Assembly (NCBI RefSeq): GCF_016820655.1
Contig: NZ_WSFT01000039.1
Span: 1-64,000, forward strand
Direction: 5' to 3'
DNA: 64,000 nt
Source of the DNA: Anaeromonas frigoriresistens
GTDB lineage: Bacteria > Bacillota > Clostridia > Tissierellales > SIT17
The position numbers were made by a program, and so were the translations under genes. Below the pieces are notes generated by a model, which saw only the letters and a program-made list of their open reading frames with translations, had not been told where the DNA came from and made no database searches. Within the stretch, counting starts at the first letter, position 1; each line of letters opens with the position of its first letter. Of this stretch, positions 1-64,000 are shown in pieces.

Positions 1-18
1 AAAATCGGGGATTTAATT

Positions 19-876
19 ATGGATAAAAAAGACAAGTTATGTAAATTAGTATCAAAACTAAATGTATATGAACATTTTAGTGAGAATCGATTATTATATC
101 ATATTATTGGTGATTACATATTTGATGGAACTGCTATTGATTATTTTGGCTCTAATGAAACATTTAAAATTTCAAAAAAGCAACCTGGAGGAAGAGACTA
201 TATACTGATAGGTTTTGAAGAAAGTGAAAAAGTATTTAACTTTAGCGACAACTTATTGTGTAGTAGCAATAATTATAAGGTTAAAAATATTAGATTTAAT
301 AGTTTTGGAGACGGTAATGGAAATAGAAAGGATCTTTATAGGTTCTTTAGGCAAGTCTATGCAAATTTAAAAAGTGTTACTGGTAATGAAAGATTAAACC
401 TTAGTTATATAAAGTTATTAGAGCAGCAAAATCAAGTATTAGCAGAGGATTGCTCAATATTAATAAAACGATTGCTAAATGAGGATGTTCATGTCAACGA
501 GTTATCCGAAATAGAAAAGAAAAGATTTTATTTTTTAAAAGAATTGGGGTATCTCAAAGAAGATAACAAATCAGAAATTTACTTTAATGTACCCGTTTTT
601 TATAATAATGATATTAATATTTTAAAAGAGATTTCTAAATATATATTATTTATAATTGAAGATGAAGTCTATAGTATATTTAAAGAGCTTAACAATGATT
701 TTAAAGATTTGTCAGCGATAAAACATGAAGTAGATATAAAAGAGGTAGCAAATGAACTATGGCATCAAGTGTTTGGGAATATAAATGAGTATCTAGTAGG
801 AAGAGGTTTTTTTGAAAAACCTAATTACATAGATGGACAAGGTAGATTTTTTCAAAGCATATACATAGAAGAATAA
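19..876 (+). CDS. hypothetical protein, 285 aa
   Basis: I do not recognise this family. The product is soluble-looking, with no signal peptide or membrane segment, and is rich in Lys, Asn and Ile like its neighbours. The N-terminal 110 residues look like a mixed alpha/beta region. Residues about 115-165 are strongly helical (KLLEQQNQVLAEDCSILIKR), and the C-terminal part (about 195-260) is again helical. A GGGGAT Shine-Dalgarno lies just before the ATG. The gene stands alone, followed by a 158-bp gap holding a degenerate repeat, then convergent transporter genes. A function cannot be assigned; it may be cargo of the accessory-looking region at the left of the window. Confidence 0.7.
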   Translation: MDKKDKLCKLVSKLNVYEHFSENRLLYHIIGDYIFDGTAIDYFGSNETFKISKKQPGGRDYILIGFEESEKVFNFSDNLLCSSNNYKVKNIRFNSFGDGNGNRKDLYRFFRQVYANLKSVTGNERLNLSYIKLLEQQNQVLAEDCSILIKRLLNEDVHVNELSEIEKKRFYFLKELGYLKEDNKSEIYFNVPVFYNNDINILKEISKYILFIIEDEVYSIFKELNNDFKDLSAIKHEVDIKEVANELWHQVFGNINEYLVGRGFFEKPNYIDGQGRFFQSIYIEE

Positions 877-942
877 CGAGAATAACCACTACAGTTAAGA
901 TAAAATGAGCAGACATCTCTTCACTGGGTGCGGAGCACTACC

Positions 943-986
943 TATGAAGAAAGGCTCTGAGGGTCCGGATCAGAGACATTGCTACT
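943..986. repeat. degenerate intergenic repeat, copy 1
   Basis: The stretch beginning TATGAAGAAAGGCTCT and containing TCAGAGAC resembles the stretch at 5567-5607, which begins TATGAAGAAAAGCTCT and also contains TCAGAGAC; one gap is needed to align them. CTCTGA and TCAGAG inside this copy can pair as a small hairpin. The stretch is more GC-rich than its surroundings. The two copies flank the group of single-gene modules between about 1,000 and 5,560. Nothing else is seen in the 877-1034 gap. Confidence 0.4.
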
Positions 987-1034
987 CCAAAACCTTATAT
1001 GAAATAAAATCAAAAGCTTTTAAAATCTAAGTAT

Positions 1035-1499
1035 TTAGGGTAAATCAAGTAATTGATTTTGATCTTTTTGGCTTTTATCAATATATGAATTATATAAAAG
1101 TCCAGAAACGATAAATAATCCTCCAATGATTTTCCATTTCGAAACTAAATGACCTGTAAAATAGTCTATAATTGATGCGGCTAAAAGTTGTCCAATAAAA
1201 ATGAGTAGAGTTGAATAAATAGTTGGAATTTTAGGTATTATAGTATTTGTTGTAGCCACTACTAAAACTCCAATTGCTCCACCTAAATAAGCCCAAAATG
1301 GAACGGTAGATAAATTATTAAATGAGAAATCCATAGAATTATTAGTTGTTAATAGAGCTAAACTAATGAATGATAAACCTACAATAAAGTTTATAAAGGT
1401 ACCTTGGAACACACCTATTCTCTTGGCTAATCCTGAATTAAGTATCATGGATAAAATAACTAAACCACCAGTTATAAATGCAAGTATAATATATATCAT
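1035..1499 (-). CDS. DMT-superfamily transporter, YdcZ/DUF606 family (downstream subunit)
   Basis: Small integral membrane protein of 154 aa with about five hydrophobic segments, the usual size for the YdcZ (DUF606) half-size branch of the drug/metabolite transporter superfamily. The SGLAKRIGVFQGTFINFIVG motif near residue 22 and the glycine-rich GGAIGVLVVAT segment near residue 73 are typical of that family. Its ATG lies 4 bp downstream of the stop of another gene of the same family (1504-1929), and the AGGAGG that would start it overlaps that stop, so the two are almost certainly translationally coupled. Such pairs are thought to act as heteromeric transporters. The substrate is unknown. 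The Crp/Fnr gene on the other side of the shared promoter region is the likely regulator. Confidence 0.85.
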   Translation of the reverse strand: MIYIILAFITGGLVILSMILNSGLAKRIGVFQGTFINFIVGLSFISLALLTTNNSMDFSFNNLSTVPFWAYLGGAIGVLVVATTNTIIPKIPTIYSTLLIFIGQLLAASIIDYFTGHLVSKWKIIGGLFIVSGLLYNSYIDKSQKDQNQLLDLP

Positions 1500-1503
1500 A
1501 ATT

Positions 1504-1929
1504 TTAACCTCCTATTATCATTATAAATATTCCTATAAATATCAAAATAAATCCTGTTGTCTTTTTCTTATTAAATGTATGTTTAGACATTCCTAGTAGT
1601 CCAAAATGATCTATAATTACTGCTGTAATTGATTGACCGAATAGGCCCAGAGACAATGTTAGTGATACACCTAAATTATTGAAGGATATATTATTGAAAA
1701 ATATCATAATCACACCAATGGCTCCACCACTAAAAAAATAAATAGGGATATCCTTTTTCAAGTTAATTCTTTTATTTTTTATTATTAGAATTAAGCTTAT
1801 AGCTATAAGTCCTATTATATGGATCATTAATATTGATACATAATCTCCTGTTTTTTTAGCTAATATACCATTAAATGTGACCATAAGTGCAATTAATATT
1901 CCTATAAAAGAAGCTGATAATTTATACAT
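1504..1929 (-). CDS. DMT-superfamily transporter, YdcZ/DUF606 family (upstream subunit)
   Basis: First gene of the divergent pair; 141 aa from the ATG at 1929, which has a GGAGGAC Shine-Dalgarno just upstream. An in-frame extension up to 2139 exists but overlaps the palindromic operator and the Crp/Fnr start, so the shorter form is chosen. It has four to five hydrophobic segments with FNGILAKKTGDYVSILMIH and SGGAIGVIMIFFNN, matching the motifs of its downstream partner. The two are paralogues arranged head to tail. Function is inferred as transport of a small organic solute; the sequence does not show which. Confidence 0.83.
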   Translation of the reverse strand: MYKLSASFIGILIALMVTFNGILAKKTGDYVSILMIHIIGLIAISLILIIKNKRINLKKDIPIYFFSGGAIGVIMIFFNNISFNNLGVSLTLSLGLFGQSITAVIIDHFGLLGMSKHTFNKKKTTGFILIFIGIFIMIIGG

Positions 1930-1992
1930 AAAAGTCCTCCATTCTCCAATTTGTTTTATTGCAAAACTAATAGTATCATATAAGTACTTGAG

Positions 1993-2018
1993 ATAAATAT
2001 GACAAATGTCATATTTAT
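1993..2018. promoter_or_regulatory. perfect palindrome, Crp/Fnr-type operator
   Basis: Two perfect 12-bp arms (ATAAATATGACA and its complement) are separated by AA, centred at 2005.5 between the divergent transporter operon and the Crp/Fnr gene. Read as a Crp-family site it is TATGA-N6-TCATA. On the minus strand a possible -10 (GATACT, 1972-1977) would put its centre about 40 bp upstream of the start point, the usual position for a class II Crp/Fnr activator. Binding by the neighbouring regulator is inferred. Confidence 0.65.
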
Positions 2019-2054
2019 AAATGGTTTTTACTCTAAGTGGGAGGTGCAAGATAA

Positions 2055-2750
2055 ATGAAACAGATAACTGACCTAAATAAACTTGAATATTACATTGAAA
2101 AGTATAATATTCAAGATATTTTTGAAAAAGACATGACACCTAGTATGGAACTAATATTATTTGATAAAAATGAACACATTTGTAGAGAACAAGAAAGATT
2201 AGATTATTTTTATTTTTTAGTAGAAGGTAAAGCCAAAGTATATAAGTTGCTGGAAAATGGGAGATCACTTTTATTAACATTTTATAATCCATTGGTAGTG
2301 ATTGGCGATGTTGAATTTATTGATATTGATGTTGCTACTTCAAACGTACAAGCCTTAGAAAAAACCATATGTTTAGGTATTCCAATGAATGAATTAAGAA
2401 AAGAGATCACCAGTGATACAAAATTTTTGAAATATGTATGCAAAGTTTTAGGATATAAATTAGATAGGATTTCTAAGGTGAGTTCCATTAATCTTTTATA
2501 TTCTGTTGAAAATAGATTAGCTAGCTATTTGCTAGCTATTGCACCAAATGATAGTGCTAATACTAATATAGATGAATTTTTTACTTGTAAATTGACAGAA
2601 ATGGCAGAGTTGTTGGGAGTTAGTTATAGGCATTTATTAAGAACAATAAATACATTATGTGAAAAAAGAATTATAAAAAGAAATAAAGGATCAATAACAA
2701 TTCTAAATAGAGATTTATTAAAAGAATTAGCAGGAGATATATATGATTAA
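2055..2750 (+). CDS. Crp/Fnr-family transcriptional regulator (YeiL-like)
   Basis: A 231-aa regulator. The N-terminal cyclic-nucleotide-binding-like beta roll spans roughly residues 25-125 and includes FDKNEHICREQERLDYFYFL and the short glycine turn ENGRSLLLTFYNP. The C-terminal winged helix follows (LTEMAELLGVSYRHLLRTIN as the helix-turn-helix, about residues 178-197). I see no Fnr-type N-terminal cysteine cluster for an iron-sulfur centre. The gene is divergent from the YdcZ transporter pair and separated from it by a perfect palindrome, so local control of the transporter and of itself is likely. A related palindrome upstream of ndh2 (20018) may belong to the same or a related regulator. 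The signal is unknown. Confidence 0.85.
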   Translation: MKQITDLNKLEYYIEKYNIQDIFEKDMTPSMELILFDKNEHICREQERLDYFYFLVEGKAKVYKLLENGRSLLLTFYNPLVVIGDVEFIDIDVATSNVQALEKTICLGIPMNELRKEITSDTKFLKYVCKVLGYKLDRISKVSSINLLYSVENRLASYLLAIAPNDSANTNIDEFFTCKLTEMAELLGVSYRHLLRTINTLCEKRIIKRNKGSITILNRDLLKELAGDIYD

Positions 2751-2821
2751 TAAGCAGAAAGATACCTATATGTATTCTAGTAATATCTCGTCTTGCATAA
2801 ATTAAAATGGGAGGATACAAA

Positions 2822-3046
2822 TTGTTTATTTATGAAAAGAATATAGTTTGGGGATTACTATTTATCATTATTATTATAACTTTAACATTTACTTTATTTA
2901 AAATTATTAAGAATAACTCAAAACATTACCTATTAAGTGGTTATATAAATAAAATTGAAAGACAAAGGGACAATGAAAAGTTTTCAGAACCAACTATTAA
3001 ACAAGATGATGATTTTTATAGGGTTACGATTGAAATTAAAATATGA
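2822..3046 (+). CDS. small membrane protein, possibly frameshifted remnant
   Basis: A TTG at 2822 sits 7 bp after GGGAGG, which makes it a better start than the ATG at 2807 that overlaps the ribosome-binding site. The 74-aa product has one membrane segment (residues about 8-30) and a short charged tail. About where it stops, a second frame continues to 3185 with a plausible protein sequence (GCGVNDPDSPYIPKGYAKKY) and ends inside a terminator hairpin. One protein interrupted by a frameshift near 3040 would explain both frames. I do not recognise the family. This could also be simply a short intact gene. Confidence 0.4.
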   Translation: MFIYEKNIVWGLLFIIIIITLTFTLFKIIKNNSKHYLLSGYINKIERQRDNEKFSEPTIKQDDDFYRVTIEIKI

Positions 3047-3181
3047 ATATATGGGTGATGGATGTGGAGTTAATGATCCAGATTCACCCTATATACCAAA
3101 AGGATATGCAAAAAAGTATGGTACACCAATAGATTTTTTCGTAAAATTTATAATAAAAAAACAACCTAGTAATATATTAAT

Positions 3182-3211
3182 CTGATATCTAGTTAAAGAT
3201 ATCAGATTTTT
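3182..3211 (+). terminator. intrinsic terminator
   Basis: CTGATATCT pairs perfectly with AGATATCAG across a 6-nt loop and is followed by ATTTTTTG. It overlaps the stop of the second frame of the preceding small gene. Confidence 0.8.
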
Positions 3212-3215
3212 TGTA

Positions 3216-3529
3216 AAAAAAGGATTTTAGTGAAATATATAGAATTAAAATATTAAAGGATAACTTAATCAGAGATAATTATATATTACCGAAACAGAGT
3301 TCGGGAATACCTATATGTAGTAATGAAATATGAACTATAGGATTGGGAATATATTGTTAGGTAAAATTGACTCATTCATTTCGGAGCATTTCTTTTGGGT
3401 GAAAAATATAAAAAAGATGAAGATATTATAAAGGTTATATATAACTATTATTAAAGTGCAAAATTGTGCATAAAAAGATACGAGTTAATATTTTATTAAT
3501 GTTAATCTTTAATTGAAGGAGGGAGTAAT
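3216..3529. other. intergenic stretch with a repeat half-site
   Basis: I see no gene in these 314 bases. They hold a small CCGAA/TTCGG hairpin near 3291-3306, the GTTAGGT-containing repeat at 3356-3401, and the AT-rich region that should contain the promoter of the AraC gene. A GAAGGAGGGAG ribosome-binding site ends the stretch. Confidence 0.6.
3356..3401 (+). repeat. GTTAGGTAA direct repeat, copy A
   Basis: Begins GTTAGGTAAAATTGACT and continues through CGGAGCATTTCTTTTGGG. It aligns with 4642-4687 (GTTAGGTAACATTGACT ... GGAGTATTGCTTTGGG) at about three quarters identity by eye. The pair brackets a 1,286-bp unit carrying only the AraC-family gene and an attC-like structure. Confidence 0.5.
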
Positions 3530-4423
3530 ATGGATTGGCTTTCAAAGATGAACTCAGCAATTGATTATATTGAAAATAACTTAATCTACGAAATTGATTT
3601 CAATAAAGTTGCTCAAAAAGCCTGCTGTTCATCATATAATTTCCAACGTATGTTTTCATTTATAACAGACACTACTCTAGCTGAATATATTAGACGAAGA
3701 AGATTGACACAAGCAGCGTTGGAATTACAAAACACAAATTTAAGAGTTATTGATATATCTACAAAATACGGATATAACTCAGCTACATCATTTGCAAGGG
3801 CATTCACGACACTTCATGGATTAACGCCAACTGAAGCAAGAAAACCAGGAGTACAGTTGAAGGCTTATCCTAAAATCTCCTTTCAAATTTCAATTAAAGG
3901 AGAGAAAGAGATGGATTACAGAATTGAAACAAAAGAGGCTTTCGATATTTTTGGTATCGAAACAATCGCATCATTAACAGGAGAAGAAGGTTATTTAAGT
4001 CCAGCAGAGCTATGGCAGAAATGTCACCAAAACGGAGAATATGAACGCTTACATGAAAATTCAGGTGATTTACCAGATTTTATTACTCAAAATTTATGCA
4101 GAATTCATGGAGTAGAAAATTATTGTAAGACGGAAAAGAATACTTTCTCGTATATGCTTTGCTCATTTGTATCAGAAAGTAGTAATACCAACGGCTATAA
4201 AGTAGTGAATATCCCTGCACAGACTTATGCAATATTTCCTTCAGAAAAGTTCAAGTGGGATGATGATTTTTATTCTATATTATCTAATTTACAGAAAAGA
4301 TTTTATACTGAATGGTTGCCAACTGCAAATTATGAAAGAGCAGAAGGTGCTAATTTTGAAATTTACGGTGGGACACCAGAATGTGGATATATAGAGTTGT
4401 GGTATCCAATTGTGAAGAAATAA
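3530..4423 (+). CDS. AraC-family regulator with GyrI-like effector domain
   Basis: A 297-aa protein. The N-terminal double helix-turn-helix spans about residues 8-105 (CCSSYNFQRMFSFITDTTLAEYI, then ISTKYGYNSATSFARAFTTL and the HGLTPTEARK signature). The GyrI/AraC-effector-binding-like domain runs from about residue 125 to the end (MDYRIETKEAFDIFGIETIA, GYKVVNIPAQTYAIFP, GYIELWYPI). In this order the family usually senses small hydrophobic or drug-like ligands, but the ligand here is not predictable. There is a GGAGGGAG ribosome-binding site before the ATG. No obvious target is adjacent. It is the only gene between two GTTAGGT direct repeats, suggesting a mobile cassette-like unit. Confidence 0.88.
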   Translation: MDWLSKMNSAIDYIENNLIYEIDFNKVAQKACCSSYNFQRMFSFITDTTLAEYIRRRRLTQAALELQNTNLRVIDISTKYGYNSATSFARAFTTLHGLTPTEARKPGVQLKAYPKISFQISIKGEKEMDYRIETKEAFDIFGIETIASLTGEEGYLSPAELWQKCHQNGEYERLHENSGDLPDFITQNLCRIHGVENYCKTEKNTFSYMLCSFVSESSNTNGYKVVNIPAQTYAIFPSEKFKWDDDFYSILSNLQKRFYTEWLPTANYERAEGANFEIYGGTPECGYIELWYPIVKK

Positions 4424-4484
4424 TTCAATAATAGCTAGGCAAAGGTAATTTGAGTTATACTTTAGTGCTGAATGAGTCAACATC

Positions 4485-4648
4485 ATCTAACAAAATGTTT
4501 GCGCAAGAGGTTACTAGGGCGTGTTTTGGTAGCATTCACGCCCACACCTTCTTGCTAACCGAGTCGTTGTATTAGGCGTTCACAGTCTCACAGCCATGAA
4601 CGATTTCCATGTAAAGATCGAAGGCATCGCAAATATGAAACGTTAGGT
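4485..4648 (+). other. attC-like folded intergenic site
   Basis: ATCTAAC (4485-4491, fits RYYYAAC) and GTTAGGT (4642-4648, fits GTTRRRY) are outer complementary boxes. TTTGCG (4498-4503) and CGCAAA (4628-4633) form an inner pair, the nested R/L box order of integron attC sites. Two further hairpins lie inside: GGGCGTG/CACGCCC (4517-4543) and CGTTCA/TGAACG (4577-4602). The stretch is clearly more GC-rich than its surroundings. It is long for an attC site and no integrase is in the window, so the resemblance may be structural only. Confidence 0.4.
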
Positions 4649-4687
4649 AACATTGACTTACTCATTATGGAGTATTGCTTTGGGTTC
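4642..4687 (+). repeat. GTTAGGTAA direct repeat, copy B
   Basis: Second copy of the repeat at 3356-3401. It starts inside the right box of the attC-like structure and ends 23 bp before the start codon of the following kinase gene. Confidence 0.5.
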
Positions 4688-4710
4688 TTAAAAAGAATGG
4701 GGGAAAATAC

Positions 4711-5559
4711 ATGGCAACACAATTGATATTAATAGAAGGTTTACCAGGTTCGGGTAAATCAACAATAGCTAAGATAACAGATGAAATATTAAATGACCTA
4801 GGAATAGAACACCAGACTTTTAGGGAAGGGAATTTAAACCACCCTGCGGATTATGAAGGTATGGCTTGCATGACATATAAAGAATTTAATGAACTTAGAA
4901 GTAAATTTAAGAAACATTTGGATTTTATTGACCAATATATGGTACAAAAAGAAAATAATTATTTTTTAGCATATGATAAAATAAAAAAAGAAATAGGTAG
5001 TAAATTCCCAAATGAACTACTTAATAAGATAATAGAATATGATATATATGAAATAACATTAGATAGACATATACAATTGATTTTAGAAAGATGGACGAGC
5101 TTTGTGGAGAGTGCTTTAAAAGATAAAAATGTGTATATTTTCGAGTGTTGTTTTATTCAAAATCCAATAACAGTTAGTTTGTTACGAGACAATAGTCCAA
5201 AGGAAATAACTATAAACTATATACAAAAACTAAAAAGGATTATAGAACCATTAAACCCCGTTTTAATATATGTTAATCAGAATAATATAGAGAAGGCATT
5301 TAGAAAAGTTGTTGAAGAAAGACCTGCCTCATGGTCAGATGGATTTATGTATTATTATACAAAGAGAGGATTTGGAAAAGAGAATAATATGCAAGGGTTA
5401 GAAGGAACTATTGAAGTACTTAAATCAAGAAAGACATTAGAATTAGAACTTTTAGATGCATTAGATATGGATCATATAAAATTAGATAATTCTTCATATG
5501 ATTACAATAAAATAAAGAAAGAAATTGTTAGAAATATTGATAACTTCTTAAAGAACTAG
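4711..5559 (+). CDS. P-loop NTPase / kinase-like protein
   Basis: The ATG at 4711 is preceded by GGGGG and gives 282 aa; an upstream in-frame TTG lies inside the repeat and is unlikely. The Walker A motif GLPGSGKST is at residues about 10-18, followed by an alpha/beta region with VYIFECCFIQNP near residue 140 in a Walker B-like position, and an Arg-rich lid (FRKVVEERPASWSDGF) near residue 197. This is the architecture of small nucleoside-monophosphate-kinase-like AAA_33 proteins, several of which phosphorylate small molecules or antibiotics. The substrate is unknown. The gene is isolated, flanked by repeats on both sides, and typical of the accessory modules here. Confidence 0.75.
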   Translation: MATQLILIEGLPGSGKSTIAKITDEILNDLGIEHQTFREGNLNHPADYEGMACMTYKEFNELRSKFKKHLDFIDQYMVQKENNYFLAYDKIKKEIGSKFPNELLNKIIEYDIYEITLDRHIQLILERWTSFVESALKDKNVYIFECCFIQNPITVSLLRDNSPKEITINYIQKLKRIIEPLNPVLIYVNQNNIEKAFRKVVEERPASWSDGFMYYYTKRGFGKENNMQGLEGTIEVLKSRKTLELELLDALDMDHIKLDNSSYDYNKIKKEIVRNIDNFLKN

Positions 5560-5566
5560 GATTGGA

Positions 5567-5607
5567 TATGAAGAAAAGCTCTAAAGTTCAGTTCAGAGAC
5601 GTTCTAA
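5567..5607. repeat. degenerate intergenic repeat, copy 2
   Basis: TATGAAGAAAAGCTCT followed by TCAGAGAC matches the repeat at 943-986. It lies directly after the kinase stop codon. The rest of the gap up to 5688 holds no gene. Confidence 0.4.
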
Positions 5608-5688
5608 AATCTAGAAAGGTTACATGCCATCACCATCACAATATTATAGTGGCAGTTGGGGCAAGAAAAATGAGGAGGGGGAGTTAAA

Positions 5689-6198
5689 TTGTACGTTAAA
5701 CAATTATCTGAAAGCGAGGAGAAAGCGCGAGACAAAAGATTTGAGAAAATAAAAGAATTGCAAGAGAAAGGCATATGCTTCGGATGTTATAACTTTAAAA
5801 CAGGAGATTTATTCCCTGATGATGGTTTAATTATCTATGAGGATGAAATGGTGAGGTGCCAATTTGAAAGATACCCAAGAGCAACTGGACAGACAATTAT
5901 TGTGGCAAGGGAACACTATGAAGATATTTCTGAAATGCCAATTGAATTAGGAATACATATATTAAAAATATCAGATGCAATAATTAAACTTCATAAAGAA
6001 ATTTTAGGTGCGGAAAAAGTATATATGTGTACCATATGTGATGGTAAGAGAAACCATTTGCATTTTCAACTTTTCCCTAGATTAAAAGGGGAACCCATAG
6101 GCTATGGAAATTTTGTTAGAGAAGAAGGAATTATTATGGATTATCATAAAACAGCAGAACTTTACAAAAATAAATTAAAAGGAATTATGCTATATTGA
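5689..6198 (+). CDS. HIT-family protein
   Basis: A 169-aa histidine-triad protein starting at TTG 5689, 7 bp after GGAGGGGG. The signature RNHLHFQLFPR (His123, His125, Gln127) replaces the third histidine of the classical triad with glutamine, as in the GalT/ADP-sulfurylase-like branch. That suggests nucleotidyl transfer or phosphorylase-type chemistry rather than simple hydrolysis. GYAT-like contacts are represented by YPRATGQTIIVAREH (about residues 62-76). Four cysteines (Cys30, Cys33, Cys114, Cys117) form two CxxC pairs that could bind zinc. A ferredoxin-like metal site is not suggested. It probably begins a short operon with the next two genes. Confidence 0.85.
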   Translation: MYVKQLSESEEKARDKRFEKIKELQEKGICFGCYNFKTGDLFPDDGLIIYEDEMVRCQFERYPRATGQTIIVAREHYEDISEMPIELGIHILKISDAIIKLHKEILGAEKVYMCTICDGKRNHLHFQLFPRLKGEPIGYGNFVREEGIIMDYHKTAELYKNKLKGIMLY

Positions 6199-6206
6199 AG
6201 GTTTAA

Positions 6207-6863
6207 ATGAATTATGGGAGTGTTAATAAAATGGTTGAAAATAACCATGAATTTTCTGGAATATTAATTATATCTTTTTCAATATTAAGTAGTGTTTTAC
6301 TTCTTTTAATAAATATATTCAAATGGACATTAATAGATATATTTACAGTATTTTTATTTCCAATTATAGAATTAGGTGTTGGTGTTATATTCTTGGTGAT
6401 ATCTATTTTATCCATAATATATTTTGGGCTTAAGGCACATAAATTAAAATATAAAGCATTTATACCATTAGGTATTAATCTAGTCACATTCATTATAGTT
6501 CTTACTATTCCTTTTACTGGCATTATGCTGTATTTTGATTTTAAATTAAATATTGATGAAAGAGAAGAAATAGTTTCAATGGTCAAATCTGGAGAATTAA
6601 AGGCAAATGTTTATCATAATGATAGCTTAATCAAACTTCCTGAAGAATATGAACATCTATCAAAAGGTGGAGGAGAAATAGTAGTTGAAAGAGATAAAGG
6701 TAGACTTAAAGTTTTCTTCTATACATACAGAGGTGTATTAGATAATTTTTCAGGGTTTGCTTATATTTCAGATAATAGTGAATTATCATCAGATCATTTT
6801 AATGGAGATTTTAAAGAAATAAAAAAGAAAAAAGAACATTGGTATTGGGGGGCATCTAAATAA
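6207..6863 (+). CDS. membrane protein of unknown function
   Basis: A 218-aa protein with three hydrophobic segments in the first 115 residues (about 17-35, 48-70 and 82-105). A soluble basic C-terminal region of about 100 residues follows, which may lie outside or inside the cell. The start is uncertain: ATG 6207 follows GAAGG, and ATG 6231 follows GGGAG. I do not recognise the family. The start is 8 bp after the HIT gene, and its TAA shares an A with the ATG of the GrpB gene, so the three genes are probably one transcript with coupled translation. Confidence 0.7.
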   Translation: MNYGSVNKMVENNHEFSGILIISFSILSSVLLLLINIFKWTLIDIFTVFLFPIIELGVGVIFLVISILSIIYFGLKAHKLKYKAFIPLGINLVTFIIVLTIPFTGIMLYFDFKLNIDEREEIVSMVKSGELKANVYHNDSLIKLPEEYEHLSKGGGEIVVERDKGRLKVFFYTYRGVLDNFSGFAYISDNSELSSDHFNGDFKEIKKKKEHWYWGASK

Positions 6864-7420
6864 TGAGAAAAATAGTAGTTGAACCATATAATCCTAAATG
6901 GAAAGAAGAATTTGATAAAGCTAAATCTTTTTATGAAAAATTACTTAAGGATATAAATGTGGAAATTGAACATGTGGGCAGTACATCAGTGGAAGGTCTA
7001 TGGGCTAAACCAATTTTAGATATCGATATTATTGTCCGAGATGAAGAAGATTCTAAGGAAACGATAAAATTACTTGAAAGTATTGGATATAATCATATAG
7101 GAAATTTAGGAGTAGAAGGAAGAGAGGCTTTAAGATATAATCCAGATAATCCTAATATAAATTGGATGGAACATCATTTATATGTTTGTATGAATGGTAG
7201 TGAAAACCTTATAAATCATCTATTATTGAGAGAACATTTGAGAAAGAATAAAGAATCAGTTAAATTATATGGAGAATTAAAGCAAGAATTAGCAGATAAA
7301 TATCCTAATGATATTGACTCGTACATTGATGGTAAAACTAAACTTATTACTACAATATTAGAATCAGAAGGAATGAAATTAGAAGAGTTGGAGAGAATTG
7401 AAAAGATAAACAGTAAATAG
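6863..7420 (+). CDS. GrpB family protein (UPF0157, nucleotidyltransferase fold)
   Basis: A 185-aa member of the GrpB/UPF0157 family. The opening VEPYNPKWKEEF, the EHVGSTSVEGLWAKPILDID segment near residue 36 and the MEHHLYVCMNGS motif near residue 108 are the family hallmarks. GST-x(9)-D-x-D resembles the active site of nucleotidyltransferases. No reaction is established for the family, though some members sit beside CoaE. Translation is coupled to the preceding membrane protein by a one-base overlap. Confidence 0.9.
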   Translation: MRKIVVEPYNPKWKEEFDKAKSFYEKLLKDINVEIEHVGSTSVEGLWAKPILDIDIIVRDEEDSKETIKLLESIGYNHIGNLGVEGREALRYNPDNPNINWMEHHLYVCMNGSENLINHLLLREHLRKNKESVKLYGELKQELADKYPNDIDSYIDGKTKLITTILESEGMKLEELERIEKINSK

Positions 7421-7460
7421 AATTTAAGTATTGAAGGGAATCTAATCTAATAGATAAGGG

Positions 7461-7490
7461 TCTACAGATGAATCATCTGTAGATTTTTTT
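7461..7490 (+). terminator. intrinsic terminator
   Basis: TCTACAGATG pairs perfectly with CATCTGTAGA across a 3-nt loop, followed by seven T. It ends the HIT-GrpB transcript. Confidence 0.92.
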
Positions 7491-7526
7491 ATGTATAAAA
7501 TTAATTCCGAGTATTTTTATCGGATA

Positions 7527-7568
7527 TTGATTATAATCACAGTATTATATTTATATTCCCCTTATAAT
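7527..7568 (+). promoter_or_regulatory. Fnr/HcpR-type palindrome and -10 box of the fprA operon
   Basis: TTGATTATAATCAC (7527-7540) contains a perfect 12-bp palindrome and resembles TTGAT-N4-ATCAA. A TATAAT box lies at 7563-7568 with no recognisable -35. A start point seven bases after the -10 puts the palindrome centre at about -41.5, the class II activator position. Control by an Fnr/HcpR-type activator is inferred. Confidence 0.65.
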
Positions 7569-7612
7569 GTAATTAACAGATAAAGAAAAAACATTTCAAG
7601 GAGGAATATATA

Positions 7613-8842
7613 ATGAATAATAATAATAGATTAGTTGCTAAGGATTCACACTGGGTAGGATATGTTGATGATAGAAAGGTGCCCTTCCATAGACTTACTT
7701 TAGAAAAAGGTACAACATATAATAGTTACTTTTTAGATACAGAGAAACCAACAGTTATAGATACAGTAGATATTAGTTTTGGAAGAAATTTTGTTCAAAC
7801 ATTAAGTGAATATATAGAGCCAGAAAAAATTCAATATATAGTAATAAATCACGTAGAACCAGATCACTCTGGAGGACTACCAGCATTAGCTAATAAAGCT
7901 AAAGATGCTGTTATAGTTACAACTGAGTTAGGAGCTAGAGAGCTTAAGGAAATGTATAAGCTTCATAATAAAGAGTTTTTAATTATAAAAGACGGAGATA
8001 CATTAGATATTGGAGGAAAGACTCTTAAATTCTTTGAAACACCATATCTTCACACAGAAGAAACAATGATAACTTATGCAGTAGAGGATAAAGTATTATA
8101 TCCTTGTGATATATTCAGTACTCATATTGCTACAGAGGAGTTATTTAATGACTTGGCTCCAGAAGATATTACTGAAGATTTTAAAGTGTATTACAGCTTG
8201 ATCATGCATCCCCATAGACCATATGTTCAAGATATGATTGAGAAGCTAAGAAATATAGAAATAGATACCATCGCTCCATCCCATGGATATATATTAAGAG
8301 ATAATCCACAAAAATATATTGATATGTATGATGAAATGAGTAAACCAAATAAAGACAAGAAAGCTCTAGTACTATACTCTACAATGACAGGAAATACAAA
8401 GAAAATAGCTAATCATATTGCTGAGGAACTGAAAGAAGCTGGAATAGAAACAAATACAATGAAGATAAAAGATGATGTAGATATGGATGCAGTAAGAGAA
8501 GCAATTAAAGAATCTGATGCTATATTCTTTGGAAGTTCCACTAGATATGCTGATATGGTAGGTGGAATGGAAAAAGTACTAAAAATGCTTAAATACATGA
8601 AACTAGAAGGAAAAGTAGGAGTAGCCTTTGGTTCTTATGGTTGGAGTGGAGAAGCAGTTGAGGTAATAAATGATTATCTAGCTGATACTGATATAAGCCT
8701 AGTAAGCAGCTCATATATCATAAAGACTACAGGAATGTCAGACTTACAATTCCCTATAAGAGTAAAGTTTAATCCGGATGAGAATGGTATTGAAAGATTA
8801 AAGATATCTGCAAGAGTAATCAAAGATATATTAGTAGGTTAA
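7613..8842 (+). CDS. fprA: flavodiiron protein (A-type flavoprotein), O2/NO reductase
   Basis: A 409-aa cytoplasmic enzyme that reduces O2 to water and/or NO to N2O with electrons from rubredoxin or F420-like donors. The N-terminal metallo-beta-lactamase-like domain (about 1-250) has all expected diiron ligands: H80-x-E82-x-D84-H85, H147, D166 and H224. The C-terminal flavodoxin domain (about 255-405) has the FMN phosphate loop YSTMTGNTKKIA. No rubredoxin domain is fused, the minimal two-domain form. GGAGG precedes the ATG. It leads a three-gene operon with two hemerythrin-type proteins, indicating a role against oxygen and nitric oxide. Confidence 0.95.
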   Translation: MNNNNRLVAKDSHWVGYVDDRKVPFHRLTLEKGTTYNSYFLDTEKPTVIDTVDISFGRNFVQTLSEYIEPEKIQYIVINHVEPDHSGGLPALANKAKDAVIVTTELGARELKEMYKLHNKEFLIIKDGDTLDIGGKTLKFFETPYLHTEETMITYAVEDKVLYPCDIFSTHIATEELFNDLAPEDITEDFKVYYSLIMHPHRPYVQDMIEKLRNIEIDTIAPSHGYILRDNPQKYIDMYDEMSKPNKDKKALVLYSTMTGNTKKIANHIAEELKEAGIETNTMKIKDDVDMDAVREAIKESDAIFFGSSTRYADMVGGMEKVLKMLKYMKLEGKVGVAFGSYGWSGEAVEVINDYLADTDISLVSSSYIIKTTGMSDLQFPIRVKFNPDENGIERLKISARVIKDILVG

Positions 8843-8855
8843 AGGAGGGTGTAAT

Positions 8856-9605
8856 ATGAATAAAATAGATAAATTGTCAAATATATTAGAAAGACTTAAT
8901 ACAGAACAGATAACAGAAGAGTTACGACAAGAAGCATTGGAGTTAGTTAAGGATATTAATCCCTTAGAGCTATCAATGGCAGAGCAAAAGCTTATAGAAA
9001 AGGGTATGAAACCAGAAGATTTGAGACATCTATGCGATATTCATATGGAAGTATTAAAGGATGAATTAGATAAACTTAAAATGAAAATAGATGAAGGGCA
9101 TGTACTTTATACCCTTATAGCAGAACATGATGAAATATTAGGTTTCTTAACAGAATTAGATAGTCTAAATCTAAGAATACAAGATATGGATAGATATGAT
9201 AAAAATAGTGATGAATTTAAGAGATTAAAAGAGTTATCATTAAATATATTAAGTGCAGAGAAGCATCATCAAAGAGAAGAAGATGTATTATTCTTAGAAA
9301 TGGAAAAAAGAGATATAACAGGTCCTACTAGAATAATGAAAATGGAGCATGATGAATTAAGAGAAAGAAAGCATTTATTAAAGGATTTATCCCATGGAGT
9401 AGAATATATGGAGTTTGGAGAGTTTAAATCTAAATTAGATGAAGTATCCAAATATATAGTATTTAATCTTAGAGATCATATATATAAAGAAAACTATATA
9501 TTATATCCCACAGCATTAGAATCAATTGATCAGATAGATGCTTGGGATGAAATGAGAAACAGATGTGATGATATAGGATACTGCAGCTTTACCCCTAATA
9601 TGTAA
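8856..9605 (+). CDS. DUF438 plus hemerythrin (HHE) domain protein
   Basis: A 249-aa protein. Residues about 1-75 match the DUF438 helical domain (LELVKDINPLELSMAEQKLI, GMKPEDLRHLCDIH). Residues about 85-235 are a hemerythrin HHE four-helix domain with likely iron ligands in LIAEHDEI, AEKHHQREED, KMEHDELRERKH and LRDHIYKENYILYP. The PAS domain often found at the C terminus of longer DUF438 proteins is absent. It starts 13 bp after fprA with AAAGGAGGGTG and precedes ric by 14 bp. A diiron role in sensing, storing or detoxifying O2/NO is likely from context; the reaction is not known. Confidence 0.9.
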   Translation: MNKIDKLSNILERLNTEQITEELRQEALELVKDINPLELSMAEQKLIEKGMKPEDLRHLCDIHMEVLKDELDKLKMKIDEGHVLYTLIAEHDEILGFLTELDSLNLRIQDMDRYDKNSDEFKRLKELSLNILSAEKHHQREEDVLFLEMEKRDITGPTRIMKMEHDELRERKHLLKDLSHGVEYMEFGEFKSKLDEVSKYIVFNLRDHIYKENYILYPTALESIDQIDAWDEMRNRCDDIGYCSFTPNM

Positions 9606-9619
9606 AGGAGGCTATAATA

Positions 9620-10321
9620 ATGGAAAAAATAATAAAAAAAGATCAACCAATAGGTGAGATAGCAACAATATTTCCAAAAGCTACAAATATATTTATGGAA
9701 TATGAAATAGACTTTTGCTGTGGTGGAGACAGGAAGTTAGAAGTAGCTATAGCAGAGAAAAATATAGATGAAAATGAATTATTAGATAAACTTAATACAG
9801 AATATCAAGAGATGCAAAAGAGCATGGATAAGGATGTTGATTGGCAACAAGAAAGCATGTCTAATCTGATAGACTATATAGTAAATAAGCATCATGCTTT
9901 CATGAAAGAAGAGATGCCTGTGACAGAAAGATTTGTATCAAAGATACTACAAGTACATTATCTTTCCCATGGAGATGTATTAGTAGAGTTGCACAAATTA
10001 TTTAATCAATTAAAAACAGAGATAGCTGAGCATCTAATAAAGGAAGAAGAAGTATTATTCCCTCTAATAAAAGAGTATGAAAATAATCCTTCAGAAAAAA
10101 CTTTAGAAAAAGCATTGAAAGTTCTAGAAGAAACAGAATCAGAGCACGATGTAGCAGGAGATATCCTAAAAGATATGAGAAAATTAACAAAAGGGTTCAA
10201 AGTACCTGAAGATGGATGTAATACCTACAGAGTAACTTATGAAAAAATAGAAGCAATAGAAAAAGACTTATTCCAACACATTCATTTAGAAAACAATATA
10301 TTATTTAATAGACTTAAGTAA
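9620..10321 (+). CDS. ric: iron-sulfur cluster repair di-iron protein (RIC/ScdA/YtfE family)
   Basis: A 233-aa protein. The N-terminal ScdA_N/DUF542 domain (about 1-60) has the conserved FCCGG pair at Cys33-Cys34. The hemerythrin-like domain (about 75-230) has ligands in NKHHAFMKEE, YLSHGDVL, EHLIKEEEVLFP, ESEHDVAGD and FQHIHLENNILF. The family restores iron-sulfur clusters damaged by NO or peroxide. It is the last gene of the fprA operon, and a strong terminator follows. Length and domain order are normal for the family. Confidence 0.94.
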   Translation: MEKIIKKDQPIGEIATIFPKATNIFMEYEIDFCCGGDRKLEVAIAEKNIDENELLDKLNTEYQEMQKSMDKDVDWQQESMSNLIDYIVNKHHAFMKEEMPVTERFVSKILQVHYLSHGDVLVELHKLFNQLKTEIAEHLIKEEEVLFPLIKEYENNPSEKTLEKALKVLEETESEHDVAGDILKDMRKLTKGFKVPEDGCNTYRVTYEKIEAIEKDLFQHIHLENNILFNRLK

Positions 10322-10327
10322 AGAAAA

Positions 10328-10357
10328 GAGATGGTGAGAGATTCACCATCTCTTTTT
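10328..10357. terminator. intrinsic terminator (bidirectional)
   Basis: GAGATGGTGA pairs with TCACCATCTC across a 5-nt loop. Flanking A and T runs let it work for both the ric operon and the convergent gene at 10364. Confidence 0.92.
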
Positions 10358-10363
10358 ATCCTG

Positions 10364-10693
10364 TTACATAAATATAAAGTATCCTGTTAAGTTTAAAATG
10401 AATAAGAATAAAACTAATGCAACAGTTCCGAAGGTGTTGATAGCTTTGGAGGAAGTATTAGTTTTCACATTAGCAGCCATTAGAAAGTCCCGGGGATGTC
10501 CTAGAGGGTTACCATTGGATAATGATTTTCCCTCTTGAAATATATTTACAAATCCATAAACTAACATAACTAACCAAATAAAAGTCCAGACAAGAAAGAA
10601 AAAATCTAAATTTGTATCCTTCATAGTTAAATAGAAAATTAATTCGATTAAAACCAGTGCAAGAAAACCAATAAACTTACCATACTTTTTCAT
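10364..10693 (-). CDS. small membrane protein of unknown function
   Basis: A 109-aa protein with three hydrophobic segments (about residues 7-23, 28-50 and 88-108) and a short polar loop carrying GHPRDFLMAANVKTN. AGGAGGC precedes its ATG. I do not recognise the family. It stands alone, convergent with the ric operon. Confidence 0.7.
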   Translation of the reverse strand: MKKYGKFIGFLALVLIELIFYLTMKDTNLDFFFLVWTFIWLVMLVYGFVNIFQEGKSLSNGNPLGHPRDFLMAANVKTNTSSKAINTFGTVALVLFLFILNLTGYFIFM

Positions 10694-10839
10694 AATTAAA
10701 GCCTCCTTTTGGTATTATATTACAATTATATCATGATTAAGTCGAAATTTTCAGAAAAAATATATTACAAATAAATTACAGTTATTTATAAATCAATACA
10801 TTTGTGTATAGTTTGTAATGTTAATATTTTTGAAAAATA

Positions 10840-10848
10840 TGGTATAAT
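10840..10848 (+). promoter_or_regulatory. extended -10 promoter of the YpuA-like gene
   Basis: TGGTATAAT is a perfect extended -10 element (TG-N-TATAAT) 38 bp before the start codon. There is no convincing -35. Confidence 0.6.
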
Positions 10849-10885
10849 AGTGTAGTTAAAATATTGAATCCTAAGGAGGGTTTAT

Positions 10886-11743
10886 ATGAGTAAAAAAATA
10901 ATATCAATAGTAATAATAGTAACTTTTCTTGTTTCGGGGGTAGCATTTGGAGATGCTGTTGCTGGAGAAGAGGTAGTTAGTTTAGGGCAAGATCTGACTG
11001 AAGCACAAAAAACAGAAATGAAGAATTATTTTGGTGTCACAGAAGATGTGAGAATTATAGAAGTGACTAATGAGGAAGAAAGAAAATATTTTGGAGAGCA
11101 TATAGACTTAAAGATAATAGGTACTAGGGCATTATCCTCAGTATATGTACAAAAGCTTGAAGAGGGAGAAGGTATAGAAGTAGAAAGTAACAATATAACT
11201 TGGGTAACTGATGATATGTATGAAAATGCACTAGTAACAGTAGGTGTAAAGGATGCAAAAGTCCGAGTTAATAGTCCTATGAAAGTAACTGGTACAGCAG
11301 CCCTTACAGGAATAATCAAGGCCTTCGAAGACATGTCTGGAGAGGATATATCTGAAACAGCTAAGGAAGTTGCAAGTGAAGAATTAGCAAAGACTTCAGA
11401 GCTTGGAAAGGAAATAGGAAAAGAAGAAGCAACTAATTTGATAAACGAAATCAAGATATATATTATAAATAATAATATAACTAATATCAATGAGATAAAA
11501 GAAGTAGTAGAAGATAAATCTAAAGAATTAAATATAAATCTTACTCAAGACCAAATAGATGAGATATCTAAACTTATGAAAAATATAGCAGGTTTAGACT
11601 TGAATTTAGATGAGATAAAGACACAATTAAAAGGTCTAGGAGATAGGATTAATAAGATAATCGATGAGAATCCAGAAGCTCAATCATTTTTTGCAAAAAT
11701 ATTAAATGCAATAAAGGATTTCTTTAATAGTTTGTTTAATTGA
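10886..11743 (+). CDS. secreted DUF1002 protein (YpuA-like)
   Basis: A 285-aa protein with an N-terminal signal peptide (residues 1-22: KKIISIVIIVTFLVSGVAFG, then a likely cut after AFG-DA). The DUF1002 domain includes SLGQDLTEAQKTEMKNYFGV, the glycine-rich VYVQKLEEGEGIEV and NNITWVTDDMYENALVTVGV at about residues 30-120, followed by VRVNSPMKVTGTAALTGIIK. This matches Bacillus YpuA in layout. The remaining 150 residues are mainly helical with many Glu/Lys. The biochemical role of the family is not known; an envelope role is inferred. It is monocistronic, with its own extended -10 promoter and a strong terminator. Confidence 0.88.
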   Translation: MSKKIISIVIIVTFLVSGVAFGDAVAGEEVVSLGQDLTEAQKTEMKNYFGVTEDVRIIEVTNEEERKYFGEHIDLKIIGTRALSSVYVQKLEEGEGIEVESNNITWVTDDMYENALVTVGVKDAKVRVNSPMKVTGTAALTGIIKAFEDMSGEDISETAKEVASEELAKTSELGKEIGKEEATNLINEIKIYIINNNITNINEIKEVVEDKSKELNINLTQDQIDEISKLMKNIAGLDLNLDEIKTQLKGLGDRINKIIDENPEAQSFFAKILNAIKDFFNSLFN

Positions 11744-11788
11744 CATAAAAAATCACTTTTACTGAAAGGTAAAAGTGATTTTTTATGT
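11743..11788. terminator. long perfect hairpin terminator
   Basis: A 20-bp perfect stem starts at ACATAAAAAATCACTTTTAC with a 6-nt loop. Flanking A and T runs make it work in both directions between the YpuA-like gene and the convergent sodC-like gene. Confidence 0.92.
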
Positions 11789-11812
11789 CATCCTGAGCAT
11801 AGCGAAGGATCT
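11786..11812. repeat. REP-like element (GTCATCCTGAGC...AGCGAAGGATCT)
   Basis: TGTCATCCTGAGCATAGCGA followed by AGGATCT matches the short, partly palindromic motif TCATnCTGAGCgnAGCGAAGnATCT that I know as a dispersed repeat in many bacterial genomes. It directly abuts the terminator hairpin. Only one copy is in the window. Confidence 0.5.
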
Positions 11813-11814
11813 TA

Positions 11815-12306
11815 TCACCAAGTTCTATTTTTTTTATCATACATTGGTCTTATTATCCCACAGCCTAGTCTCTTGCCAGCATTTCCAGCAGGTTGGGACC
11901 TGTAATCATCAGGGTTTTGATGGATTATAATTGTCTTACCTAAAATTTCTTTAATATTAAACTTATCTGTAAAAAAACACATTTGAGCATATCCATTACT
12001 AGCAATTAAAACAGGAAAATCTCCCGGATGGTTACCATGGGGTAGGTTGTTAGGATTATAATGACCTTTAGCTGCTTGGAAAGGATCATCAACATCTCCT
12101 ATAGCACAAGTTTCTCCTTCATGAATATGAAAACCAAAGGGACCTATAGGTTCATCATTTCCATTGGCAGGATCATATTCCGGTAGACCATAAATAGTAG
12201 CACATACAACAACTCCACCATATACCTTTTGAAATCTCACATATCCCTTAAGTTCTGGACTAAGAGGACCTCCATATATCTCAGCTACTGCAAAATCATA
12301 ATACAT
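11815..12306 (-). CDS. Cu/Zn superoxide dismutase-like protein, cytoplasmic form
   Basis: A 163-aa SodC-family protein with no signal peptide. All expected metal ligands are visible: H60 and H62 (FGFHIHEGETC), H82 (KGHYNP), H90, H93 and D96 (LPHGNHPGDFPVL), and H129 (IIIHQNPDDY). So are the disulfide cysteines C67 and C149 (LGCGII) and the catalytic arginine region (AGKRLGCG). Usual bacterial SodC proteins are exported; lack of export is a feature of a clostridial/Bacillus branch. Its own promoter (12337-12365) follows the antiporter gene. The expected role is superoxide removal, though activity of this branch is not assured. Confidence 0.88.
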   Translation of the reverse strand: MYYDFAVAEIYGGPLSPELKGYVRFQKVYGGVVVCATIYGLPEYDPANGNDEPIGPFGFHIHEGETCAIGDVDDPFQAAKGHYNPNNLPHGNHPGDFPVLIASNGYAQMCFFTDKFNIKEILGKTIIIHQNPDDYRSQPAGNAGKRLGCGIIRPMYDKKNRTW

Positions 12307-12336
12307 ATATTAATCACCTCATCAAAGTACTTTTAT

Positions 12337-12365
12337 AATATATACTATGATGAAAGTTATGTAAA
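12337..12365 (-). promoter_or_regulatory. sigma-A-type promoter of the sodC-like gene
   Basis: On the minus strand TTTACA (12365-12360) and TATATT (12342-12337) are 17 bp apart, about 30 bp before the start codon. Confidence 0.55.
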
Positions 12366-12391
12366 GATTTCTTTTATTTCTAAAAATTAAC

Positions 12392-13567
12392 TTACGTCAA
12401 GTATTTTTCTCCAGCAAATTTTATCCCAATAGCTCCTAAAGGTGCAGTAATGATAATAGCTAACACAGCCATTGCAAGAATTAACTCACCATTTTCTACT
12501 CCCATACTTAAGGGTACTGCTCCTATAGCTGCTTGAACTGTAGCTTTGGGAGTATAGGCTATGATACAAAAGAGTCTTTCTTTATAATTTAAGTCCGTTC
12601 CAATAAGGGATAAAAATACTCCGATAGATCTTCCAATTAGCCCAATAGCTATAACTAATATACCTAATAATCCAGAGTCCATAGCTACAAATATATTTAC
12701 TTCTGCTCCTACTAATACAAACAATACTATCTCAGCTAGTATCCATACCTTATTTAGCTTGGTTGAAAGTCTATTGGCTACTACTGGATATTTTTCTAGT
12801 AGTATGAAACCCATAGTCATAACTCCTAGTAATGTAGCGATAGGTACGAAATTTTTAACCGGATCTTCTAGGCTAGTAAATATAATAGCTGTTCCTAATA
12901 ATATCAATGTTTTCTTGGTATCTCTAATATGATGGGTTTTAAATATATTGGTAATTATCAATCCAATTATAAGTCCTAGTATAATCCCTAAGATTATTGA
13001 TATGGGTATATTTATTAACTGTCTAAATATACTTATATTATTTGTAGTATACATACTTAAAAAAGTAGAATAAATAGTTATAGCGAAAACATCATCAATA
13101 GAAGCACTGGCAAGAATCAATGTAGGTATTCCTTTATTTTCACCTTTTCCTCTCTCAATCAAAGTAAGCATTGAAGGTACTACTACGGCAGGAGAAACGG
13201 CAGCAATAATAAAAGCTAGTATACCTGCTTCATTAAAGGAAAGATTAAAGGCTTTTATTGTAATGAGTATCAAAATAAATCCTTCAAGTAGTCCAGGTAT
13301 AAAACTCATCTTTATAGCAGGAATTCCTATTTTATTTAATGTTTCCTTCTTTATTCCGAGACCTGCTCTGAGTAATATTACTATTAAAGCTATCTTTCTT
13401 AAATCCCCAGAGATTAATAATATATCCTTGTTTAGTATATTTAGAACATAAGGTCCTATTATAATCCCGACTAAAAGCATTCCTAATAATCCAGGAAGTT
13501 TTAATCTTTCAAAAAGTTTATTTGCCAATAAACCAAAAATAATAATAAGTGCAAAACTAAGTGCCAT
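12392..13567 (-). CDS. cation:proton antiporter (CPA family)
   Basis: A 391-aa polytopic membrane protein with about 11-12 hydrophobic segments. Family motifs include FERLKLPGLLGMLLVGIIIGP at the N terminus, GILAFIIAAVSPAVVVPSML (about residues 114-133) and ASASIDDVFAIT (about 153-164), where the two acidic residues are the expected ion-binding site. The order and spacing match Na+/H+ exchangers of the CPA1/CPA2 type. It is preceded by a fluoride riboswitch, so its physiological job is probably fluoride-linked ion or pH homeostasis. Whether it moves F- itself is unknown. AAGGAGGAG lies before the ATG. Confidence 0.9.
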   Translation of the reverse strand: MALSFALIIIFGLLANKLFERLKLPGLLGMLLVGIIIGPYVLNILNKDILLISGDLRKIALIVILLRAGLGIKKETLNKIGIPAIKMSFIPGLLEGFILILITIKAFNLSFNEAGILAFIIAAVSPAVVVPSMLTLIERGKGENKGIPTLILASASIDDVFAITIYSTFLSMYTTNNISIFRQLINIPISIILGIILGLIIGLIITNIFKTHHIRDTKKTLILLGTAIIFTSLEDPVKNFVPIATLLGVMTMGFILLEKYPVVANRLSTKLNKVWILAEIVLFVLVGAEVNIFVAMDSGLLGILVIAIGLIGRSIGVFLSLIGTDLNYKERLFCIIAYTPKATVQAAIGAVPLSMGVENGELILAMAVLAIIITAPLGAIGIKFAGEKYLT

Positions 13568-13587
13568 ATTTACTCCTCCTTAAATAT

Positions 13588-13673
13588 AAAAAGACTCCTA
13601 CTCAAAGCTATACCTTAAGTAGGAGCCATCAATTACATTTATATGTAATACTCAAAGGCGAGCTCCATCGCCT
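13588..13673 (-). ncRNA. fluoride riboswitch (crcB motif) with terminator
   Basis: On the minus strand the aptamer begins AGGCGAUGGAGCUCGCCUUU, the diagnostic GGCGAUGG(A)GNUCGCC core. It continues with a short hairpin (AUUACAU/AUGUAAU) and UGAUGGCUCCUAC. GGCUCCUACU then pairs with AGUAGGAGUC (13627-13593) followed by UUUUU as a terminator. Fluoride binding stabilises the aptamer pseudoknot and prevents termination in this class. It controls the antiporter gene 20 bp downstream. Confidence 0.9.
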
Positions 13674-13738
13674 ATATATTATGCATAATCTATGATAATA
13701 TTATACTTATAATATTATGAAAAGTAAAGGGTGATAGA

Positions 13739-14386
13739 ATGATTAAAGCAGTTATATTTGATATGGATGGAGTAATAGTAGATAGTGAGCCAGAGTTAGT
13801 AAAGGTAGAAATTGAGTATATGAAAGATAATGGAGTGAAAATTGTTAAAGAAGATATTGATGAATTTGTAGGGACAAACTCCTATTATATGTGGGGAGAA
13901 TTAAAGGAAAGATATAACTTAAATAAATCTGTAGAGGATTTAGTAACAGAAAATAGAGAAAAATATTTACAGCATATACAAAATTCTAAAAATGTAAAAT
14001 CAGTACCAGGAGTTATAGAATTAATAAAAGCTTTAGACGAAAATGGTATTAAAATGGTAGTAGCATCTTCATCTCCTGTTTCTTGGATAGAGAAAATTAT
14101 TGATACACTAGATATAAGAGACTATTTTCAATTTTTAATAAGTGGAGATTATGTAGAGAATAGTAAACCAGATCCAGATATATTTCTATTTGCTTTAGAT
14201 AAACTGGGAGTAGACAATAAAGAAGCCTTAGTTATAGAAGATTCAACAAATGGAGTAAAAGCAGCAATAGCAGCAAATATTAAAGTAATAGGATATAAAG
14301 GGGATGAAACCTCAAATCAAGATTTATCTATGGCAGATAAAATCATAAAGTCTTTTGATGAAATAGAATTATCAAAATTAATATAA
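13739..14386 (+). CDS. HAD-superfamily phosphatase (beta-phosphoglucomutase-like)
   Basis: A 215-aa haloacid dehalogenase-type enzyme. Motif I is FDMDGVIVDSE (nucleophile Asp8, acid/base Asp10), motif II is VVASSS (about residue 105), motif III Lys is in SKPDPDIF, and motif IV is VIEDSTNG. The inserted helical cap between motif I and II (about 15-80) places it with the beta-PGM/YhdK subfamily of sugar-phosphate phosphatases and mutases. The substrate is unknown. It is monocistronic, with an AT-rich palindrome (13695-13718) upstream and a strong terminator downstream. Confidence 0.9.
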   Translation: MIKAVIFDMDGVIVDSEPELVKVEIEYMKDNGVKIVKEDIDEFVGTNSYYMWGELKERYNLNKSVEDLVTENREKYLQHIQNSKNVKSVPGVIELIKALDENGIKMVVASSSPVSWIEKIIDTLDIRDYFQFLISGDYVENSKPDPDIFLFALDKLGVDNKEALVIEDSTNGVKAAIAANIKVIGYKGDETSNQDLSMADKIIKSFDEIELSKLI

Positions 14387-14390
14387 TAAA

Positions 14391-14426
14391 AATCCCATTT
14401 GTACAAAGTACAAATGGGATTTTTTC
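14391..14426. terminator. intrinsic terminator (bidirectional)
   Basis: AATCCCATTTGTAC pairs perfectly with GTACAAATGGGATT across AAA, followed by a T run. It separates the convergent HAD and permease genes. Confidence 0.93.
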
Positions 14427-14430
14427 TCTA

Positions 14431-15708
14431 CTAAACATAAAATAATACTAAATATACACTAGATATAAATACAGATAGAACCATTATTGGAAATCCTACT
14501 TTTAAAAAACTTATAAATGATAATTTATTATCAGTTTTTTGTAAAAATCCTGCGACGATTACATTAGCAGACGCACCAACCAAGCTACCATTTCCGCCAA
14601 GACAAGCTCCTAATGCTAGAGCCCACCATAGGGGACCGATACTAATTGTTGACATAGCACCAATACTTTTTATAAGGGGGATCATTGTAGCAACAAAAGG
14701 AATATTATCAATAAAAGCTGATGCAAAGGCTGAAACCCATAATATCATAAGGGTTGTCAACATTAAGTTTCCTTTAGTGAAACCTAATACTCCTGATGCT
14801 AAATGCTCAATAACTCCAACTTTTTCTAATCCTCCTACTAGAACAAATAATCCAGCAAAGAAGAATATAGTGGACCATTCTACTTCTAATAAAATATCTT
14901 CTGGGTCCTTTTTACTTATAATCAGTAAGAGTGATGCACCTATTAATGCCACCGTTGCTGACTCTAGGTGGATATACTGATGTAGTATAAATCCTATCAT
15001 TGTTAGACCTAATACGAATAAGCTTTTCTTAAGTAGGGGATAGTCCCTAATGGATTTATTCTCATCAAAAGCCATTAGCTTATCTTTAAGATTTTGATCA
15101 ACGACGATTGATTTACCATACAAGAATTTGAAAATTACTAGTGTAACTCCTAGTATAACTATTATAATAGGTCCAAGGTTTAAAGCAAAATCCATAAATC
15201 CTAACTTTGTAGCACTACCAATCATGATATTTGGAGGATCTCCAATTAAAGTAGCAGTTCCACCAATATTTGATGCAAGGATTTCTGGGATTAAAAAGGG
15301 AAGTGGATTAGTCTCTAATGTTTCTGTAATCACTAAAGTAACAGGGACTATTAACAATACTGTAGTAACATTATCTAATAAAGCAGAGGATATAGCTGTA
15401 ATAACAGATAGAGTTATTATTATTCTAAAAGGTTCACCCTTAGCTTTTTTAGCTGCTTTAATAGCTACATACTGAAAGACTCCTGTTCTTTTAATAATAG
15501 AAACCATAACCATCATTCCTATTAATAAACCTATGGTGTTAAAGTCAATAGCCTCAAAGGCAAAATCTTGACTGATAACTCTAAGACCTATAAGTAGAGA
15601 TGCTCCAAAAAGAGCAATAGCAGTTCTATTAATCTTTTCAGATATAATAAAGATATAAGTCAGTATAAATATAGATACTGCAATATAAACTCCAGAATCT
15701 AAAGTCAT
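14431..15708 (-). CDS. ArsB/NhaD-type (ion transporter superfamily) permease
   Basis: A 425-aa membrane protein with about 11 hydrophobic segments. Residues about 105-165 carry SALLDNVTTVLLIVPVTL and NIGGTATLIGDPPNIMIGSA, and near the C terminus are SAFIDNIPFVATMIPL and LGGNGSLVGASANVIVAG. These paired re-entrant motifs define the ArsB/NhaD/P-protein group of the ion transporter superfamily, which moves Na+, arsenite or organic anions. No ArsR, ArsA or ArsC is adjacent, so arsenite export is not indicated; a cation or anion antiport role is more likely. Confidence 0.88.
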   Translation of the reverse strand: MTLDSGVYIAVSIFILTYIFIISEKINRTAIALFGASLLIGLRVISQDFAFEAIDFNTIGLLIGMMVMVSIIKRTGVFQYVAIKAAKKAKGEPFRIIITLSVITAISSALLDNVTTVLLIVPVTLVITETLETNPLPFLIPEILASNIGGTATLIGDPPNIMIGSATKLGFMDFALNLGPIIIVILGVTLVIFKFLYGKSIVVDQNLKDKLMAFDENKSIRDYPLLKKSLFVLGLTMIGFILHQYIHLESATVALIGASLLLIISKKDPEDILLEVEWSTIFFFAGLFVLVGGLEKVGVIEHLASGVLGFTKGNLMLTTLMILWVSAFASAFIDNIPFVATMIPLIKSIGAMSTISIGPLWWALALGACLGGNGSLVGASANVIVAGFLQKTDNKLSFISFLKVGFPIMVLSVFISSVYLVLFYV

Positions 15709-15741
15709 TTAAAACATCTCCTTATTTTTAATATTCAATTG

Positions 15742-15763
15742 TATTAGGTCGTACTATCTAATA
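15742..15763. promoter_or_regulatory. inverted repeat before the permease gene
   Basis: TATTAG (15742-15747) and CTAATA (15758-15763) flank a 10-bp centre, 34 bp upstream of the permease start. It is a possible operator; no regulator is obvious. Confidence 0.3.
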
Positions 15764-15838
15764 ATACAAAAAAAACAAGAGAATGTCTAAGTATTTTTTG
15801 TATATAAATAAAACTTAATAGTAGTGGAAATAACAAAG

Positions 15839-16318
15839 TTATATTGTATCAGGATCTTTTTTATTATACACTCTTTCAGAAGAATCTTTAGCTTCTTTTA
15901 TCATTGTTCGTATATCATCTAATTTTTCTTTTATATTGTCCATAGTATCATGGGGAACATTATAATATAGATATAAATCTTCAAAGTTTCTAACCGTTTG
16001 ACTTAAAGATTTGTTAATCTCTACAAAATCACTAAAGACATGAGAATTTTTAGCATTTTTGAATTGTTCAATGTCAATTTTTATTATATCGATTAATTCA
16101 TCTTCATTATTAAATGTTCCAGCTGGTTCTGGATAAGGTTCTATTCGTTGAAGAAAATACTTATCTTTTTTATTTACATTATATACATAAGATACTTCTG
16201 TTCCATCAATATCAAAAGTTATATAACATAATAAAGAGTTCATTACATGGACCTGTGCTCCCAATTGAGAGAATATAGTTTGATGTTTTTCAACTTCTGC
16301 CATCATATATTTACGCAT
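15839..16318 (-). CDS. hypothetical protein, 159 aa
   Basis: A soluble protein with no signal or membrane segment. The N terminus (MMAEVEKHQTIFSQL) is helical, followed by a beta-rich segment (SLLCYITFDIDGTEVSYVYN). The C-terminal 80 residues form long charged helices. AGGAGGTAATTTT precedes the ATG. I do not recognise the family. It could share a transcript with the permease downstream, but a 130-bp gap separates them. Confidence 0.75.
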   Translation of the reverse strand: MRKYMMAEVEKHQTIFSQLGAQVHVMNSLLCYITFDIDGTEVSYVYNVNKKDKYFLQRIEPYPEPAGTFNNEDELIDIIKIDIEQFKNAKNSHVFSDFVEINKSLSQTVRNFEDLYLYYNVPHDTMDNIKEKLDDIRTMIKEAKDSSERVYNKKDPDTI

Positions 16319-16469
16319 AAAATTACCTCCTGCTTTTTTATATTTTATATTATATTATACCACAGATATTATAATGAAAACCTAGGGTGAGGCTTGCTAT
16401 CATATTTTGAATAATGGTAATAAATGAGGGTAAGTAAAATATGTAAGAAAAAATGAGGAGGTTATATCT

Positions 16470-16976
16470 GTGAAAAAAATTGCTTTATTAGTAGAAAACC
16501 TATATGAAGATATCGAGCTTCTTTGGCCTTTATATAGATTAAAAGAAGCTGGATTTAAGGTAGATCTAGTTGGTACAGATAAGGATAAAGAATATACTGG
16601 AAAACATGGAGTACCAACTCAGAGTGAGTTAGCATCTAAAGACATAAAGGTAGAAGACTATGATGCAGTAGTGATACCAGGAGGATATTCACCTGATCGA
16701 ATGAGAGCTTGTGAAGCTACTAAGGATTTTGTTAGAAATATGAATAAAGATAATAAATTAATAGCAGCAGTTTGTCATGGACCATGGATGATTGCATCTA
16801 CTTGTGATATTAAGGGCAAAGACATAACAGGATATCATACTATTAAAGATGATTTAGTTAACGCAGGAGCAAATTATATAGATAAAGAAGTGGTAGTTGA
16901 AGGAAATCTTATTACATCAAGACAGCCTGATGATTTAATTGCTTTTACAAAAGAGATTATAAATAAACTTAAATAG
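16470..16976 (+). CDS. DJ-1/PfpI family protein (YhbO-like)
   Basis: A 168-aa class I glutamine-amidotransferase-like protein starting at GTG 16470 after GAGGAGG. The nucleophile elbow is AVCHGPW with Cys102 and the adjacent His103. The glutamate of the DJ-1 site is in LYEDIELLWP, and VVIPGGYSPDRMR is the conserved glycine loop. Related proteins act as deglycases or stress chaperones, and some were described as intracellular proteases; which activity holds here cannot be told. It is monocistronic with its own terminator. Confidence 0.92.
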   Translation: MKKIALLVENLYEDIELLWPLYRLKEAGFKVDLVGTDKDKEYTGKHGVPTQSELASKDIKVEDYDAVVIPGGYSPDRMRACEATKDFVRNMNKDNKLIAAVCHGPWMIASTCDIKGKDITGYHTIKDDLVNAGANYIDKEVVVEGNLITSRQPDDLIAFTKEIINKLK

Positions 16977-16982
16977 TGTATT

Positions 16983-17018
16983 AATTACCCCGACTATATA
17001 CAGTTGGGGTAATTTTTT
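16983..17018 (+). terminator. intrinsic terminator
   Basis: AATTACCCCGACT pairs with AGTTGGGGTAATT with one G-T pair, followed by TTTT. Confidence 0.88.
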
Positions 17019-17093
17019 GTAAGTATTGATAGTATAATATAAAATATATATACTAATTATTAAACAAGATCTAGAATTTTAGGAGGAAGTACT

Positions 17094-18200
17094 ATGGAGA
17101 TAATAAACGCAGGAATAAATTTATATGATAAATATTTTGTACCATCTTTAATAGAGTTAGGAATAGCTTTAGGGATATTTATGTTATTTTTAATATCAAG
17201 TTCAATAATTACTAGAATGATTTTTAAAGTAGGTGATATTTTTGCAAAAAAATCAAAGACAGGACTGGATGATGATATGTTAATCGCCTTTAAAAAGCCT
17301 GTTAGAGTGTTAGTTATATTATTAGGACTATATATTGCACTTATATACTTACCTTTTTCAAAAGGAACAGAAGATAATATTACACTATTATTTAGAGTAT
17401 CAATAATAGTGTTGATTACATGGGGATTATATAATTTAGCAGGAACCTATGAGGTACTTTATGATAAACTAGGAACTAAATTAAACTTTAGAAGTCAAAA
17501 AATATTAAAGCCTTTTATATCGAAGGTTATTAGAATAATTATAATTGCTATATCTATAGCTATTATTGCAGAGGAGTTTGGATATAGTATTAGTGCTTTT
17601 GTGGCTGGTTTAGGAATAGGAGGTATAGCTATTGCTATGGCAGCTAAAGATACTTTAGCTAATGTATTTGGTGGCATAGCTATACTTATGGATAAGCCCT
17701 TTGATATTGGTGATTGGATAGTAGCCTCAGGGGTAGAAGGGGTAGTAGAAAATATCAATTTTAGAAGTACAAAGGTAAGGACTTTTGAGAAGGCTATAGT
17801 TTCAATTCCAAACTCAAAAATGTCTGAAGAAGCTATAACTAATTTTTCAAGAAGGGGTATTAGAAGAGTCAGATTTTATCTAGGAATTGTATACTCTACA
17901 TCATCAGATAAGATTCAAATGGTAGTAAAAAAAATAAATGACATGCTAGTAGAGCATCCTGATGTTGACAATGAGATAATACTCTCTAATTTTGAAGTGT
18001 TCAATACTAGCAGTTTGGATATACTTATTCAGTATTATGCCAAAACTTCTGACTACCAAGAGTATTTATCTGTAAAGGAAAATGTAAATTTTAAAATAAT
18101 GGATATATTAGAAGAAGAGAATGTAGAAGTGGCATTCCCAAGCACTAGTATTTATTTTGAGGATAACTTGAATACAAATGAGCATCATAAACAATCATAA
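17094..18200 (+). CDS. small-conductance mechanosensitive channel (MscS family)
   Basis: A 368-aa membrane protein with hydrophobic segments at about 18-42, 68-85, 96-112, 140-160 and the pore-lining helix at about 160-185. That helix carries the alternating Gly/Ala pattern AGLGIGGIAIAMAAKDTLAN typical of MscS TM3. The beta-domain after it includes GGIAILMDKPFDIGDWI and VPNS-like SIPNSKMSEEAITNFSRR. It opens under membrane tension to release solutes during osmotic downshock. It is longer at the N terminus than E. coli MscS, giving extra helices as in many Firmicute YkuT/YnaI-type channels. Confidence 0.94.
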   Translation: MEIINAGINLYDKYFVPSLIELGIALGIFMLFLISSSIITRMIFKVGDIFAKKSKTGLDDDMLIAFKKPVRVLVILLGLYIALIYLPFSKGTEDNITLLFRVSIIVLITWGLYNLAGTYEVLYDKLGTKLNFRSQKILKPFISKVIRIIIIAISIAIIAEEFGYSISAFVAGLGIGGIAIAMAAKDTLANVFGGIAILMDKPFDIGDWIVASGVEGVVENINFRSTKVRTFEKAIVSIPNSKMSEEAITNFSRRGIRRVRFYLGIVYSTSSDKIQMVVKKINDMLVEHPDVDNEIILSNFEVFNTSSLDILIQYYAKTSDYQEYLSVKENVNFKIMDILEEENVEVAFPSTSIYFEDNLNTNEHHKQS

Positions 18201-18226
18201 TGTTATTTATAAAATAAAAATATATC

Positions 18227-18258
18227 TTCATAATCTCTTCATAAATTTTTTCTATAAT
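18227..18258 (+). promoter_or_regulatory. direct-repeat promoter 1 (TTCATAATCTC-TTCATAAAT, -10 TATAAT)
   Basis: TTCATAATCTC (18227-18237) is followed immediately by TTCATAAAT. The TATAAT -10 box (18253-18258) begins 15 bp after the start of the second half-site. The same 11-bp period and 15-bp spacing occur at 24032 and 31056. The layout is that of OmpR/PhoB-type activators overlapping the -35 position. Confidence 0.65.
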
Positions 18259-18298
18259 TAAATTACAAAATAAATAAAATTAATAGGAGGAATTGATT

Positions 18299-18664
18299 AT
18301 GAAGAAATTAGTAGGAGTTTTACTTGTATCAGTACTGATTCTTTCAGTAGGAGCAATAGCCTTTGCTGGAAGTGATGGGAACTTACCTGATTGGTTTAAA
18401 GGTATGTTGGATTGGAGAAAAGATAGAATAGAAAATGCAGTAGAAGATGGAACAATAACACAAGAGGAAGCTAACGAATATCTTGAACATTTAGAAGATA
18501 TGGAAACATATCATACAGAGAATGGTTTTCCTGAAGAAAACTATGGTCCAGGAATGGGTGCTGGTAAAGGGTTTGGAAGATCCCAAGGAAGAGGACCTGG
18601 AAGAGGTTTCGGCGGAGGTTGCGGATATTGGCAATCAGACGTACAACAATCACCAGTACAATAA
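18299..18664 (+). CDS. secreted YckD/DUF2680-like small protein, Gly-rich tail
   Basis: The ATG at 18299 follows AGGAGG and gives 121 aa; the TTG six bases upstream is less well placed. A signal peptide covers about residues 1-22 (VLLVSVLILSVGAIAFAGS). The core WFKGMLDWRKDRIENAVEDG followed by TITQEEANEYLEHL is the pattern of YckD-like proteins. The last 35 residues are Gly/Met/Arg-rich (GMGAGKGFGRSQGRGPGRGF). Its promoter shares the direct repeats found before two SHOCT loci, so it is probably a target of the two-component system at 24518. A role in envelope stress or metal handling is inferred only. Confidence 0.8.
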   Translation: MKKLVGVLLVSVLILSVGAIAFAGSDGNLPDWFKGMLDWRKDRIENAVEDGTITQEEANEYLEHLEDMETYHTENGFPEENYGPGMGAGKGFGRSQGRGPGRGFGGGCGYWQSDVQQSPVQ

Positions 18665-18677
18665 TTAATATAAAATA

Positions 18678-18701
18678 AGGCGGCGAATATATTCGCCGCC
18701 T
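18678..18701. terminator. GC-rich hairpin terminator (convergent genes)
   Basis: AGGCGGCGAAT pairs perfectly with ATTCGCCGCCT, followed by ATTTATTAT. It lies between the YckD-like gene and the 3' end of apbE. Confidence 0.85.
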
Positions 18702-19761
18702 ATTTATTATCTGATAATGTAAAATCATTATTTGTAAGTTCAATTTTGTCTATTAACTCTGAAGACAGATAAACTTGCTTTTCATTAGTTATAAAGATAG
18801 CGTCTACACCATCAGTATTTTCTACTAGATTCATGCCTCTCTCTAATCCTAATGCGAATATTCCTGTAGAAAGACCATCTGCATCAAATGATTCGTCAGC
18901 AACTATTGTTACACTTTGAAGACTATTTTCTATAGGATACCCTGTAAAGGGATCTAATATATGATGATAAAGCTTTCCATCTTCTTCAAAGTTTCTCTCA
19001 TAAACTCCAGAAGATACAACTGTCTTATCCTTAACACTAACTATGGCTACATGTTTACCTCTAGGTTCATAAGGGTTTTGTACACCTATTTTCCAGTTAG
19101 ATCCATCTGGTTTACCTCCTAAAGCTAAGACGTTCCCACCTAAGTTTACTATAGCATGATTTATATTATTTTCTTTTAATATCTTAGCTACCTCATCAGC
19201 AGCATAACCTTTAGCTATCCCGCCTAAATCTAGAATCATATCTTCCTTATCTAGATAAATACTCTTATTTTCATTATCTAATACTACATTTTGATAATCT
19301 ACAAGGGGAAGATTATTTTCAATTTCCTCTTTAGTTGGAACTCTAGCATTTTCGGTGCCTATTTGCCAAAGTTCTACCAAAGGGCCAATGGTTATATCAA
19401 AATGACCTTCAGTTTTATCAGAATAAAACTTACCTCTTTCTATAACGTTATAAGTATCTTGAGAAACCTTAACAGAATCTTTTCCTGCATTATAATTAAT
19501 TTTATTTATCTCGCTGTCTTCTATATTCAAACTCATTTTATTTTCTATTTCTTCAATCCTATTAAATACTTTTTCAAATATTCCTTCAGGAGCCTCATCA
19601 TAAATAGATATATTTATAATTGTTCCTAAATAAAATCCATTTTCAGATACTGGCTCTGATGACTTAGGAGCAATATTTCCATTTCCATCTTCTGAACAAC
19701 CAGTAATCAATATTGAAAACAATATAAGTAAAAGAAAAGCATATTTTTTATAATTTATCAT
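18700..19761 (-). CDS. apbE: FAD:protein FMN transferase lipoprotein (ApbE / FmnB-like)
   Basis: A 353-aa exported lipoprotein with signal and lipobox LITGC (Cys22). ApbE hallmarks include GTIINISIYDE, the active-site region FDITIGPLVELWQIG (about 121-135), LDLGGIAKGYAADEVAK, VNLGGNVLALGG, and HHILDPFTGYPIEN with the Mg2+-binding DADGLSTGIFALG near residue 295. The enzyme transfers FMN from FAD to Ser/Thr in D-x-x-S/T-G-x-S/T motifs outside the membrane. Such motifs occur twice in the PplA-like lipoprotein at 29369. It is divergent from the ndh2-eetAB-dmkB genes, so it is the likely FmnB of an EET system. Confidence 0.94.
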   Translation of the reverse strand: MINYKKYAFLLLILFSILITGCSEDGNGNIAPKSSEPVSENGFYLGTIINISIYDEAPEGIFEKVFNRIEEIENKMSLNIEDSEINKINYNAGKDSVKVSQDTYNVIERGKFYSDKTEGHFDITIGPLVELWQIGTENARVPTKEEIENNLPLVDYQNVVLDNENKSIYLDKEDMILDLGGIAKGYAADEVAKILKENNINHAIVNLGGNVLALGGKPDGSNWKIGVQNPYEPRGKHVAIVSVKDKTVVSSGVYERNFEEDGKLYHHILDPFTGYPIENSLQSVTIVADESFDADGLSTGIFALGLERGMNLVENTDGVDAIFITNEKQVYLSSELIDKIELTNNDFTLSDNK

Positions 19762-20017
19762 TCATCTATCCTCCATTTAATATTAATTCTCGTGATAATT
19801 ATAACATATATTTGAATATAATGTTTTTTATATAAACTAAAAATAAATATAAGAAATATATGACTAATACATCAGAGTTTTAAGTATCGTTTACCATTAT
19901 GTGGAATGACCTTGTAAAATGATAGAAAAACTATGGATTAATAAAAAAAGTATGTTATAATATTATACGAATAGTGTAAATATATAAGTTACATTATTAA
20001 CAAAGCTTAGTCAAAAA

Positions 20018-20059
20018 TATGACACGTATCACATTTATTTTTTTATTTACTGGTATAAT
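20018..20059 (+). promoter_or_regulatory. Crp-type site and extended -10 of ndh2
   Basis: TATGACACGTATCACA (20018-20033) reads on the other strand as TGTGA-N6-TCATA, one mismatch from the Crp consensus, and shares 12 of 16 positions with the operator core at 1998. An extended -10 TGGTATAAT ends at 20059 and no -35 is seen. The site centre is about 40.5 bp before the expected start point. The long leader to the ATG at 20138 holds TCCGCTAAGGGTGGA, a small imperfect hairpin. Confidence 0.6.
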
Positions 20060-20137
20060 TATAGTTAATATAGTTATGTTTTTGACAAAACAAGTCCGCT
20101 AAGGGTGGACAAATAGTATAGAATAAGGGGGCACATT

Positions 20138-21967
20138 ATGAGTAAAAAAAGGATAGTAATTCTAGGTGCTGGATATGGTGGTGTACACTCAGCAAAGCTA
20201 CTTCATAAAAAATTCAAGAAAAATGATGAAGTAGAAGTTACTTTAATTGATAAAAACCCATACCACACGCTTCTTACTGATTTACATGAGGTAGCAGGTA
20301 GAAGAATAGAGGAACATGGAGTAAAGGTGAATCTAGAAAAGATATTTGGCAAGAAAAAAGTTGATGTTGTTACAGACAAAATTGACAAAATAGATTTTGA
20401 TGGTCAAAAACTTGTTTCTGAAAATGCTGAATATGGATATGATTATCTTATACTAGGTTCTGGAAGTGAGCCAGCATATTTTGGAGTAGAAGGTGCTGAA
20501 GAAAATAGTTTTACAATATGGTCATATGATGATGCAGTTAAAATTAAACAGCACATACATCATATGTTCGAGCAGGCAAGTACAGAAAGTAATGAAAATA
20601 AAAGAAGACAAATGCTTACTTTTGTAGTAGCTGGAGCAGGGTTTACTGGTGTAGAAACTATCGGTGAAATTGCTGAATGGCAGAAGAGACTTTGTCGAGA
20701 GTATAACATTAATCCAAAAGAAGTATCATTAAAAATTGTAGAAGGCCTACCAAAGATCCTTCCTATATTGAATGATAAGCTTATAGCTAAATCAGAAAGA
20801 AGACTTAATAAACTAGGAGTAGAAATTCTTACTCAATCTTTAATAACTAAAGTTACACCTCATTCTGTAACTTTAAAGAATGGAGAAAAGATAAAAACGA
20901 ATACATTAATATGGACTGCTGGAGTACAAGGTAGTAGCTTTGCAGCCAATATTGGTCTTACACTAGGTAAAAGAGGACGTATTCAAACTAACGAGTATAT
21001 GCAATCAGTAGATTATAGTAATGTTTATGTTATAGGAGATAATTCATATTTTGAAGAAGAAAATGAAGGTCCTATACCTCAAATAGTTGAGACAGCTTTA
21101 CAGACTGCAGAAACTGCAGTAGATAATATAGAAGCTGATATGGAAAATAAATCCTATGAGGCTTTTAAATCAAATTATCATGGATTTATGGTATCAATAG
21201 GTGGAAGATATGCAGTTGCTCATCTAGGAAATACATCAATGTCAGGATTTATTGCAATGATGATGAAGCATATAGTAAATATTCACTATCTATTTGGAGT
21301 AGGTGGATTTAATTTAATCTGGTCATACATCATGCATCAATTCTTTACTATAAAAGATAACCGTTCTATATTAGGTGGACACTTCTCCTTTAGAAGTCCT
21401 AATTTTTGGTTAGTTCCATTAAGAATTTTTGTTGGATATAAATGGTTAGACGAGGGATTAAACAAGATAGGAAAGGTAATAGAAGATCCTTCTAATATAT
21501 TCTTGATACCAGCTCCACCAACAGCAGCTACTTCTGGAGCAACTCAAGCAGCAGAAGAAGGAGCAGAGGCAGCATCACAATGGGGTGAAGCATTACCAGT
21601 TCCTGAGTTTATTCAAAATATTATGGATTGGTTTATGGAAGCATTCTTCTATACAGCAGATGGAGAATTCACTGTATTAGCCACTATATTCCAAACAGGA
21701 ATGGTTATAGCTGAAGTAGTAGTAGGAGGATTATTAATAGTAGGTTTATTTACAGCTCTTGCAGCGATAGTTTCAGTAGTAATGGGTATTATGATATGGA
21801 CTTCTGGAATGGCACCTACAGAAATGTTATGGTTCTTAGCAGCAGGTATAGCTTTAATAGGTGGAGCGGGTAGAACATTTGGTTTAGATTATTATGTGAT
21901 GCCAGTTCTAAAAAAATGGTGGTCAAAGACACCTTTTGCAAGAAAGACTTATCTATATATAGATTAG
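20138..21967 (+). CDS. ndh2: type II NADH:quinone oxidoreductase with C-terminal membrane domain (Ndh2 of EET)
   Basis: A 609-aa fusion. Residues 1-400 form an NDH-2 flavoprotein: FAD-binding ILGAGYGGVHSA, NADH-binding VVAGAGFTGVETIGE (about 165-180), IWTAGVQG, and the second FAD contact VYVIGDNSYF with QTAETAVDNI. Residues about 420-600 form a DoxX-like membrane part with three to four helices, interrupted by an Ala/Glu-rich loop (about 455-485). Listeria Ndh2 of the extracellular electron transfer locus has the same two-part layout. The enzyme oxidises NADH and reduces a membrane quinone. It leads the eetA-eetB-dmkB gene group but is separated from eetA by a partial terminator. Confidence 0.92.
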   Translation: MSKKRIVILGAGYGGVHSAKLLHKKFKKNDEVEVTLIDKNPYHTLLTDLHEVAGRRIEEHGVKVNLEKIFGKKKVDVVTDKIDKIDFDGQKLVSENAEYGYDYLILGSGSEPAYFGVEGAEENSFTIWSYDDAVKIKQHIHHMFEQASTESNENKRRQMLTFVVAGAGFTGVETIGEIAEWQKRLCREYNINPKEVSLKIVEGLPKILPILNDKLIAKSERRLNKLGVEILTQSLITKVTPHSVTLKNGEKIKTNTLIWTAGVQGSSFAANIGLTLGKRGRIQTNEYMQSVDYSNVYVIGDNSYFEEENEGPIPQIVETALQTAETAVDNIEADMENKSYEAFKSNYHGFMVSIGGRYAVAHLGNTSMSGFIAMMMKHIVNIHYLFGVGGFNLIWSYIMHQFFTIKDNRSILGGHFSFRSPNFWLVPLRIFVGYKWLDEGLNKIGKVIEDPSNIFLIPAPPTAATSGATQAAEEGAEAASQWGEALPVPEFIQNIMDWFMEAFFYTADGEFTVLATIFQTGMVIAEVVVGGLLIVGLFTALAAIVSVVMGIMIWTSGMAPTEMLWFLAAGIALIGGAGRTFGLDYYVMPVLKKWWSKTPFARKTYLYID

Positions 21968-21975
21968 TTATATAT

Positions 21976-22013
21976 GTCCTTTCGGAGAACAAACTTCGAA
22001 AGGACTTTATTTT
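21976..22013 (+). terminator. hairpin terminator/attenuator between ndh2 and eetA
   Basis: GTCCTTTCGGAG pairs with CTTCGAAAGGAC (one G-T pair) across 6 nt, followed by TTTATTTTA. The interrupted T run suggests partial read-through into eetA. Confidence 0.75.
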
Positions 22014-22099
22014 AGCATATATCTAAAAATCTTATTTGCTGAAAAGTATAAAACTTGATAAACTATAGTAGCATACTAAGGTTGGAAAGAGGAATATAT

Positions 22100-22477
22100 A
22101 TGAAAAAATTAGATGGTATAATTATTATTGTAGTTCTTTTAGTATCATTATTAGGATTTCTATATCTGCAATATGGTAGAGATAATGATTTCAATAATAA
22201 AAAGGCTGAAATATATATAGATGGTGAATTATATAATAGTTATGAGTTAACTGAGGATATAGACGAAGAAGTAGTCATAAATACTGAATTAGGTACAAAT
22301 ATCATTAAACTATATAATAATGGTGTTAATATTATAGATGCAGATTGTCCTGATAAATACTGTGTAAGTGATGGGTTTATTAATGAGCCCGGAGAGATGC
22401 TTGTATGTCTTCCTAATAAAGTTGTGGTAGAAATAAAGGGAGAGAAAGAAAGTACTATAGATGATACATCATACTAA
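22100..22477 (+). CDS. eetA: NusG domain II protein, EetA-like
   Basis: A 125-aa membrane-anchored protein; ATG 22100 follows AAAGAGG. It has one N-terminal hydrophobic helix (about 5-22) and an extracytoplasmic NusG-domain-II-like beta domain with AEIYIDGELYNSYEL and the characteristic DCPDKYCV (Cys96, Cys101), then GEMLVCLPNKVVVEI. EetA in Listeria has this form and works with EetB in moving electrons from quinone to extracellular flavoproteins. The next gene, an EetB homologue, starts 11 bp downstream with GGGGGAG. It is normal length for the family. Confidence 0.9.
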   Translation: MKKLDGIIIIVVLLVSLLGFLYLQYGRDNDFNNKKAEIYIDGELYNSYELTEDIDEEVVINTELGTNIIKLYNNGVNIIDADCPDKYCVSDGFINEPGEMLVCLPNKVVVEIKGEKESTIDDTSY

Positions 22478-22488
22478 GGGGGAGAACT

Positions 22489-23004
22489 ATGTCTAAAACA
22501 CAAAAACTAGTTATAATTTCATTATTAGTGGCACAAGCATTGGTTCTTCATTTAGTAGAGAGAATGATACCTTTTAATTTTGGTATACCAGGAGCTAAAC
22601 TAGGACTTGCCAATATTATTACATTAGTATCTCTATATTTATTTGGATTTAAAGAAACTCTCACTGTGGTAGTATTAAGGACGTTGATGGCTAATTTATT
22701 AGGAGGAAATGTTTCTGGATTTTTATTTAGTATTTCAGGAGGATTATTAAGCTTCTTCATTATGTATTTAATAAAAAGAATAGCAAGAGAAAAAGTAAGT
22801 GTTATAGGATTAAGTATTGTAGGAGCAGTATTTCATAATATTGGACAAATATTAATGGCTGCTTTTGTGATTCACAATCTAAATATAGTTATATATTTAC
22901 CCGCTTTATTAATATCGGCTGTTGCTACAGGCTTATTTGTAGGTATAACAGTAAATTATATTTTAAAGTTTTTAAAAATGACTGGATTATTTAAAATTAG
23001 TTAG
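22489..23004 (+). CDS. eetB: Gx transporter family membrane protein, EetB-like
   Basis: A 171-aa membrane protein with about five helices. The segment FGIPGAKLGLANIITLVSLYLFG and the following LRTLMANLLGGNVSGFLFS are the signature of the Gx / heptaprenyl-diphosphate-synthase component I-like family, in the ECF S-component fold. In Listeria the same gene (eetB) is needed for flavin-based EET together with eetA. It lies between eetA and the prenyl synthase gene, with 32 bp to the latter. It was historically annotated as a prenyl-synthase subunit, which the context does not exclude. Confidence 0.9.
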   Translation: MSKTQKLVIISLLVAQALVLHLVERMIPFNFGIPGAKLGLANIITLVSLYLFGFKETLTVVVLRTLMANLLGGNVSGFLFSISGGLLSFFIMYLIKRIAREKVSVIGLSIVGAVFHNIGQILMAAFVIHNLNIVIYLPALLISAVATGLFVGITVNYILKFLKMTGLFKIS

Positions 23005-23036
23005 AAGATATAAAAGAAAACATCAAGGGTGATAAA

Positions 23037-24002
23037 ATGAATTCATTTTGGGATAAATATCCTCAATTGCAAAGAGAATTAGAGGATGTAAAAGAAATAA
23101 TGAAGAAAAATGTCAAAACCAATGAGAAATATATTGAAAAGCCTTTATTAGATTTAATAGATTCTGGTGGAAAAATGTTAAGGCCAGCATTTTTATTACT
23201 CTCTTCTAAATTTGGTAAATATGAAAAAGATAAACATCAGAATTTAGCTGCTATTATAGAGATGCTTCATATGGCTACATTAATTCATGATGATATTATA
23301 GATGAGTCTAAACTAAGAAGAGGACAAACAACGATTCAATCACGATATGGAAAAGATTATGCAGTATATATGGGAGATTATCTATTCTCGAAATGTTTTA
23401 TGATGTTATCTGAGGACTATTCTATGGAAAATATGAGGAAAATTTCTAAAGCTATAACTCATATATGCATGGGTGAAATAAGACAATATTATTTTAGGTT
23501 CAGAAGTGATGTATCTTTAAAAAGATACTTAAAGATAGTATCTGGCAAAACAGCATCTCTTTTTGCCATGAGTTTTCATATTGGTGCAAAGGAATCTGAA
23601 TGTGATGAGAAGATGTCTAAAGCATTAGGAAAGATTGGATACAATATAGGTATGGCCTTTCAAATAATAGATGATATATTAGATTATACAGCAGAAGAAG
23701 AAACCCTAGGAAAAAGTATAAAAAATGATCTAAAACAAGGCTTCTTTACATTACCATTAATATTTGCTTTATTAGAAGATAATAAAAGGCTTGAAATATT
23801 AATAGAAAAAGAAGATGTAACAGATGATGATGTTATAGAAATCATAAATATTATCAGGTCATCAAATGGTTTAACTAGAGCTAAAAAATTAGCTGTAAGA
23901 TATACTGAGAGAGCCTTTTCTATAATAGATTCACTACCAAATTGTGAAAGCAAAGAAATTATATATGAAATTACTGAAAAATTATTAAAAAGAGAATATT
24001 AA
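23037..24002 (+). CDS. dmkB: polyprenyl (probably heptaprenyl) diphosphate synthase, DmkB-like
   Basis: A 321-aa trans-prenyltransferase with both aspartate-rich motifs: first LIHDDIIDES (about 82-91) with RRGQTT after it, second FQIIDDILDYT (about 212-222). The upstream GGKMLRPAFLLL is the IPP-binding GGKxxRP. It elongates FPP or GPP with isopentenyl diphosphate to make the isoprenoid tail of demethylmenaquinone. In the Listeria EET locus dmkB occupies an equivalent role. Chain length cannot be set from sequence alone. A strong terminator follows the stop codon. Confidence 0.92.
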   Translation: MNSFWDKYPQLQRELEDVKEIMKKNVKTNEKYIEKPLLDLIDSGGKMLRPAFLLLSSKFGKYEKDKHQNLAAIIEMLHMATLIHDDIIDESKLRRGQTTIQSRYGKDYAVYMGDYLFSKCFMMLSEDYSMENMRKISKAITHICMGEIRQYYFRFRSDVSLKRYLKIVSGKTASLFAMSFHIGAKESECDEKMSKALGKIGYNIGMAFQIIDDILDYTAEEETLGKSIKNDLKQGFFTLPLIFALLEDNKRLEILIEKEDVTDDDVIEIINIIRSSNGLTRAKKLAVRYTERAFSIIDSLPNCESKEIIYEITEKLLKREY

Positions 24003-24006
24003 TATC

Positions 24007-24034
24007 AAAGCTGAGGATAATTCCTCAGCTTTTC
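24007..24034 (+). terminator. intrinsic terminator after dmkB
   Basis: AAAGCTGAGG pairs with CCTCAGCTTT across a 6-nt loop. Its T tract runs into the first direct repeat of the next promoter. Confidence 0.9.
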
Positions 24035-24063
24035 ATATTTTCTTCATATTTGTAAGGTATAAT
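24032..24063 (+). promoter_or_regulatory. direct-repeat promoter 2 (TTCATATTTTC-TTCATATTT, -10 TATAAT)
   Basis: TTCATATTTTC (24032-24042) is followed directly by TTCATATTT. TATAAT (24058-24063) starts 15 bp after the second half-site start, as at 18227 and 31056. Confidence 0.68.
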
Positions 24064-24171
24064 TTTTCATAAGAGAATTAAATGGAAAGTAAGGTCGAAA
24101 AAGATAAAAAAATAGATGAAATGACTAAAAATTGAATATAGGGGTATAGATAGTATAAGGAGATGATAGAT

Positions 24172-24417
24172 ATGAATATTATCAAATGGATTTTTATTGA
24201 ATTATTACTTCCTATTACTATCTTAAAAGCTGGATTGATAACTATTTCGTTTGCAGCTCTGATTTATACTGTACAAAAAGTTATGCTCACTAAAGTATCC
24301 TCCGCAAATCAAAGTAACGATATTATATATGCAGTCACAGAATTAAGAAGAAGATATACAGCAGGTAAGATATCAGAAGAAGAGTATCAAAAAATATTAA
24401 ATGGTGTTACGAAATAG
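24172..24417 (+). CDS. small SHOCT-domain membrane protein
   Basis: An 81-aa protein (ATG 24172, AAGGAG nine bases upstream). One hydrophobic segment spans about residues 8-32, and a C-terminal SHOCT motif (DIIYAVTELRRRYTAGKISE, then EEYQKIL) covers about 50-78. SHOCT domains are short oligomerisation helices commonly attached to membrane or envelope-stress proteins. It lies upstream of the two-component system and carries the direct-repeat promoter shared with the genes at 18299 and 31117, so autoregulated expression by that system is likely. The molecular role is unknown. Confidence 0.75.
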   Translation: MNIIKWIFIELLLPITILKAGLITISFAALIYTVQKVMLTKVSSANQSNDIIYAVTELRRRYTAGKISEEEYQKILNGVTK

Positions 24418-24440
24418 AATCCAGCCTAGGCTGGATTTTA
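24418..24440 (+). terminator. intrinsic terminator
   Basis: AATCCAGCC pairs perfectly with GGCTGGATT, followed by TTATT. It separates the SHOCT gene from the response regulator. Confidence 0.82.
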
Positions 24441-24517
24441 TTAATGTCTCATACCTATCAATTGAAAAGCATCTCATGAAGCTTTCCTTTGTGATATATT
24501 ATAAATGAGGTGGTAAT

Positions 24518-25201
24518 ATGGCAAAAAATTTCTTAGTAGTAGATGACCAAAAAGAAATAGTAGATGTAATAAAAGCATATTTACAAAAAGAAGGATATAA
24601 TATTTACCCGGCATACAACGGAAAGGATGCTATTGATATATTGAATCAAGAAAACATTGACTTTGCTATACTAGACTTGATGTTGCCGGATATATCTGGT
24701 GAAGAAATATGTAAGAAAATAAGATTAAGGTCTCAAATACCAGTTATCATGTTAACTGCAAAATCTATGGAAGAGGATAGAATATATGGATTAGATATTG
24801 GAGCAGATGATTATATAGTCAAACCCTTTAGTCCAAAGGAACTACTAGCAAGAATAAGAGCTATTCTACGAAGAAGTAGTGAAGAATTTATAAAGGCTGA
24901 CATTATTCAAATTGATAAAGGGAATCTGTCTATAGATTTAAATAGTAGAGAAGTGACAAAATCAGGTAAGATAATAGATTTAACTCCTACTGAATTTGAT
25001 TTATTAAAATTATTTTCGCAAAACCCATCTAAGGTGTTTAGTAGGGAGAATTTAATAATAAAAATATTAGGTTATGACTATGAAGGATATGATAGAACAA
25101 TTGATGCCCATGTTAAAAATTTAAGGCATAAGATTGAAGATAAAGAAAATAAGTACATTAAAACAGTTTATGGGGTTGGATATAAATTCAGGGAGGATTA
25201 A
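24518..25201 (+). CDS. OmpR-family response regulator
   Basis: A 227-aa regulator. The receiver domain (1-120) has acidic residues in VVDDQKE, phosphorylation site Asp53 in FAILDLMLPD, Thr in VIMLTAKS and Lys in DYIVKPFSPKE. The C-terminal OmpR/PhoB winged helix (about 130-227) includes LTPTEFDLLKLFSQNP, NLIIKILGYDYEGYDRTIDA and HVKNLRHKIE. The histidine kinase gene starts one base after its stop. OmpR-type proteins bind tandem half-sites about 10-11 bp apart; three such sites occur in this window, one just upstream. The regulon proposed in the findings follows from that. Confidence 0.95.
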   Translation: MAKNFLVVDDQKEIVDVIKAYLQKEGYNIYPAYNGKDAIDILNQENIDFAILDLMLPDISGEEICKKIRLRSQIPVIMLTAKSMEEDRIYGLDIGADDYIVKPFSPKELLARIRAILRRSSEEFIKADIIQIDKGNLSIDLNSREVTKSGKIIDLTPTEFDLLKLFSQNPSKVFSRENLIIKILGYDYEGYDRTIDAHVKNLRHKIEDKENKYIKTVYGVGYKFRED

Positions 25202-25202
25202 T

Positions 25203-26618
25203 ATGATTAATCATTTAAGGACTAGGATAACTATATTAATGATAATTGCAGCACTGATATCAGTTATTACAATTGGAGTTATATCAAATATTACTTTGTT
25301 TAGTAAGTTTGATGAGTATCTAAGTAAAGAAAAAGAAAACAGAATAGAAGAAGTTATAAATTTTATTGAAGAAAGTTATAAAGTAGATAAATGGACTGAA
25401 AAAACAAAAGATAATATAGAATTATCTCCAATGGTAGAAGGATTTGACTTATTAATCCGTGATAACAAAGGGGATATTATATTATCAAAGAAAATGAACA
25501 AATCCTTTATCAATGATCATATGATGGGCAAAGGTATGGGCATGGGTATGATGAGGGGCCGTAATTCTAATTTTGAAAATAGTACAGGAGATAATTATAA
25601 AGTAGATAATATATCTTTAGAAGCAAATGGTGAGAATATAGGTACACTACAGATAGGATATTATAATTCTCTAGTAGTGGGAAGTCAAGAAGTTGAATTC
25701 ACTAAGGGTATAAATCAATCAATACTTTATGCTGCAATTATATCCATAGTAGTAGCAATTATATTAGGTATATACTTTTCTAGATTTATTTCTAAACCTA
25801 TTATTGATGTAAAAGAAACTACTAATGAACTTAGTAAAGGTAATTTAGATACATCAGTTAAGACTAGAAGTAAGATAACTGAGATAAATCAACTAACCTC
25901 TTCAATTAATTATCTAAAAGAATCTTTAAATTCTGAGAATATATTAAGAAAACAGCTTACTTCAGATATTTCTCATGAGCTAAGAACACCCTTAGCTATT
26001 TTAAAAAGTCATATAGAGGCTATACAAGATGGAATATGGGAATTGAATGATGAAAGGTTATTAGTTTTTCAGAAAGAAGTAGATAGATTAATACTTTTAG
26101 TAGAGCAAATTAAGTTCTTAAATAATATAAAAGAGCATAATATATCTCTTAATTTAGAAAAACTTGATTTTGAAAAAATAGTGCAAGAAGTAAATGAAGG
26201 CTTTGAAATAGAGTATTTAAGAAAGAACATAACCTTAGTAAAGAATTTAGAACAAAATATATATGTATTAGGAGATGAATATAGGCTAAAACAAGTTATA
26301 ATAAATTTATTTTCTAATGGAATTAAGTTTACTAATAATAATGGAAGGATTGATATAGAAATATTTAAAGAAAACGATTATGGAGTTTTTCAAATATCTA
26401 ATACTGGAGAAGGAATTTCTAAAGAAGATTTACCCTATATATTTGAAAGACTTTATAGAACTGATAAATCTAGAAATAGAGATAAAGGTGGTTCTGGATT
26501 AGGCTTATCAATTGTAAAGGAATTAGTGAATGCACATAATGGTCAGGTTAAGGTTAATAGTGAAATAGGTAAAAAAACTGTATTCACTGTATATATTCCT
26601 CTATATACTACTAATTAG
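25203..26618 (+). CDS. sensor histidine kinase
   Basis: A 472-aa membrane kinase starting at ATG 25203 after GGGAGG, coupled to the response regulator. TM1 is about 9-32, the extracytoplasmic sensor about 33-170, TM2 about 173-193, and HAMP about 194-245. HisKA has His258 in SDISHELRTPLAIL. The HATPase has the N box INLFSNGIKFTNNNG, G1 NTGEGIS and G2 GGSGLGLSIVKEL. The sensor contains a striking Met/Gly/His-rich stretch at about 106-120 (HMMGKGMGMGMMRGR), similar in composition to the start of the SHOCT protein at 31117. Met-rich loops often bind soft metals, so metal or envelope sensing is a reasonable guess. Confidence 0.93.
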   Translation: MINHLRTRITILMIIAALISVITIGVISNITLFSKFDEYLSKEKENRIEEVINFIEESYKVDKWTEKTKDNIELSPMVEGFDLLIRDNKGDIILSKKMNKSFINDHMMGKGMGMGMMRGRNSNFENSTGDNYKVDNISLEANGENIGTLQIGYYNSLVVGSQEVEFTKGINQSILYAAIISIVVAIILGIYFSRFISKPIIDVKETTNELSKGNLDTSVKTRSKITEINQLTSSINYLKESLNSENILRKQLTSDISHELRTPLAILKSHIEAIQDGIWELNDERLLVFQKEVDRLILLVEQIKFLNNIKEHNISLNLEKLDFEKIVQEVNEGFEIEYLRKNITLVKNLEQNIYVLGDEYRLKQVIINLFSNGIKFTNNNGRIDIEIFKENDYGVFQISNTGEGISKEDLPYIFERLYRTDKSRNRDKGGSGLGLSIVKELVNAHNGQVKVNSEIGKKTVFTVYIPLYTTN

Positions 26619-26657
26619 TAATATATAGTTGACAATAAAACTAATTAGTAGTAATAT
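26609..26657 (+). promoter_or_regulatory. marR promoter with two palindromic operators
   Basis: TTGACA (26629-26634) and TAATAT (26652-26657) are 17 bp apart. One palindrome, TACTAATTAGTA (26609-26620), precedes the promoter and overlaps the kinase stop. A second (AACTAATTAGTA, 26639-26650) fills the spacer. Autorepression by the MarR product is the likely outcome. The expected start point is at or next to the ATG at 26664. Confidence 0.75.
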
Positions 26658-26663
26658 TATAAT

Positions 26664-27107
26664 ATGAATAATAAAACTTATGGAAAAGAAAATGACTTAA
26701 ATTTAAAAGTATTAATAAAATTAACAAGGGCAACTCAAAAAGTGCATAAACAAGAGTATAAAACCATAAAAAAAGGAGGACTTACTGTATCTCAATTTGG
26801 AGTACTAGAAGTTTTATACCATAAAGGAGATCTAAGAATTAGGGATATAATAGATAAAACATTGTCAACTGGTGGAAATATGACTGTAGTTATAGATAAT
26901 CTAGAAAAAGAGAATCTTATTAGAAGATATCCTGATCCTACTGATAGAAGAGCTACCCTTATTAGTATAACTGAAAAAGGAAAAGAATTAATGGATAAAA
27001 TATTTCCGAGCCATGTAGAAAATATTAATGATATATTTAGTGTTTTTTCTGAAGAAGAAAAAAATCAATTAATAAAATTATTAAGAAAGTTAAATAGAGT
27101 AGATTAA
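26664..27107 (+). CDS. MarR-family transcriptional regulator
   Basis: A 147-aa winged-helix protein with the MarR core: GLTVSQFGVLEVLYHKGDL, the recognition helix region STGGNMTVVIDNLEKENLI (about 74-92), and the wing DPTDRRATLISITEKG. It resembles the MhqR/YodB-neighbour type regulators controlling quinone-stress genes. The palindromes TACTAATTAGTA and AACTAAT-G-ATTAGTT flank it on both sides, before itself and before the pirin gene. No Shine-Dalgarno is visible and the -10 box ends 6 bp before the ATG, so its mRNA is probably leaderless. It lies between the two-component system and the pirin-wrbA genes. Confidence 0.92.
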   Translation: MNNKTYGKENDLNLKVLIKLTRATQKVHKQEYKTIKKGGLTVSQFGVLEVLYHKGDLRIRDIIDKTLSTGGNMTVVIDNLEKENLIRRYPDPTDRRATLISITEKGKELMDKIFPSHVENINDIFSVFSEEEKNQLIKLLRKLNRVD

Positions 27108-27120
27108 TCTACTCTATTTT
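27093..27120 (+). terminator. intrinsic terminator overlapping the marR stop
   Basis: AATAGAGTAGATT pairs perfectly with AATCTACTCTATT and is followed by TT. The stop codon lies at the centre of the palindrome. Confidence 0.75.
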
Positions 27121-27132
27121 AAGACATCATAA

Positions 27133-27181
27133 TACTAATTAGTAATAAACTATATAGTAAATTAATAACTAATGATTAGTT
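27133..27181 (+). promoter_or_regulatory. MarR operators before the pirin gene
   Basis: A perfect TACTAATTAGTA palindrome (27133-27144) is identical to the one at 26609. A second (27167-27181) has arms AACTAAT and ATTAGTT around a G. Both precede the pirin gene start at 27224. Confidence 0.7.
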
Positions 27182-27223
27182 CGAAATGTGCCGGGTATTA
27201 TATAAAATGGAAGGGATGATATC

Positions 27224-27919
27224 ATGATAAATAAAATAGAGAACGCTACAATGGGTAGAGGTGAACATGACTGGTTAAGAAGTATACATCATTTTTCTTT
27301 TGCAGAGTACTATGATCCTAATAGAATGGGGCTTGGAGTGTTAAGAGTATTAAATGATGATTTGGTAGATTCTGATACGGGATTTGATCTTCATCCTCAT
27401 AAAGATATGGAGATAATTTCCTATGTTGTTGAGGGAGAACTTACCCACGGAGATAGCATGCAAAATGATAGCACTATAAGAAGAGGAGATATTCAGTATA
27501 TGAGTGCTGGAAAGGGGGTATATCATAGTGAGCATAATAAAGGAGATACAACTTTGAGGTTCCTTCAAATATGGATTAAACCAGATAAATCTAGTTATGA
27601 ACCAAATTATGGAGATTTTAGTTTTCAGTGGAATGAAAGAAAAAATAAATGGCTCCATATGGTATCATCAAAACAAGGAACTGCACCAGTGAAAATAAAT
27701 CAAGATGCAGATATATATGTAACAAGTCTAGATAAGGATAATCAAATTAAAATAGAAATAGATAATAAACATCAAGCTTATTTGGTGCAAATAGAAGGAA
27801 AGTCAGATATCAATGGGGTAGGTTTAAATACTAGAGATGCTATGGAGATATTTAATGAGAAACTAAACATTAAAGCTATAGATAAATCTCACATACTATT
27901 GATAAAAATAAAAAAATAG
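27224..27919 (+). CDS. pirin family protein (quercetinase-like, YhhW type)
   Basis: A 231-aa bicupin. The N-terminal pirin domain has the metal-binding histidines in FDLHPHKDMEIISYVVEGEL (about 53-72), then THGDSMQ and GKGVYHSEHN with the fourth ligand region. The second half is a degenerate cupin. Members include quercetin 2,3-dioxygenases and redox-sensing cofactors. The MarR operators upstream and wrbA downstream indicate a role in the response to quinones or other electrophiles. It is 44 bp upstream of wrbA and probably cotranscribed. Confidence 0.92.
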   Translation: MINKIENATMGRGEHDWLRSIHHFSFAEYYDPNRMGLGVLRVLNDDLVDSDTGFDLHPHKDMEIISYVVEGELTHGDSMQNDSTIRRGDIQYMSAGKGVYHSEHNKGDTTLRFLQIWIKPDKSSYEPNYGDFSFQWNERKNKWLHMVSSKQGTAPVKINQDADIYVTSLDKDNQIKIEIDNKHQAYLVQIEGKSDINGVGLNTRDAMEIFNEKLNIKAIDKSHILLIKIKK

Positions 27920-27963
27920 ATTTATAGGAATGTAGACAAGATATTGAAAGGAGAGTATTGATT

Positions 27964-28578
27964 ATGAAAATGTTAATTGTATATCACTCAATGTATGGAC
28001 ATACACAAAAATTAGCTGAATCTGTTGCTAAAGGAGCTAAAGAAATAGAAGGTACCGAGGTTAAAATAACAAGGGTAAAAGAAACACTCCCCGACGAAGT
28101 ACTAGAAAAAATGGGTTGCCTAGAAATAATAAAAAATATGGAAAAGGAAGTTCCTGAAGTAACCTTAGATGATTTAAAAGATGCTGATGCTATAGTATTT
28201 GGTACCCCTACAAGATTTGGAAATATGTCAGCTCAAATGAAGACTTTCTTAGATAGTACAGGTGGTTTATGGTCAGAAGGAGCACTAATAGGAAAAGTTG
28301 GAGGAGTATTCACATCTACAGCTACTCAACATGGAGGGCAAGAATCAACTATATTAAGCTTTAATAATGTTTTATTACATCAAGGTATGATAATAAGTGG
28401 ATTGCCATATTCTTATGAAGGATTATCTAGTGTTGAGAAAATTTCGGGAGGATCTCCTTATGGAGCTAGTACAGTATCAGGGGGAGATGGGAAACTACAA
28501 CCTACTGATATTGATTTAGAAGGAGCGAAATATCAAGGTAAGCATATAGCTAAAATAGCTAAAAAATTGGTTGAATAA
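27964..28578 (+). CDS. wrbA: NAD(P)H:quinone oxidoreductase (WrbA family flavodoxin-like)
   Basis: A 204-aa flavodoxin-fold enzyme; ATG 27964 follows AAAGGAGAG. The FMN phosphate loop is YHSMYGHTQKLA (about 6-17), the isoalloxazine contact is GTPTRFGNMSAQMKTFLDST (about 81-100), and the family-specific STATQHGGQESTI is near residue 120. Two-electron quinone reduction protects against semiquinone redox cycling. The insertion DEVLEKMGCLEIIKN after strand 2 is typical of the family. It ends a probable pirin-wrbA operon under MarR control. Confidence 0.94.
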   Translation: MKMLIVYHSMYGHTQKLAESVAKGAKEIEGTEVKITRVKETLPDEVLEKMGCLEIIKNMEKEVPEVTLDDLKDADAIVFGTPTRFGNMSAQMKTFLDSTGGLWSEGALIGKVGGVFTSTATQHGGQESTILSFNNVLLHQGMIISGLPYSYEGLSSVEKISGGSPYGASTVSGGDGKLQPTDIDLEGAKYQGKHIAKIAKKLVE

Positions 28579-28580
28579 AT

Positions 28581-28612
28581 AAAAGGTAAGGCTTAAGCCT
28601 TACCTTTTTAAA
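28581..28612. terminator. intrinsic terminator (bidirectional)
   Basis: AAAAGGTAAGGC pairs perfectly with GCCTTACCTTTT across TTAA. It separates wrbA from the convergent msrA, whose last codons overlap it. Confidence 0.92.
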
Positions 28613-29084
28613 TTGATAAATCTATATGACAGTATCCATTGGGATTCTTTTTTAGATATTTTTGATGATATTCTTCTGCATCGTAAAATGTTTTTAAAGG
28701 TTCTACTTCAGTAACAATATTATCTTGATATTTTTGTTGTTCTTTATCTTTAGAGTTTAATATAGTATCCTTATCTTGCTTATCAATGAAGTAAATTCCT
28801 GTCCTATACTGAGTACCTCTATCTGGTCCTTGTCTATTTTCTATAGTTGGGTTAATTATATTCCAAAACTTATCTAATAACTGTGATAATTGGATAATAT
28901 TTTCATCATATTCTATATAGCAAGCCTCTGCATGTCCTGTTAATCCTGTACATACCTGTTCATAAGATGGATCTTCTATTTTACCATTAGCATAGCCTAC
29001 TTTAATATCTAAAACTCCATCTATCCTACTCATATATTCTTCTACACCCCAGAAACAGCCACCAGCTAATACAATCTTCTTCAT
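28608..29084 (-). CDS. msrA: peptide-methionine (S)-S-oxide reductase
   Basis: A 158-aa MsrA with the catalytic GGCFWGVEE (Cys10) at the N terminus and the substrate-pocket motif [14 protein letters not shown] (about 93-106). Further signatures are [17 protein letters not shown] and [12 protein letters not shown]. It reduces methionine-S-sulfoxide in proteins using thioredoxin-type donors. No MsrB domain is fused and none is adjacent. It is the only minus-strand gene in this oxidative-stress group, with its own promoter region in the 284-bp gap shared with pplA. Confidence 0.95.
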
Positions 29085-29296
29085 TATACCATCTCCTAAG
29101 CTATCTATTTATTATAAGATTATCATACCAGTATAAAGAATTATTTTCAATATATTATTAATATCCCTAATATAACAAATTATAATAAAAAAATGTCATA
29201 TATGTATATAGTCATTTAATATATATAAATAGTAATAAAAAAATATAACAATCTAACATAGGATTTTTAGGACTTGTTACATATTTCAAGATACTA
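29085..29296. other. AT-rich divergent promoter region
   Basis: No gene is seen. The stretch is very AT-rich, with repeated ATATAT runs and ATGTCATATATG at 29194-29205. It should hold the msrA promoter on the minus strand. No clear operator could be singled out. Confidence 0.5.
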
Positions 29297-29325
29297 TTGA
29301 CAAAAAAATATCGTTAAATTATAAT
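29297..29325 (+). promoter_or_regulatory. perfect-consensus sigma-A promoter of pplA
   Basis: TTGACA (29297-29302), 17 bp, TATAAT (29320-29325). Both hexamers match consensus exactly, predicting strong constitutive expression of the lipoprotein. Confidence 0.85.
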
Positions 29326-29368
29326 CATAAGAGATACACTAATTAAAATTGAATGAGGGGGAATTTTA

Positions 29369-30304
29369 ATGTCAATGAAGAAATTTTTATCATTAGGACT
29401 TGCTCTATTTGTATCAGCTGGCTTATTAGTTGGTTGTGGGGGAGATGAGGAGCCTACATCCACAGATACAGATACGGAACAAGAGGAAACGACTGATGAG
29501 GAAAAAACTTCTACAGAGGGTAATTATGAAGATGGTATTTACTTTGCCCAAGAAGATGGATTCTCAGAAAATAGTGGATGGAAATATGTTGTAACACTAA
29601 AAGTAGAAGATGGAAAGATTACTGACGCTGAGTGGAATGGAGCTCACAAAGATGGGGGTACAGATAAGATTACTAGATCTGAATCTGGAGAATATGGAAT
29701 GGTGGAATTTGGTGATGCTCAAGCAGAATGGCATGAGCAATCTGTAAAAGCTGAAGAATACTTATTAGAAAAACAAGATCCAACAGCTATAGAATATTCT
29801 AGTGATGAAGGACACACAGATGCTATATCAGGAGTATCAATTCACGTTAAAGAATTCTTTGATTTAGCTGAAAAAGCTTTAGAAAAAGGACCTGTAGGTG
29901 AGGGATCATATAAAGATGGTAACTATAGAGCTGAAGAAGAAGCGTTTGATGAGAAGTCAGGATGGAAGTATACTGCTGATATTACAGTTATAAATGGATA
30001 TATAGTTGCTGCCGACTGGGATGGATTACACAAAGATGCACCTAAAGACGATAAAGGTAATGAGAAGACAAAAGATGTTGTATCTGAAGCAGGAGAATAT
30101 GGAATGGTAGAAAATGGTGAAGCTCAATCAGAATGGCATGTTCAAGCTAATGTAGCTGAAGCTTTTCTTTTAGAAGAGCAAGATCCAACTGCTATAGAGT
30201 ACACTGATGATGAAGGTCATACAGACGCATTAACAGGAGTATCAATCCACGTAAAAGAATTCTTTGATTTAGCTGAAAAAGCATTAGATGGAGCTAAAAA
30301 ATAA
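29369..30304 (+). CDS. pplA: flavinylated surface lipoprotein with two FMN-binding domains (PplA-like)
   Basis: A 311-aa lipoprotein with lipobox LLVGC (Cys23) and a Thr/Glu-rich linker (about 26-52). Two tandem copies of the same domain follow (about 53-172 and 178-307). Each has DG-x-Y, SGWKY, the acidic substrate face, EYGMVE, and a C-terminal DA[I/L][S/T]GVSIHVKEFFDLAEKAL. The expected FMN attachment residues are Ser157 in DAISGVS and Ser292 in DALTGVS, where Val replaces the usual Ala. This is the layout of Listeria PplA, the surface electron carrier of flavin-based EET. GAGGGGG lies before the ATG, and the promoter is consensus. The modifying ApbE is at 18700. Confidence 0.9.
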   Translation: MSMKKFLSLGLALFVSAGLLVGCGGDEEPTSTDTDTEQEETTDEEKTSTEGNYEDGIYFAQEDGFSENSGWKYVVTLKVEDGKITDAEWNGAHKDGGTDKITRSESGEYGMVEFGDAQAEWHEQSVKAEEYLLEKQDPTAIEYSSDEGHTDAISGVSIHVKEFFDLAEKALEKGPVGEGSYKDGNYRAEEEAFDEKSGWKYTADITVINGYIVAADWDGLHKDAPKDDKGNEKTKDVVSEAGEYGMVENGEAQSEWHVQANVAEAFLLEEQDPTAIEYTDDEGHTDALTGVSIHVKEFFDLAEKALDGAKK

Positions 30305-30318
30305 ATATAAATAGACTT

Positions 30319-30355
30319 TAAACCCTTAGAGATTAATCTTTAAGGGTTTATTTTA
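30319..30355 (+). terminator. intrinsic terminator after pplA
   Basis: TAAACCCTTA pairs with TAAGGGTTTA across a 12-nt loop, followed by TTTTATT. Confidence 0.82.
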
Positions 30356-30423
30356 TTGTTGTTGCATATATTAATTATTAGAGTACCGGGTATATATACT
30401 TATAAATACTAAGGAGGAAAACT

Positions 30424-31053
30424 ATGAATTCTGAAACTGATAAAATCAGAAAAAGATATAATAGAGTTTCTAAGATATATGATATTATGGAAAAACCTAT
30501 GGAATCAATGCTAGGAGAAAAATGGAGAGGCAAACTTATCGAGGAAATAGAAGGAAAGAAAATATTAGAAGTTGGAATTGGGACTGGAAAGAACATACCA
30601 TATTATCCTAAAGATATTGATGTTATAGGAATTGATTTTAGTGAGAATATGGTTCAAAGGGCTAATGAAAGGGCTAATTCTTATCCTAATGTGGATATTA
30701 TTCAAATGGATGCACAGAATATGACCTTTGAAGATAATATGTTTGACACGGTTATAACTAGTTGTGTATTTTGTTCTGTTCCAGATCCTATAAAAGGTTT
30801 AAAGGAAATTAGAAGAGTATGTAAACCTAATGGGAAAATTATTATGTTAGAGCATATGAGAAGTGAAGATAAAATAATAGGAAAAGCTATGGATATCATA
30901 AATCCCATACCATTATATATTTGGGGAGCTAATATTAATAGAAAAACCATGGAAAACTTACAAAGAGCAGGATATAGTGAAGGTGAAATTCAGATAGAAG
31001 ATATTTGGAGAGATATTGTAAAACTTATTAAAATAAGAAATAAAAAGAATTAA
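30424..31053 (+). CDS. class I SAM-dependent methyltransferase (UbiE/COQ5-like)
   Basis: A 209-aa enzyme. Motif I is ILEVGIGTGKNIPYYP (about 50-65), motif II IGIDFSENMVQRAN, the post-motif acid region IIQMDAQNMTFEDNMFDTVI, and EIRRVCKPNGKIIMLEHMRS with the GK turn of motif IV. The opening IRKRYNRVSKIYDIMEKPME is that of the UbiE/PmtA group. Given the quinone-using EET genes nearby, methylation of a demethylmenaquinone-type ring or of phospholipid headgroups is possible; the substrate is not proved. AAGGAGG precedes the ATG. Confidence 0.86.
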   Translation: MNSETDKIRKRYNRVSKIYDIMEKPMESMLGEKWRGKLIEEIEGKKILEVGIGTGKNIPYYPKDIDVIGIDFSENMVQRANERANSYPNVDIIQMDAQNMTFEDNMFDTVITSCVFCSVPDPIKGLKEIRRVCKPNGKIIMLEHMRSEDKIIGKAMDIINPIPLYIWGANINRKTMENLQRAGYSEGEIQIEDIWRDIVKLIKIRNKKN

Positions 31054-31055
31054 AA

Positions 31056-31087
31056 TTCATATTTTCTTCAAAGTTAAATATTATACT
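31056..31087 (+). promoter_or_regulatory. direct-repeat promoter 3 (TTCATATTTTC-TTCAAAGTT, -10 TATACT)
   Basis: TTCATATTTTC (31056-31066) is followed directly by TTCAAAGTT. TATACT (31082-31087) starts 15 bp after the second half-site start. This is the same architecture as at 18227 and 24032. Confidence 0.65.
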
Positions 31088-31116
31088 ATAAATATAGAAA
31101 TAAAGGAGGAATACTT

Positions 31117-31341
31117 ATGATGCATAGAGGATTTGGAATGATGGGAGGAGGAGGTTTCTTGGGTTTTATAATTATAGCATTAATTGTATATTTTGCTTTT
31201 AAATATATTAATAATAACGGGGAACATACATCTAATTTTAATAAAAGAAATGATGCATTAGATGTTTTAAATGAAAGATACGCAAAAGGTGAAATATCTG
31301 ACGAAGAGTATAATCGTAAGAAGGATATGCTAAGAGATTAA
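31117..31341 (+). CDS. small SHOCT-domain membrane protein
   Basis: A 74-aa protein after AAAGGAGG. The N terminus is Met/Gly-rich (MMHRGFGMMGGGGF), then one hydrophobic helix (about 15-34) and a C-terminal SHOCT motif (ALDVLNERYAKGEISDEEYN, about 47-66). The Met/Gly-rich start resembles the sensor loop of the kinase at 25203. It is followed 15 bp later by a paralogue. Its promoter carries the shared direct repeats. Confidence 0.8.
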   Translation: MMHRGFGMMGGGGFLGFIIIALIVYFAFKYINNNGEHTSNFNKRNDALDVLNERYAKGEISDEEYNRKKDMLRD

Positions 31342-31356
31342 AAGGAGTGAGTGTAT

Positions 31357-31623
31357 ATGATGCATGGATTTATGGATGGGTTTGGAGGTCCATTTGGTTT
31401 TGGAAGTAACTTAGGAGTTTGGGTTATGGTATTTCAATTAGTTAGAACACTACTGATAATAGGAGCAGTTATAATAATAGCAAAACTATTTGTAAAAAAC
31501 GGTAATAAATCCAATGTTAATTCTAATTCTTTTAGAGCAATAGATATACTAAAAGAAAGATATGCTAAGGGAGAAATAGATGAGACTGAGTATCAAAGAA
31601 GATTGAATAATTTAAAATCGTAA
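31357..31623 (+). CDS. small SHOCT-domain membrane protein (paralogue)
   Basis: An 88-aa protein from ATG 31357 (AAAGGAG nine bases upstream). A GTG at 31351 is possible but closer to the ribosome-binding site. The order is a Gly/Phe-rich N terminus (MMHGFMDGFGGPFGFG), one hydrophobic helix (about 20-43) and a C-terminal SHOCT motif (AIDILKERYAKGEIDETEYQ). It is similar in order to the preceding gene and clearly a tandem paralogue in the same transcript. Confidence 0.8.
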   Translation: MMHGFMDGFGGPFGFGSNLGVWVMVFQLVRTLLIIGAVIIIAKLFVKNGNKSNVNSNSFRAIDILKERYAKGEIDETEYQRRLNNLKS

Positions 31624-31625
31624 AT

Positions 31626-31679
31626 ATATAGACATTAAATACACCTAGTAATATTTCTAGGTGTATTTAATGTCTATAT
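31626..31679. terminator. 23-bp perfect hairpin between convergent genes
   Basis: Arms at 31626-31648 and 31657-31679 are perfectly complementary with an 8-nt loop. There is only a weak T run on the plus side. It probably ends both the SHOCT transcript and the opposing PAP2 transcript. Confidence 0.75.
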
Positions 31680-31704
31680 TAGTTATATCAAATTAATCCA
31701 AGTT

Positions 31705-32430
31705 TTACTTAAAAATTTTCATAAGAATATTACGAATTCCTTCAATTGGTTTGAAATGATTTCGTCTTTGCCATTTAACTCCCTCTAAGGCCATAATAGT
31801 GACAATTAACCAAATTGCTCCAGACATTTGACCTGCAATCACATCACTGGGATAATGGGCTCCAAGATAAATCCTACTAATACCAATAAGAATAAAAAGT
31901 ATAGTTGCAAAAAAAGACAAACTCCATTTAATTATTTTGGAAAGTTTACTTCTAAAGATAAAATAAATCATAAAACCATAAAAAATTAATGAACCCATGG
32001 CATGACCACTAGGAAAGCTAAATCCAACCGCATCTATATGGGGGATAATAGATGGCCTTGATCTTTGATAATAATATTTTAGACCCTTTATAATAAGACC
32101 CCCTCCAACCATTGCAATAATGAAAAAAAGGATTGCCCATATATCTCTTTTTTTAAACCATAGAATAAGCACTGTTATGATTGATAATAAAGTCAAGAAC
32201 CAAACTGAACCCATTTCTGTTATTAAGAACATAAATTGATCTATCCATTTAGATTCAATGGATAAAAAGAAATTAATAATTGCATCATCAAAGACTTGAA
32301 GTTCTTTGCTTGCTATATTTTCAGCGATTTCTGTAAATACAGAAAAGAATAATCCAGCTCCTCCAAATCCAATTAATAAGAGTAACACTGGTATTACTTG
32401 TCTCTTTATCTCTTTTTCATCTTTTATCAA
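31705..32430 (-). CDS. PAP2-family phosphatase
   Basis: A 241-aa membrane enzyme with about six helices. All three lipid phosphatase motifs are visible: KGLKYYYQRSRPS (motif 1, about 128-140), SFPSGHAM (motif 2, His in the PSGH) and GISRIYLGAHYPSDV (motif 3). It likely dephosphorylates a lipid such as undecaprenyl diphosphate or phosphatidylglycerol phosphate at the membrane outer face. It is monocistronic. The 250-bp gap upstream holds no gene I can support. Confidence 0.93.
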   Translation of the reverse strand: MIKDEKEIKRQVIPVLLLLIGFGGAGLFFSVFTEIAENIASKELQVFDDAIINFFLSIESKWIDQFMFLITEMGSVWFLTLLSIITVLILWFKKRDIWAILFFIIAMVGGGLIIKGLKYYYQRSRPSIIPHIDAVGFSFPSGHAMGSLIFYGFMIYFIFRSKLSKIIKWSLSFFATILFILIGISRIYLGAHYPSDVIAGQMSGAIWLIVTIMALEGVKWQRRNHFKPIEGIRNILMKIFK

Positions 32431-32682
32431 TATATCTCCCCTTTCAAAATATAATTACTCTACTCTAAAAATATCCTTATTATCTGTCTACTCGGTAGAA
32501 AAGCACTAAACCATAATTGGCTCTACAGTACTACATACTATAATGAAATAAATTTTATAATATATATTTAGAAGATAAAAAAATAGAGGATTTATAGAAA
32601 TGAAAAGAGAAATGTATATAGAATATTCAAATTGTTATTTTAATGTTCAATAATAGTAATATATTAAAATGGAGGATGATTG

Positions 32683-33192
32683 ATGAGAGATTTGTTTTTA
32701 GCTAAACCAGATATAAAATATCAAAGAAGTTTCGAGGATTATGTATTAGCATATAAAAAGGCAGGAGATGAGTACTATTTCAATAAGTATAAAAAAGGAA
32801 GACAGAATTTTAATGAATATTTAAATGAGTTAATCAATTACTCTAAAGGTATAGACTTACCTCAAGGTGAAGTCATGACATCATCATTTTGGTTAATCCA
32901 TAGAGATGAAGTGATAGGTGTAGTGAGAGTTAGACACCAAGAAGTTGAGTATGCTGGACATATAGGTTATGATATATCACCAAGTTATCGAAATAAAGGT
33001 TATGGTAGTGAAATTCTTAAATTAGCTTTAAAAGAAGCTAAAAAAATAGGAATAGTAGAAGCAATAGTGACTTGTAACATAGATAATATGATTTCAAAAA
33101 AAATAATAGAAAAAAATAATGGTAAATTATTAGGAAGAGTTTTTGATGAAGAGGAAAATGAAAATCTGTATAAATACAGTATTTTTATATAA
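32683..33192 (+). CDS. GNAT-family N-acetyltransferase
   Basis: A 169-aa acetyltransferase from ATG 32683 (GGAGG seven bases upstream). Motif A is IGYDISPSYRNKGYGSEILK (about 97-116) with the acetyl-CoA pyrophosphate loop RNKGYG; motif B is VTCNIDNMISKKIIEKNNGKL. The acceptor is not predictable. A palindrome (ATTGTATCT/AGATACAAT, 33216-33246) follows as a weak hairpin. Confidence 0.9.
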   Translation: MRDLFLAKPDIKYQRSFEDYVLAYKKAGDEYYFNKYKKGRQNFNEYLNELINYSKGIDLPQGEVMTSSFWLIHRDEVIGVVRVRHQEVEYAGHIGYDISPSYRNKGYGSEILKLALKEAKKIGIVEAIVTCNIDNMISKKIIEKNNGKLLGRVFDEEENENLYKYSIFI

Positions 33193-33305
33193 AGGAAAAA
33201 AAGCATAACAAAAAGATTGTATCTAATCAAGTGGCTCAGATACAATAATAGGATAATCTAATTATATACATAAGGAATTACTATCTTAAGGACAGGAGAA
33301 GTTAA

Positions 33306-33719
33306 ATGAAAGCTTATCTAGCTATTAAATTTTATGAAGATAATAGAAATCGAGATAAAATAGACCGTATATCCACACTATTGTCTAATAATAGAATTAA
33401 AACTATTTGTATAACCAGAGATGCTGAAAATTGGGGAGAAAAAATTTTTCAACCAAAAGAATTAATGAAAATCACCTTTGAACAAATTAAATCTAGCAAT
33501 TTTGTATTAATTGATTTAACAGAAAAAGGAGTAGGATTAGGCATTGAAGCAGGTTATGCATATGCAAATGGAATACCAATAATAACTATAGCTGAAGAGA
33601 CATCGGATATTTCTAATACATTAAAAGGTATATCAAAAAAAGTTATACTATACAAGAATATTCAACAATTAAATAAAATATTTAAAGTTGATAATATTAG
33701 AAGAGTTTTAGATATGTAG
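33306..33719 (+). CDS. nucleoside 2-deoxyribosyltransferase-like protein
   Basis: A 137-aa Rossmann-like protein. IKFYEDNRNRDKIDRI at the N terminus, SSNFVLIDLTEKGVGLGIEA (about 70-89) with the catalytic-type Glu88, and GYAYANGIPIITIAEETS are the signatures of the NDT/DUF4406-like family. Such enzymes cleave or transfer the base of deoxynucleosides or modified nucleotides. The ATG is preceded by GGAG and lies about 110 bp downstream of the GNAT gene, so cotranscription is uncertain. Confidence 0.75.
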   Translation: MKAYLAIKFYEDNRNRDKIDRISTLLSNNRIKTICITRDAENWGEKIFQPKELMKITFEQIKSSNFVLIDLTEKGVGLGIEAGYAYANGIPIITIAEETSDISNTLKGISKKVILYKNIQQLNKIFKVDNIRRVLDM

Positions 33720-33807
33720 AAAACTTTAAAAAGAGGTATGATAGATTTAAGATTATATATTTACTAAAGGTAGTTAACAGAATGGATAAAGTATTGGAGT
33801 GATAAGT

Positions 33808-34584
33808 ATGAATGGATTATATTTACAAGGTGGCGGTGCTAAAGGTGCATTTCAAGCTGGTGTGCTCTATGGATTAAAGAAGAGGGGTATAGAGTTCAAT
33901 GTTATTTCTGGCACATCTATAGGTGCAATTAATGGCTATTTTGTCTATACAGAAAAAATAGAAACTATGAAGAAAACTTGGATTACAGTGGATGAAGATG
34001 CATTAAAAGACCAGATTATTAAGGACAAAGTCATAGAAAACAAATCACTAATAAATCAATTATACAATCTTGATGGAAGAAGTAAAGATGTAAAAGATTT
34101 TTATGTAAATTACATAGCAATAAGAAATGGAGTGCCTAAAGAAATTCAAGTTAATATCTCTAAAATATCGAAGGATGAAGGGTTAGAAGTAATAAAATAT
34201 AGTTCGTTATTACCTTATATAGGACAGACAAATATATCTTTACAAGAAGCTATGAAGAACTTTAATTCTAAAATAGCTTTTGAACAATTTAAAGCTGAAT
34301 TAGTAGAGGGAAAGTATGATGGATATAATTTAGACGGTGGAATACTAAACAATAACTTTTTAGATAAGTTTATAGATAAAAAGGTGGATAAGCTTTTCAT
34401 TATTCCTTTTGTGAAAAACTATCAGCCCCCAGAATATATATTAGAAAACTATGATAAGGAAGATTTGATTATTATCGAACCTACAATTGACTTTGAACCT
34501 GGAGATACTCTACGATTTGAACAAGAATTTTGTAAAAAGCTTTTTATAGAAGGATATGAAATTGCAAAAAACATTAAATTATAA
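33808..34584 (+). CDS. patatin-like phospholipase
   Basis: A 258-aa enzyme; ATG 33808 is chosen over GTG 33799, which abuts the ribosome-binding site. The oxyanion loop is LQGGGAKGAFQAG (about 6-18), the nucleophile elbow SGTSIGAING with Ser37, and the catalytic Asp is in YNLDGGILNNNF (about 170). No signal peptide or membrane segment is seen. It is expected to release fatty acids from phospholipid or a related ester. Dormant single-domain patatins of this type are widespread in Firmicutes. Confidence 0.92.
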   Translation: MNGLYLQGGGAKGAFQAGVLYGLKKRGIEFNVISGTSIGAINGYFVYTEKIETMKKTWITVDEDALKDQIIKDKVIENKSLINQLYNLDGRSKDVKDFYVNYIAIRNGVPKEIQVNISKISKDEGLEVIKYSSLLPYIGQTNISLQEAMKNFNSKIAFEQFKAELVEGKYDGYNLDGGILNNNFLDKFIDKKVDKLFIIPFVKNYQPPEYILENYDKEDLIIIEPTIDFEPGDTLRFEQEFCKKLFIEGYEIAKNIKL

Positions 34585-34714
34585 AATATATAACTCTATT
34601 GATTTTAGTTAGAATAAGTTGTGAAAATGAATGTAGAAGAATATTAGGTCTCAAGACTCAATATAATGTGATATAATGTTATCAATTATCTTGATACAGT
34701 AAGGAGGGGTTTGT

Positions 34715-34924
34715 ATGAATGGAGGATGGGAATGTCCAAAATGTGGTACTAGAGGTTATGAAACAGGTCAATTTCAAGCAACTGGAGGTACATTGTCAAA
34801 GCTTTTTGATGTTCAAAGTGAGAGATTTTCAACAGTAACATGTTCAAAATGTAAGTTTACAGAAATTTATAAGGCAAAAACTAGTGATTTAAGTAATATA
34901 TTTGATTTATTCTTTGGCGGTTAG
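34715..34924 (+). CDS. zinc-ribbon protein (DUF2082-like)
   Basis: A 69-aa protein with two Cys pairs: WECPKCGTRGYETGQF near the N terminus and VTCSKCKFTEIYK near residue 42. Together they form one treble-clef-like zinc ribbon. The middle region (GGTLSKLFDVQSERF) is family-typical. The function of these small proteins is unknown; nucleic-acid binding is often proposed. AAGGAGGGG precedes the ATG, and a terminator overlaps its stop. Confidence 0.88.
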   Translation: MNGGWECPKCGTRGYETGQFQATGGTLSKLFDVQSERFSTVTCSKCKFTEIYKAKTSDLSNIFDLFFGG

Positions 34925-34949
34925 AGGTTATGTTTATACATAGCCTCTT
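34924..34949 (+). terminator. hairpin terminator
   Basis: AGAGGTTATG pairs with CATAGCCTCT (one U-G pair) across 6 nt, followed by TATATT. The T run is weak. Confidence 0.6.
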
Positions 34950-35040
34950 ATATTACGAATTATATTAAAATTAATGAAAATATAATGCGTAATAATGCAA
35001 ACTATATAGATGTATAATAAAATATAATTCATAAAAGTTC

Positions 35041-35069
35041 TTGACTTATATAATAGTCTTTGTTATTAT
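35041..35069 (+). promoter_or_regulatory. promoter of the pur operon
   Basis: TTGACT (35041-35046), 17 bp, TATTAT (35064-35069). It lies 23 bp upstream of the riboswitch aptamer. Confidence 0.75.
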
Positions 35070-35091
35070 GAAAATGAAAAGTGAATAGAGG

Positions 35092-35160
35092 ATCCATATA
35101 ATATCGGAAATAAGGTCCGAGAGTCTCTACCAGATGACCGTAAATCATCTGACTATGGGT
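35092..35160 (+). ncRNA. guanine-class purine riboswitch aptamer
   Basis: P1 (AUCCAUA/UAUGGGU), J1/2 UAUAAUAU, a P2 hairpin with loop AAAUAAGG, J2/3 UCUCUACC, P3 AGAUGA/UCAUCU with loop CCGUAAA, then GACUAUGGG. The C in GACUAUG is the specificity base that pairs with guanine or hypoxanthine; adenine members have U. The class turns transcription off when ligand is bound. Confidence 0.95.
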
Positions 35161-35217
35161 GAAATTTTAGTTAGGGTGCTGTATATTCAGTGCCTTTATA
35201 GAGTTATCTTCAGGAAT

Positions 35218-35279
35218 AAAAGCCTGAACTAAGAAATTTCCCTTTAGGAGAGATTTTTTAGTTCGGGCTTTTTTATTTT
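35218..35279 (+). terminator. riboswitch-controlled terminator
   Basis: AAAAGCCTGAACTAA pairs with TTAGTTCGGGCTTTT (one G-U pair) around a 25-nt loop and is followed by a T run. The 57 bases between aptamer and terminator should carry the antiterminator strand. Confidence 0.88.
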
Positions 35280-35302
35280 CTAAAAAAGTTATCATAAAGG
35301 GG

Positions 35303-38300
35303 ATGGATGCTATTATAAGAAGAATTTATGTAGAAAAAAGAAAAGATTTTAATAGTCCAGCTAAGGAATTATTAGGTACACTAAAAGAAAATTTAGGACT
35401 AAAAACAGTAAAGGATCTTAGAATTCTTAATAGATATGATATCGAAGGTATAGAAAATGATCTTTATCAAAAAAGTAAAACAACAATATTTTCAGAGCCC
35501 AATGTAGATATATTATTTGAAGAAGACTTTCCTATAGAAAATGATGAAATAGCTTTTGGAGTAGAATATATACCAGGACAATATGATCAAAGGGCAGATT
35601 CTGCTATACAATGTATTCAAATATTAAAGGAAGATAGCACTCCCATTATAAACACAGCTAAAATTATTGTATTAAAAGGAACATCAAAGAAAGAGATAGA
35701 TAAGATAAAGAAATATATTATTAACCCTGTGGATTCTAGAGAGGCAACCTTAGAGAAACCTGAGAGTATAGATATTAAATATGAAGAACCTTTTGAGGTA
35801 ATGACATTAGAAGGATTTATAGATAGAGAACAGCTTAAAGCTAAGGATATCAAAAGAAATTTTAATTTAGTAATGAGCGATGATGACATAGATTTTGTAA
35901 GGGAATATTTTAAAAATCGAGAGAATAGAAATCCTACAATAACAGAGGTAAGAGTACTAGATACTTATTGGTCTGATCACTGCAGACATACTACTTTCAT
36001 GACAAATATTGATGAAGTCAAGATTGAAGAGGGTTATTATAATCAGTCTATTAAAGATTCATATATTGATTATCTGAAATCTAGAAATTTTGTATACGGA
36101 AATGAGGATAGGGATATAACCCTCATGGATATTGCTACTATTGCTATGAAAGAGATGAGAAAAAGAGGTATTTTAGATGATTTAGAGATATCAGAGGAAA
36201 TAAATGCAGCCAGTATAGAGGTTGATGTAGATGTTGATGGACAGATAGAAAAGTGGTTAGTGATGTTTAAAAATGAAACTCACAATCATCCAACAGAAAT
36301 AGAACCTTTTGGAGGAGCTGCTACTTGTCTTGGAGGTGCAATTAGAGATCCTTTATCCGGGAGAAGTTATGTATATCAAGGAATGAGGATAACTGGCAGT
36401 GGTGATCCTAGGATAGACATATCTAGAACCACCAAAGGTAAACTTCCTCAAATAAAGATAACTACTGAAGCAGCAAAAGGATTTAGCTCCTATGGAAATC
36501 AGATAGGATTAGCTACAGGACAAGTATCAGAAGTATATGATGAAGGATTTATCGCCAAGAGAATGGAGATAGGAGCAGTTATAGCTGCAACTCCTAAAAA
36601 AAATGTTATAAGAAAATCTCCTCAACTAGGAGATGTAGTTATTTTATTAGGAGGTAAAACGGGAAGAGATGGATGTGGAGGAGCTACAGGGTCATCAAAG
36701 AAACATGATGAAACTTCATTATCTAAATGTGGATCAGAAGTACAGAAGGGGAACCCTCCTGAGGAGAGAAAGATACAAAGATTATTTAGAAATAGTCAAG
36801 TATCTACGTTGATAAAGAAATCTAACGACTTTGGAGCAGGAGGAGTAGCCGTTGCAATTGGTGAATTAGCCCCCAGTATTAATATAAACTTGGATAAGAT
36901 CCCTAAAAAGTATAAAGGATTAGATGGTACAGAATTAGCTATATCAGAGTCTCAAGAAAGGATGGCTGTGGTGGTAGATAGTAAGAATGCAAATAGATTT
37001 ATTCACCTAGCTCAACAAGAAAATTTACAGGCTACAATTGTAGCAGAAATAACTGATAACAATCGTCTAATCATGGAATGGAAGGGAAAGAAAATAGTAG
37101 ATTTAGATAGATCATTTCTAGATACAAATGGCATAACTCAAAGAACTAGCGTATTTGTAAGGAATCCAAGTCAAATTGAAAATTACTTTAATAGTTATAC
37201 AAGAATACAAGATGTAATAGATATAAAAGCTGATTGGATTAATACATTAAAAGATCTAAATATAGCTGATCAAAAAGGATTAAAAGAAAATTTTGATAGT
37301 ACAATAGGAGCATCTACAGTTGTTTTACCCTATGGAGGGAAATATGGACTTACGGAAGCTGAAGGTATGGTAGCTAAAATTCCAGTATTAAAGGGAGATA
37401 CTAGAACTTGTACAATCATGACTTATGGGTATAATCCTAAAATAGCAAAATGGAGTCCTTTTCATGGGGCTATGTATTCGGTATTACACTCTATAGCAAA
37501 AATAGTAGCTTTAGGAGGAGAATTAGACGGTATACGCCTTACACTACAAGAATATTTTGAAAAACTAGGTACTAATCCTGAAAAATGGGGAAAACCCTTT
37601 GGAGCTTTATTAGGAGCTTTGAAGGTTCAAAAAGAATTAAATATTCCCGCAATAGGTGGAAAAGATAGCATGTCTGGCACATTTAAAAATTTAAATGTAC
37701 CTCCTACATTAGTATCCTTTGCTGTAGCTCCCTCAGATGTAGAGGATATTATCAGTCAAGAATTTAAAAAGGTAGGGAGTAGAGTAGTTTTATTAGAAGT
37801 AGAAAAAGATGAGATGGATATACCAAAATTCAAACAACTTAGAAAGAGTTATAGAAGGTTAAATGAATTAATTAAAGAAGGAAAGGTTTTGGCAACTCAT
37901 ACTATTGGTCACGGAGGAATTACTGAGTCTGTAACAAAAATGGCTATTGGAAATAAAATAGGAGTTGAATTTATAGGAGAAGTAGACTTATTTAAACCTG
38001 ACTACTGTTCTCTTTTAGTTGAAATGAATGAGAATGATTTAGAAAAATTAAAGGATATAAGACATAGAGTTATTGGTAAGACAATTAAAAATCCTATTAT
38101 AAAATATGGTGAAGTAGATATAGCATTAGATGAAGTAATTTTAGCATTACAAGAACCATTAAAAAAGATATTTCCGATTAAAGGTAAAAAAATAACCCAT
38201 GCTTTAGATATAAAATACACTAAAGGAAATTTAATAAAAAGATCAATAAACATAGTTAATCCAAAGGTGTTCATACCAATATTCCCGGGCACTAATTGTG

Positions 38301-39025
38301 AATATGATATGATAAGAGCTTTTGAAAGGTCTGGAGGAGAAGTAGAGACTTTTGTATTTAATAATCAAAGTGCTATAACAATAAGAGAATCTATCAGAAG
38401 CATGAAGAAAATAATTGAAAGATCTCAAATTATAGCATTACCTGGAGGATTTAGTGCAGGGGATGAACCAGAAGGTTCAGGGAAATTTATTGCAACAATA
38501 TTTAGAAATCCATATATAAAAGAAAGCATTTCTAATCTACTAGAAAATAGAGATGGTCTTATTTTAGGAATATGTAATGGATTTCAAGCACTAATAAAAT
38601 TAGGATTGCTACCCCAGGGGGAAATAATTGATATTAATGAAGAATCTCCTACTTTAACCTTTAATAATGAAATAGGACATATATCAACTATTGTAAAAAC
38701 AAAAGTAGTATCTAATTTATCTCCATGGCTAAATGAAGTGAATATAGGAGATGTTCACAAAATACCTATATCCCATGGGGAAGGTAGATTTGTAGTATCA
38801 GAAAAGATGCTAGAGAAACTTATCTCCACTGGTCAAATAGCTACTCAATATTTAGATTTTAATCCCAATGGTTCAACCTTGAATATAGAAGGCATTACTA
38901 GCCCTAATGGTAGGGTCTTTGGAAAAATGGGACATTCTGAGAGAGTGGGTAAGGGATTGTATAAAAATAATCCAGGGAATTATGATCAGAAGATATTCCA
39001 ATCAGGAATAAATTATTATAAATAA
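35303..39025 (+). CDS. purL: phosphoribosylformylglycinamidine synthase, single-chain type
   Basis: A 1,240-aa fused enzyme that converts FGAR, ATP and glutamine to FGAM (step 4). The PurS-like N-terminal domain is about 1-165. The synthetase halves include [13 protein letters not shown] and [20 protein letters not shown], then [16 protein letters not shown] and, in the second half, [20 protein letters not shown] and GGKDSMSGT. The C-terminal glutaminase runs from about 990, with nucleophile Cys in [11 protein letters not shown] and catalytic His/Glu in ISHGEGRF. This length is the clostridial/gammaproteobacterial fused form rather than the PurS/Q/L complex. It is the first gene of the operon; AAAGGGG precedes the ATG. 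Confidence 0.96.
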
Positions 39026-39038
39026 GGAGGAGGTATAT

Positions 39039-39533
39039 ATGAAAATAGCAATAATAATGGGCAGTGACTCAGATTATCCAATAGTAGGTAAGGGTGTGAG
39101 AATATTAAAGGACTTTGGAGTAGAAGTTGAAACAAGAGTAATATCAGCCCATAGAACTCCATTTAAAGCTATAGAATTCGCAAATAATGCAGAAAAGAAT
39201 GGATTTGAATTAATTATAGCTGCAGCAGGAAAAGCTGCTCATCTACCAGGGATATTAGCTGGGATATCCATTTTGCCGGTGATAGGATTACCAATAAAGT
39301 CATCTACTATGGATGGGATGGATTCTTTACTATCGATAGTTCAAATGCCAAAAGGAGTACCAGTAGCTACTGTAGCTATAAATGGAGGCGAAAATGCAGC
39401 TTTATTAGCTATTCAAATATTATCGGTTAAATATCCAGAGTTAAAGGAAAAGCTTAAAGCTTATAGAGAGATAATGATTAAAGAAGTGGAAGAAAAGGAT
39501 AAAAGAATAACTAAAATAAGTAGAGATGAATAG
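39039..39533 (+). CDS. purE: N5-carboxyaminoimidazole ribonucleotide mutase
   Basis: A 164-aa class I PurE. MGSDSDYP (about 8-15) binds the phosphate, [13 protein letters not shown] has the catalytic His, and [20 protein letters not shown] and [19 protein letters not shown] are the core. It converts N5-CAIR to CAIR. No purK is in this operon, so N5-CAIR must come from elsewhere or CO2 be used directly. It starts 13 bp after purL with AAGGAGGAGG. Confidence 0.96.
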
Positions 39534-39546
39534 GGGGAAATCTATT

Positions 39547-40251
39547 ATGAAAAAATTAGATATGCTATATGAGGGTAAAGCAAAAAAAGTATATAAAACT
39601 GATGATTCTAACGCATATATTATCGAATATAAAGACGATGCTACAGCTTTTAATGGAGAGAAAAAGGGAACGATTTTACAAAAGGGTGTAATAAACAATA
39701 AAATGTCAGCCTTACTATTCAAAGTTTTAGAAGAAAGGGATATCCCTACTCATTTTATTGAGTTATTAAATGATAGAGAGATGATAGTTAAAGATGTGGA
39801 TATTTTACCCCTAGAAGTAATCGTTAGAAATGTTGCAGCAGGTTCCTTAGCAAAAAGACTTGGACTAGAAGAAGGAACAAAAATGAAAAATACAGTCTTA
39901 GAGTTTTGTTATAAAGATGATGACTTAGGAGATCCAATGATAAATGAATATCACATAGAGGCAATAGATTTAGCCACACCAAATCAAGTAGAAAAAATCA
40001 AGAACTATGCCTTTAAAATAAATGAAATATTAACTAAATATTTTGGAGAGAAAAATATTGATTTGATCGACTTTAAATTAGAATTTGGTATCCATAAGGG
40101 AGAAGTAATATTAGCAGATGAAATTTCTCCAGACACATGTAGACTATGGGATAAAAATAGCAAAGAAAAGCTCGATAAAGATAGATTTAGAAGAGATTTA
40201 GGGAATGTAGAAGATGCATATAAAGAAGTATTAGGAAGATTAAATAATTAG
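39547..40251 (+). CDS. purC: SAICAR synthetase
   Basis: A 234-aa enzyme from ATG 39547 (GGGGGAAA upstream); the longer in-frame ATG at 39526 overlaps pur[14 protein letters not shown] begins the ATP-binding fold, with [33 protein letters not shown] and [34 protein letters not shown]-like motifs are represented by [19 protein letters not shown]. It joins aspartate to CAIR. Normal family length. Confidence 0.96.
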
Positions 40252-40266
40252 TTGGGGGTCTTAGAT

Positions 40267-41673
40267 ATGTATAGAATATCTTCAGATAAGCTAAAAGAAG
40301 AATGTGGAGTCTTTGGTATTTATTCAAAATCTATAGAAGATATATCACAACGAATTTATTTTGGTCTTATATCTTTGCAGCATAGAGGACAAGAAAGTGC
40401 TGGGATTGCTGTGTGTAAGGATAAAAGAATGAACTATTATAAAGAAATGGGTCTTGTTAGAGAAGTATTCAATGAGAAAATATTAAAGAGGTTAGAAGGA
40501 AATATAGGTATAGGTCATGTTAGATATTCCACTACTGGAGATAGTCATGTGATCAATGCTCAACCTCTAGTTGTTCAATATATAGGTGGTTCAATAGCCT
40601 TAGCTCATAATGGAAATCTAATAAATGCTCCTAAAATAAGAAAAGAGATGGAGAAACAGGGCTATATTTTTCAAACCTCTATTGATACGGAGGTAATTGC
40701 CACTTTGATTGCCAAAAATTACAGTTATGGATTAGAAGAATCTTTAATAAGAACAATGAAAAGTATAAAAGGAGCTTATGCATTAAATTTAATATACGAA
40801 GATAAACTTATAGGAGTAAGGGATCCTAATGGATTAAGACCTTTAGCTATAGGTAAATTAGACGATGGTTATGTATTATCATCTGAGAGTTGTGCCTTTA
40901 ATGTAATAGGAGCAGAATATATAAGAGATGTAGAGCCAGGAGAAATAGTAATAATAGATGACAATGGAATAAACTCAATTACCTTTTCAAATGAAAAAAA
41001 GAAAGCCCTCTGCTCTTTTGAATTTGTATACTTTTCTAGACCAGATAGTATATTAGATGGTCGAAGTGTATATAAGAGTAGGATAGAAGCAGGAAAAATA
41101 TTATCTAAGGAAGCTCCAGTGGAAGCAGATTTAATTATGTCTGTCCCAGATTCAGGTACATTAGCTGCTATAGGATATTCTGAAGAATCAGGAATCCCCT
41201 TTAGAGAAGGATTAATTAAGAATAAGTATCTAGGTAGATCATTTATAGAACCCTCTCAAGATATGAGAGAATTATTAGTGAAATTAAAATTAAGTGTATT
41301 AAGAGAGAATGTAGAAGGGAAACGAATAATATTAGTAGATGATTCAATAGTAAGGGGTACTACAAGTAAAAAGATAATATCTATGTTAAAAAAAGCAGGA
41401 GCTAAAGAGATTCATGTGAGAGTGAGTTCTCCGCCAGTTAAATATTCCTGCTATTTTGGGATAGATACCCCGGAGAGAAAACATCTTATAGCTTCAGAGT
41501 ACTCATTAGAGGAAATTAGACAAAGAATTGCTTGTGATAGTATTGCATTTTTAAGTGAAGAGGGGCTTATCAAGTCTATAGGACTTAAAGATAATATCTG
41601 TACAGCTTGCTTTAAAGGTGACTATCCAATGGAAGTTCCTGATACATTATGTAAGTTTTCTATGGAAAAATAG
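40267..41673 (+). CDS. purF: amidophosphoribosyltransferase
   Basis: A 468-aa enzyme from ATG 40267; the TTG at 40252 lies in the ribosome-binding site. A short propeptide (MYRISSDKLKEE) precedes the glutaminase nucleophile Cys13 in CGVFGIYS. The glutaminase domain has QHRGQESAGIAV, HVRYSTTGDS and AHNGNLINAP. The PRTase domain has the PRPP loop ILVDDSIVRGTTSKKII (about 356-372). Cysteines near the end (IACDS, ICTACFKGDYP) and in CYFGIDTPE suggest the oxygen-labile [4Fe-4S] form of Bacillus type. It catalyses the first committed step. Confidence 0.96.
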   Translation: MYRISSDKLKEECGVFGIYSKSIEDISQRIYFGLISLQHRGQESAGIAVCKDKRMNYYKEMGLVREVFNEKILKRLEGNIGIGHVRYSTTGDSHVINAQPLVVQYIGGSIALAHNGNLINAPKIRKEMEKQGYIFQTSIDTEVIATLIAKNYSYGLEESLIRTMKSIKGAYALNLIYEDKLIGVRDPNGLRPLAIGKLDDGYVLSSESCAFNVIGAEYIRDVEPGEIVIIDDNGINSITFSNEKKKALCSFEFVYFSRPDSILDGRSVYKSRIEAGKILSKEAPVEADLIMSVPDSGTLAAIGYSEESGIPFREGLIKNKYLGRSFIEPSQDMRELLVKLKLSVLRENVEGKRIILVDDSIVRGTTSKKIISMLKKAGAKEIHVRVSSPPVKYSCYFGIDTPERKHLIASEYSLEEIRQRIACDSIAFLSEEGLIKSIGLKDNICTACFKGDYPMEVPDTLCKFSMEK

Positions 41674-41685
41674 GGGGGTGGAGAT

Positions 41686-42726
41686 ATGACAGATAGATTA
41701 ACATATAGTGACTCGGGTGTAAATATAGATGAAGGAAATAAAGCCATAAATCTTATGAAGTCTCATATAACAGAAACATTTTCAAAGGATGTGATATCTA
41801 CTATAGGAGGCTTTGGAGGATTATTTAATCTAGATCTTACAGGAATTAATAATCCTGTTTTAGTTTCAGGAACAGATGGAGTAGGGACCAAACTATTGTT
41901 AGCATTAATGATGGATAAGCATGATACTATTGGAGAAGATTTAGTAGCCATGTGTGTAAATGATATATTATGTCATGGAGCAAAACCATTATTTTTCTTA
42001 GATTATTTTGCTACAGGAAACCTTGAAGGAGAAAAGGTAGCAGAGGTAGTTAAAGGGATAGCAAATGGATGTAAACTAGCTAGTTGCTCTTTAATTGGAG
42101 GAGAAACAGCAGAGATGCCAGGGCTATATAAAGGTAAGGAATATGATTTATCAGGCTTTGCAGTAGGAGTAGTGGATAGAGAAAAGTTGATAGACGGTAG
42201 AAATATAAAAACTGGGGATATAATCATTGGATTACCTTCTAGTGGAATTCATAGCAATGGTTATTCTTTAGTTAGAAAATTGTTTTTTGAAAAATTAATG
42301 TGGACCCATGATACCTTCATTCAAGAATTAGGCAGTACATTAGGGGAGGTCCTTTTGACTCCAACCAAGATATATTGGGATATAGTTTCTAGACTTAGTG
42401 AAAAATTTGATATTAAAGGTATGGCTCATATAACTGGAGGAGGATTTTATGAGAATATACCACGGATAATACCCAAGGGGTTAGGAGTAGATATAGACTT
42501 ATCAAGTTGGGATAGACCTGAAATTTTTAAATTAATACAGAAATTAGGGAATATCCATAGAGATGAAATGTTTAGAACATTTAATATGGGCATAGGATAT
42601 ATTATTGTAGTTTCTAAAGATGAATCAGATATTGTATTAGATGAGATGAAAGCCATAGATGAAAAGGCATATATAATCGGTGAAGTAGTAGATACTCATT
42701 CAGGAGTAAAATTATGGCAGGAATAA
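41686..42726 (+). CDS. purM: phosphoribosylformylglycinamidine cyclo-ligase (AIR synthetase)
   Basis: A 346-aa enzyme. TYSDSGVNIDEGNKAINLMK at the N terminus, GFGGLFNLD, LVSGTDGVGTKLLLAL, MCVNDILCHGAKPLFFLDYF, LIGGETAEMPGLY and GLPSSGIHSNGYSLVRKL are all conserved. It closes the imidazole ring to form AIR. GGGGGGTGG lies before the ATG, and the last codons overlap the purN start by 13 bp. Confidence 0.96.
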   Translation: MTDRLTYSDSGVNIDEGNKAINLMKSHITETFSKDVISTIGGFGGLFNLDLTGINNPVLVSGTDGVGTKLLLALMMDKHDTIGEDLVAMCVNDILCHGAKPLFFLDYFATGNLEGEKVAEVVKGIANGCKLASCSLIGGETAEMPGLYKGKEYDLSGFAVGVVDREKLIDGRNIKTGDIIIGLPSSGIHSNGYSLVRKLFFEKLMWTHDTFIQELGSTLGEVLLTPTKIYWDIVSRLSEKFDIKGMAHITGGGFYENIPRIIPKGLGVDIDLSSWDRPEIFKLIQKLGNIHRDEMFRTFNMGIGYIIVVSKDESDIVLDEMKAIDEKAYIIGEVVDTHSGVKLWQE

Positions 42727-43340
42727 AAATAGCAGTTTTTATTTCTGGTAGGGGCAGTAATTTAGAAGCTATATTAGACAGTATTAATAGAGAAGAGATT
42801 AAGGGAGAAGTGGCTTTAGTTATATCTGATAGGAAAGATGCTAAAGGACTAGAGCGGTCAAAAGAAAGAAGTATACCCTCAGTATATATAGGAAAAAGTA
42901 ATTATTCTGACAATGAAAGTAGAGTAGATAAAATTTTAGAAGTGTTAGAGTTAAAGGAAATTGACCTTATAGTATTAGCAGGGTATATGAGTATAGTAGA
43001 TACAAGTATCGTTAGAAAATATAAAAATAAGATTATAAATATACATCCTTCGTTAATTCCTTCTTTTAGTGGGAAAGGATATTATGGTTCATTTGTCCAC
43101 AAAGCTGTATTAGACTATGGAGTCAAAATAACGGGAGCAACAGTCCATTTTGTTGATGAAGATACTGATACAGGACCTGTTATTATACAAGAAGCAGTAA
43201 AGGTTTTTGATGAAGATACGGTAGATAGTTTATCTAAAAGAGTATTAGGGATAGAACACGAGATACTACCTAAAGCAATAAAATTGTTTGCAGAAAATAA
43301 GCTTGTTATTGAAGGAAGGATAGTAAAAAGGAGGGACTAA
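42714..43340 (+). CDS. purN: phosphoribosylglycinamide formyltransferase (10-formyl-THF dependent)
   Basis: A 208-aa enzyme. [16 protein letters not shown] (about 6-21), [29 protein letters not shown] with the catalytic His, [17 protein letters not shown] with the catalytic Asp, and QEAVKV are typical. It formylates GAR. It overlaps purM by 13 bp, indicating coupled translation, and purH starts 2 bp after its stop. Confidence 0.95.
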
Positions 43341-43342
43341 TT

Positions 43343-44875
43343 ATGATAAAAAGAGCTTTAATTAGTGTATCTAATAAAGAAGGTATAGTAGAATTTGCAA
43401 GGGAATTAGTAAAAATGGGGGTACAGATTATATCTACTGGAGGAACATACAAAAAACTAGAAGAGAATAGTATAGAAGTAATTTCTATAGATGAAATAAC
43501 TAAATTTCCAGAGTGTTTAGATGGAAGATTAAAGACCCTTCATCCTATGGTCCATGGAGGTATATTAGCTATAAGAGATAATAATGATCATATGGAACAA
43601 CTAAGTAATTTACAAATAGAAACTATAGATCTGGTAGTGGTAAATCTCTATCCTTTTAAGGAAACAATATTAAAAGAAAATACTACTATAGAAGATGCCA
43701 TAGAGAATATAGATATTGGTGGGCCTACGATGCTAAGATCTGCTGCAAAAAACTATAGAGATGTAACTGTGATAGTAGACCCAAAAGACTATGAAAAAGT
43801 TTTATCCCACATAAAGGATAATGGAGATACTAACTCTGATTTAAGATACACACTAGCTAAAAAAGTTTTTTGTCATACTTCTAAATATGATACTCTTATC
43901 AACAATTACTTATCCAATGACGTTCCACAAGAATTCCCTGATGATCTAACATTAACATATGAAAAGATTGAAGATCTGAGATATGGGGAGAATCCTCATC
44001 AAAAGGCAGCCTTTTATAAAGAAATTACTAAAACTAAAGGATCTTTAATTAATGCTATAAAACTACACGGAAAAGATTTATCCTTTAACAATATAAATGA
44101 TACTAATGGGGCAATAGAAACCCTAAAAGAGTTTGATAATCCTACAGTTATAGCAGTAAAGCATACGAATCCTTGTGGTGTAGGAGAAGGATATGATATT
44201 TATGATGCATATATAAAGGCCTATGAAGCTGATCCTAAGTCAATATTTGGAGGGATTATTGCAGCTAATAGAACTATAGATATAAAAGTAGCTAAAGAGA
44301 TAAATAAGATTTTTGTAGAAATAGTAATAGCTCCTGATTATGATGAGGATGCACTAGAGATATTGAAACAAAAGAAAAATATAAGAATATTAAAATTGAA
44401 AGATATAACGGACAAAGATAACGGGCTTGATATAAAAAGAGTCACTGGAGGGTTATTAGTTCAAGATAAAGATAATAAACTAATAAATGAAGATTTAAAA
44501 GTAGTAACTGAACGTATACCTACTGAAAATGAAATGAATGATATGATATTTTCTTGGAAAGTATGTAAGCATATTAAATCTAATGGAATAGTTATCGCTA
44601 AAGATGAACAAACCCTAGGGGTTGGTCCAGGACAAGTTAGTAGAATATGGTCCCTAGAAAACGCAATAAGATATTCAAACCAATCTACAAAAGGTGCTGT
44701 AATGGCATCAGATGCATTTTTTCCATTTTCAGATTCTGTTGAAACAGCAGCCAAAGCAGGCATAACAGCAATAATTCAACCAGGAGGCTCAATAAAAGAT
44801 CAAGAATCCATAGATATGGCAAATAAGTATGGAATAGCCATGGTATTTACTAGTATGAGACACTTTAAACACTAG
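43343..44875 (+). CDS. purH: bifunctional AICAR transformylase / IMP cyclohydrolase
   Basis: A 510-aa two-domain enzyme. The N-terminal cyclohydrolase/MGS-like domain (about 1-190) has [47 protein letters not shown] and [17 protein letters not shown]. The transformylase domain (about 195-510) has [26 protein letters not shown], and [16 protein letters not shown] near the end, with [18 protein letters not shown]. It performs the last two steps to IMP. Confidence 0.96.
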
Positions 44876-44886
44876 GGGGGATTAGT

Positions 44887-46143
44887 ATGAATGTATTAGT
44901 AATTGGTAGTGGTGGAAGAGAACATGCTCTTATATGGAAATTATCTCAAAGTCCTAAGATAAATACTATATACTCTATACCTGGAAACAGTGGAATAAGT
45001 GAAATAGCTAAGATATCAGATATTGATTTAAGTGATACTGAAAAGATTATAGATTTTGTCAAGAATAACAATATTGAATTAACAATTGTTGGACCAGAGC
45101 AACCTTTAGTAAATGGTATAGTAGATAGATTTAATGAAGAAAATTTAAAGGTATTCGGTCCTAATAAGAAAGCATCTCTCTTAGAGGGAAGTAAAGTTTT
45201 TTCTAAAAATTTCATGATAAAATATAATATTCCTACTGCAGCATATAAAGAAGTGAAGAATTATCAAAAGGCATTAGAATATATTGAAGATTTAAATACA
45301 TTTCACTATCCTCTAGTATTAAAAGCTGATGGACTAGCAGCAGGAAAAGGTGTAATAATTGCCAAAAATAAGATTGAAGCAGTTCATGGATTGGATAGTA
45401 TTATGAAGGATAAAATATTTGGAGACTCAGGGAATAAAATTATAATAGAAGAGTATTTAGATGGAATAGAAGCATCGGTATTATGTTTATGTGATGGGAA
45501 TACTATTACTCCTTTAGAAAGTGTAAAAGATTATAAAAAGGCTTATGATAATGATTTAGGTCCTAATACTGGAGGAATGGGAACTTACTCTCCTAATAAA
45601 TACTATACGGAAGAAATATCTATGAAAGTGAAATCCACAATCCTAGATAATATTATTAAGGGCTTTAAAAAAGAAGAAATAGAATATAAAGGAATATTAT
45701 TTATTGGGATTATGATAGTGGAGGGTGTTCCAAAAGTTTTAGAATTCAATGTAAGATTTGGTGACCCTGAAACTCAGGCTCTAATGCCTAGATTAAAAAC
45801 AGATATAGTAGATATAATAGATTCAGTATTGGAGGGAAATTTAGATAAACAAGATATAGAATGGTCTAATAAATCTTCTATATGTGTGATTCTAGCATCG
45901 GAAGGATATCCATTAAAATATGAAAAATACAAAGAAATTAAAGGGCTAAATTCCTTGGATAATTCTATAGGATTCCATAGTGGAACAATAAACAAAAATG
46001 GGAAAACATATACTAATGGAGGTAGAGTAATAGGAATTACCGGTTTAGGTGATAATATTGAAGATGCTATAGAAATAGTATATAAAGATTTAGAAAAGAT
46101 AAAATATAAAGGAAAACAGTATAGAAAAGATATTGGAAGATAG
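44887..46143 (+). CDS. purD: phosphoribosylamine-glycine ligase
   Basis: A 418-aa ATP-grasp enzyme. NVLVIGSGGREHALIWKLS at the N terminus, VGPEQPLVNGIVDRF, PLVLKADGLAAGKGVIIA (about 143-160), NTGGMGTYSPNKYYTE, LEFNVRFGDPETQALMPRL and the C-terminal GGRVIGITGLG are conserved. It makes GAR. It is the last gene of the operon, ended by a terminator overlapping its final codons. With purL-E-C-F-M-N-H, all steps from PRPP to IMP except PurB and PurK are encoded here. Confidence 0.96.
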   Translation: MNVLVIGSGGREHALIWKLSQSPKINTIYSIPGNSGISEIAKISDIDLSDTEKIIDFVKNNNIELTIVGPEQPLVNGIVDRFNEENLKVFGPNKKASLLEGSKVFSKNFMIKYNIPTAAYKEVKNYQKALEYIEDLNTFHYPLVLKADGLAAGKGVIIAKNKIEAVHGLDSIMKDKIFGDSGNKIIIEEYLDGIEASVLCLCDGNTITPLESVKDYKKAYDNDLGPNTGGMGTYSPNKYYTEEISMKVKSTILDNIIKGFKKEEIEYKGILFIGIMIVEGVPKVLEFNVRFGDPETQALMPRLKTDIVDIIDSVLEGNLDKQDIEWSNKSSICVILASEGYPLKYEKYKEIKGLNSLDNSIGFHSGTINKNGKTYTNGGRVIGITGLGDNIEDAIEIVYKDLEKIKYKGKQYRKDIGR

Positions 46144-46162
46144 CAAATGCTATCTTCTTTTT
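46136..46162 (+). terminator. intrinsic terminator of the pur operon
   Basis: GAAGATAGC pairs perfectly with GCTATCTTC across AAAT, followed by TTTTT. The stop codon is inside the stem. Confidence 0.92.
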
Positions 46163-46278
46163 AATATTACATATTATTTCAAAGGATTTCTCATATATAT
46201 GTAGAATATATAAAAAAAGGAAGTAATGTTGACTCGATTTTAAAGGAACTGGGGTTGTTTGATTATTATTATTATTGG

Positions 46279-46307
46279 TTACACTAGTATTTGGTATTTA
46301 ATACAAT
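46279..46307 (+). promoter_or_regulatory. sigma-A-type promoter of the lipoprotein gene
   Basis: TTACAC (46279-46284), 17 bp, TACAAT (46302-46307). The expected start point is only about 12 bases before the TTG start, immediately ahead of GGGAGG. Confidence 0.55.
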
Positions 46308-46325
46308 AATATGGGAGGAATCATA

Positions 46326-46838
46326 TTGAAAAGAACTATAATAATAACTTTAGTGTTAATTATGTTGTTAAATATATCTGGTTGTACATATTTAAAAGAT
46401 AAATTGACCAGTAGTGATAAATATACAGAGGAAGAATTGCAAGAGAATCTTGATAAACAACAGGAAGTGTTAATGAATTTAAAGGAAGATAACGATATTG
46501 AAGACATTTCTATGTTGATAAGTACTTCTCATGATAAATTAAATAATTCAATAGGGTGGAATAGAAAACCTAAAGATTATAATCAATTTAAAAGATTAGG
46601 AGTTAAATTAGAAGATGCTGCACAAAGTATAGCAGACAGAGAATTAAAAAACGATTTAATAATAGCATCAAAATTATTAAAAAAGGGTGAGATAAAAAAA
46701 GATAGGGAAATGATAATATATGCCCATAGAATATTACATGATTTAGATTCTTTTTTATTTAGTGATAAACCAAAGGATAATTTTAAATCCACTGAAAAAC
46801 TTACAGGAAAAAACAAGTATTCTTCTTTAGTAGAATAG
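46326..46838 (+). CDS. lipoprotein of unknown function
   Basis: A 170-aa lipoprotein starting at TTG 46326, seven bases after GGGAGG; the ATG at 46311 overlaps that site. The signal and lipobox end in LLNISGC (Cys21 of the short form). The mature part is helical and Lys/Asp-rich with two long helices (EEELQENLDKQQEVLMNLKE and about 85-130). I do not recognise the family. A YHDD-type lipoprotein of the Clostridia is possible. It is probably cotranscribed with the small gene 49 bp downstream. Confidence 0.75.
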   Translation: MKRTIIITLVLIMLLNISGCTYLKDKLTSSDKYTEEELQENLDKQQEVLMNLKEDNDIEDISMLISTSHDKLNNSIGWNRKPKDYNQFKRLGVKLEDAAQSIADRELKNDLIIASKLLKKGEIKKDREMIIYAHRILHDLDSFLFSDKPKDNFKSTEKLTGKNKYSSLVE

Positions 46839-46887
46839 ATTCAAGGGTATAGATCAACTAAAAATAGATATTTATTAGGAGGTTAAT

Positions 46888-47100
46888 ATGATAAATTTTT
46901 TTGAATCATCCCTATTAAATATAATAATTAATATATTATGGCCTATGATTTTTGTCTTTGTGTTGATTTTTTCTGTGAGAAATTTTTATAAGTATAGAGG
47001 AGATAAAGATAAGTTTGATAAATCATTAGATGAGAAGCTAGAAAAAGGAGAAATAACTCAAGAAGAATATCATAGAATAAAAAATAGAGATATATTATAA
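46888..47100 (+). CDS. small membrane protein with SHOCT-like tail
   Basis: A 70-aa protein after AGGAGG, with one hydrophobic segment (about 10-32) and a charged C-terminal DKSLDEKLEKGEITQEEYHR that matches the SHOCT pattern (G-E-I-x-x-E-E-Y). It is similar in size and order to the SHOCT proteins at 24172, 31117 and 31357, but its upstream region lacks the TTCATA direct repeats. Function unknown. Confidence 0.72.
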   Translation: MINFFESSLLNIIINILWPMIFVFVLIFSVRNFYKYRGDKDKFDKSLDEKLEKGEITQEEYHRIKNRDIL

Positions 47101-47127
47101 GGACTCTTTAAGAGTCTTTATTTTTTT
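47099..47127 (+). terminator. intrinsic terminator
   Basis: GGACTCT pairs with AGAGTCT (one G-T pair), followed by seven T. Confidence 0.82.
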
Positions 47128-47178
47128 GAATAAAAGAAATAATCCTCCATACACTATTTATACTTAGGAGGATGAAAT

Positions 47179-47736
47179 ATGAGTTTTGTATATAAAGCAA
47201 TAATATTATTGACGGCTGGAGTAGTATTTCTTAGGATTTCAGGAAGAAAATCAATATCTCAAATGACAATTTCTCATACGGTAATTATGATCTCTATTGG
47301 ATCATTAATTGTTCAACCTATTGCAGAAAAAAGTGTATTAAGGACGGTAATAATCGCTGGGATATTTATATCATTTACAATAATTCTTGAAATCTTACAA
47401 ATTAAGATGAATTTTATGGAAAAATTAATCACAGGTAAATCTCTTATTGTAATAGAGAATGGAGAAATACAGGTAGGTAACCTAAAAAAACTTAGAATGA
47501 CAGCAGATCAGTTGGAAATGAGATTAAGAGAAAAAGGTATATCAGGATTTAATCAAATTAAATATGCTACAATAGAACCAAATGGCCAGTTAGGATATGA
47601 GTTAAAAAGAGAATATAAGCCTTTAACTATAGGTGAATTTGAAAAGCTCATAAGTGGAAATATCAATATGGATAATTCATCAAATATATTTGATGAGATT
47701 AAATATACTAATAAAGATAATAAAAAATTGAAATAG
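47179..47736 (+). CDS. DUF421 membrane protein (YetF/YrbG-like)
   Basis: A 185-aa protein with three hydrophobic segments in the first 80 residues. The signature FLRISGRKSISQMTISHTVI, then GSLIVQPIAEKS, leads to the cytoplasmic YetF domain with GKSLIVIENGEIQVGNLKKL, RMTADQLEMRLREKGI and YATIEPNGQLGYEL (about 92-150). DUF421 proteins of spore formers are linked to sporulation and germination (the 2Duf/YetF family affects spore membrane state and heat resistance). It is slightly short for the family. AGGAGG precedes the ATG. Confidence 0.9.
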   Translation: MSFVYKAIILLTAGVVFLRISGRKSISQMTISHTVIMISIGSLIVQPIAEKSVLRTVIIAGIFISFTIILEILQIKMNFMEKLITGKSLIVIENGEIQVGNLKKLRMTADQLEMRLREKGISGFNQIKYATIEPNGQLGYELKREYKPLTIGEFEKLISGNINMDNSSNIFDEIKYTNKDNKKLK

Positions 47737-47802
47737 CATTAGATAAAATTCATTTATAAAGGGCAGAATATTAACATTATCTGAGTTGTAGGTGGTGTTT
47801 AT

Positions 47803-49203
47803 GTGTATAATTTTATAGGTTATAAAATAGAGAGTGACAGTACATTGATCCTCTATTTAGAAGGTGATTTAAGTGAATTTGCTAAGGAGTTTAATGGACT
47901 AGAGGAAAATAAATCAGAAAGATTTGAAGAAGGTATATTAAATTATGTTAAAAATAATATGCCAAATATTAAGTTCAAAACAGTAAAGGTTATGTTGGGA
48001 CCCTTACTTATAGCATCTCTTCCATTTAGTAGCATGCAAGCAGAGGCTAGTTCTAATGTAGAAAAAGCTCAAATACAACAGGATGAAGCTTATATTGTTA
48101 AATCAGGGGATACATTATATAAAATAGCAAATAAATTTGGTGTAGATATAGGAGAACTGAAGGAAATAAATAATCTTAGTAACAATATGATATATCCTGG
48201 ACAAAAATTAATAATTCCTCAAAACTTAAAGGGTATTTATATTGTAAAATATGGAGATACTTTATATGAAATTTCTGCTAAATATAATATAAGTGTAGAA
48301 GAATTAAGAATTCATAATAAATTAGTGAGTAATATGATATATCCTGGAGACGAAATATATATTCCATCATCTGATATACTTCAAACTATTCATAAATTAT
48401 CTCCGGGGATTATTAGGTTAGGACATAATGGTGAAGATGTAAAAAGGGTGCAGAGAGCATTAAATACTTTAGGATACATTATAAAGGAAAGTGGAGAATA
48501 CGATAAAACAACAGAATGGGCTATTAAAGACTTCCAAAGTCAATATTATAAGTTAATGAATGATGGAGTATATGGTCCTAATACTAGAGAATATCTAATA
48601 AAAGCTATATTGTCAGACCATAGAATAGTAAATAACTTTAGCAATACATTAGTAGTAGTAAATAAAGAGTATAGTTTACCTTTTGATTATGAACCAGAAA
48701 ATTTAGTTATACCTAGTGTAAGGTTTACATTTGAAGAATATGATGAGAAAAAGCTATTAAGACATGATTCTGCTAGTGCTTTAAAAGAATTGTTTATATC
48801 AGCTAAAAAAGAAGGGGTAATTCTTTATGCTCAATCGGGATATAGATCCTATGATAGACAAAGACAAATATTTGGTATAAAAACAATGACTAGGGGAATG
48901 ACAGAAGCAAATAGATTTAGTGCAAAAGCTGGAGAAAGTGAACATCAGACTGGATTAGCCATGGATATAACCAGTGAATCAGTAGGATTCAGACTTTCAC
49001 AAAATTTTGGTGAAACTAAAGAAGGAAAGTGGCTCAAAGAAAATAGTTATAAATTTGGATTCATTATCCGCTATCCTAAAGGGAAAGAGAGGGTTACTGG
49101 GTATCAGTATGAACCCTGGCATATAAGATATGTAGGTAAAGATATAGCAAAAGAAATAGATGATAAGGAATTAACTTTAGAAGAATATATGAATATAAAG
49201 TAA
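47803..49203 (+). CDS. LysM-LysM-PG-binding D-Ala-D-Ala carboxypeptidase (VanY family)
   Basis: A 466-aa protein from GTG 47803; the nearby ATG at 47801 leads to a stop. An unusual N-terminal domain of about 65 residues (IESDSTLILYLEGDLSEFAK) precedes a hydrophobic segment and AEA cleavage-like site (about 68-86). Then come LysM 1 (AYIVKSGDTLYKIANKFGV, about 98-140), LysM 2 (IYIVKYGDTLYEISAKYNI, about 145-188), a peptidoglycan-binding domain (GEDVKRVQRALNTLGYI, about 208-265) and an M15B catalytic domain (about 300-455) with SGYRSYDRQ, SEHQTGLAMDI (Zn His and Asp) and WHIRYVG. It trims peptidoglycan side chains. Confidence 0.92.
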   Translation: MYNFIGYKIESDSTLILYLEGDLSEFAKEFNGLEENKSERFEEGILNYVKNNMPNIKFKTVKVMLGPLLIASLPFSSMQAEASSNVEKAQIQQDEAYIVKSGDTLYKIANKFGVDIGELKEINNLSNNMIYPGQKLIIPQNLKGIYIVKYGDTLYEISAKYNISVEELRIHNKLVSNMIYPGDEIYIPSSDILQTIHKLSPGIIRLGHNGEDVKRVQRALNTLGYIIKESGEYDKTTEWAIKDFQSQYYKLMNDGVYGPNTREYLIKAILSDHRIVNNFSNTLVVVNKEYSLPFDYEPENLVIPSVRFTFEEYDEKKLLRHDSASALKELFISAKKEGVILYAQSGYRSYDRQRQIFGIKTMTRGMTEANRFSAKAGESEHQTGLAMDITSESVGFRLSQNFGETKEGKWLKENSYKFGFIIRYPKGKERVTGYQYEPWHIRYVGKDIAKEIDDKELTLEEYMNIK

Positions 49204-49228
49204 GGAGTAGACTCTTGTCTACTCCTTT
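49202..49228. terminator. intrinsic terminator (convergent genes)
   Basis: AAGGAGTAGAC pairs perfectly with GTCTACTCCTT across TCTT. It lies between the carboxypeptidase gene and the 3' end of cooS. Confidence 0.88.
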
Positions 49229-49238
49229 AAAAGTCTAT

Positions 49239-51374
49239 TTATGTGGTTAAACCTAACTCTTTTCTTTTCTTTTCGATATGATCAATATAGATTTGTATTG
49301 TTTTTTCTGCATCCATTTCTACAACTACTTTTCCAAGGCCTAATGTTTCAGTGGTTTCTGTCAATGTTTTGACTACTAAATCACTTCCTGTTATAGATGG
49401 TACAGGAGCTACATGAACTAGCCATCCTAAAGCCACAGCAGTACAAGCATCTGCTACTGCCTTTTGTTCAAGATATTCAGGGGCACCAATAACCAATGGA
49501 AGTTTGTTGGTATCAACATCTAAAGCATCGGCTAATTCCTTTGCAGTATGGGTCATCTTACCGATATCTACACATGCACCATAAGTAAGCACTGGAGGAA
49601 TTCCTAATTGTTTACAAACTGCTTTTAAACCTTCTCCACATTCATCTGCAGCCTTTGGATCAGTTAAGCCTGTATATTGCATTACAGCAGATGTACAGCC
49701 TCCGGATAACACAAGGATATTATTTTCAATTAATCCTTTAGTAATCTTGAATATATTACTACCTCCTTGACCATATCTAGCTGTAGTACATCCTACTATT
49801 GTTGCTATTCCTCTTATATTACCATTAGCTAATTGTTCAATTAGAGGGTCAAAGCTTCCACCCAAAGCATTTTTCACAGACTCTGTACTAAATCCTACCA
49901 TAGTATCAGAAACATGTGGAGGTATATATGTTTTTTTATTAGAAGCTTTACGTTTTTTATAGGATTCAATAGCCATTTCTAGGGCTTTAGATGCTTGTTC
50001 TTTCATTTTTTCTGGAACAAAATCCAATGTCTCTGTTCCTTGTAATTTGATAACAGGGTGAGTACTTAATAATTTTGTACCAAATTTCTCTGCATATAAT
50101 GGCATTGTAGGTACAGTACAATTGTAATCAAACATAAATAAGTCAACTACACCTGTGGCAAGTAGATACTCTTGAGATAGCCATTCTCCTTCTTGACCAC
50201 CATAGCCTTTTTGATTATGAGTTCCTTCATAATTGATAAGCTGTTGACCTTCACAAACATGGCCAAGAATTTGCATACCTTCGGCTCCTGCATCCTTAGC
50301 TTTTTGTTGCCATTCATCAGTAGAAGCAAGGTCGATTGCTACATGGGCTAATAGAGGCATATGACCATTAGTTATAATATTAATCATATTATCTTTTAAT
50401 AATCCCATATTTTGCTTCTTATGAGCTATTTCTTGAGTACCCATCAATATTTCTTGGATTATATCTAGAAGGAATAAGCCTTGATACTCATTAGCTACTC
50501 CTTGTCTAACACTATTTAATAAAAATTCTACTGGATCTGACCTGAAATTTGTCATACAGCTAGTTTGTGCATAGGCAACTTCACTATATCCTCCCCCAGG
50601 GAATAAACCAAGTTTTTTCCATAACTCTTTTCTCCTAGTTGGAGCAAAAGCTTCAACTGCCTTTGAAGGAATATCATAAGGACTGTGGATATCGTTCATA
50701 ACCCAATTAGCAAAATCTACTGCTAATTCATTTATTGGTTTATTTGCATCTAGACCAGCCATATCTGAATACTTCTTAAGTTTTTCTGGATCTCTAATTT
50801 TAAGTCCACTTTCAGGATGTTCACCAGCTGCTTTTAGAGTTCTGGCTGCTTGGTGGGCATGGAATATGTTTGCTGAAGTCCCTATAGTAACATGTCTGTA
50901 TACGAAGTTTCTAGCTACCATAGTATGGGCATCAACTCCGCAAGTTCCTCTAGGAGATTTAGGACTTATTCTACAAGGGCCATTAGCACATAATTGGCAA
51001 GATAGACCTTCTACACAAAATTTACATTGAATAGGTTGCTGTTCAGAGAATCTATCAAAAACATTTGTCATACCTGCTTTATTTACTGCTTGATACATTT
51101 CTCGCATGGCAGGGTCAATGATTACATTTAAAGGGTATCCATCTTTTCCTTGGTCATCCTTTTTTATATGTTCCCTTTGCCATTTATGTACATCTTCCAT
51201 AGATGGAGACTTCTCAATTGAATTATAATCTATTTCCATATCATTATGTATATCTCCATGAATAGTAGGATCATTAAAATCCTTATTTGTTAATTGAGAT
51301 CCTAAAGTTTTTTTATCACCTCTCATTCTCTCAGCACTACGTTCATAAGATTTATTGATGTCTTTATCTGACAT
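49239..51374 (-). CDS. cooS: anaerobic Ni-CO dehydrogenase catalytic subunit, long orphan form
   Basis: A 711-aa enzyme, about 70 residues longer than the usual 630-640; the start is supported by AAGGAGG. The extension (1-85) is charged and soluble. The D-cluster pair is Cys117-x2-Cys120, and the residue before Cys126 is Ser. B-cluster ligands are Cys126, Cys129, Cys134 and Cys145. C-cluster ligands are His338, Cys374, Cys419, Cys529, Cys560 and Cys601, with Lys638 in APEYLEQKAV and proton-path histidines in NIFHAHQAA. The CX2C D-cluster is the form seen in Desulfovibrio-type enzymes. No cooF, cooC or acetyl-CoA synthase gene is adjacent. It oxidises CO to CO2 in the cytoplasm. Confidence 0.94.
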   Translation of the reverse strand: MSDKDINKSYERSAERMRGDKKTLGSQLTNKDFNDPTIHGDIHNDMEIDYNSIEKSPSMEDVHKWQREHIKKDDQGKDGYPLNVIIDPAMREMYQAVNKAGMTNVFDRFSEQQPIQCKFCVEGLSCQLCANGPCRISPKSPRGTCGVDAHTMVARNFVYRHVTIGTSANIFHAHQAARTLKAAGEHPESGLKIRDPEKLKKYSDMAGLDANKPINELAVDFANWVMNDIHSPYDIPSKAVEAFAPTRRKELWKKLGLFPGGGYSEVAYAQTSCMTNFRSDPVEFLLNSVRQGVANEYQGLFLLDIIQEILMGTQEIAHKKQNMGLLKDNMINIITNGHMPLLAHVAIDLASTDEWQQKAKDAGAEGMQILGHVCEGQQLINYEGTHNQKGYGGQEGEWLSQEYLLATGVVDLFMFDYNCTVPTMPLYAEKFGTKLLSTHPVIKLQGTETLDFVPEKMKEQASKALEMAIESYKKRKASNKKTYIPPHVSDTMVGFSTESVKNALGGSFDPLIEQLANGNIRGIATIVGCTTARYGQGGSNIFKITKGLIENNILVLSGGCTSAVMQYTGLTDPKAADECGEGLKAVCKQLGIPPVLTYGACVDIGKMTHTAKELADALDVDTNKLPLVIGAPEYLEQKAVADACTAVALGWLVHVAPVPSITGSDLVVKTLTETTETLGLGKVVVEMDAEKTIQIYIDHIEKKRKELGLTT

Positions 51375-51908
51375 AAAACTACCTCCTTATACATAAATTA
51401 CTGCTTTGATTAGTGTATATATTAAGGTCTATTTTTATACATAAAAAATGGTGAAAGTAGAAGAAGTTAAAATGAATAGAAGAAAAATATAAATTACACC
51501 TATATTACTAAAAGAAAAAAATCATACTTTTGTAATATAGGTGTAATATTTAGTGCTTTGTTCCTAAAAAAATATAGGTTTTTTAATTTAATTTTTTAGT
51601 AGGGGAAAAGGGCTATTTTTACAAGAAAACCCTGCTATACTTAATATATGACATAATATTTTATCATTTGCTAAAATTACCTAATAATAATATAATAGGT
51701 ATAGGATAAATGTTAATATATATTTGTATCCGTTAGGTAACATATTATTTGAAAAAATAGTATAAAGTAATAAATATGAAATATTATTTTTCTGTAAAAA
51801 TTCATCATTTAGTGGATTTATATGGAGATTCACTATAGTATATAAACTGTTCGATGTCGAATTAATAGATGTTTAAGGATATCTATCTATAATTAAGGGG
51901 GAATATGA
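51375..51908. other. long intergenic region with several hairpins
   Basis: I see no gene in these 534 bases between divergent cooS and the M23 gene. They contain a 16-bp perfect inverted repeat (51493-51547), a TAGTAGGG/CCCTGCTA pair (about 51597-51643), and a nested inverted repeat TTACCTAA/TTAGGTAA enclosing GGATA/TATCC (51677-51740). The remainder is AT-rich. No known riboswitch class fits. Confidence 0.55.
51493..51547. repeat. 16-bp perfect inverted repeat upstream of cooS
   Basis: ATTACACCTATATTAC (51493-51508) and its exact complement (51532-51547) flank 23 bases that start TAAAAG and end CTTTT, so the stem could extend. It lies about 120 bp upstream of the cooS start on the minus strand. 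A transcribed hairpin or an operator is possible. Confidence 0.6.
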
Positions 51909-53195
51909 GTGAATTTAAGAAGAGTGTCTGCATCACTATGCTTAATTTTATTTCTTAATGTACCATTCGTATATGGGGATATAGAAAGTAAAAAAGACGA
52001 TCTAAATGAGACAAACCAAAAGATGGATGAAGTGAAAGGTAATATAGAAGTTACTAAAGATGAAAAAAAGAATGTAGAAACTGAAATAAAAGAATTAAAC
52101 TCTAAAATAAATAACACAAATAATGAACTTGAAACAATTCAAATTAATATAAATAATACAAAAACAGAAATAGAAAAAAGTAAAAAAGAGATTGATAAAG
52201 CTCAAAAAGAAATTGAAGAAAAAAATGAGTTAGTAAATAAAAGACTTAGAGCTATGTACAAAACTGGCAATAACGTGAGCTATTTACATATACTTTTATC
52301 AACTGAAAGTATAGGGGATTTTTTACAAACCTTTGATACTATAAAAAAAGTTACTGATAAAGATCATGAATTATTAGAATCAATGGAAAAACAAAAGAAG
52401 GTCTTAGAATCAAAGAAAGATAAATTAACATCTCAAGAAAAACAACTTAAGTTATCAACTGTACAATTAAAAAATAAAAAAAGAGAATTGGAAGTAGCCT
52501 CAAGACAAAAAAATGAGTTATCTAAAGAACTAGACCAAACTATTCAATTGAGCGAGAGTCAATATCAAGAATTAATAAATGAATCTAATAAAATAGAAAA
52601 AGATATACAAAGATTAGAAGCAGAGGCTCAAAGAAAATTAGAAGAGGCAAGAAAAAAAGCAGCAGAAGAAGCTAAACGTAAAGCAGAGGAAGAAGCTAAG
52701 CGCAAGGCAGAAGAGGCTAAGAAAAATAATCAGGAAGGTACTGAAGCTCAAACACCACCAACTCCAGTTGAACCTAAACCTGTAGAACCTGTTGTGGAAA
52801 AGAGTACAGGTTATGTATGGCCTACTTCTGGTAGAATTACATCTTCTTATGGAAATAGATTACATCCAATCTCTAAAGTATGGAAAATGCATACAGGTAT
52901 AGATATTGGAGCACCAAGTGGAAGAACAGTAGTGGCTGTAAGAGATGGTATTGTCATTACTGTAGTAAACAATAAATATAGAGGTTATGGTAACTATGTT
53001 ATAATTGCTCATGATAACGGAACATCATCCTTATATGCCCATAATTCATCTTTATTAGTTAGTAAGAATCAATACGTAAAACAAGGACAAGCCATAGCAA
53101 GAGTAGGAAGTACTGGAGCTTCTACAGGACCTCATCTTCACTTTGAAATTAGAGTAAATGGAAAGCATAGAAATCCAATGAATTATTTAAGATAA
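51909..53195 (+). CDS. secreted M23-family peptidoglycan endopeptidase with coiled coil
   Basis: A 428-aa protein from GTG 51909 (GGGGGAAT upstream; an ATG at 51905 runs to a stop). The signal peptide is about 1-23. A long coiled coil spans about 24-275 and contains NKRLRAMYKTGNNVSYLHIL (PcsB-like) near residue 110, then an Ala/Glu/Lys-rich repeat (KAAEEAKRKAEEEAKRKAEE). A Pro-rich linker (about 278-298) leads to the LytM/M23 domain, with Zn ligands in MHTGIDIG (His, Asp) and PHLHFEIR. It cuts peptide cross-links during growth or division, and the coiled coil resembles that of EnvC/PcsB-type regulators. Confidence 0.93.
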   Translation: MNLRRVSASLCLILFLNVPFVYGDIESKKDDLNETNQKMDEVKGNIEVTKDEKKNVETEIKELNSKINNTNNELETIQININNTKTEIEKSKKEIDKAQKEIEEKNELVNKRLRAMYKTGNNVSYLHILLSTESIGDFLQTFDTIKKVTDKDHELLESMEKQKKVLESKKDKLTSQEKQLKLSTVQLKNKKRELEVASRQKNELSKELDQTIQLSESQYQELINESNKIEKDIQRLEAEAQRKLEEARKKAAEEAKRKAEEEAKRKAEEAKKNNQEGTEAQTPPTPVEPKPVEPVVEKSTGYVWPTSGRITSSYGNRLHPISKVWKMHTGIDIGAPSGRTVVAVRDGIVITVVNNKYRGYGNYVIIAHDNGTSSLYAHNSSLLVSKNQYVKQGQAIARVGSTGASTGPHLHFEIRVNGKHRNPMNYLR

Positions 53196-53206
53196 ATGAA
53201 ACTTTT

Positions 53207-53236
53207 AAAACAAGCACTATATAGTGCTTGTTTTTT
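53207..53236 (+). terminator. intrinsic terminator
   Basis: AAAACAAGCACTAT is followed by its exact complement and extra T. It ends the M23 transcript. Confidence 0.9.
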
Positions 53237-53263
53237 CAGGTCAAATATTTTAAAAGATAAGAA

Positions 53264-53320
53264 TAAGAGGAGCTATTTGGCTCCTCTTAAAATTCACCTA
53301 TTTCTAAAGTACCCATTGTA
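53264..53320 (-). other. possible tiny gene remnant with hairpin
   Basis: On the minus strand a nine-codon frame MGTLEIGEF (ATG at 53320, AAAGGGG upstream) ends at a TAA that begins a 10-bp perfect hairpin, TAAGAGGAGC/GCTCCTCTTA (53264-53289). Upstream in the same frame the reading stays open for nine more codons. It could be a micropeptide, the tail of a lost gene with its terminator, or chance. Confidence 0.2.
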
Positions 53321-53466
53321 ATACCCCTTTGGTTTCTATACTTAGATTATAAAGTATATATTTAGAAAATTCTATTAATATTATGAAATATTCAGATTAT
53401 AATTAATTGAAAAATATGGTATTTGATAATATAATGAGATTTAAGATAGTAAAGGGGGATTGTGAT

Positions 53467-54000
53467 ATGTGGGATGTAATCTTGGGAATATTATTTCTTT
53501 TGATATTTATCATAATTATTAGAGAAGAGTATATTAGAAGAAAATATGAAGTAGTAGTTAAGTCTATAAAGGAAATCCATTATAATGCTTATTTTTCAGT
53601 AATGTGGTTTTTAATAGCAGTTATGTATTTACCCACAGATAGTATAAGGGAATTTAATAATAATGAATTGAGAGAGATTACGGACTCCATACCTTTTTTT
53701 ACAGTAGCGATACTTCATTTAATATCTGGATTAAGAAGAAACTTAATAAATGAGTATGGAATAATAACTCATAATGCACAAGTAAAATGGAAAAAGGTAT
53801 TGAATTATGAATGGAATGATAAAATTAAAAAGAAAAGAAATAAGGAATATTACATATTGAAGCTTTTAATTAGAACAAACAAATTTGATAAAAAAGTTTT
53901 TGGTTCAGATGAAAGAAAGATATTTTTTAAAATACCTATAGAAGATAGAGAAAAGGTAGAAGAATATTTAAATAGAAAGTTAAATACATGGGAGATATAA
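53467..54000 (+). CDS. membrane protein, DUF5673-like
   Basis: A 177-aa protein from ATG 53467 with GGGGGAT upstream; the earlier in-frame start at 53407 lacks a ribosome-binding site. Two or three hydrophobic segments (about 3-18, 45-60 and 78-90) are followed by a soluble PH-like C-terminal part (about 95-177: GIITHNAQVKWKKVLNYEWN, FFKIPIEDREKVEEYL). This order matches the DUF5673 group of Firmicute membrane proteins. Function unknown. It is directly upstream of a GNAT gene (3 bp), which suggests an operon. Confidence 0.75.
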   Translation: MWDVILGILFLLIFIIIIREEYIRRKYEVVVKSIKEIHYNAYFSVMWFLIAVMYLPTDSIREFNNNELREITDSIPFFTVAILHLISGLRRNLINEYGIITHNAQVKWKKVLNYEWNDKIKKKRNKEYYILKLLIRTNKFDKKVFGSDERKIFFKIPIEDREKVEEYLNRKLNTWEI

Positions 54001-54003
54001 ATA

Positions 54004-54474
54004 ATGAAGTTGGATAAAGAAATATTAATTAGAGAATTAGAAAAAGATGAAAAGGCACCTCATGATTTGTTACTTCTTGCAGATCCTTCTCGAAAAATCG
54101 TAGAGGATTATATTAAAAGAGGAAAATGCTATCTGGCTATAAAAGAAAAAGATATAGTTGGAGTATATGTCTTAATATATACTAGACCTCATACAATGGA
54201 ATTAGTCAATATTGCTGTTAATGAGAATTATCAAGGAAAAGGAATAGGGAAAACTATAGTATTAGATGCTATTGAAAGAGTTAGACAATTAGGAATGAAA
54301 ACTTTAGAAATTGGTACAGGAAACTCTAGTTTAGGACAACTTGGCCTATATCAAAAATGTGGATTTAGAATTGTAGGTATAGATAGAGACTTTTTTATTA
54401 GAAATTATGAAGAAGAAATATATGAAAATGGAATTCAATGTACAGATATGATAAGGCTAAGCATAGATTTATAA
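54004..54474 (+). CDS. GNAT-family N-acetyltransferase
   Basis: A 156-aa acetyltransferase. Motif A is LVNIAVNENYQGKGIGKTIV (about 70-89) with QGKGIG; motif B is TLEIGTGNSSLGQLGLYQKCGFRIVG. The acceptor is unknown. It follows the membrane protein at 53467 with a 3-bp gap. A terminator lies 10 bp downstream. Confidence 0.92.
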   Translation: MKLDKEILIRELEKDEKAPHDLLLLADPSRKIVEDYIKRGKCYLAIKEKDIVGVYVLIYTRPHTMELVNIAVNENYQGKGIGKTIVLDAIERVRQLGMKTLEIGTGNSSLGQLGLYQKCGFRIVGIDRDFFIRNYEEEIYENGIQCTDMIRLSIDL

Positions 54475-54483
54475 AAGGATTTG

Positions 54484-54516
54484 AAGATAGCTATGAATAT
54501 AGTTATCTTTTTTTAT
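54484..54516 (+). terminator. intrinsic terminator
   Basis: AAGATAGCTAT pairs with ATAGTTATCTT (one G-U pair) across 4 nt, followed by seven T. Confidence 0.88.
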
Positions 54517-54613
54517 TAAATAAATATAAATAAGTAAGCAGGGTAACAGTAATGTTTTGAAGAATAAGTGTAGTAAGCAAGTTATTTTACTTTGCATTCT
54601 TTGAATTTTAGGA

Positions 54614-54676
54614 ATGGTAGGATTAATTATGGCTATATTGGAGGGAGTTGTAGCCTTAAATATTGAGGAAGATTAA
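54614..54676 (+). CDS. possible 20-codon small ORF (doubtful)
   Basis: ATG 54614 opens a frame MVGLIMAILEGVVALNIEED that is hydrophobic then acidic, like a small membrane peptide. No proper ribosome-binding site is visible (only AGGA directly before the ATG). It may be the tail of a decayed gene or chance. Nothing else is seen in the 224-bp gap. Confidence 0.2.
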   Translation: MVGLIMAILEGVVALNIEED

Positions 54677-54698
54677 GTCATAAGGGGGATAATGGATA

Positions 54699-55241
54699 AT
54701 GGTTGAAATGATCACGGAAAGATTAGTATTAAGGAGATTTCTACCAGATGATTGGAAGGACTTATATGAGTATTTATCTATTGAAGAAGTAGTTAGATAT
54801 GAACCATATGGGGTATTCACAAAAGAAGAATGCATAAAAGAAAGTATTGAGAGATATGAGGCAGAGGATGACAGTAGTTTTTGGGCAGTATGTCTTAAGG
54901 AGAATGATAAGATGATAGGTCATATATATTTTCAACAAACAGATCCTAAGAAATTTATGACTTGGGCATTAGGATATGTATTTAATCCTAAATATTATCA
55001 TAAAGGATATGCTACAGAAGCATGTAAAAGAATACTTCAATATGCCTTTGAAGATTGTGATGCCCATAGAATTGTGGCAGGAGTGAATGTAAAGAATATA
55101 GCTTCATGGAAACTTTTAGAACGTCTAAATATGAGAAGAGAGGCTCATTTTTTACAAAATGTATTCTTTAACAGAGACTCTTATGATAAACCTGTATGGA
55201 ATGATTCATATAGATATGGAATATTAGCAGAGGAAGTTTAA
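54699..55241 (+). CDS. GNAT N-acetyltransferase, RimJ/RimL type
   Basis: A 180-aa acetyltransferase. ITERLVLRRFLPDDWKDLYE at the N terminus is the RimJ/RimL opening. Motif A is LGYVFNPKYYHKGYATEACK (about 92-111), and AHRIVAGVNVKNIASWKLLERLNMRREAHF completes the acetyl-CoA fold. Members acetylate protein N termini, antibiotics or amino acids; the target is unknown. GGGGG precedes the ATG. The histidine phosphatase gene follows after 27 bp. Confidence 0.93.
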   Translation: MVEMITERLVLRRFLPDDWKDLYEYLSIEEVVRYEPYGVFTKEECIKESIERYEAEDDSSFWAVCLKENDKMIGHIYFQQTDPKKFMTWALGYVFNPKYYHKGYATEACKRILQYAFEDCDAHRIVAGVNVKNIASWKLLERLNMRREAHFLQNVFFNRDSYDKPVWNDSYRYGILAEEV

Positions 55242-55268
55242 TTAATAAACATAGTAAGGAGAATAAAC

Positions 55269-55856
55269 ATGAAAAAAATTACAGAACTTATAATGGTAAG
55301 ACATGCAAAAGTAAATTATACTCCTGATGATAGAAAGAGAGCTTTATCTAAAGAAGGGGAAAATCAAAGGCAGGATGTATTAAATATATTAAAGAAGAAA
55401 GAAATTGATTTGATTTATTCTAGTCCTTTTAAAAGGGCCATTGATACTATTAAACCCTATGCTGATTTCAAAGGGATGGAAATTAATATAATTGAAAATC
55501 TTAGAGAAAGAAAAATATCTGATGTATTTATTGATGATTTTGATTCTTTCGCTAATAACCAATGGAAGGACTTTGACTATAAGCTTAATAAAGGAGAGTC
55601 CCTTAGAGAAGTAAGGGAAAGGGGATTAAAATCAATAGAGTCTATTATCAGAGATAATAGAGGTAAGAGAATAGTGATAGGTACCCATGGTACTTTCTTA
55701 GGTGTAATGCTAAATCATTATGAAAAGAAATGTGACTATAGATTTTGGAGAAAGATAAAGATGCCTGCTATAATATCAATTAAGTATAATGAAAATGATG
55801 AAGTAATCAGTATAGTAGAAACAGAAATGAATGGCAATACTATAGTGATTAAATAA
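55269..55856 (+). CDS. histidine phosphatase family protein
   Basis: A 195-aa phosphoglycerate-mutase-like enzyme. The catalytic motif is MVRHAKVNY (His12, with Ala in place of the usual Gly of RHG). IYSSPFKRAIDTIKPYAD (about 49-66), the acid-base Glu in NLRERKISDVF and the second histidine in VIGTHGTFLGVML (about 142) are present. The substrate could be a sugar phosphate or nucleotide. AAGGAG precedes the ATG. It probably shares a transcript with the GNAT gene. Confidence 0.92.
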   Translation: MKKITELIMVRHAKVNYTPDDRKRALSKEGENQRQDVLNILKKKEIDLIYSSPFKRAIDTIKPYADFKGMEINIIENLRERKISDVFIDDFDSFANNQWKDFDYKLNKGESLREVRERGLKSIESIIRDNRGKRIVIGTHGTFLGVMLNHYEKKCDYRFWRKIKMPAIISIKYNENDEVISIVETEMNGNTIVIK

Positions 55857-55861
55857 CAAAA

Positions 55862-55907
55862 CAAATAAATGAACCTCATATGAATTCATATGAGGTTCAT
55901 TTATTTG
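55862..55907. terminator. 46-bp perfect palindrome, terminator
   Basis: The 23-bp arm starting at CAAATAAATGAACCTCATAT is followed at once by its exact complement, folding into a long hairpin with TTATTTG at the end. It ends the histidine phosphatase transcript. Confidence 0.82.
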
Positions 55908-55976
55908 AAGAAAATTGAAGAAATAGAAGGTATTAATAGTTTGATGGAGAAATAATCATAAGAAGGAGGGGGAAAT

Positions 55977-56687
55977 ATGTGGACACCATTAGTTGTATTA
56001 GGGAGTATAATTGTAGTTAGTTCTATTATATTATGGATTTTAGTGAAAATTAATAAAATAGATAAAAAAAATATCATATACAGATTACTAAAATTTCTTT
56101 TTATAATCTTGCCTGGAATATTAGTAATTTTCTATTACACATATTTAGTAACAGATACATCGGTAGATTGGTTTATAGCTTCCTGGCTTATCCTCATACT
56201 CTTTGGAGGTATGTATTTATTAGAATTTTGGGTGGAAAAAAAGAATGATATCAACTATGCTATTGTACTCATAAGCATATTATCTATATATGTTTTAGCT
56301 AATGCTATAAATGTTTTATTACTTAATGCTATAAATAATTTAGAATATATATTTTCTTTGGGGATAATAGGAATAGTTACTGAGAGTAAAAGGAATTATG
56401 GAAAGCTAACTGTAGTAGCAATAGCATTCATTATAGTATTAGGAATTGGAAATTTCATATTATCAGATAAATTAGATTTAGATTCTAAACCTATAAGAAT
56501 CGCAAAAGAATATGCTTTAAAAAAAGGATATGATTTAGAGAAGATGGAAGAGCTAGAATTTAGTTCATCGAAAACTCGAAAGGCTCCTATAGAATTGATT
56601 TTTGTAAACGAGGATTACTCTAAGTCTGTTAAATTAGAGTACTATAAAGGAGAGATTCAAAGTTTTAAGTTAGAGAATTCTAATTAA
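55977..56687 (+). CDS. membrane protein of unknown function
   Basis: A 236-aa protein with five to six hydrophobic segments in the first 165 residues (about 5-23, 36-58, 63-82, 90-115, 120-133 and 142-160). A soluble C-terminal tail of about 65 residues (KPIRIAKEYALKKGYDLEKM) resembles small folded tails of PepSY-like size. I do not recognise the family. GGAGGGGG precedes the ATG. The small gene at 56717 follows in the same direction, 29 bp later. Confidence 0.72.
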   Translation: MWTPLVVLGSIIVVSSIILWILVKINKIDKKNIIYRLLKFLFIILPGILVIFYYTYLVTDTSVDWFIASWLILILFGGMYLLEFWVEKKNDINYAIVLISILSIYVLANAINVLLLNAINNLEYIFSLGIIGIVTESKRNYGKLTVVAIAFIIVLGIGNFILSDKLDLDSKPIRIAKEYALKKGYDLEKMEELEFSSSKTRKAPIELIFVNEDYSKSVKLEYYKGEIQSFKLENSN

Positions 56688-56716
56688 TAAAATAAAATTT
56701 TAAAGGAGTGTAAAGT

Positions 56717-56893
56717 ATGGATTTAACAAGTCCTGCCTCAATGGCTAACTCAATATTTCTAATAAATATTTTAATTCTTATAGGAATGCTAGCAGGTGGT
56801 ATTTACTTATTTGTATTAATAGTAAAGGTATCCAGAAGAGGAATCAAGGCATTAGATATCTATATTAATAAGAATGAAGAAGTAAAGAAATGA
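56717..56893 (+). CDS. small single-pass membrane protein, 58 aa
   Basis: ATG 56717 follows AAAGGAG and opens a 58-codon frame ending at TGA 56893. The product starts MDLTSPASMANSIFLINILI, has one hydrophobic helix (about 13-38: ILIGMLAGGIYLFVLIVKVS) and a basic/acidic tail (RRGIKALDIYINKNEEVKK). The composition and the good ribosome-binding site support a real gene. Similar short proteins occur beside membrane proteins in Clostridia. Function unknown; likely cotranscribed with 55977. Confidence 0.65.
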   Translation: MDLTSPASMANSIFLINILILIGMLAGGIYLFVLIVKVSRRGIKALDIYINKNEEVKK

Positions 56894-56953
56894 AATTATA
56901 TTAGGACAGTTAGTTTTTAAGTGGAAAAATATTGATTGATGGGGGTACTAGAG

Positions 56954-58624
56954 ATGAAAGTGGTAAATAAGATATTTATAACTATGGGAATTTATTTAGG
57001 ATTAGCTTTAGTATATATGCTAGCAGCAACATATATAGATATTAATAATTTATACAGGGTAGCTATAGTATTTAATATATTATTAGGAATATTAATTATA
57101 TACACTATTATTAGAATGGGAATAAAAAATAAAGGCATTCTCTTTTATAAAAACAAACTAGGAATGACTATATTAATAACTGTTCTATTTGCTTTAGGGG
57201 GGACATCCCTTGGAGTATCCAAATTGTATAAGGAAAAGTTAGCAGGAACTTCCCATGAGACTTTAAATTCCCTTACAAGAAAGCCCCAAGAGACAGCTAA
57301 ATCAAGAGAGCCTTATCAAGAGTATGAAAGGGAGAATATAAAAATATTATACAGAAAAGATGTAGAATCTGCATTAGATCTTATAAATGTATACATTGAT
57401 GAGATTCAAGAAGATACTGAAAAGGTATTTGGACAGGTAGAACGTCAAGAATTAACTATTAAATTAACAGATGAAGAGACCTTTAGAAAAGATTTGTTAG
57501 TAGATGAGTGGACTGGGGGATATTATTATGAAGACCTTAAACAAATAACAATACCTGTAGAAGATGCATATTATGATGTTTTTAATACTAATTTAAATTA
57601 TAATTTTGAAGAAATTTTACGCCATGAATATAGTCATTATATTTCTCATATGTTTAGAATTCAAAATGATATAAGTAGCGATTCTATGCCTCATTGGTTC
57701 GAAGAAGGAGTAGCAACCACAATGGAAGAGGAAGTTTTTAAAAAAGTAATGAATACAGAGTTAAAAGAAATAGTTCCTTTTTCAACCATATCTTCTTCAA
57801 AAGATTGGAGAAAGAATCAAGCTTATGAACAAAGTAATAGAGCTATATATTATCTAGTAACAGAAAAAGGCGAGGGGATAATTAAGGATATATTATTAAA
57901 AACAAAAGAAATGTCTTTTGAAGAAGCATTTAAAACTTTCTCAGGGAAAAGTATTGAAGAGTATGAATCAATACTAAGGAATTTTCATGCTAATGATTGG
58001 GAGAATTATCCTCGAGTCTCATACTTTCCGGAGGTAACTATTAAAGAGGAAAAAATTCAAGGGCTAGAAGAATATATTAAAGAACATCCAATGGATCCTA
58101 AGCCTATTATGAAAGTAGCTCAATTATATTTATCTCAAAAAAAATATAAAGAAACTATTAGAGTATTAAAATTAGCAATACAAGTTGATCCTTCAAATAG
58201 CTTAGCATGGTATCAATTAGGACTTTCCTATACTTATACCAATGATTTTAATAAAGCTCAAGATGCCTTGCAAGAATCAGTAAAACTAGAACCCAAAAAC
58301 AGTCAGAGTTATATGTTTTTATCGAATATAATGCTAATTACCAACTTGGATAAAGGTATAGATACACTAGAAAAAGGAATAAAAATTTCAGATGAACCTA
58401 AGTATTTACAAAAAGCTTTAAATGAATATAATAAGCTAAAAGATTTATCTGGTATGGAAGAAAAATATTTAGGCTATTTAAAATTTTTAAAAGATGATAT
58501 CCTTTTTCATGATAACCTTAAAATGGGAATAATAGACAACATACTAAAAGAAAATCCTGACTATCAAGGTCCTGCTAAAGAGGAGCTAATTAAAATGAAA
58601 GAAGATCTAGAAGGAAGGTTATAA
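56954..58624 (+). CDS. membrane-anchored gluzincin metallopeptidase with TPR domain
   Basis: A 556-aa protein from ATG 56954 (GGGGGT upstream; starts at 56936/56939 lack one). Three N-terminal hydrophobic segments (about 8-27, 34-54 and 70-90) anchor it. The extracytoplasmic peptidase-MA-like domain (about 125-345) has HEYSH (His224, Glu225, His228) and the downstream glutamate in HWFEEGVA (about 250). Two or more TPR repeats follow (about 360-460: PKPIMKVAQLYLSQKKYKET, SLAWYQLGLSYTYTNDFNKA, SQSYMFLSNIMLI). The substrate is unknown. It may handle envelope proteins. Confidence 0.88.
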   Translation: MKVVNKIFITMGIYLGLALVYMLAATYIDINNLYRVAIVFNILLGILIIYTIIRMGIKNKGILFYKNKLGMTILITVLFALGGTSLGVSKLYKEKLAGTSHETLNSLTRKPQETAKSREPYQEYERENIKILYRKDVESALDLINVYIDEIQEDTEKVFGQVERQELTIKLTDEETFRKDLLVDEWTGGYYYEDLKQITIPVEDAYYDVFNTNLNYNFEEILRHEYSHYISHMFRIQNDISSDSMPHWFEEGVATTMEEEVFKKVMNTELKEIVPFSTISSSKDWRKNQAYEQSNRAIYYLVTEKGEGIIKDILLKTKEMSFEEAFKTFSGKSIEEYESILRNFHANDWENYPRVSYFPEVTIKEEKIQGLEEYIKEHPMDPKPIMKVAQLYLSQKKYKETIRVLKLAIQVDPSNSLAWYQLGLSYTYTNDFNKAQDALQESVKLEPKNSQSYMFLSNIMLITNLDKGIDTLEKGIKISDEPKYLQKALNEYNKLKDLSGMEEKYLGYLKFLKDDILFHDNLKMGIIDNILKENPDYQGPAKEELIKMKEDLEGRL

Positions 58625-58655
58625 AAGACCACTTCATATTAGGGAGGGGGATTTA

Positions 58656-59354
58656 ATGAATCCATTAGATAAACATTATCAAGAATTTATGGGAGTAGAT
58701 ATAAGTGAATTTAATAAAGACAAAAGGATCTTTAAGAGTAAATATAGGGATCTAGCTCTAAATAACAAATACTTTTATCCTATAATTCAAACTAAGTATT
58801 TTGGACAGCCTATATTATCAGTATCTCCAAAATATTACAATGAACTTATAGATATATCTAATGATGAAATAAGTTCTCTAGATGATATTTTAAAGAAATT
58901 TCTTATAAATAATCCTAGTTATAAGAAAAGAAAAATGCATAGATATGTATATCCCAGTAATAATAACAGATCTACTATTAGCCAGAGAATGACTTCACAA
59001 GATGTTGACAGATTAGAATTTTGTGAGAATTTTAATTTTGAAGAATACAAAAGGAGAAAGAAAAAGATATTTGAAGAGGGAAGACAGTTTATAGTTGAAG
59101 AGTCTAATAAAATAGCTTCAATAGGATTTATATCTGAAATAAGAGCAGGGGCCGGAAATATTGTAGTAATGACTATGGACTGTTATCGTGGAAAGGGATA
59201 TGGAAAAGAAGTGGTAAAAGGATGTATAAACTGGTGTATTGAAAAGGAGATATTACCTATTTATTTAGTAGAAGAACATAATTATATATCTCAAAAAATA
59301 CCTGAATCTTTAGGATTTGATAAAATATCAGATGAAATAATAATATCAAAATAA
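58656..59354 (+). CDS. GNAT acetyltransferase (zwittermicin-resistance-like)
   Basis: A 232-aa protein of the larger GNAT_acetyltran type. A 120-residue N-terminal domain precedes the catalytic part, where ASIGFISEIRAGAGNIVVMT and YRGKGYGKEVVKGCINWCIE (about 177-196) form motif A and the acetyl-CoA loop. LVEEHNYISQKIPESLGF is motif B. Family members include zwittermicin A self-resistance ZmaR, but most have no known acceptor. GGGAGGGGG precedes the ATG. Confidence 0.86.
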   Translation: MNPLDKHYQEFMGVDISEFNKDKRIFKSKYRDLALNNKYFYPIIQTKYFGQPILSVSPKYYNELIDISNDEISSLDDILKKFLINNPSYKKRKMHRYVYPSNNNRSTISQRMTSQDVDRLEFCENFNFEEYKRRKKKIFEEGRQFIVEESNKIASIGFISEIRAGAGNIVVMTMDCYRGKGYGKEVVKGCINWCIEKEILPIYLVEEHNYISQKIPESLGFDKISDEIIISK

Positions 59355-59421
59355 TACTATTATAGTCTTCAATTTAGTATATATATAATAATTATTAAAA
59401 TCATTAATGGGGGATAGGTGA

Positions 59422-59961
59422 ATGGGATATAAAAAATTGTTTTGGGGATTTATTTTTTTCTTTGATTTTAGATTGAGTGGATTTGATATCTTACCAGATA
59501 TTATAGGATATATTTTATTTTATCAGGGATTAAATATGCTATATGAGAGAAATGAACATTTTGATAAAGCAAAAAGATTTGCTATACCTTTGATTTTATT
59601 ATCTGTTTTTAGTATATATGAAGTGACAGTTCCACTAAATGAATTTACTTTTAATTCATACAGCATATTAATATTATTAATAGGTGTAGCTGCTACCATA
59701 CTTAATCTTATGATGATATATAATATTTGTATAGGAATATCTGAAGAAGCTAGAAGGATTGAAGATAATGATCTTGAGACTAAAGCTTTAAATAGATGGA
59801 AGTTATACTTTGTAACTAATCTTTTAGTACTAACAGTCCTAATTGTACGTGTGCCATTTTTACTTGCGATATTATTTATTCCTATAATAATACTTTCTTT
59901 GATATCGTTCATATTTATGTTAATTCTGATGAATATAGCATCAAATAAATTAAAAATTTAA
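59422..59961 (+). CDS. polytopic membrane protein of unknown function
   Basis: A 179-aa protein with five hydrophobic segments. FDILPDIIGYILFYQGLNML near residue 23 is a motif I know from several uncharacterised Firmicute membrane proteins. The middle loop EEARRIEDNDLETKALNRWK is charged. GGGGGAT precedes the ATG. The next gene is separated by a strong terminator. No function can be given. Confidence 0.72.
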   Translation: MGYKKLFWGFIFFFDFRLSGFDILPDIIGYILFYQGLNMLYERNEHFDKAKRFAIPLILLSVFSIYEVTVPLNEFTFNSYSILILLIGVAATILNLMMIYNICIGISEEARRIEDNDLETKALNRWKLYFVTNLLVLTVLIVRVPFLLAILFIPIIILSLISFIFMLILMNIASNKLKI

Positions 59962-60001
59962 AAAGAGTAAACCTTATCTTAAGATAAGGTTTACTCTTTT
60001 T
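59960..60001. terminator. 42-bp perfect palindrome, terminator
   Basis: A 21-bp arm from AAAAAGAGTAAACCTTATCT is followed by its exact complement ending in TTTTT. It works on either strand. Confidence 0.88.
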
Positions 60002-60124
60002 AAGGATTAAACTATCAAATCATATAATATCATTTCATTAATAGTATTTAGGATATTCCTCACAAAAGCATCACATAACAAGAGTAAACTAAAAATGTAA
60101 TAAATAATAAAGAGGAGGAATTAA

Positions 60125-60712
60125 ATGAATAAAAAAACTAAGAAGGCAGTAAATGGTGCAGTAATAGGCACAATGCTATTCTCTATGGTAAATTTCACAT
60201 CGGCAACAAATGAAACAGGATCAATAGATGAGAAACCAGTTTATCAAGTAGATTTTAATTATGAAGTTAGAGAAAATAGATTAGAAGATAAATTAGAAGA
60301 GATAGTAGAAAAAAATATAGTTTCAAAAGATCAGGCAACTAATATAGCTGAAAAATTGACTGAATATAGAGATGAAATTATTCAAGAGAAGAAAGATAAA
60401 GTAAAAGAAAAAATAGAAAAAGAGGAAATTACTAAAGATCAATACAATAATATAGTAACCAAAATAGACAATAAAAAAGTTAAAGGAAAGTTTAATCTAA
60501 AATACAAAATTGAAAATTTAGATGAGACCTTAGACCAGAAATTAGATGAAGGAAAAATCACTGAAGCACAGTATAATCAAATTAAATTAAAAATAAAAGA
60601 TAAAATAACATATAGAAGAAGTAGATTAAGTACAATATTAGAAAAATTAGTAGAAGATGAAATAATAACGAAATATCAATCTGAACAAATTTTTGAGTAT
60701 TTAATTAATTAA
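60125..60712 (+). CDS. secreted repeat protein with YckD/SHOCT-like helical hairpins
   Basis: A 195-aa protein after AGAGGAGG. The signal peptide is about 1-28 (AVIGTMLFSMVNFTSA). The mature part has four similar units of the type L-x-x-x-V/L-x-x-x-I-[IV]-[ST]-K-x-Q-x-x-x-I (ENRLEDKLEEIVEKNIVSKD, KEKIEKEEITKDQYNNIVTK, DQKLDEGKITEAQYNQIKLK and ILEKLVEDEIITKYQSEQIF). Such units also occur in the YckD-like protein at 18299. It is probably a surface helical protein of unknown function. Its expression signals are not obvious. Confidence 0.72.
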   Translation: MNKKTKKAVNGAVIGTMLFSMVNFTSATNETGSIDEKPVYQVDFNYEVRENRLEDKLEEIVEKNIVSKDQATNIAEKLTEYRDEIIQEKKDKVKEKIEKEEITKDQYNNIVTKIDNKKVKGKFNLKYKIENLDETLDQKLDEGKITEAQYNQIKLKIKDKITYRRSRLSTILEKLVEDEIITKYQSEQIFEYLIN

Positions 60713-60740
60713 TGCTATAGATATCTTAACTTCCCCTTTA

Positions 60741-60772
60741 GACCTTCGATGGATTTCCATCGGAGGTCTTTT
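60741..60772 (+). terminator. intrinsic terminator
   Basis: GACCTTCGATGG pairs with CCATCGGAGGTC (one U-G pair) across ATTT, followed by TTTTAT. Confidence 0.88.
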
Positions 60773-60867
60773 ATAAGTTTATAAAATTCGCAGGAAATAG
60801 AAATTTAGTGAAGAATTATACATATAAAGAGTATAAATAATATATTATAGCCTAAAGAGGTGAATCT

Positions 60868-61446
60868 ATGAAAAAACCAATGGTATATATATTGCTAATT
60901 ATGCTATTAATATCGGTGGTAAGTATATTAAAAGATAATGGAATGATAATATCAAGTTATAAAACATTAGAAGAAGCTTTAAATAGATCTAAGGAAGAGA
61001 TCAATGTAATACATAAAGAAAATACAGACAAAGGAGCTATAGTCTTTTTTAATGACAATAAAGATGATAAGGACCTGCAGGTCCACTATATGAAAAAAAC
61101 TATATTTGGTAGATGGCAGTATGTATATGGAGGTGTATTTGGAGATCCAAATGATACAGCTTACAGATTAGGTGGAGTACACGCCTCTTCTTTTCCTATG
61201 ATCAGAAATACACCCTTTCCAATGTTTCAAGGGGTTGTAAATCATCCAGACATAGAAAAAATCAAGATTATTGATGTTGAGAGGGATAAAGAATATGATA
61301 CTAAGATAGTTAGAACTGATAGTTTTACTTTATGGTTCAATTATGAGGATGATTTCAAGACTGGAGAATATGAAATAATAGGATTATCTAAATATGATAA
61401 TCCAATAATTACATTGAAAACGGATGTCCTAAATATCAATGAGTAA
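60868..61446 (+). CDS. membrane-anchored protein of unknown function
   Basis: A 192-aa protein with an N-terminal hydrophobic segment (about 5-22) acting as anchor or signal. The extracytoplasmic part is beta-rich (TDKGAIVFFNDNKDDKDLQV, FGRWQYVYGGVFGDPND, HPDIEKIKIIDVERDKEY). The length and order recall small Firmicute lipoprotein-like domains, but no lipobox is present and I do not recognise the family. It is monocistronic, 24 bp after a CTAAAGAGGTG region. Confidence 0.7.
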   Translation: MKKPMVYILLIMLLISVVSILKDNGMIISSYKTLEEALNRSKEEINVIHKENTDKGAIVFFNDNKDDKDLQVHYMKKTIFGRWQYVYGGVFGDPNDTAYRLGGVHASSFPMIRNTPFPMFQGVVNHPDIEKIKIIDVERDKEYDTKIVRTDSFTLWFNYEDDFKTGEYEIIGLSKYDNPIITLKTDVLNINE

Positions 61447-61561
61447 ATAGTATACAAATCGAGATGATTACTTTGCTGGTTAAAAGATAAAAAAGAGGTA
61501 TTAGTGTTAAATTGTAGAAGTTATTAATTAGTTTCAAATACTTAAGAAATTAGGTGAAAAT

Positions 61562-62446
61562 ATGAATGAAATTAACATAGATATTACTGGAAATAATGTA
61601 AGAATTCATGAGTGGGGAAATAATGATAATCCTACTATCATCTGTTTACATGGTCTTGGAAGCACTAGTTTAAGCTTTTTAGAGTTAGGTGAAGCATTGA
61701 AGAATAAATACCATATCTATTCTATTGATTTACCTGGACATGGAGAAACATCAACTTTTGAATCTGATGAAGAATATGAGATTCCTAATTTAGTGCTTTG
61801 GGTTGATAAAGTTATAAAAACTCTACAAAAAGATAGCTTCTTTTTGCTAGCTCATTCTTGGGGGGGGGATATTACTCTTCACTATGCAGCAAGATACCCT
61901 GAGAAAGTAATAAAATTATTGCTTTTAGATGGGGGATATTATATTAAAGATCGATTATATAGTATAGCTTCCAACCTGTATGATGAAGGGAAATTAAAAG
62001 GTAGATCCTCTTGTTCCCTAGAGGAGGAAATAGAATACTATATAAAAGATTTTGATGAGTACGTATTTGATACATGGGAGGATTTTATAAAAGTAGAAAA
62101 AGGTGCATACATGAAATGGTCCCCCCTCAAAGAGGTATCTTCAAGAGATCTTATGAAGAAGGAAGACGGTAAACAGAAATTTAGAGCCAGTGGAAATACA
62201 GCAAGAAGAGCTATTTTATCTATGTCCAAAAATCCAACAAAGGAAATCTGGGACAATCTATCAAATAACATCCTTTTATTACAAAGTACTTTACCAGAGT
62301 CTTGGTTAAATATAAGAAATACATTAAGTAATGAATTTAGACAAGAGACCAATGCAAAAGTTAAAAAAATTGATAATACAACTCATATGCTTCATTGGGA
62401 TAAGCCAGAAATAATAGTAAAAGAGATAATTAATTGGTTTAAATAA
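61562..62446 (+). CDS. alpha/beta-hydrolase
   Basis: A 294-aa enzyme. The oxyanion strand is IICLHGLGSTSLSF (about 27-40), followed by SIDLPGHGETSTF. The nucleophile elbow is LAHSWGGDI with Ser99 (AHSWG form), and the catalytic His is in DNTTHMLHWDKPE near the end. It may hydrolyse esters, lactones or peptides (proline-iminopeptidase-like). The codons at the nucleophile elbow contain a run of nine G (61860-61868), which is exceptional in this AT-rich sequence and could be prone to slippage. No clear ribosome-binding site beyond AGGTG precedes the ATG. Confidence 0.88.
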   Translation: MNEINIDITGNNVRIHEWGNNDNPTIICLHGLGSTSLSFLELGEALKNKYHIYSIDLPGHGETSTFESDEEYEIPNLVLWVDKVIKTLQKDSFFLLAHSWGGDITLHYAARYPEKVIKLLLLDGGYYIKDRLYSIASNLYDEGKLKGRSSCSLEEEIEYYIKDFDEYVFDTWEDFIKVEKGAYMKWSPLKEVSSRDLMKKEDGKQKFRASGNTARRAILSMSKNPTKEIWDNLSNNILLLQSTLPESWLNIRNTLSNEFRQETNAKVKKIDNTTHMLHWDKPEIIVKEIINWFK

Positions 62447-62588
62447 AAATAGGTGTAATTCTTTATCTTGAATATACTGAATATTAAGAATTAATCATAT
62501 TTTTATAATTTAAATCATTTAATAATATTAATTTTTATTTTCTTTAGAACATAATGATATAAAAAGAAAATTATTCAAGGAGGACTTT

Positions 62589-62996
62589 ATGGAAGATTTA
62601 AATTATTTCAGTACATTATGTTTTGCCTGGGCATTTGTAGGAATTGGAAGTAGAATTTTGATGATTCGTTACGGGAAGAAATGGATAGACTGGGAATTGG
62701 ATAAAGCTTACGCAAAAGAAAAGCCTAAATGGATCTATATTGTAAGTGTTATAAGTTTAATAATTGTAGGATATACCTGGTATCAAGTGTTTAATATGGA
62801 CATTAAATATAGCTGGATAATAGCAATATTAGTTTCTTTAACCTTAATAAAGATATTTAATTTAATTTTTAATTACGATAAATTTAGAGAATTTGTAGAT
62901 TCTACCTTAAACAATAAGAGAAAGTTCAAGCAATTGAATATAAGTGTATTTATTTTTTCAATTATATTTATCTTAATGGGAATATTCCTTTATTAA
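62589..62996 (+). CDS. small membrane protein of unknown function
   Basis: A 135-aa protein with four hydrophobic segments (about 8-25, 48-66, 73-92 and 115-134). YGKKWIDWELDKAYAKEKPK forms a basic/acidic cytoplasmic-looking loop. AAGGAGGA precedes the ATG. I do not recognise the family. The MBL-fold gene follows after 58 bp, possibly in the same transcript. Confidence 0.7.
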   Translation: MEDLNYFSTLCFAWAFVGIGSRILMIRYGKKWIDWELDKAYAKEKPKWIYIVSVISLIIVGYTWYQVFNMDIKYSWIIAILVSLTLIKIFNLIFNYDKFREFVDSTLNNKRKFKQLNISVFIFSIIFILMGIFLY

Positions 62997-63054
62997 TATT
63001 TTCAATTATATCTGTTTATATATTAATTAAAAGTAAAAAACAGGGGGAAATAAT

Positions 63055-64000
63055 ATGAACGCAAAAGAAGTGAATTTTAAATCTGAGTATTTTAATATTA
63101 TAGAAATAGCAGAAGGAGTATATGCTGTACTAGAAAAAGGAATAGGGAAAACTGGTAGTAATGCAGGAATAATAGACTTAGGTAAGCATACAGTAATATT
63201 TGATACTTTCTTAAATATGGATGCAGCCAAAGACCTTAAAAAAGCTAGTATAGAATTAACAGGCAAGGAGCCTTCTTATATCATCAATAGCCATAGTCAT
63301 GGTGATCACATAGTTGGAAATCAACTATTTAAAGACAAAGGAATCTTGATGAGTTCGCCACAAGTAAGAGATGAATTAATTAAATTTAAAAATGAACTAA
63401 AAGCAGAAAAAAGCATGTATATAGATAGAGTTAAGGAACTTGAAGAAGCTCTAATCAAAGAGAAAGACGAAGGGGCAATTATGAATTTAAAAAATGAATT
63501 ATTTTTCCTAAGCAACTTTTCAAGACCGGAATTAGATATTTGGATACCAGAGATAACATTTGAAGATGAAATTATATTATATGGAACAAAGAGAAATTTA
63601 CAATTAAAGACATTCGATATAGGTCATTCTAAAGGAGATGCAATAGCATATATCCCAGAAGAAAAAATATATTTTATGGGAGATTTATTATTTGCGAAAA
63701 GTCACCCTTGGTTAGGCCATGGAAATCCTGAAGAGTTTCTTACTATTCTTAGAGATATATCCAAAAAGGATATTAAATACTTTGTACCGGGGCATGGACC
63801 TCTCGCTACAATAGAAGATGTATATTTGGAAATAAAATATATAGAAGAACTTTTAGAGTTAGTAGAAAAAAATAATTATTCAGAAGAAAAACAATACTCA
63901 TTGGATGAAATTTCTCCTGAGTTTAGAGAGTGGAGAACCTTATCCTTTAATTGGAATATACAATTTCTTATAGAAAGAAATAAGGAAGCTAACAATAAGT
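63055..64000 (+). CDS. MBL-fold metallo-hydrolase (truncated by window end)
   Basis: The ATG at 63055 follows CAGGGGGAA. The frame stays open to the window end (315 codons seen), so the C terminus is missing. The metallo-beta-lactamase motif is NSHSHGDHIVGN (His80, His82, Asp84, His85). Further ligands are expected in DIGHSKGDAIAYI (about 185) and FMGDLLFAKSHPW, with FVPGHGPLATIED carrying the last histidine. Family enzymes are hydrolases of thioesters, lactones or phosphodiesters. An inserted helical segment (about 105-150) lies between strands. The substrate is not predictable. Confidence 0.88.
   Translation, partial: MNAKEVNFKSEYFNIIEIAEGVYAVLEKGIGKTGSNAGIIDLGKHTVIFDTFLNMDAAKDLKKASIELTGKEPSYIINSHSHGDHIVGNQLFKDKGILMSSPQVRDELIKFKNELKAEKSMYIDRVKELEEALIKEKDEGAIMNLKNELFFLSNFSRPELDIWIPEITFEDEIILYGTKRNLQLKTFDIGHSKGDAIAYIPEEKIYFMGDLLFAKSHPWLGHGNPEEFLTILRDISKKDIKYFVPGHGPLATIEDVYLEIKYIEELLELVEKNNYSEEKQYSLDEISPEFREWRTLSFNWNIQFLIERNKEANNK

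Follow-up and report, generated by a model that had tools for sequence, protein, structure and literature searches.

The 64,000-nucleotide stretch of Anaeromonas frigoriresistens DNA analysed here (the window) carries three promoters with the same tandem site at the same distance from the -10 box. Because this switch stands at three promoters and recurs beside the same regulator and kinase gene pair in relatives, a single shared response is very probable, and its predicted controller is the OmpR/PhoB-type regulator encoded at 24518.

Three tandem sites and their genes in the window

The features are as follows.

18227..18243, plus strand: tandem site TTCATA-N5-TTCATA of the DUF2680 promoter (half-sites 18227-18232 and 18238-18243; pattern reading)
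18253..18258, plus strand: -10 box TATAAT of the DUF2680 promoter, putative transcription start near 18265
18299..18664, plus strand: secreted DUF2680 (YckD-like) protein with a Gly-rich C-terminus (Pfam PF10925, 30.1 bits, cut-off 25)
24032..24048, plus strand: tandem site of the SHOCT/regulator locus (half-sites 24032-24037 and 24043-24048)
24058..24063, plus strand: -10 box TATAAT of the SHOCT/regulator locus, putative start near 24070
24172..24417, plus strand: small membrane protein with a weak SHOCT match (SHOCT call at 24163; PF09851, 20.4 bits, below the cut-off of 27)
24413..24442, plus strand: terminator-like hairpin, from folding, between the SHOCT gene and the regulator gene
24518..25201, plus strand: OmpR/PhoB-type response regulator (Response_reg and Trans_reg_C), proposed controller of the three promoters
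25203..26618, plus strand: sensor histidine kinase with an extracytoplasmic Met/His/Gly-rich loop (HAMP, HisKA, HATPase_c)
31056..31072, plus strand: tandem site TTCATA-N5-TTCAAA of the SHOCT-pair promoter (half-sites 31056-31061 and 31067-31072)
31082..31087, plus strand: -10 box TATACT of the SHOCT-pair promoter, putative start near 31094
31117..31341, plus strand: SHOCT membrane protein with a Met/Gly-rich N-terminus (PF09851, 39.9 bits)
31357..31623, plus strand: second SHOCT membrane protein of the pair (PF09851, 33.7 bits)

As the preliminary description had proposed, the 11-bp period was present at all three promoters, each site lying where it had been placed, and in three of three the -10 box began 15 bp past the start of the second half-site. 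For the third site the position and period stood, whereas its second half, given earlier as TTCATA, is TTCAAA. The site at 24032..24048 abuts a terminator-like hairpin (24007-24032) of a polyprenyl-synthase gene. The 65-base stretch that contains the hairpin at 24413..24442 folds at -22.1 kcal/mol (a single fold energy). The G+C content of the window is 29%.

The YckD-like assignment of the protein at 18299 was confirmed, its score passing the DUF2680 gathering score, and several of its site-linked relatives score below the PF10925 cut-off. An alignment of 19 site-linked DUF2680 relatives showed a common His, mostly ENGF and a Cys, and sometimes Cys-His. The earlier SHOCT assignments held for the pair at 31117 and 31357 and are weak for the protein at 24172. 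The regulator at 24518 belongs to the OmpR/PhoB family, with a receiver domain (PF00072, 106.9 bits) and a winged-helix domain (PF00486, 92.6 bits). Between the sites lie genes for flavin/electron transfer and one for a methionine sulfoxide reductase; the names MsrA and polyprenyl synthase, first given by eye or motif, were upheld by Pfam/NCBIfam scans. No copper genes were found near the sites in a motif scan of positions 14000-36000.

Conservation of the site beside regulator homologues

The search pattern TTCATA-N5-TTCA-N11-TATA(A/C)T was taken from the three window sites, so conservation elsewhere is its independent test. In the 3.2-Mb genome the exact pattern had three matches, all inside 13 kb of the window, and the reversed pattern had none. 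An extended consensus with up to three mismatches again returned just the three window sites. The many random matches at the same spacing that would have counted against a regulon were not seen. Allowing one mismatch in a looser pattern gave 15 places versus 16 for the control, and such loose matches are therefore noise. A fourth candidate with one mismatch (C32:753-784) lies upstream of a gene for a 61-aa secreted Cys/His/Met protein; it stays unproven because this protein was found in none of the 59 other genomes searched.

Related species, where lack of conservation had been named as an argument against a regulon, carry the site both within and beyond the genus. Four genomes of the genus, own included, contained 13 matches (control, 0), which precede orthologous DUF2680 genes, SHOCT pairs, the regulator and PspA. 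The orthologous DUF2680 genes of G001, G002 and G003 carry the tandem site too, as do the SHOCT pairs of G002 and G003. The regulator is present in G003, with no site in the approximately 330 bases before its gene. G001 has the site and no regulator match at E 1e-60, perhaps owing to a contig end.

At the level of the order, 90 exact matches occurred in 53 of 150 genomes versus 6 for the reversed control; 15 of the 90 are intragenic. Outside the genus, 36 of 77 matches, in 28 genomes, have a homologue of the 24518 regulator no more than 3.5 kb away, where about 0.22 would be expected by an average-genome estimate from 89 regulator places, fewer than the full homologue listing. This association, together with the classes of genes behind the sites, supports the earlier proposal of one regulon under the 24518 regulator, as judged from sequence. 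Positions outside the pattern are also conserved (C in 83%, A in 88% and T in 87%), and of 75 intergenic sites 85% have an A where transcription would start (+1).

The spacing was also measured in 27 regulator loci of other families that were chosen by protein, some of them from one genus and so not independent. TTCATA-Nk-TTCA peaked at k=5 (18 loci), with at most 4 for any other k from 0 to 19. When TTCA-N7-TTCA was followed by TATA(A/C)T within 3-29 bases, the distance was 11 in 16 of 18 cases. The 11-bp peak in these loci is what would be expected of tandem half-sites bound head to tail one helical turn apart. Ten of the 27 had no site in the examined stretch, and two of these have one farther upstream. 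No match was found when L130 was scanned for the site, and no site was seen in 20 of 26 loci of other families chosen by DUF2680.

Genes behind the sites and the predicted signal

By script, 46 of the 90 matches precede DUF2680-like, SHOCT or regulator/kinase genes, counts in which the DUF2680 and SHOCT models were partly trained on the same proteins and the regulator class is any OmpR-type protein at E 1e-20. The expectation that genes of the SHOCT/YckD type would follow pattern matches was borne out for these 46, with regulator/kinase genes counted in. Another 29 had no expected gene class by script; some of these are PspA, DUF302, CsoR-family or Met-rich proteins, and sortases and an unrelated-looking repressor do not fit.

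Copper genes beside the sites were tallied case by case. L217 has CopA, HMA and Csp-like DUF326 genes and two sites, and L195 has an HMA-DsbD gene near the site. A copper ATPase gene lies directly before the SHOCT site of L128 and about 1.9 kb before that of L124, and L258 has copper ATPase and CsoR-family genes. The site precedes CsoR-family, CopA-type and HMA genes in L237, a CsoR-family gene in L238, and LDCC metal-binding proteins in L232 and L234. Pfam scans of ten proteins and NCBIfam scans of two upheld all names first given by eye or motif, among them PspA in L211 and L212, CsoR in L238, HMA in L237 and the ATPases of L128 and L258.

The loop of the kinase at 25203, described earlier as Met/Gly-rich, contains 8 Met/His within one 30-residue stretch. 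Of 44 kinases (43 from relatives' loci and the window's own), 32 had 6 or more Met/His within a 30-residue stretch of the loop; this threshold was chosen after the data had been seen. The cluster was found in 1 of 29 kinases of a set used only as contrast. This set came from a regulator homologue scan in which 80 loci were kept, mostly from Chloroflexi and Bipolaricaulota, at 42-52% identity; close relatives were absent among these 80, and a kinase could be paired in 29 of them. No SHOCT gene was found by motif near 25 of these contrast kinases. In the f19 genomes, the kinases of regulators with nearby sites have no Met/His cluster. On this evidence a soft-metal signal, Cu(I)/Ag(I) envelope stress, is somewhat favoured.

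Alternative explanations, known systems and proposed mechanism

Chance likeness of AT-rich promoters is highly improbable. The window has a low G+C content, the pattern was taken from its own three sites, and some order-level matches are intragenic, all of which would suit it; at the level of conservation it was rejected by the excess of matches over the reversed control, by the position of nearly half of those outside the genus beside the regulator, and by sharp spacing peaks in loci picked by protein only. The phosphate (PhoB/PhoP) regulon was considered because the boxes resemble pho boxes. E. coli PhoB sites are tandem direct repeats that reportedly keep a strict distance from the core promoter, and some, such as TTTCATAAATCTGTCATA before phoB, have nearly identical letters (PMC10294691). 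The regulator at 24518 also matches NCBIfam PhoB at 224 bits, and the site of L209 precedes a different OmpR-type protein that is not a close homologue, so related regulators may share half-sites. Against a phosphate regulon or another OmpR-type regulator, the sites track the 24518-regulator family at its own loci, and the PhoB model itself is not passed (TIGR02154, 224.3 bits, cut-off 296.2). SHOCT, DUF2680, PspA and metal genes stand behind the sites, and no phosphate-uptake gene was recognised by eye behind 87 matches and the three window sites, some of which were also Pfam-scanned. This explanation is accordingly rated improbable.

A more serious alternative keeps the shared control and is a variant of it, in which the signal is not metal but envelope or redox stress in general (membrane damage, oxidised methionines); the Met-rich loop would then be an oxidation sensor, and SHOCT proteins and PspA would serve to support the membrane. 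Behind the sites of L124, L211 and L212 stands PspA (Pfam), and behind that of L298 an M23 peptidase with LysM; these, and the methionine sulfoxide reductase and flavin/electron-transfer genes between the window sites, are consistent with it. SHOCT-like domains have also been linked to PSP envelope stress systems (PMC11237479). However, several sites have copper ATPase, HMA, CsoR-family, DUF326 or LDCC genes next to or behind them, which favours a soft metal; the Met/His spacing in the kinase loop and the Met/His-rich secreted products also suit a soft metal better. We regard the envelope or redox signal as possible and rather unlikely.

The predicted regulon can be compared with several known systems. 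CusRS/CopRS also combine an OmpR-type regulator with a kinase whose outer loop carries metal-ligand-like residues, a likeness of sequence only, and copper genes lie near the sites in some relatives. However, the regulator and the kinase scored below the heavy-metal models TIGR01387 and TIGR01386 (171.6 of 279.2 and 192.9 of 292.55 bits), and the genes behind the sites here are mostly of other families. ZraSR/ZraP, CpxAR/CpxP and BaeSR/Spy are envelope metal-stress systems that drive a small secreted protein, as is predicted here. The window DUF2680 protein differs in having no shown homology to ZraP or CpxP; the distant gene of L302, which bears a site, gave matches to the LTXXQ, Metal_resist, ZraP and CpxP models, none of which reached the cut-off. 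The cut-offs of BaeR (212.5 of 380 bits), CpxR (187.5 of 341), BaeS (NF007837, 216 of 603) and CpxA (144.9 of 486) were not passed either, and no ZraSR model was among the best 25 NCBIfam matches listed. B. subtilis YclJK is another OmpR-type system, and YclJ is said, in the work of Ogura 2010 and Hartig 2004, to recognise a motif of TTCATA repeats. The targets reported for YclJ, yngABC and ykcBC, are of a cell-envelope glycosylation type (PMC7961091), which sets it apart from the window system. C. difficile RR_1586 is likewise an OmpR-type clostridial regulator that binds direct repeats of an 11-nt motif, but its consensus is DRTTAAGNWWW and its putative targets include sporulation and germination genes (PMC6222199).

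For the regulon under the 24518 regulator we propose the following mechanism. The kinase at 25203 would sense a signal outside the membrane through its Met/His-rich loop, most likely Cu(I) or Ag(I), and would phosphorylate the regulator. The phosphorylated regulator would bind head to tail on the two 11-bp repeats, whose proposed consensus is CTTCATAwTTT-CTTCAnAwTT. The repeats would lie at about -38 to -22, where they take the place of a good -35 box, and the bound regulator would recruit RNA polymerase to the near-consensus -10 at a fixed distance. Tandem boxes with an 11-bp period over the -35 region and a fixed distance to the -10 are the geometry known for PhoB, and the spacing from box to core promoter is presumably that of phoA. 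The regulator would thereby switch on its own locus, the secreted DUF2680 protein and the SHOCT membrane proteins; in some relatives the regulon would extend to PspA, DUF302 and Met-rich secreted proteins, and here and there to copper export genes. The small proteins may capture metal or repair membrane damage at the cell surface.

The literature covered, in part as extracts and with few subscription papers, contained no paper that places DUF2680, SHOCT or TTCATA sites in a regulon of this kind. A broader reading is offered tentatively: anaerobic Firmicutes would share a phylum-wide envelope response to Cu(I)/Ag(I), SHOCT and DUF2680 proteins would form an undescribed surface metal-handling apparatus, DUF2680 would take the part of ZraP/CpxP/Spy, and the response would in this genus be coupled to the flavin-based electron-transfer cluster flanked by the sites. 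From family to family within the order, the PhoB-like promoter geometry stays and the genes under its control change. Two families of unknown function, SHOCT and DUF2680, and an unstudied kinase would be tied to one predicted binding site, and since this site can be read from sequence, the signal and the function can be tested directly in many anaerobes that are uncultured or little studied.

Three tandem-repeat promoters and their surroundings

The features considered in the window are as follows.
18227: tandem repeat with -10, before a DUF2680 gene
18700-31053: genes resembling a flavin-based extracellular electron transfer (EET) set: ApbE, Ndh2-like, NusG_II (EetA-like), Hpre_diP_synt_I (EetB-like), polyprenyl synthase, FMN-binding lipoprotein, UbiE-type methyltransferase
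24032: tandem repeat with -10, before a SHOCT gene and the regulator
24413-24442: terminator-like hairpin between the SHOCT and regulator genes
24518: OmpR/PhoB-type response regulator
25203: sensor histidine kinase
31056: tandem repeat with -10, before a SHOCT pair

The preliminary description had placed TTCATA-type direct repeats at three promoters within 13 kb and proposed that the regulator at 24518 governs them all. Their letters, coordinates and 11-bp period were borne out, except that the second half of the third site reads TTCAAA. The distance of 15 bp from the start of the second repeat to the start of the -10 was confirmed at all three. Searching the whole genome (3,227,221 bases, 53 contigs) with the exact pattern TTCATA-N5-TTCA-N11-TATA(A/C)T gave three matches, all in the window, and none with the reversed control. 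Loosening the pattern at one base (TTCAT-N6-TTCA-N11-TATA(A/C)T) and allowing one mismatch gave 15 places against 16 in the control, so single-mismatch matches are mostly noise. Allowing the extended consensus as many as three mismatches still returned the three window sites alone.

One single-mismatch site (contig C32, 753-784; locus L015) lies ahead of a gene for a 61-aa secreted Cys/His/Met protein; a search of 59 other genomes did not find this protein. Further weak SHOCT matches, below cut-off, were seen at 46888-47100 and 60125-60712, where the own-genome pattern searches found no tandem site. The three sites flank the EET-like stretch, which is largely syntenic in G002, a genome of the same genus; its EET gene names are presumptive, and its FMN-binding lipoprotein scored 60 bits with the PplA model (cut-off 325). 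G002 also has a hairpin similar to that at 24413-24442, straight after the -10 and just ahead of the regulator gene. From these hairpins, we would guess that read-through may set the level of the regulator.

Conservation of the sites and their link to the regulator

The three other genomes of the genus contained 1, 6 and 3 exact sites, and the control gave none. The orthologous DUF2680 gene was preceded by a site in all three (G001, G002 and G003); G002 and G003 also had one ahead of the SHOCT pair. Other G002 sites stood ahead of the regulator, a PspA gene, a TusA/rhodanese gene and a gene for a secreted-looking protein without Pfam family. One G003 site had no gene of these kinds behind it, and no site was seen in the ~330 bases inspected upstream of the G003 regulator.

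Across the order, own genus included, 90 exact sites were found versus 6 control matches, in 53 of 150 genomes; regulator homologues (E 1e-60 or better) were present in 97 of the 150. Of the 77 sites beyond the genus, 36, spread over 28 genomes, lay within 3.5 kb of a regulator homologue, with about 0.22 expected (89 of the listed regulator places were used). As a motif-independent check, spacing was examined in 27 loci from other families that had been selected by the regulator protein, some sharing one genus and hence not independent. TTCATA-Nk-TTCA occurred 18 times at k = 5 and at most four times at every other k from 0 to 19. Where TTCA-N7-TTCA had TATA(A/C)T 3 to 29 bases downstream, the distance was 11 in 16 of 18 cases. 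A promoter-like site was seen in 17 of the 27 loci, that of L185 apparently by chance; among the ten remaining loci, two have one farther upstream. In 26 loci of other families chosen by DUF2680, the same peaks were weaker (k = 5, seven; k = 0, six; distance 11 in 6 of 7 cases), and 20 showed no site.

Across the phylum, 6 of 199 genomes, own included, matched the extended consensus with up to two mismatches, and the control gave none. Six matching places lay in other genomes. Downstream of them were a response regulator in L297, SHOCT-domain genes in L299 and L301 (only the latter scoring above cut-off), a CcmH gene in L300, an LTXXQ/Metal_resist-like protein, again below cut-off, in L302, and in L298 an M23 peptidase that carries G5 and LysM domains. 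Judged on sequence, the three window promoters very probably share one regulon.

Genes behind the sites and the candidate metal signal

By script, the 90 order-level sites fell into 22 DUF2680-like and 11 SHOCT (models trained partly on these same proteins), 3 regulator plus SHOCT and 6 regulator (any OmpR-type protein counting, such as the different regulator of L209), 4 kinase, 29 other and 15 intragenic, one of the latter also with a kinase. The 29 included PspA genes in L124, L211 and L212, a DUF302 gene in L227, CsoR-family repressors in L237 and L238, LDCC metal-binding proteins in L232 and L234, and secreted proteins rich in Met, together with ill-fitting genes such as two sortases. In L211 and L212, from two genomes of one genus, a single site precedes PspA, a partner, a secreted Met-rich protein, two SHOCT genes, regulator and kinase; L214, from another genus, has SHOCT, SHOCT, regulator and kinase, then a second site with DUF2680. 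Secreted Met/His-rich proteins with common MIRIMRxN-like stretches were seen behind sites in L190, L215 and L217 and near a site in L195; those of L190, L195 and L215 matched no Pfam family, and that of L217 gave one sub-cut-off chance match only.

An alignment of 18 kinases showed an H..MM..M-like stretch in the outer loop of most, often with a second MM. At least six Met/His in a 30-residue stretch of this loop, a threshold chosen after the data were seen, occurred in 32 of 44 kinases (43 from relatives' loci plus the window's own; one more, that of L233, was not measurable by pattern) versus 1 of 29 in a contrast set; five of the 12 below it come from the background list. An ATPase above the copper model TIGR01511 occurs near sites in L217, together with an HMA protein and a DUF326 gene matching Csp1 below cut-off. 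ATPases above the copper model also stand upstream of the SHOCT site in L128, immediately adjacent to it, and in L124, at a distance of about 1.9 kb; L258 has a copper-model ATPase together with a CsoR-family gene. L237 carries CsoR-family, copper-model ATPase and HMA genes behind its site, and L238 a CsoR-family gene. In L195 an HMA-DsbD gene, which gave a cupredoxin match below cut-off, lies beyond the kinase. A motif scan found no copper gene of such kinds at 14000-36000 of the window. These sequence features make a soft-metal signal for the regulon reasonably likely.

In one group of genomes (f19), sites of the TTCATA(A/A) type whose spacer is rich in A stand ahead of genes for LDCC mini metal-binding proteins or of CsoR-family genes (L232, L234, L238). 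Where a kinase could be seen in this group (L233, L234, L239), no Met/His cluster was apparent. These loci are perhaps a sister system.

Promoter geometry and relation to known systems

By ORFs of at least 100 aa, 75 of the 90 sites were intergenic. In these, positions left free by the pattern were conserved: C directly 5' of the first TTCATA (65%), T (87%) and C (83%) between the two half-sites, and A (88%) 3' of the second TTCA; the consensus, CTTCATAwTTT-CTTCAnAwTT-N6-TATAAT, consists of two 11-bp units. Seven bases beyond the -10, A occurred in 85%, and transcription should begin there. Counted from this predicted start, the two half-sites span -38 to -33 and -27 to -22, a geometry resembling that of PhoB-activated promoters, for which PMC10294691 reports strict spacing.

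Among the best 25 families, the PhoB, heavy-metal, BaeSR and CpxAR models all scored under their curated cut-offs for the regulator and kinase. The nearest lead is presumably YclJ of B. subtilis. At the promoter the system seems to work like PhoB; in purpose it is perhaps like CusRS or ZraSR. The case for soft-metal sensing is good but unproven. No description of such a regulon was found in the literature searched and, as far as that literature goes, we regard the predicted sites as a previously undescribed, real and conserved regulon of a known kind.
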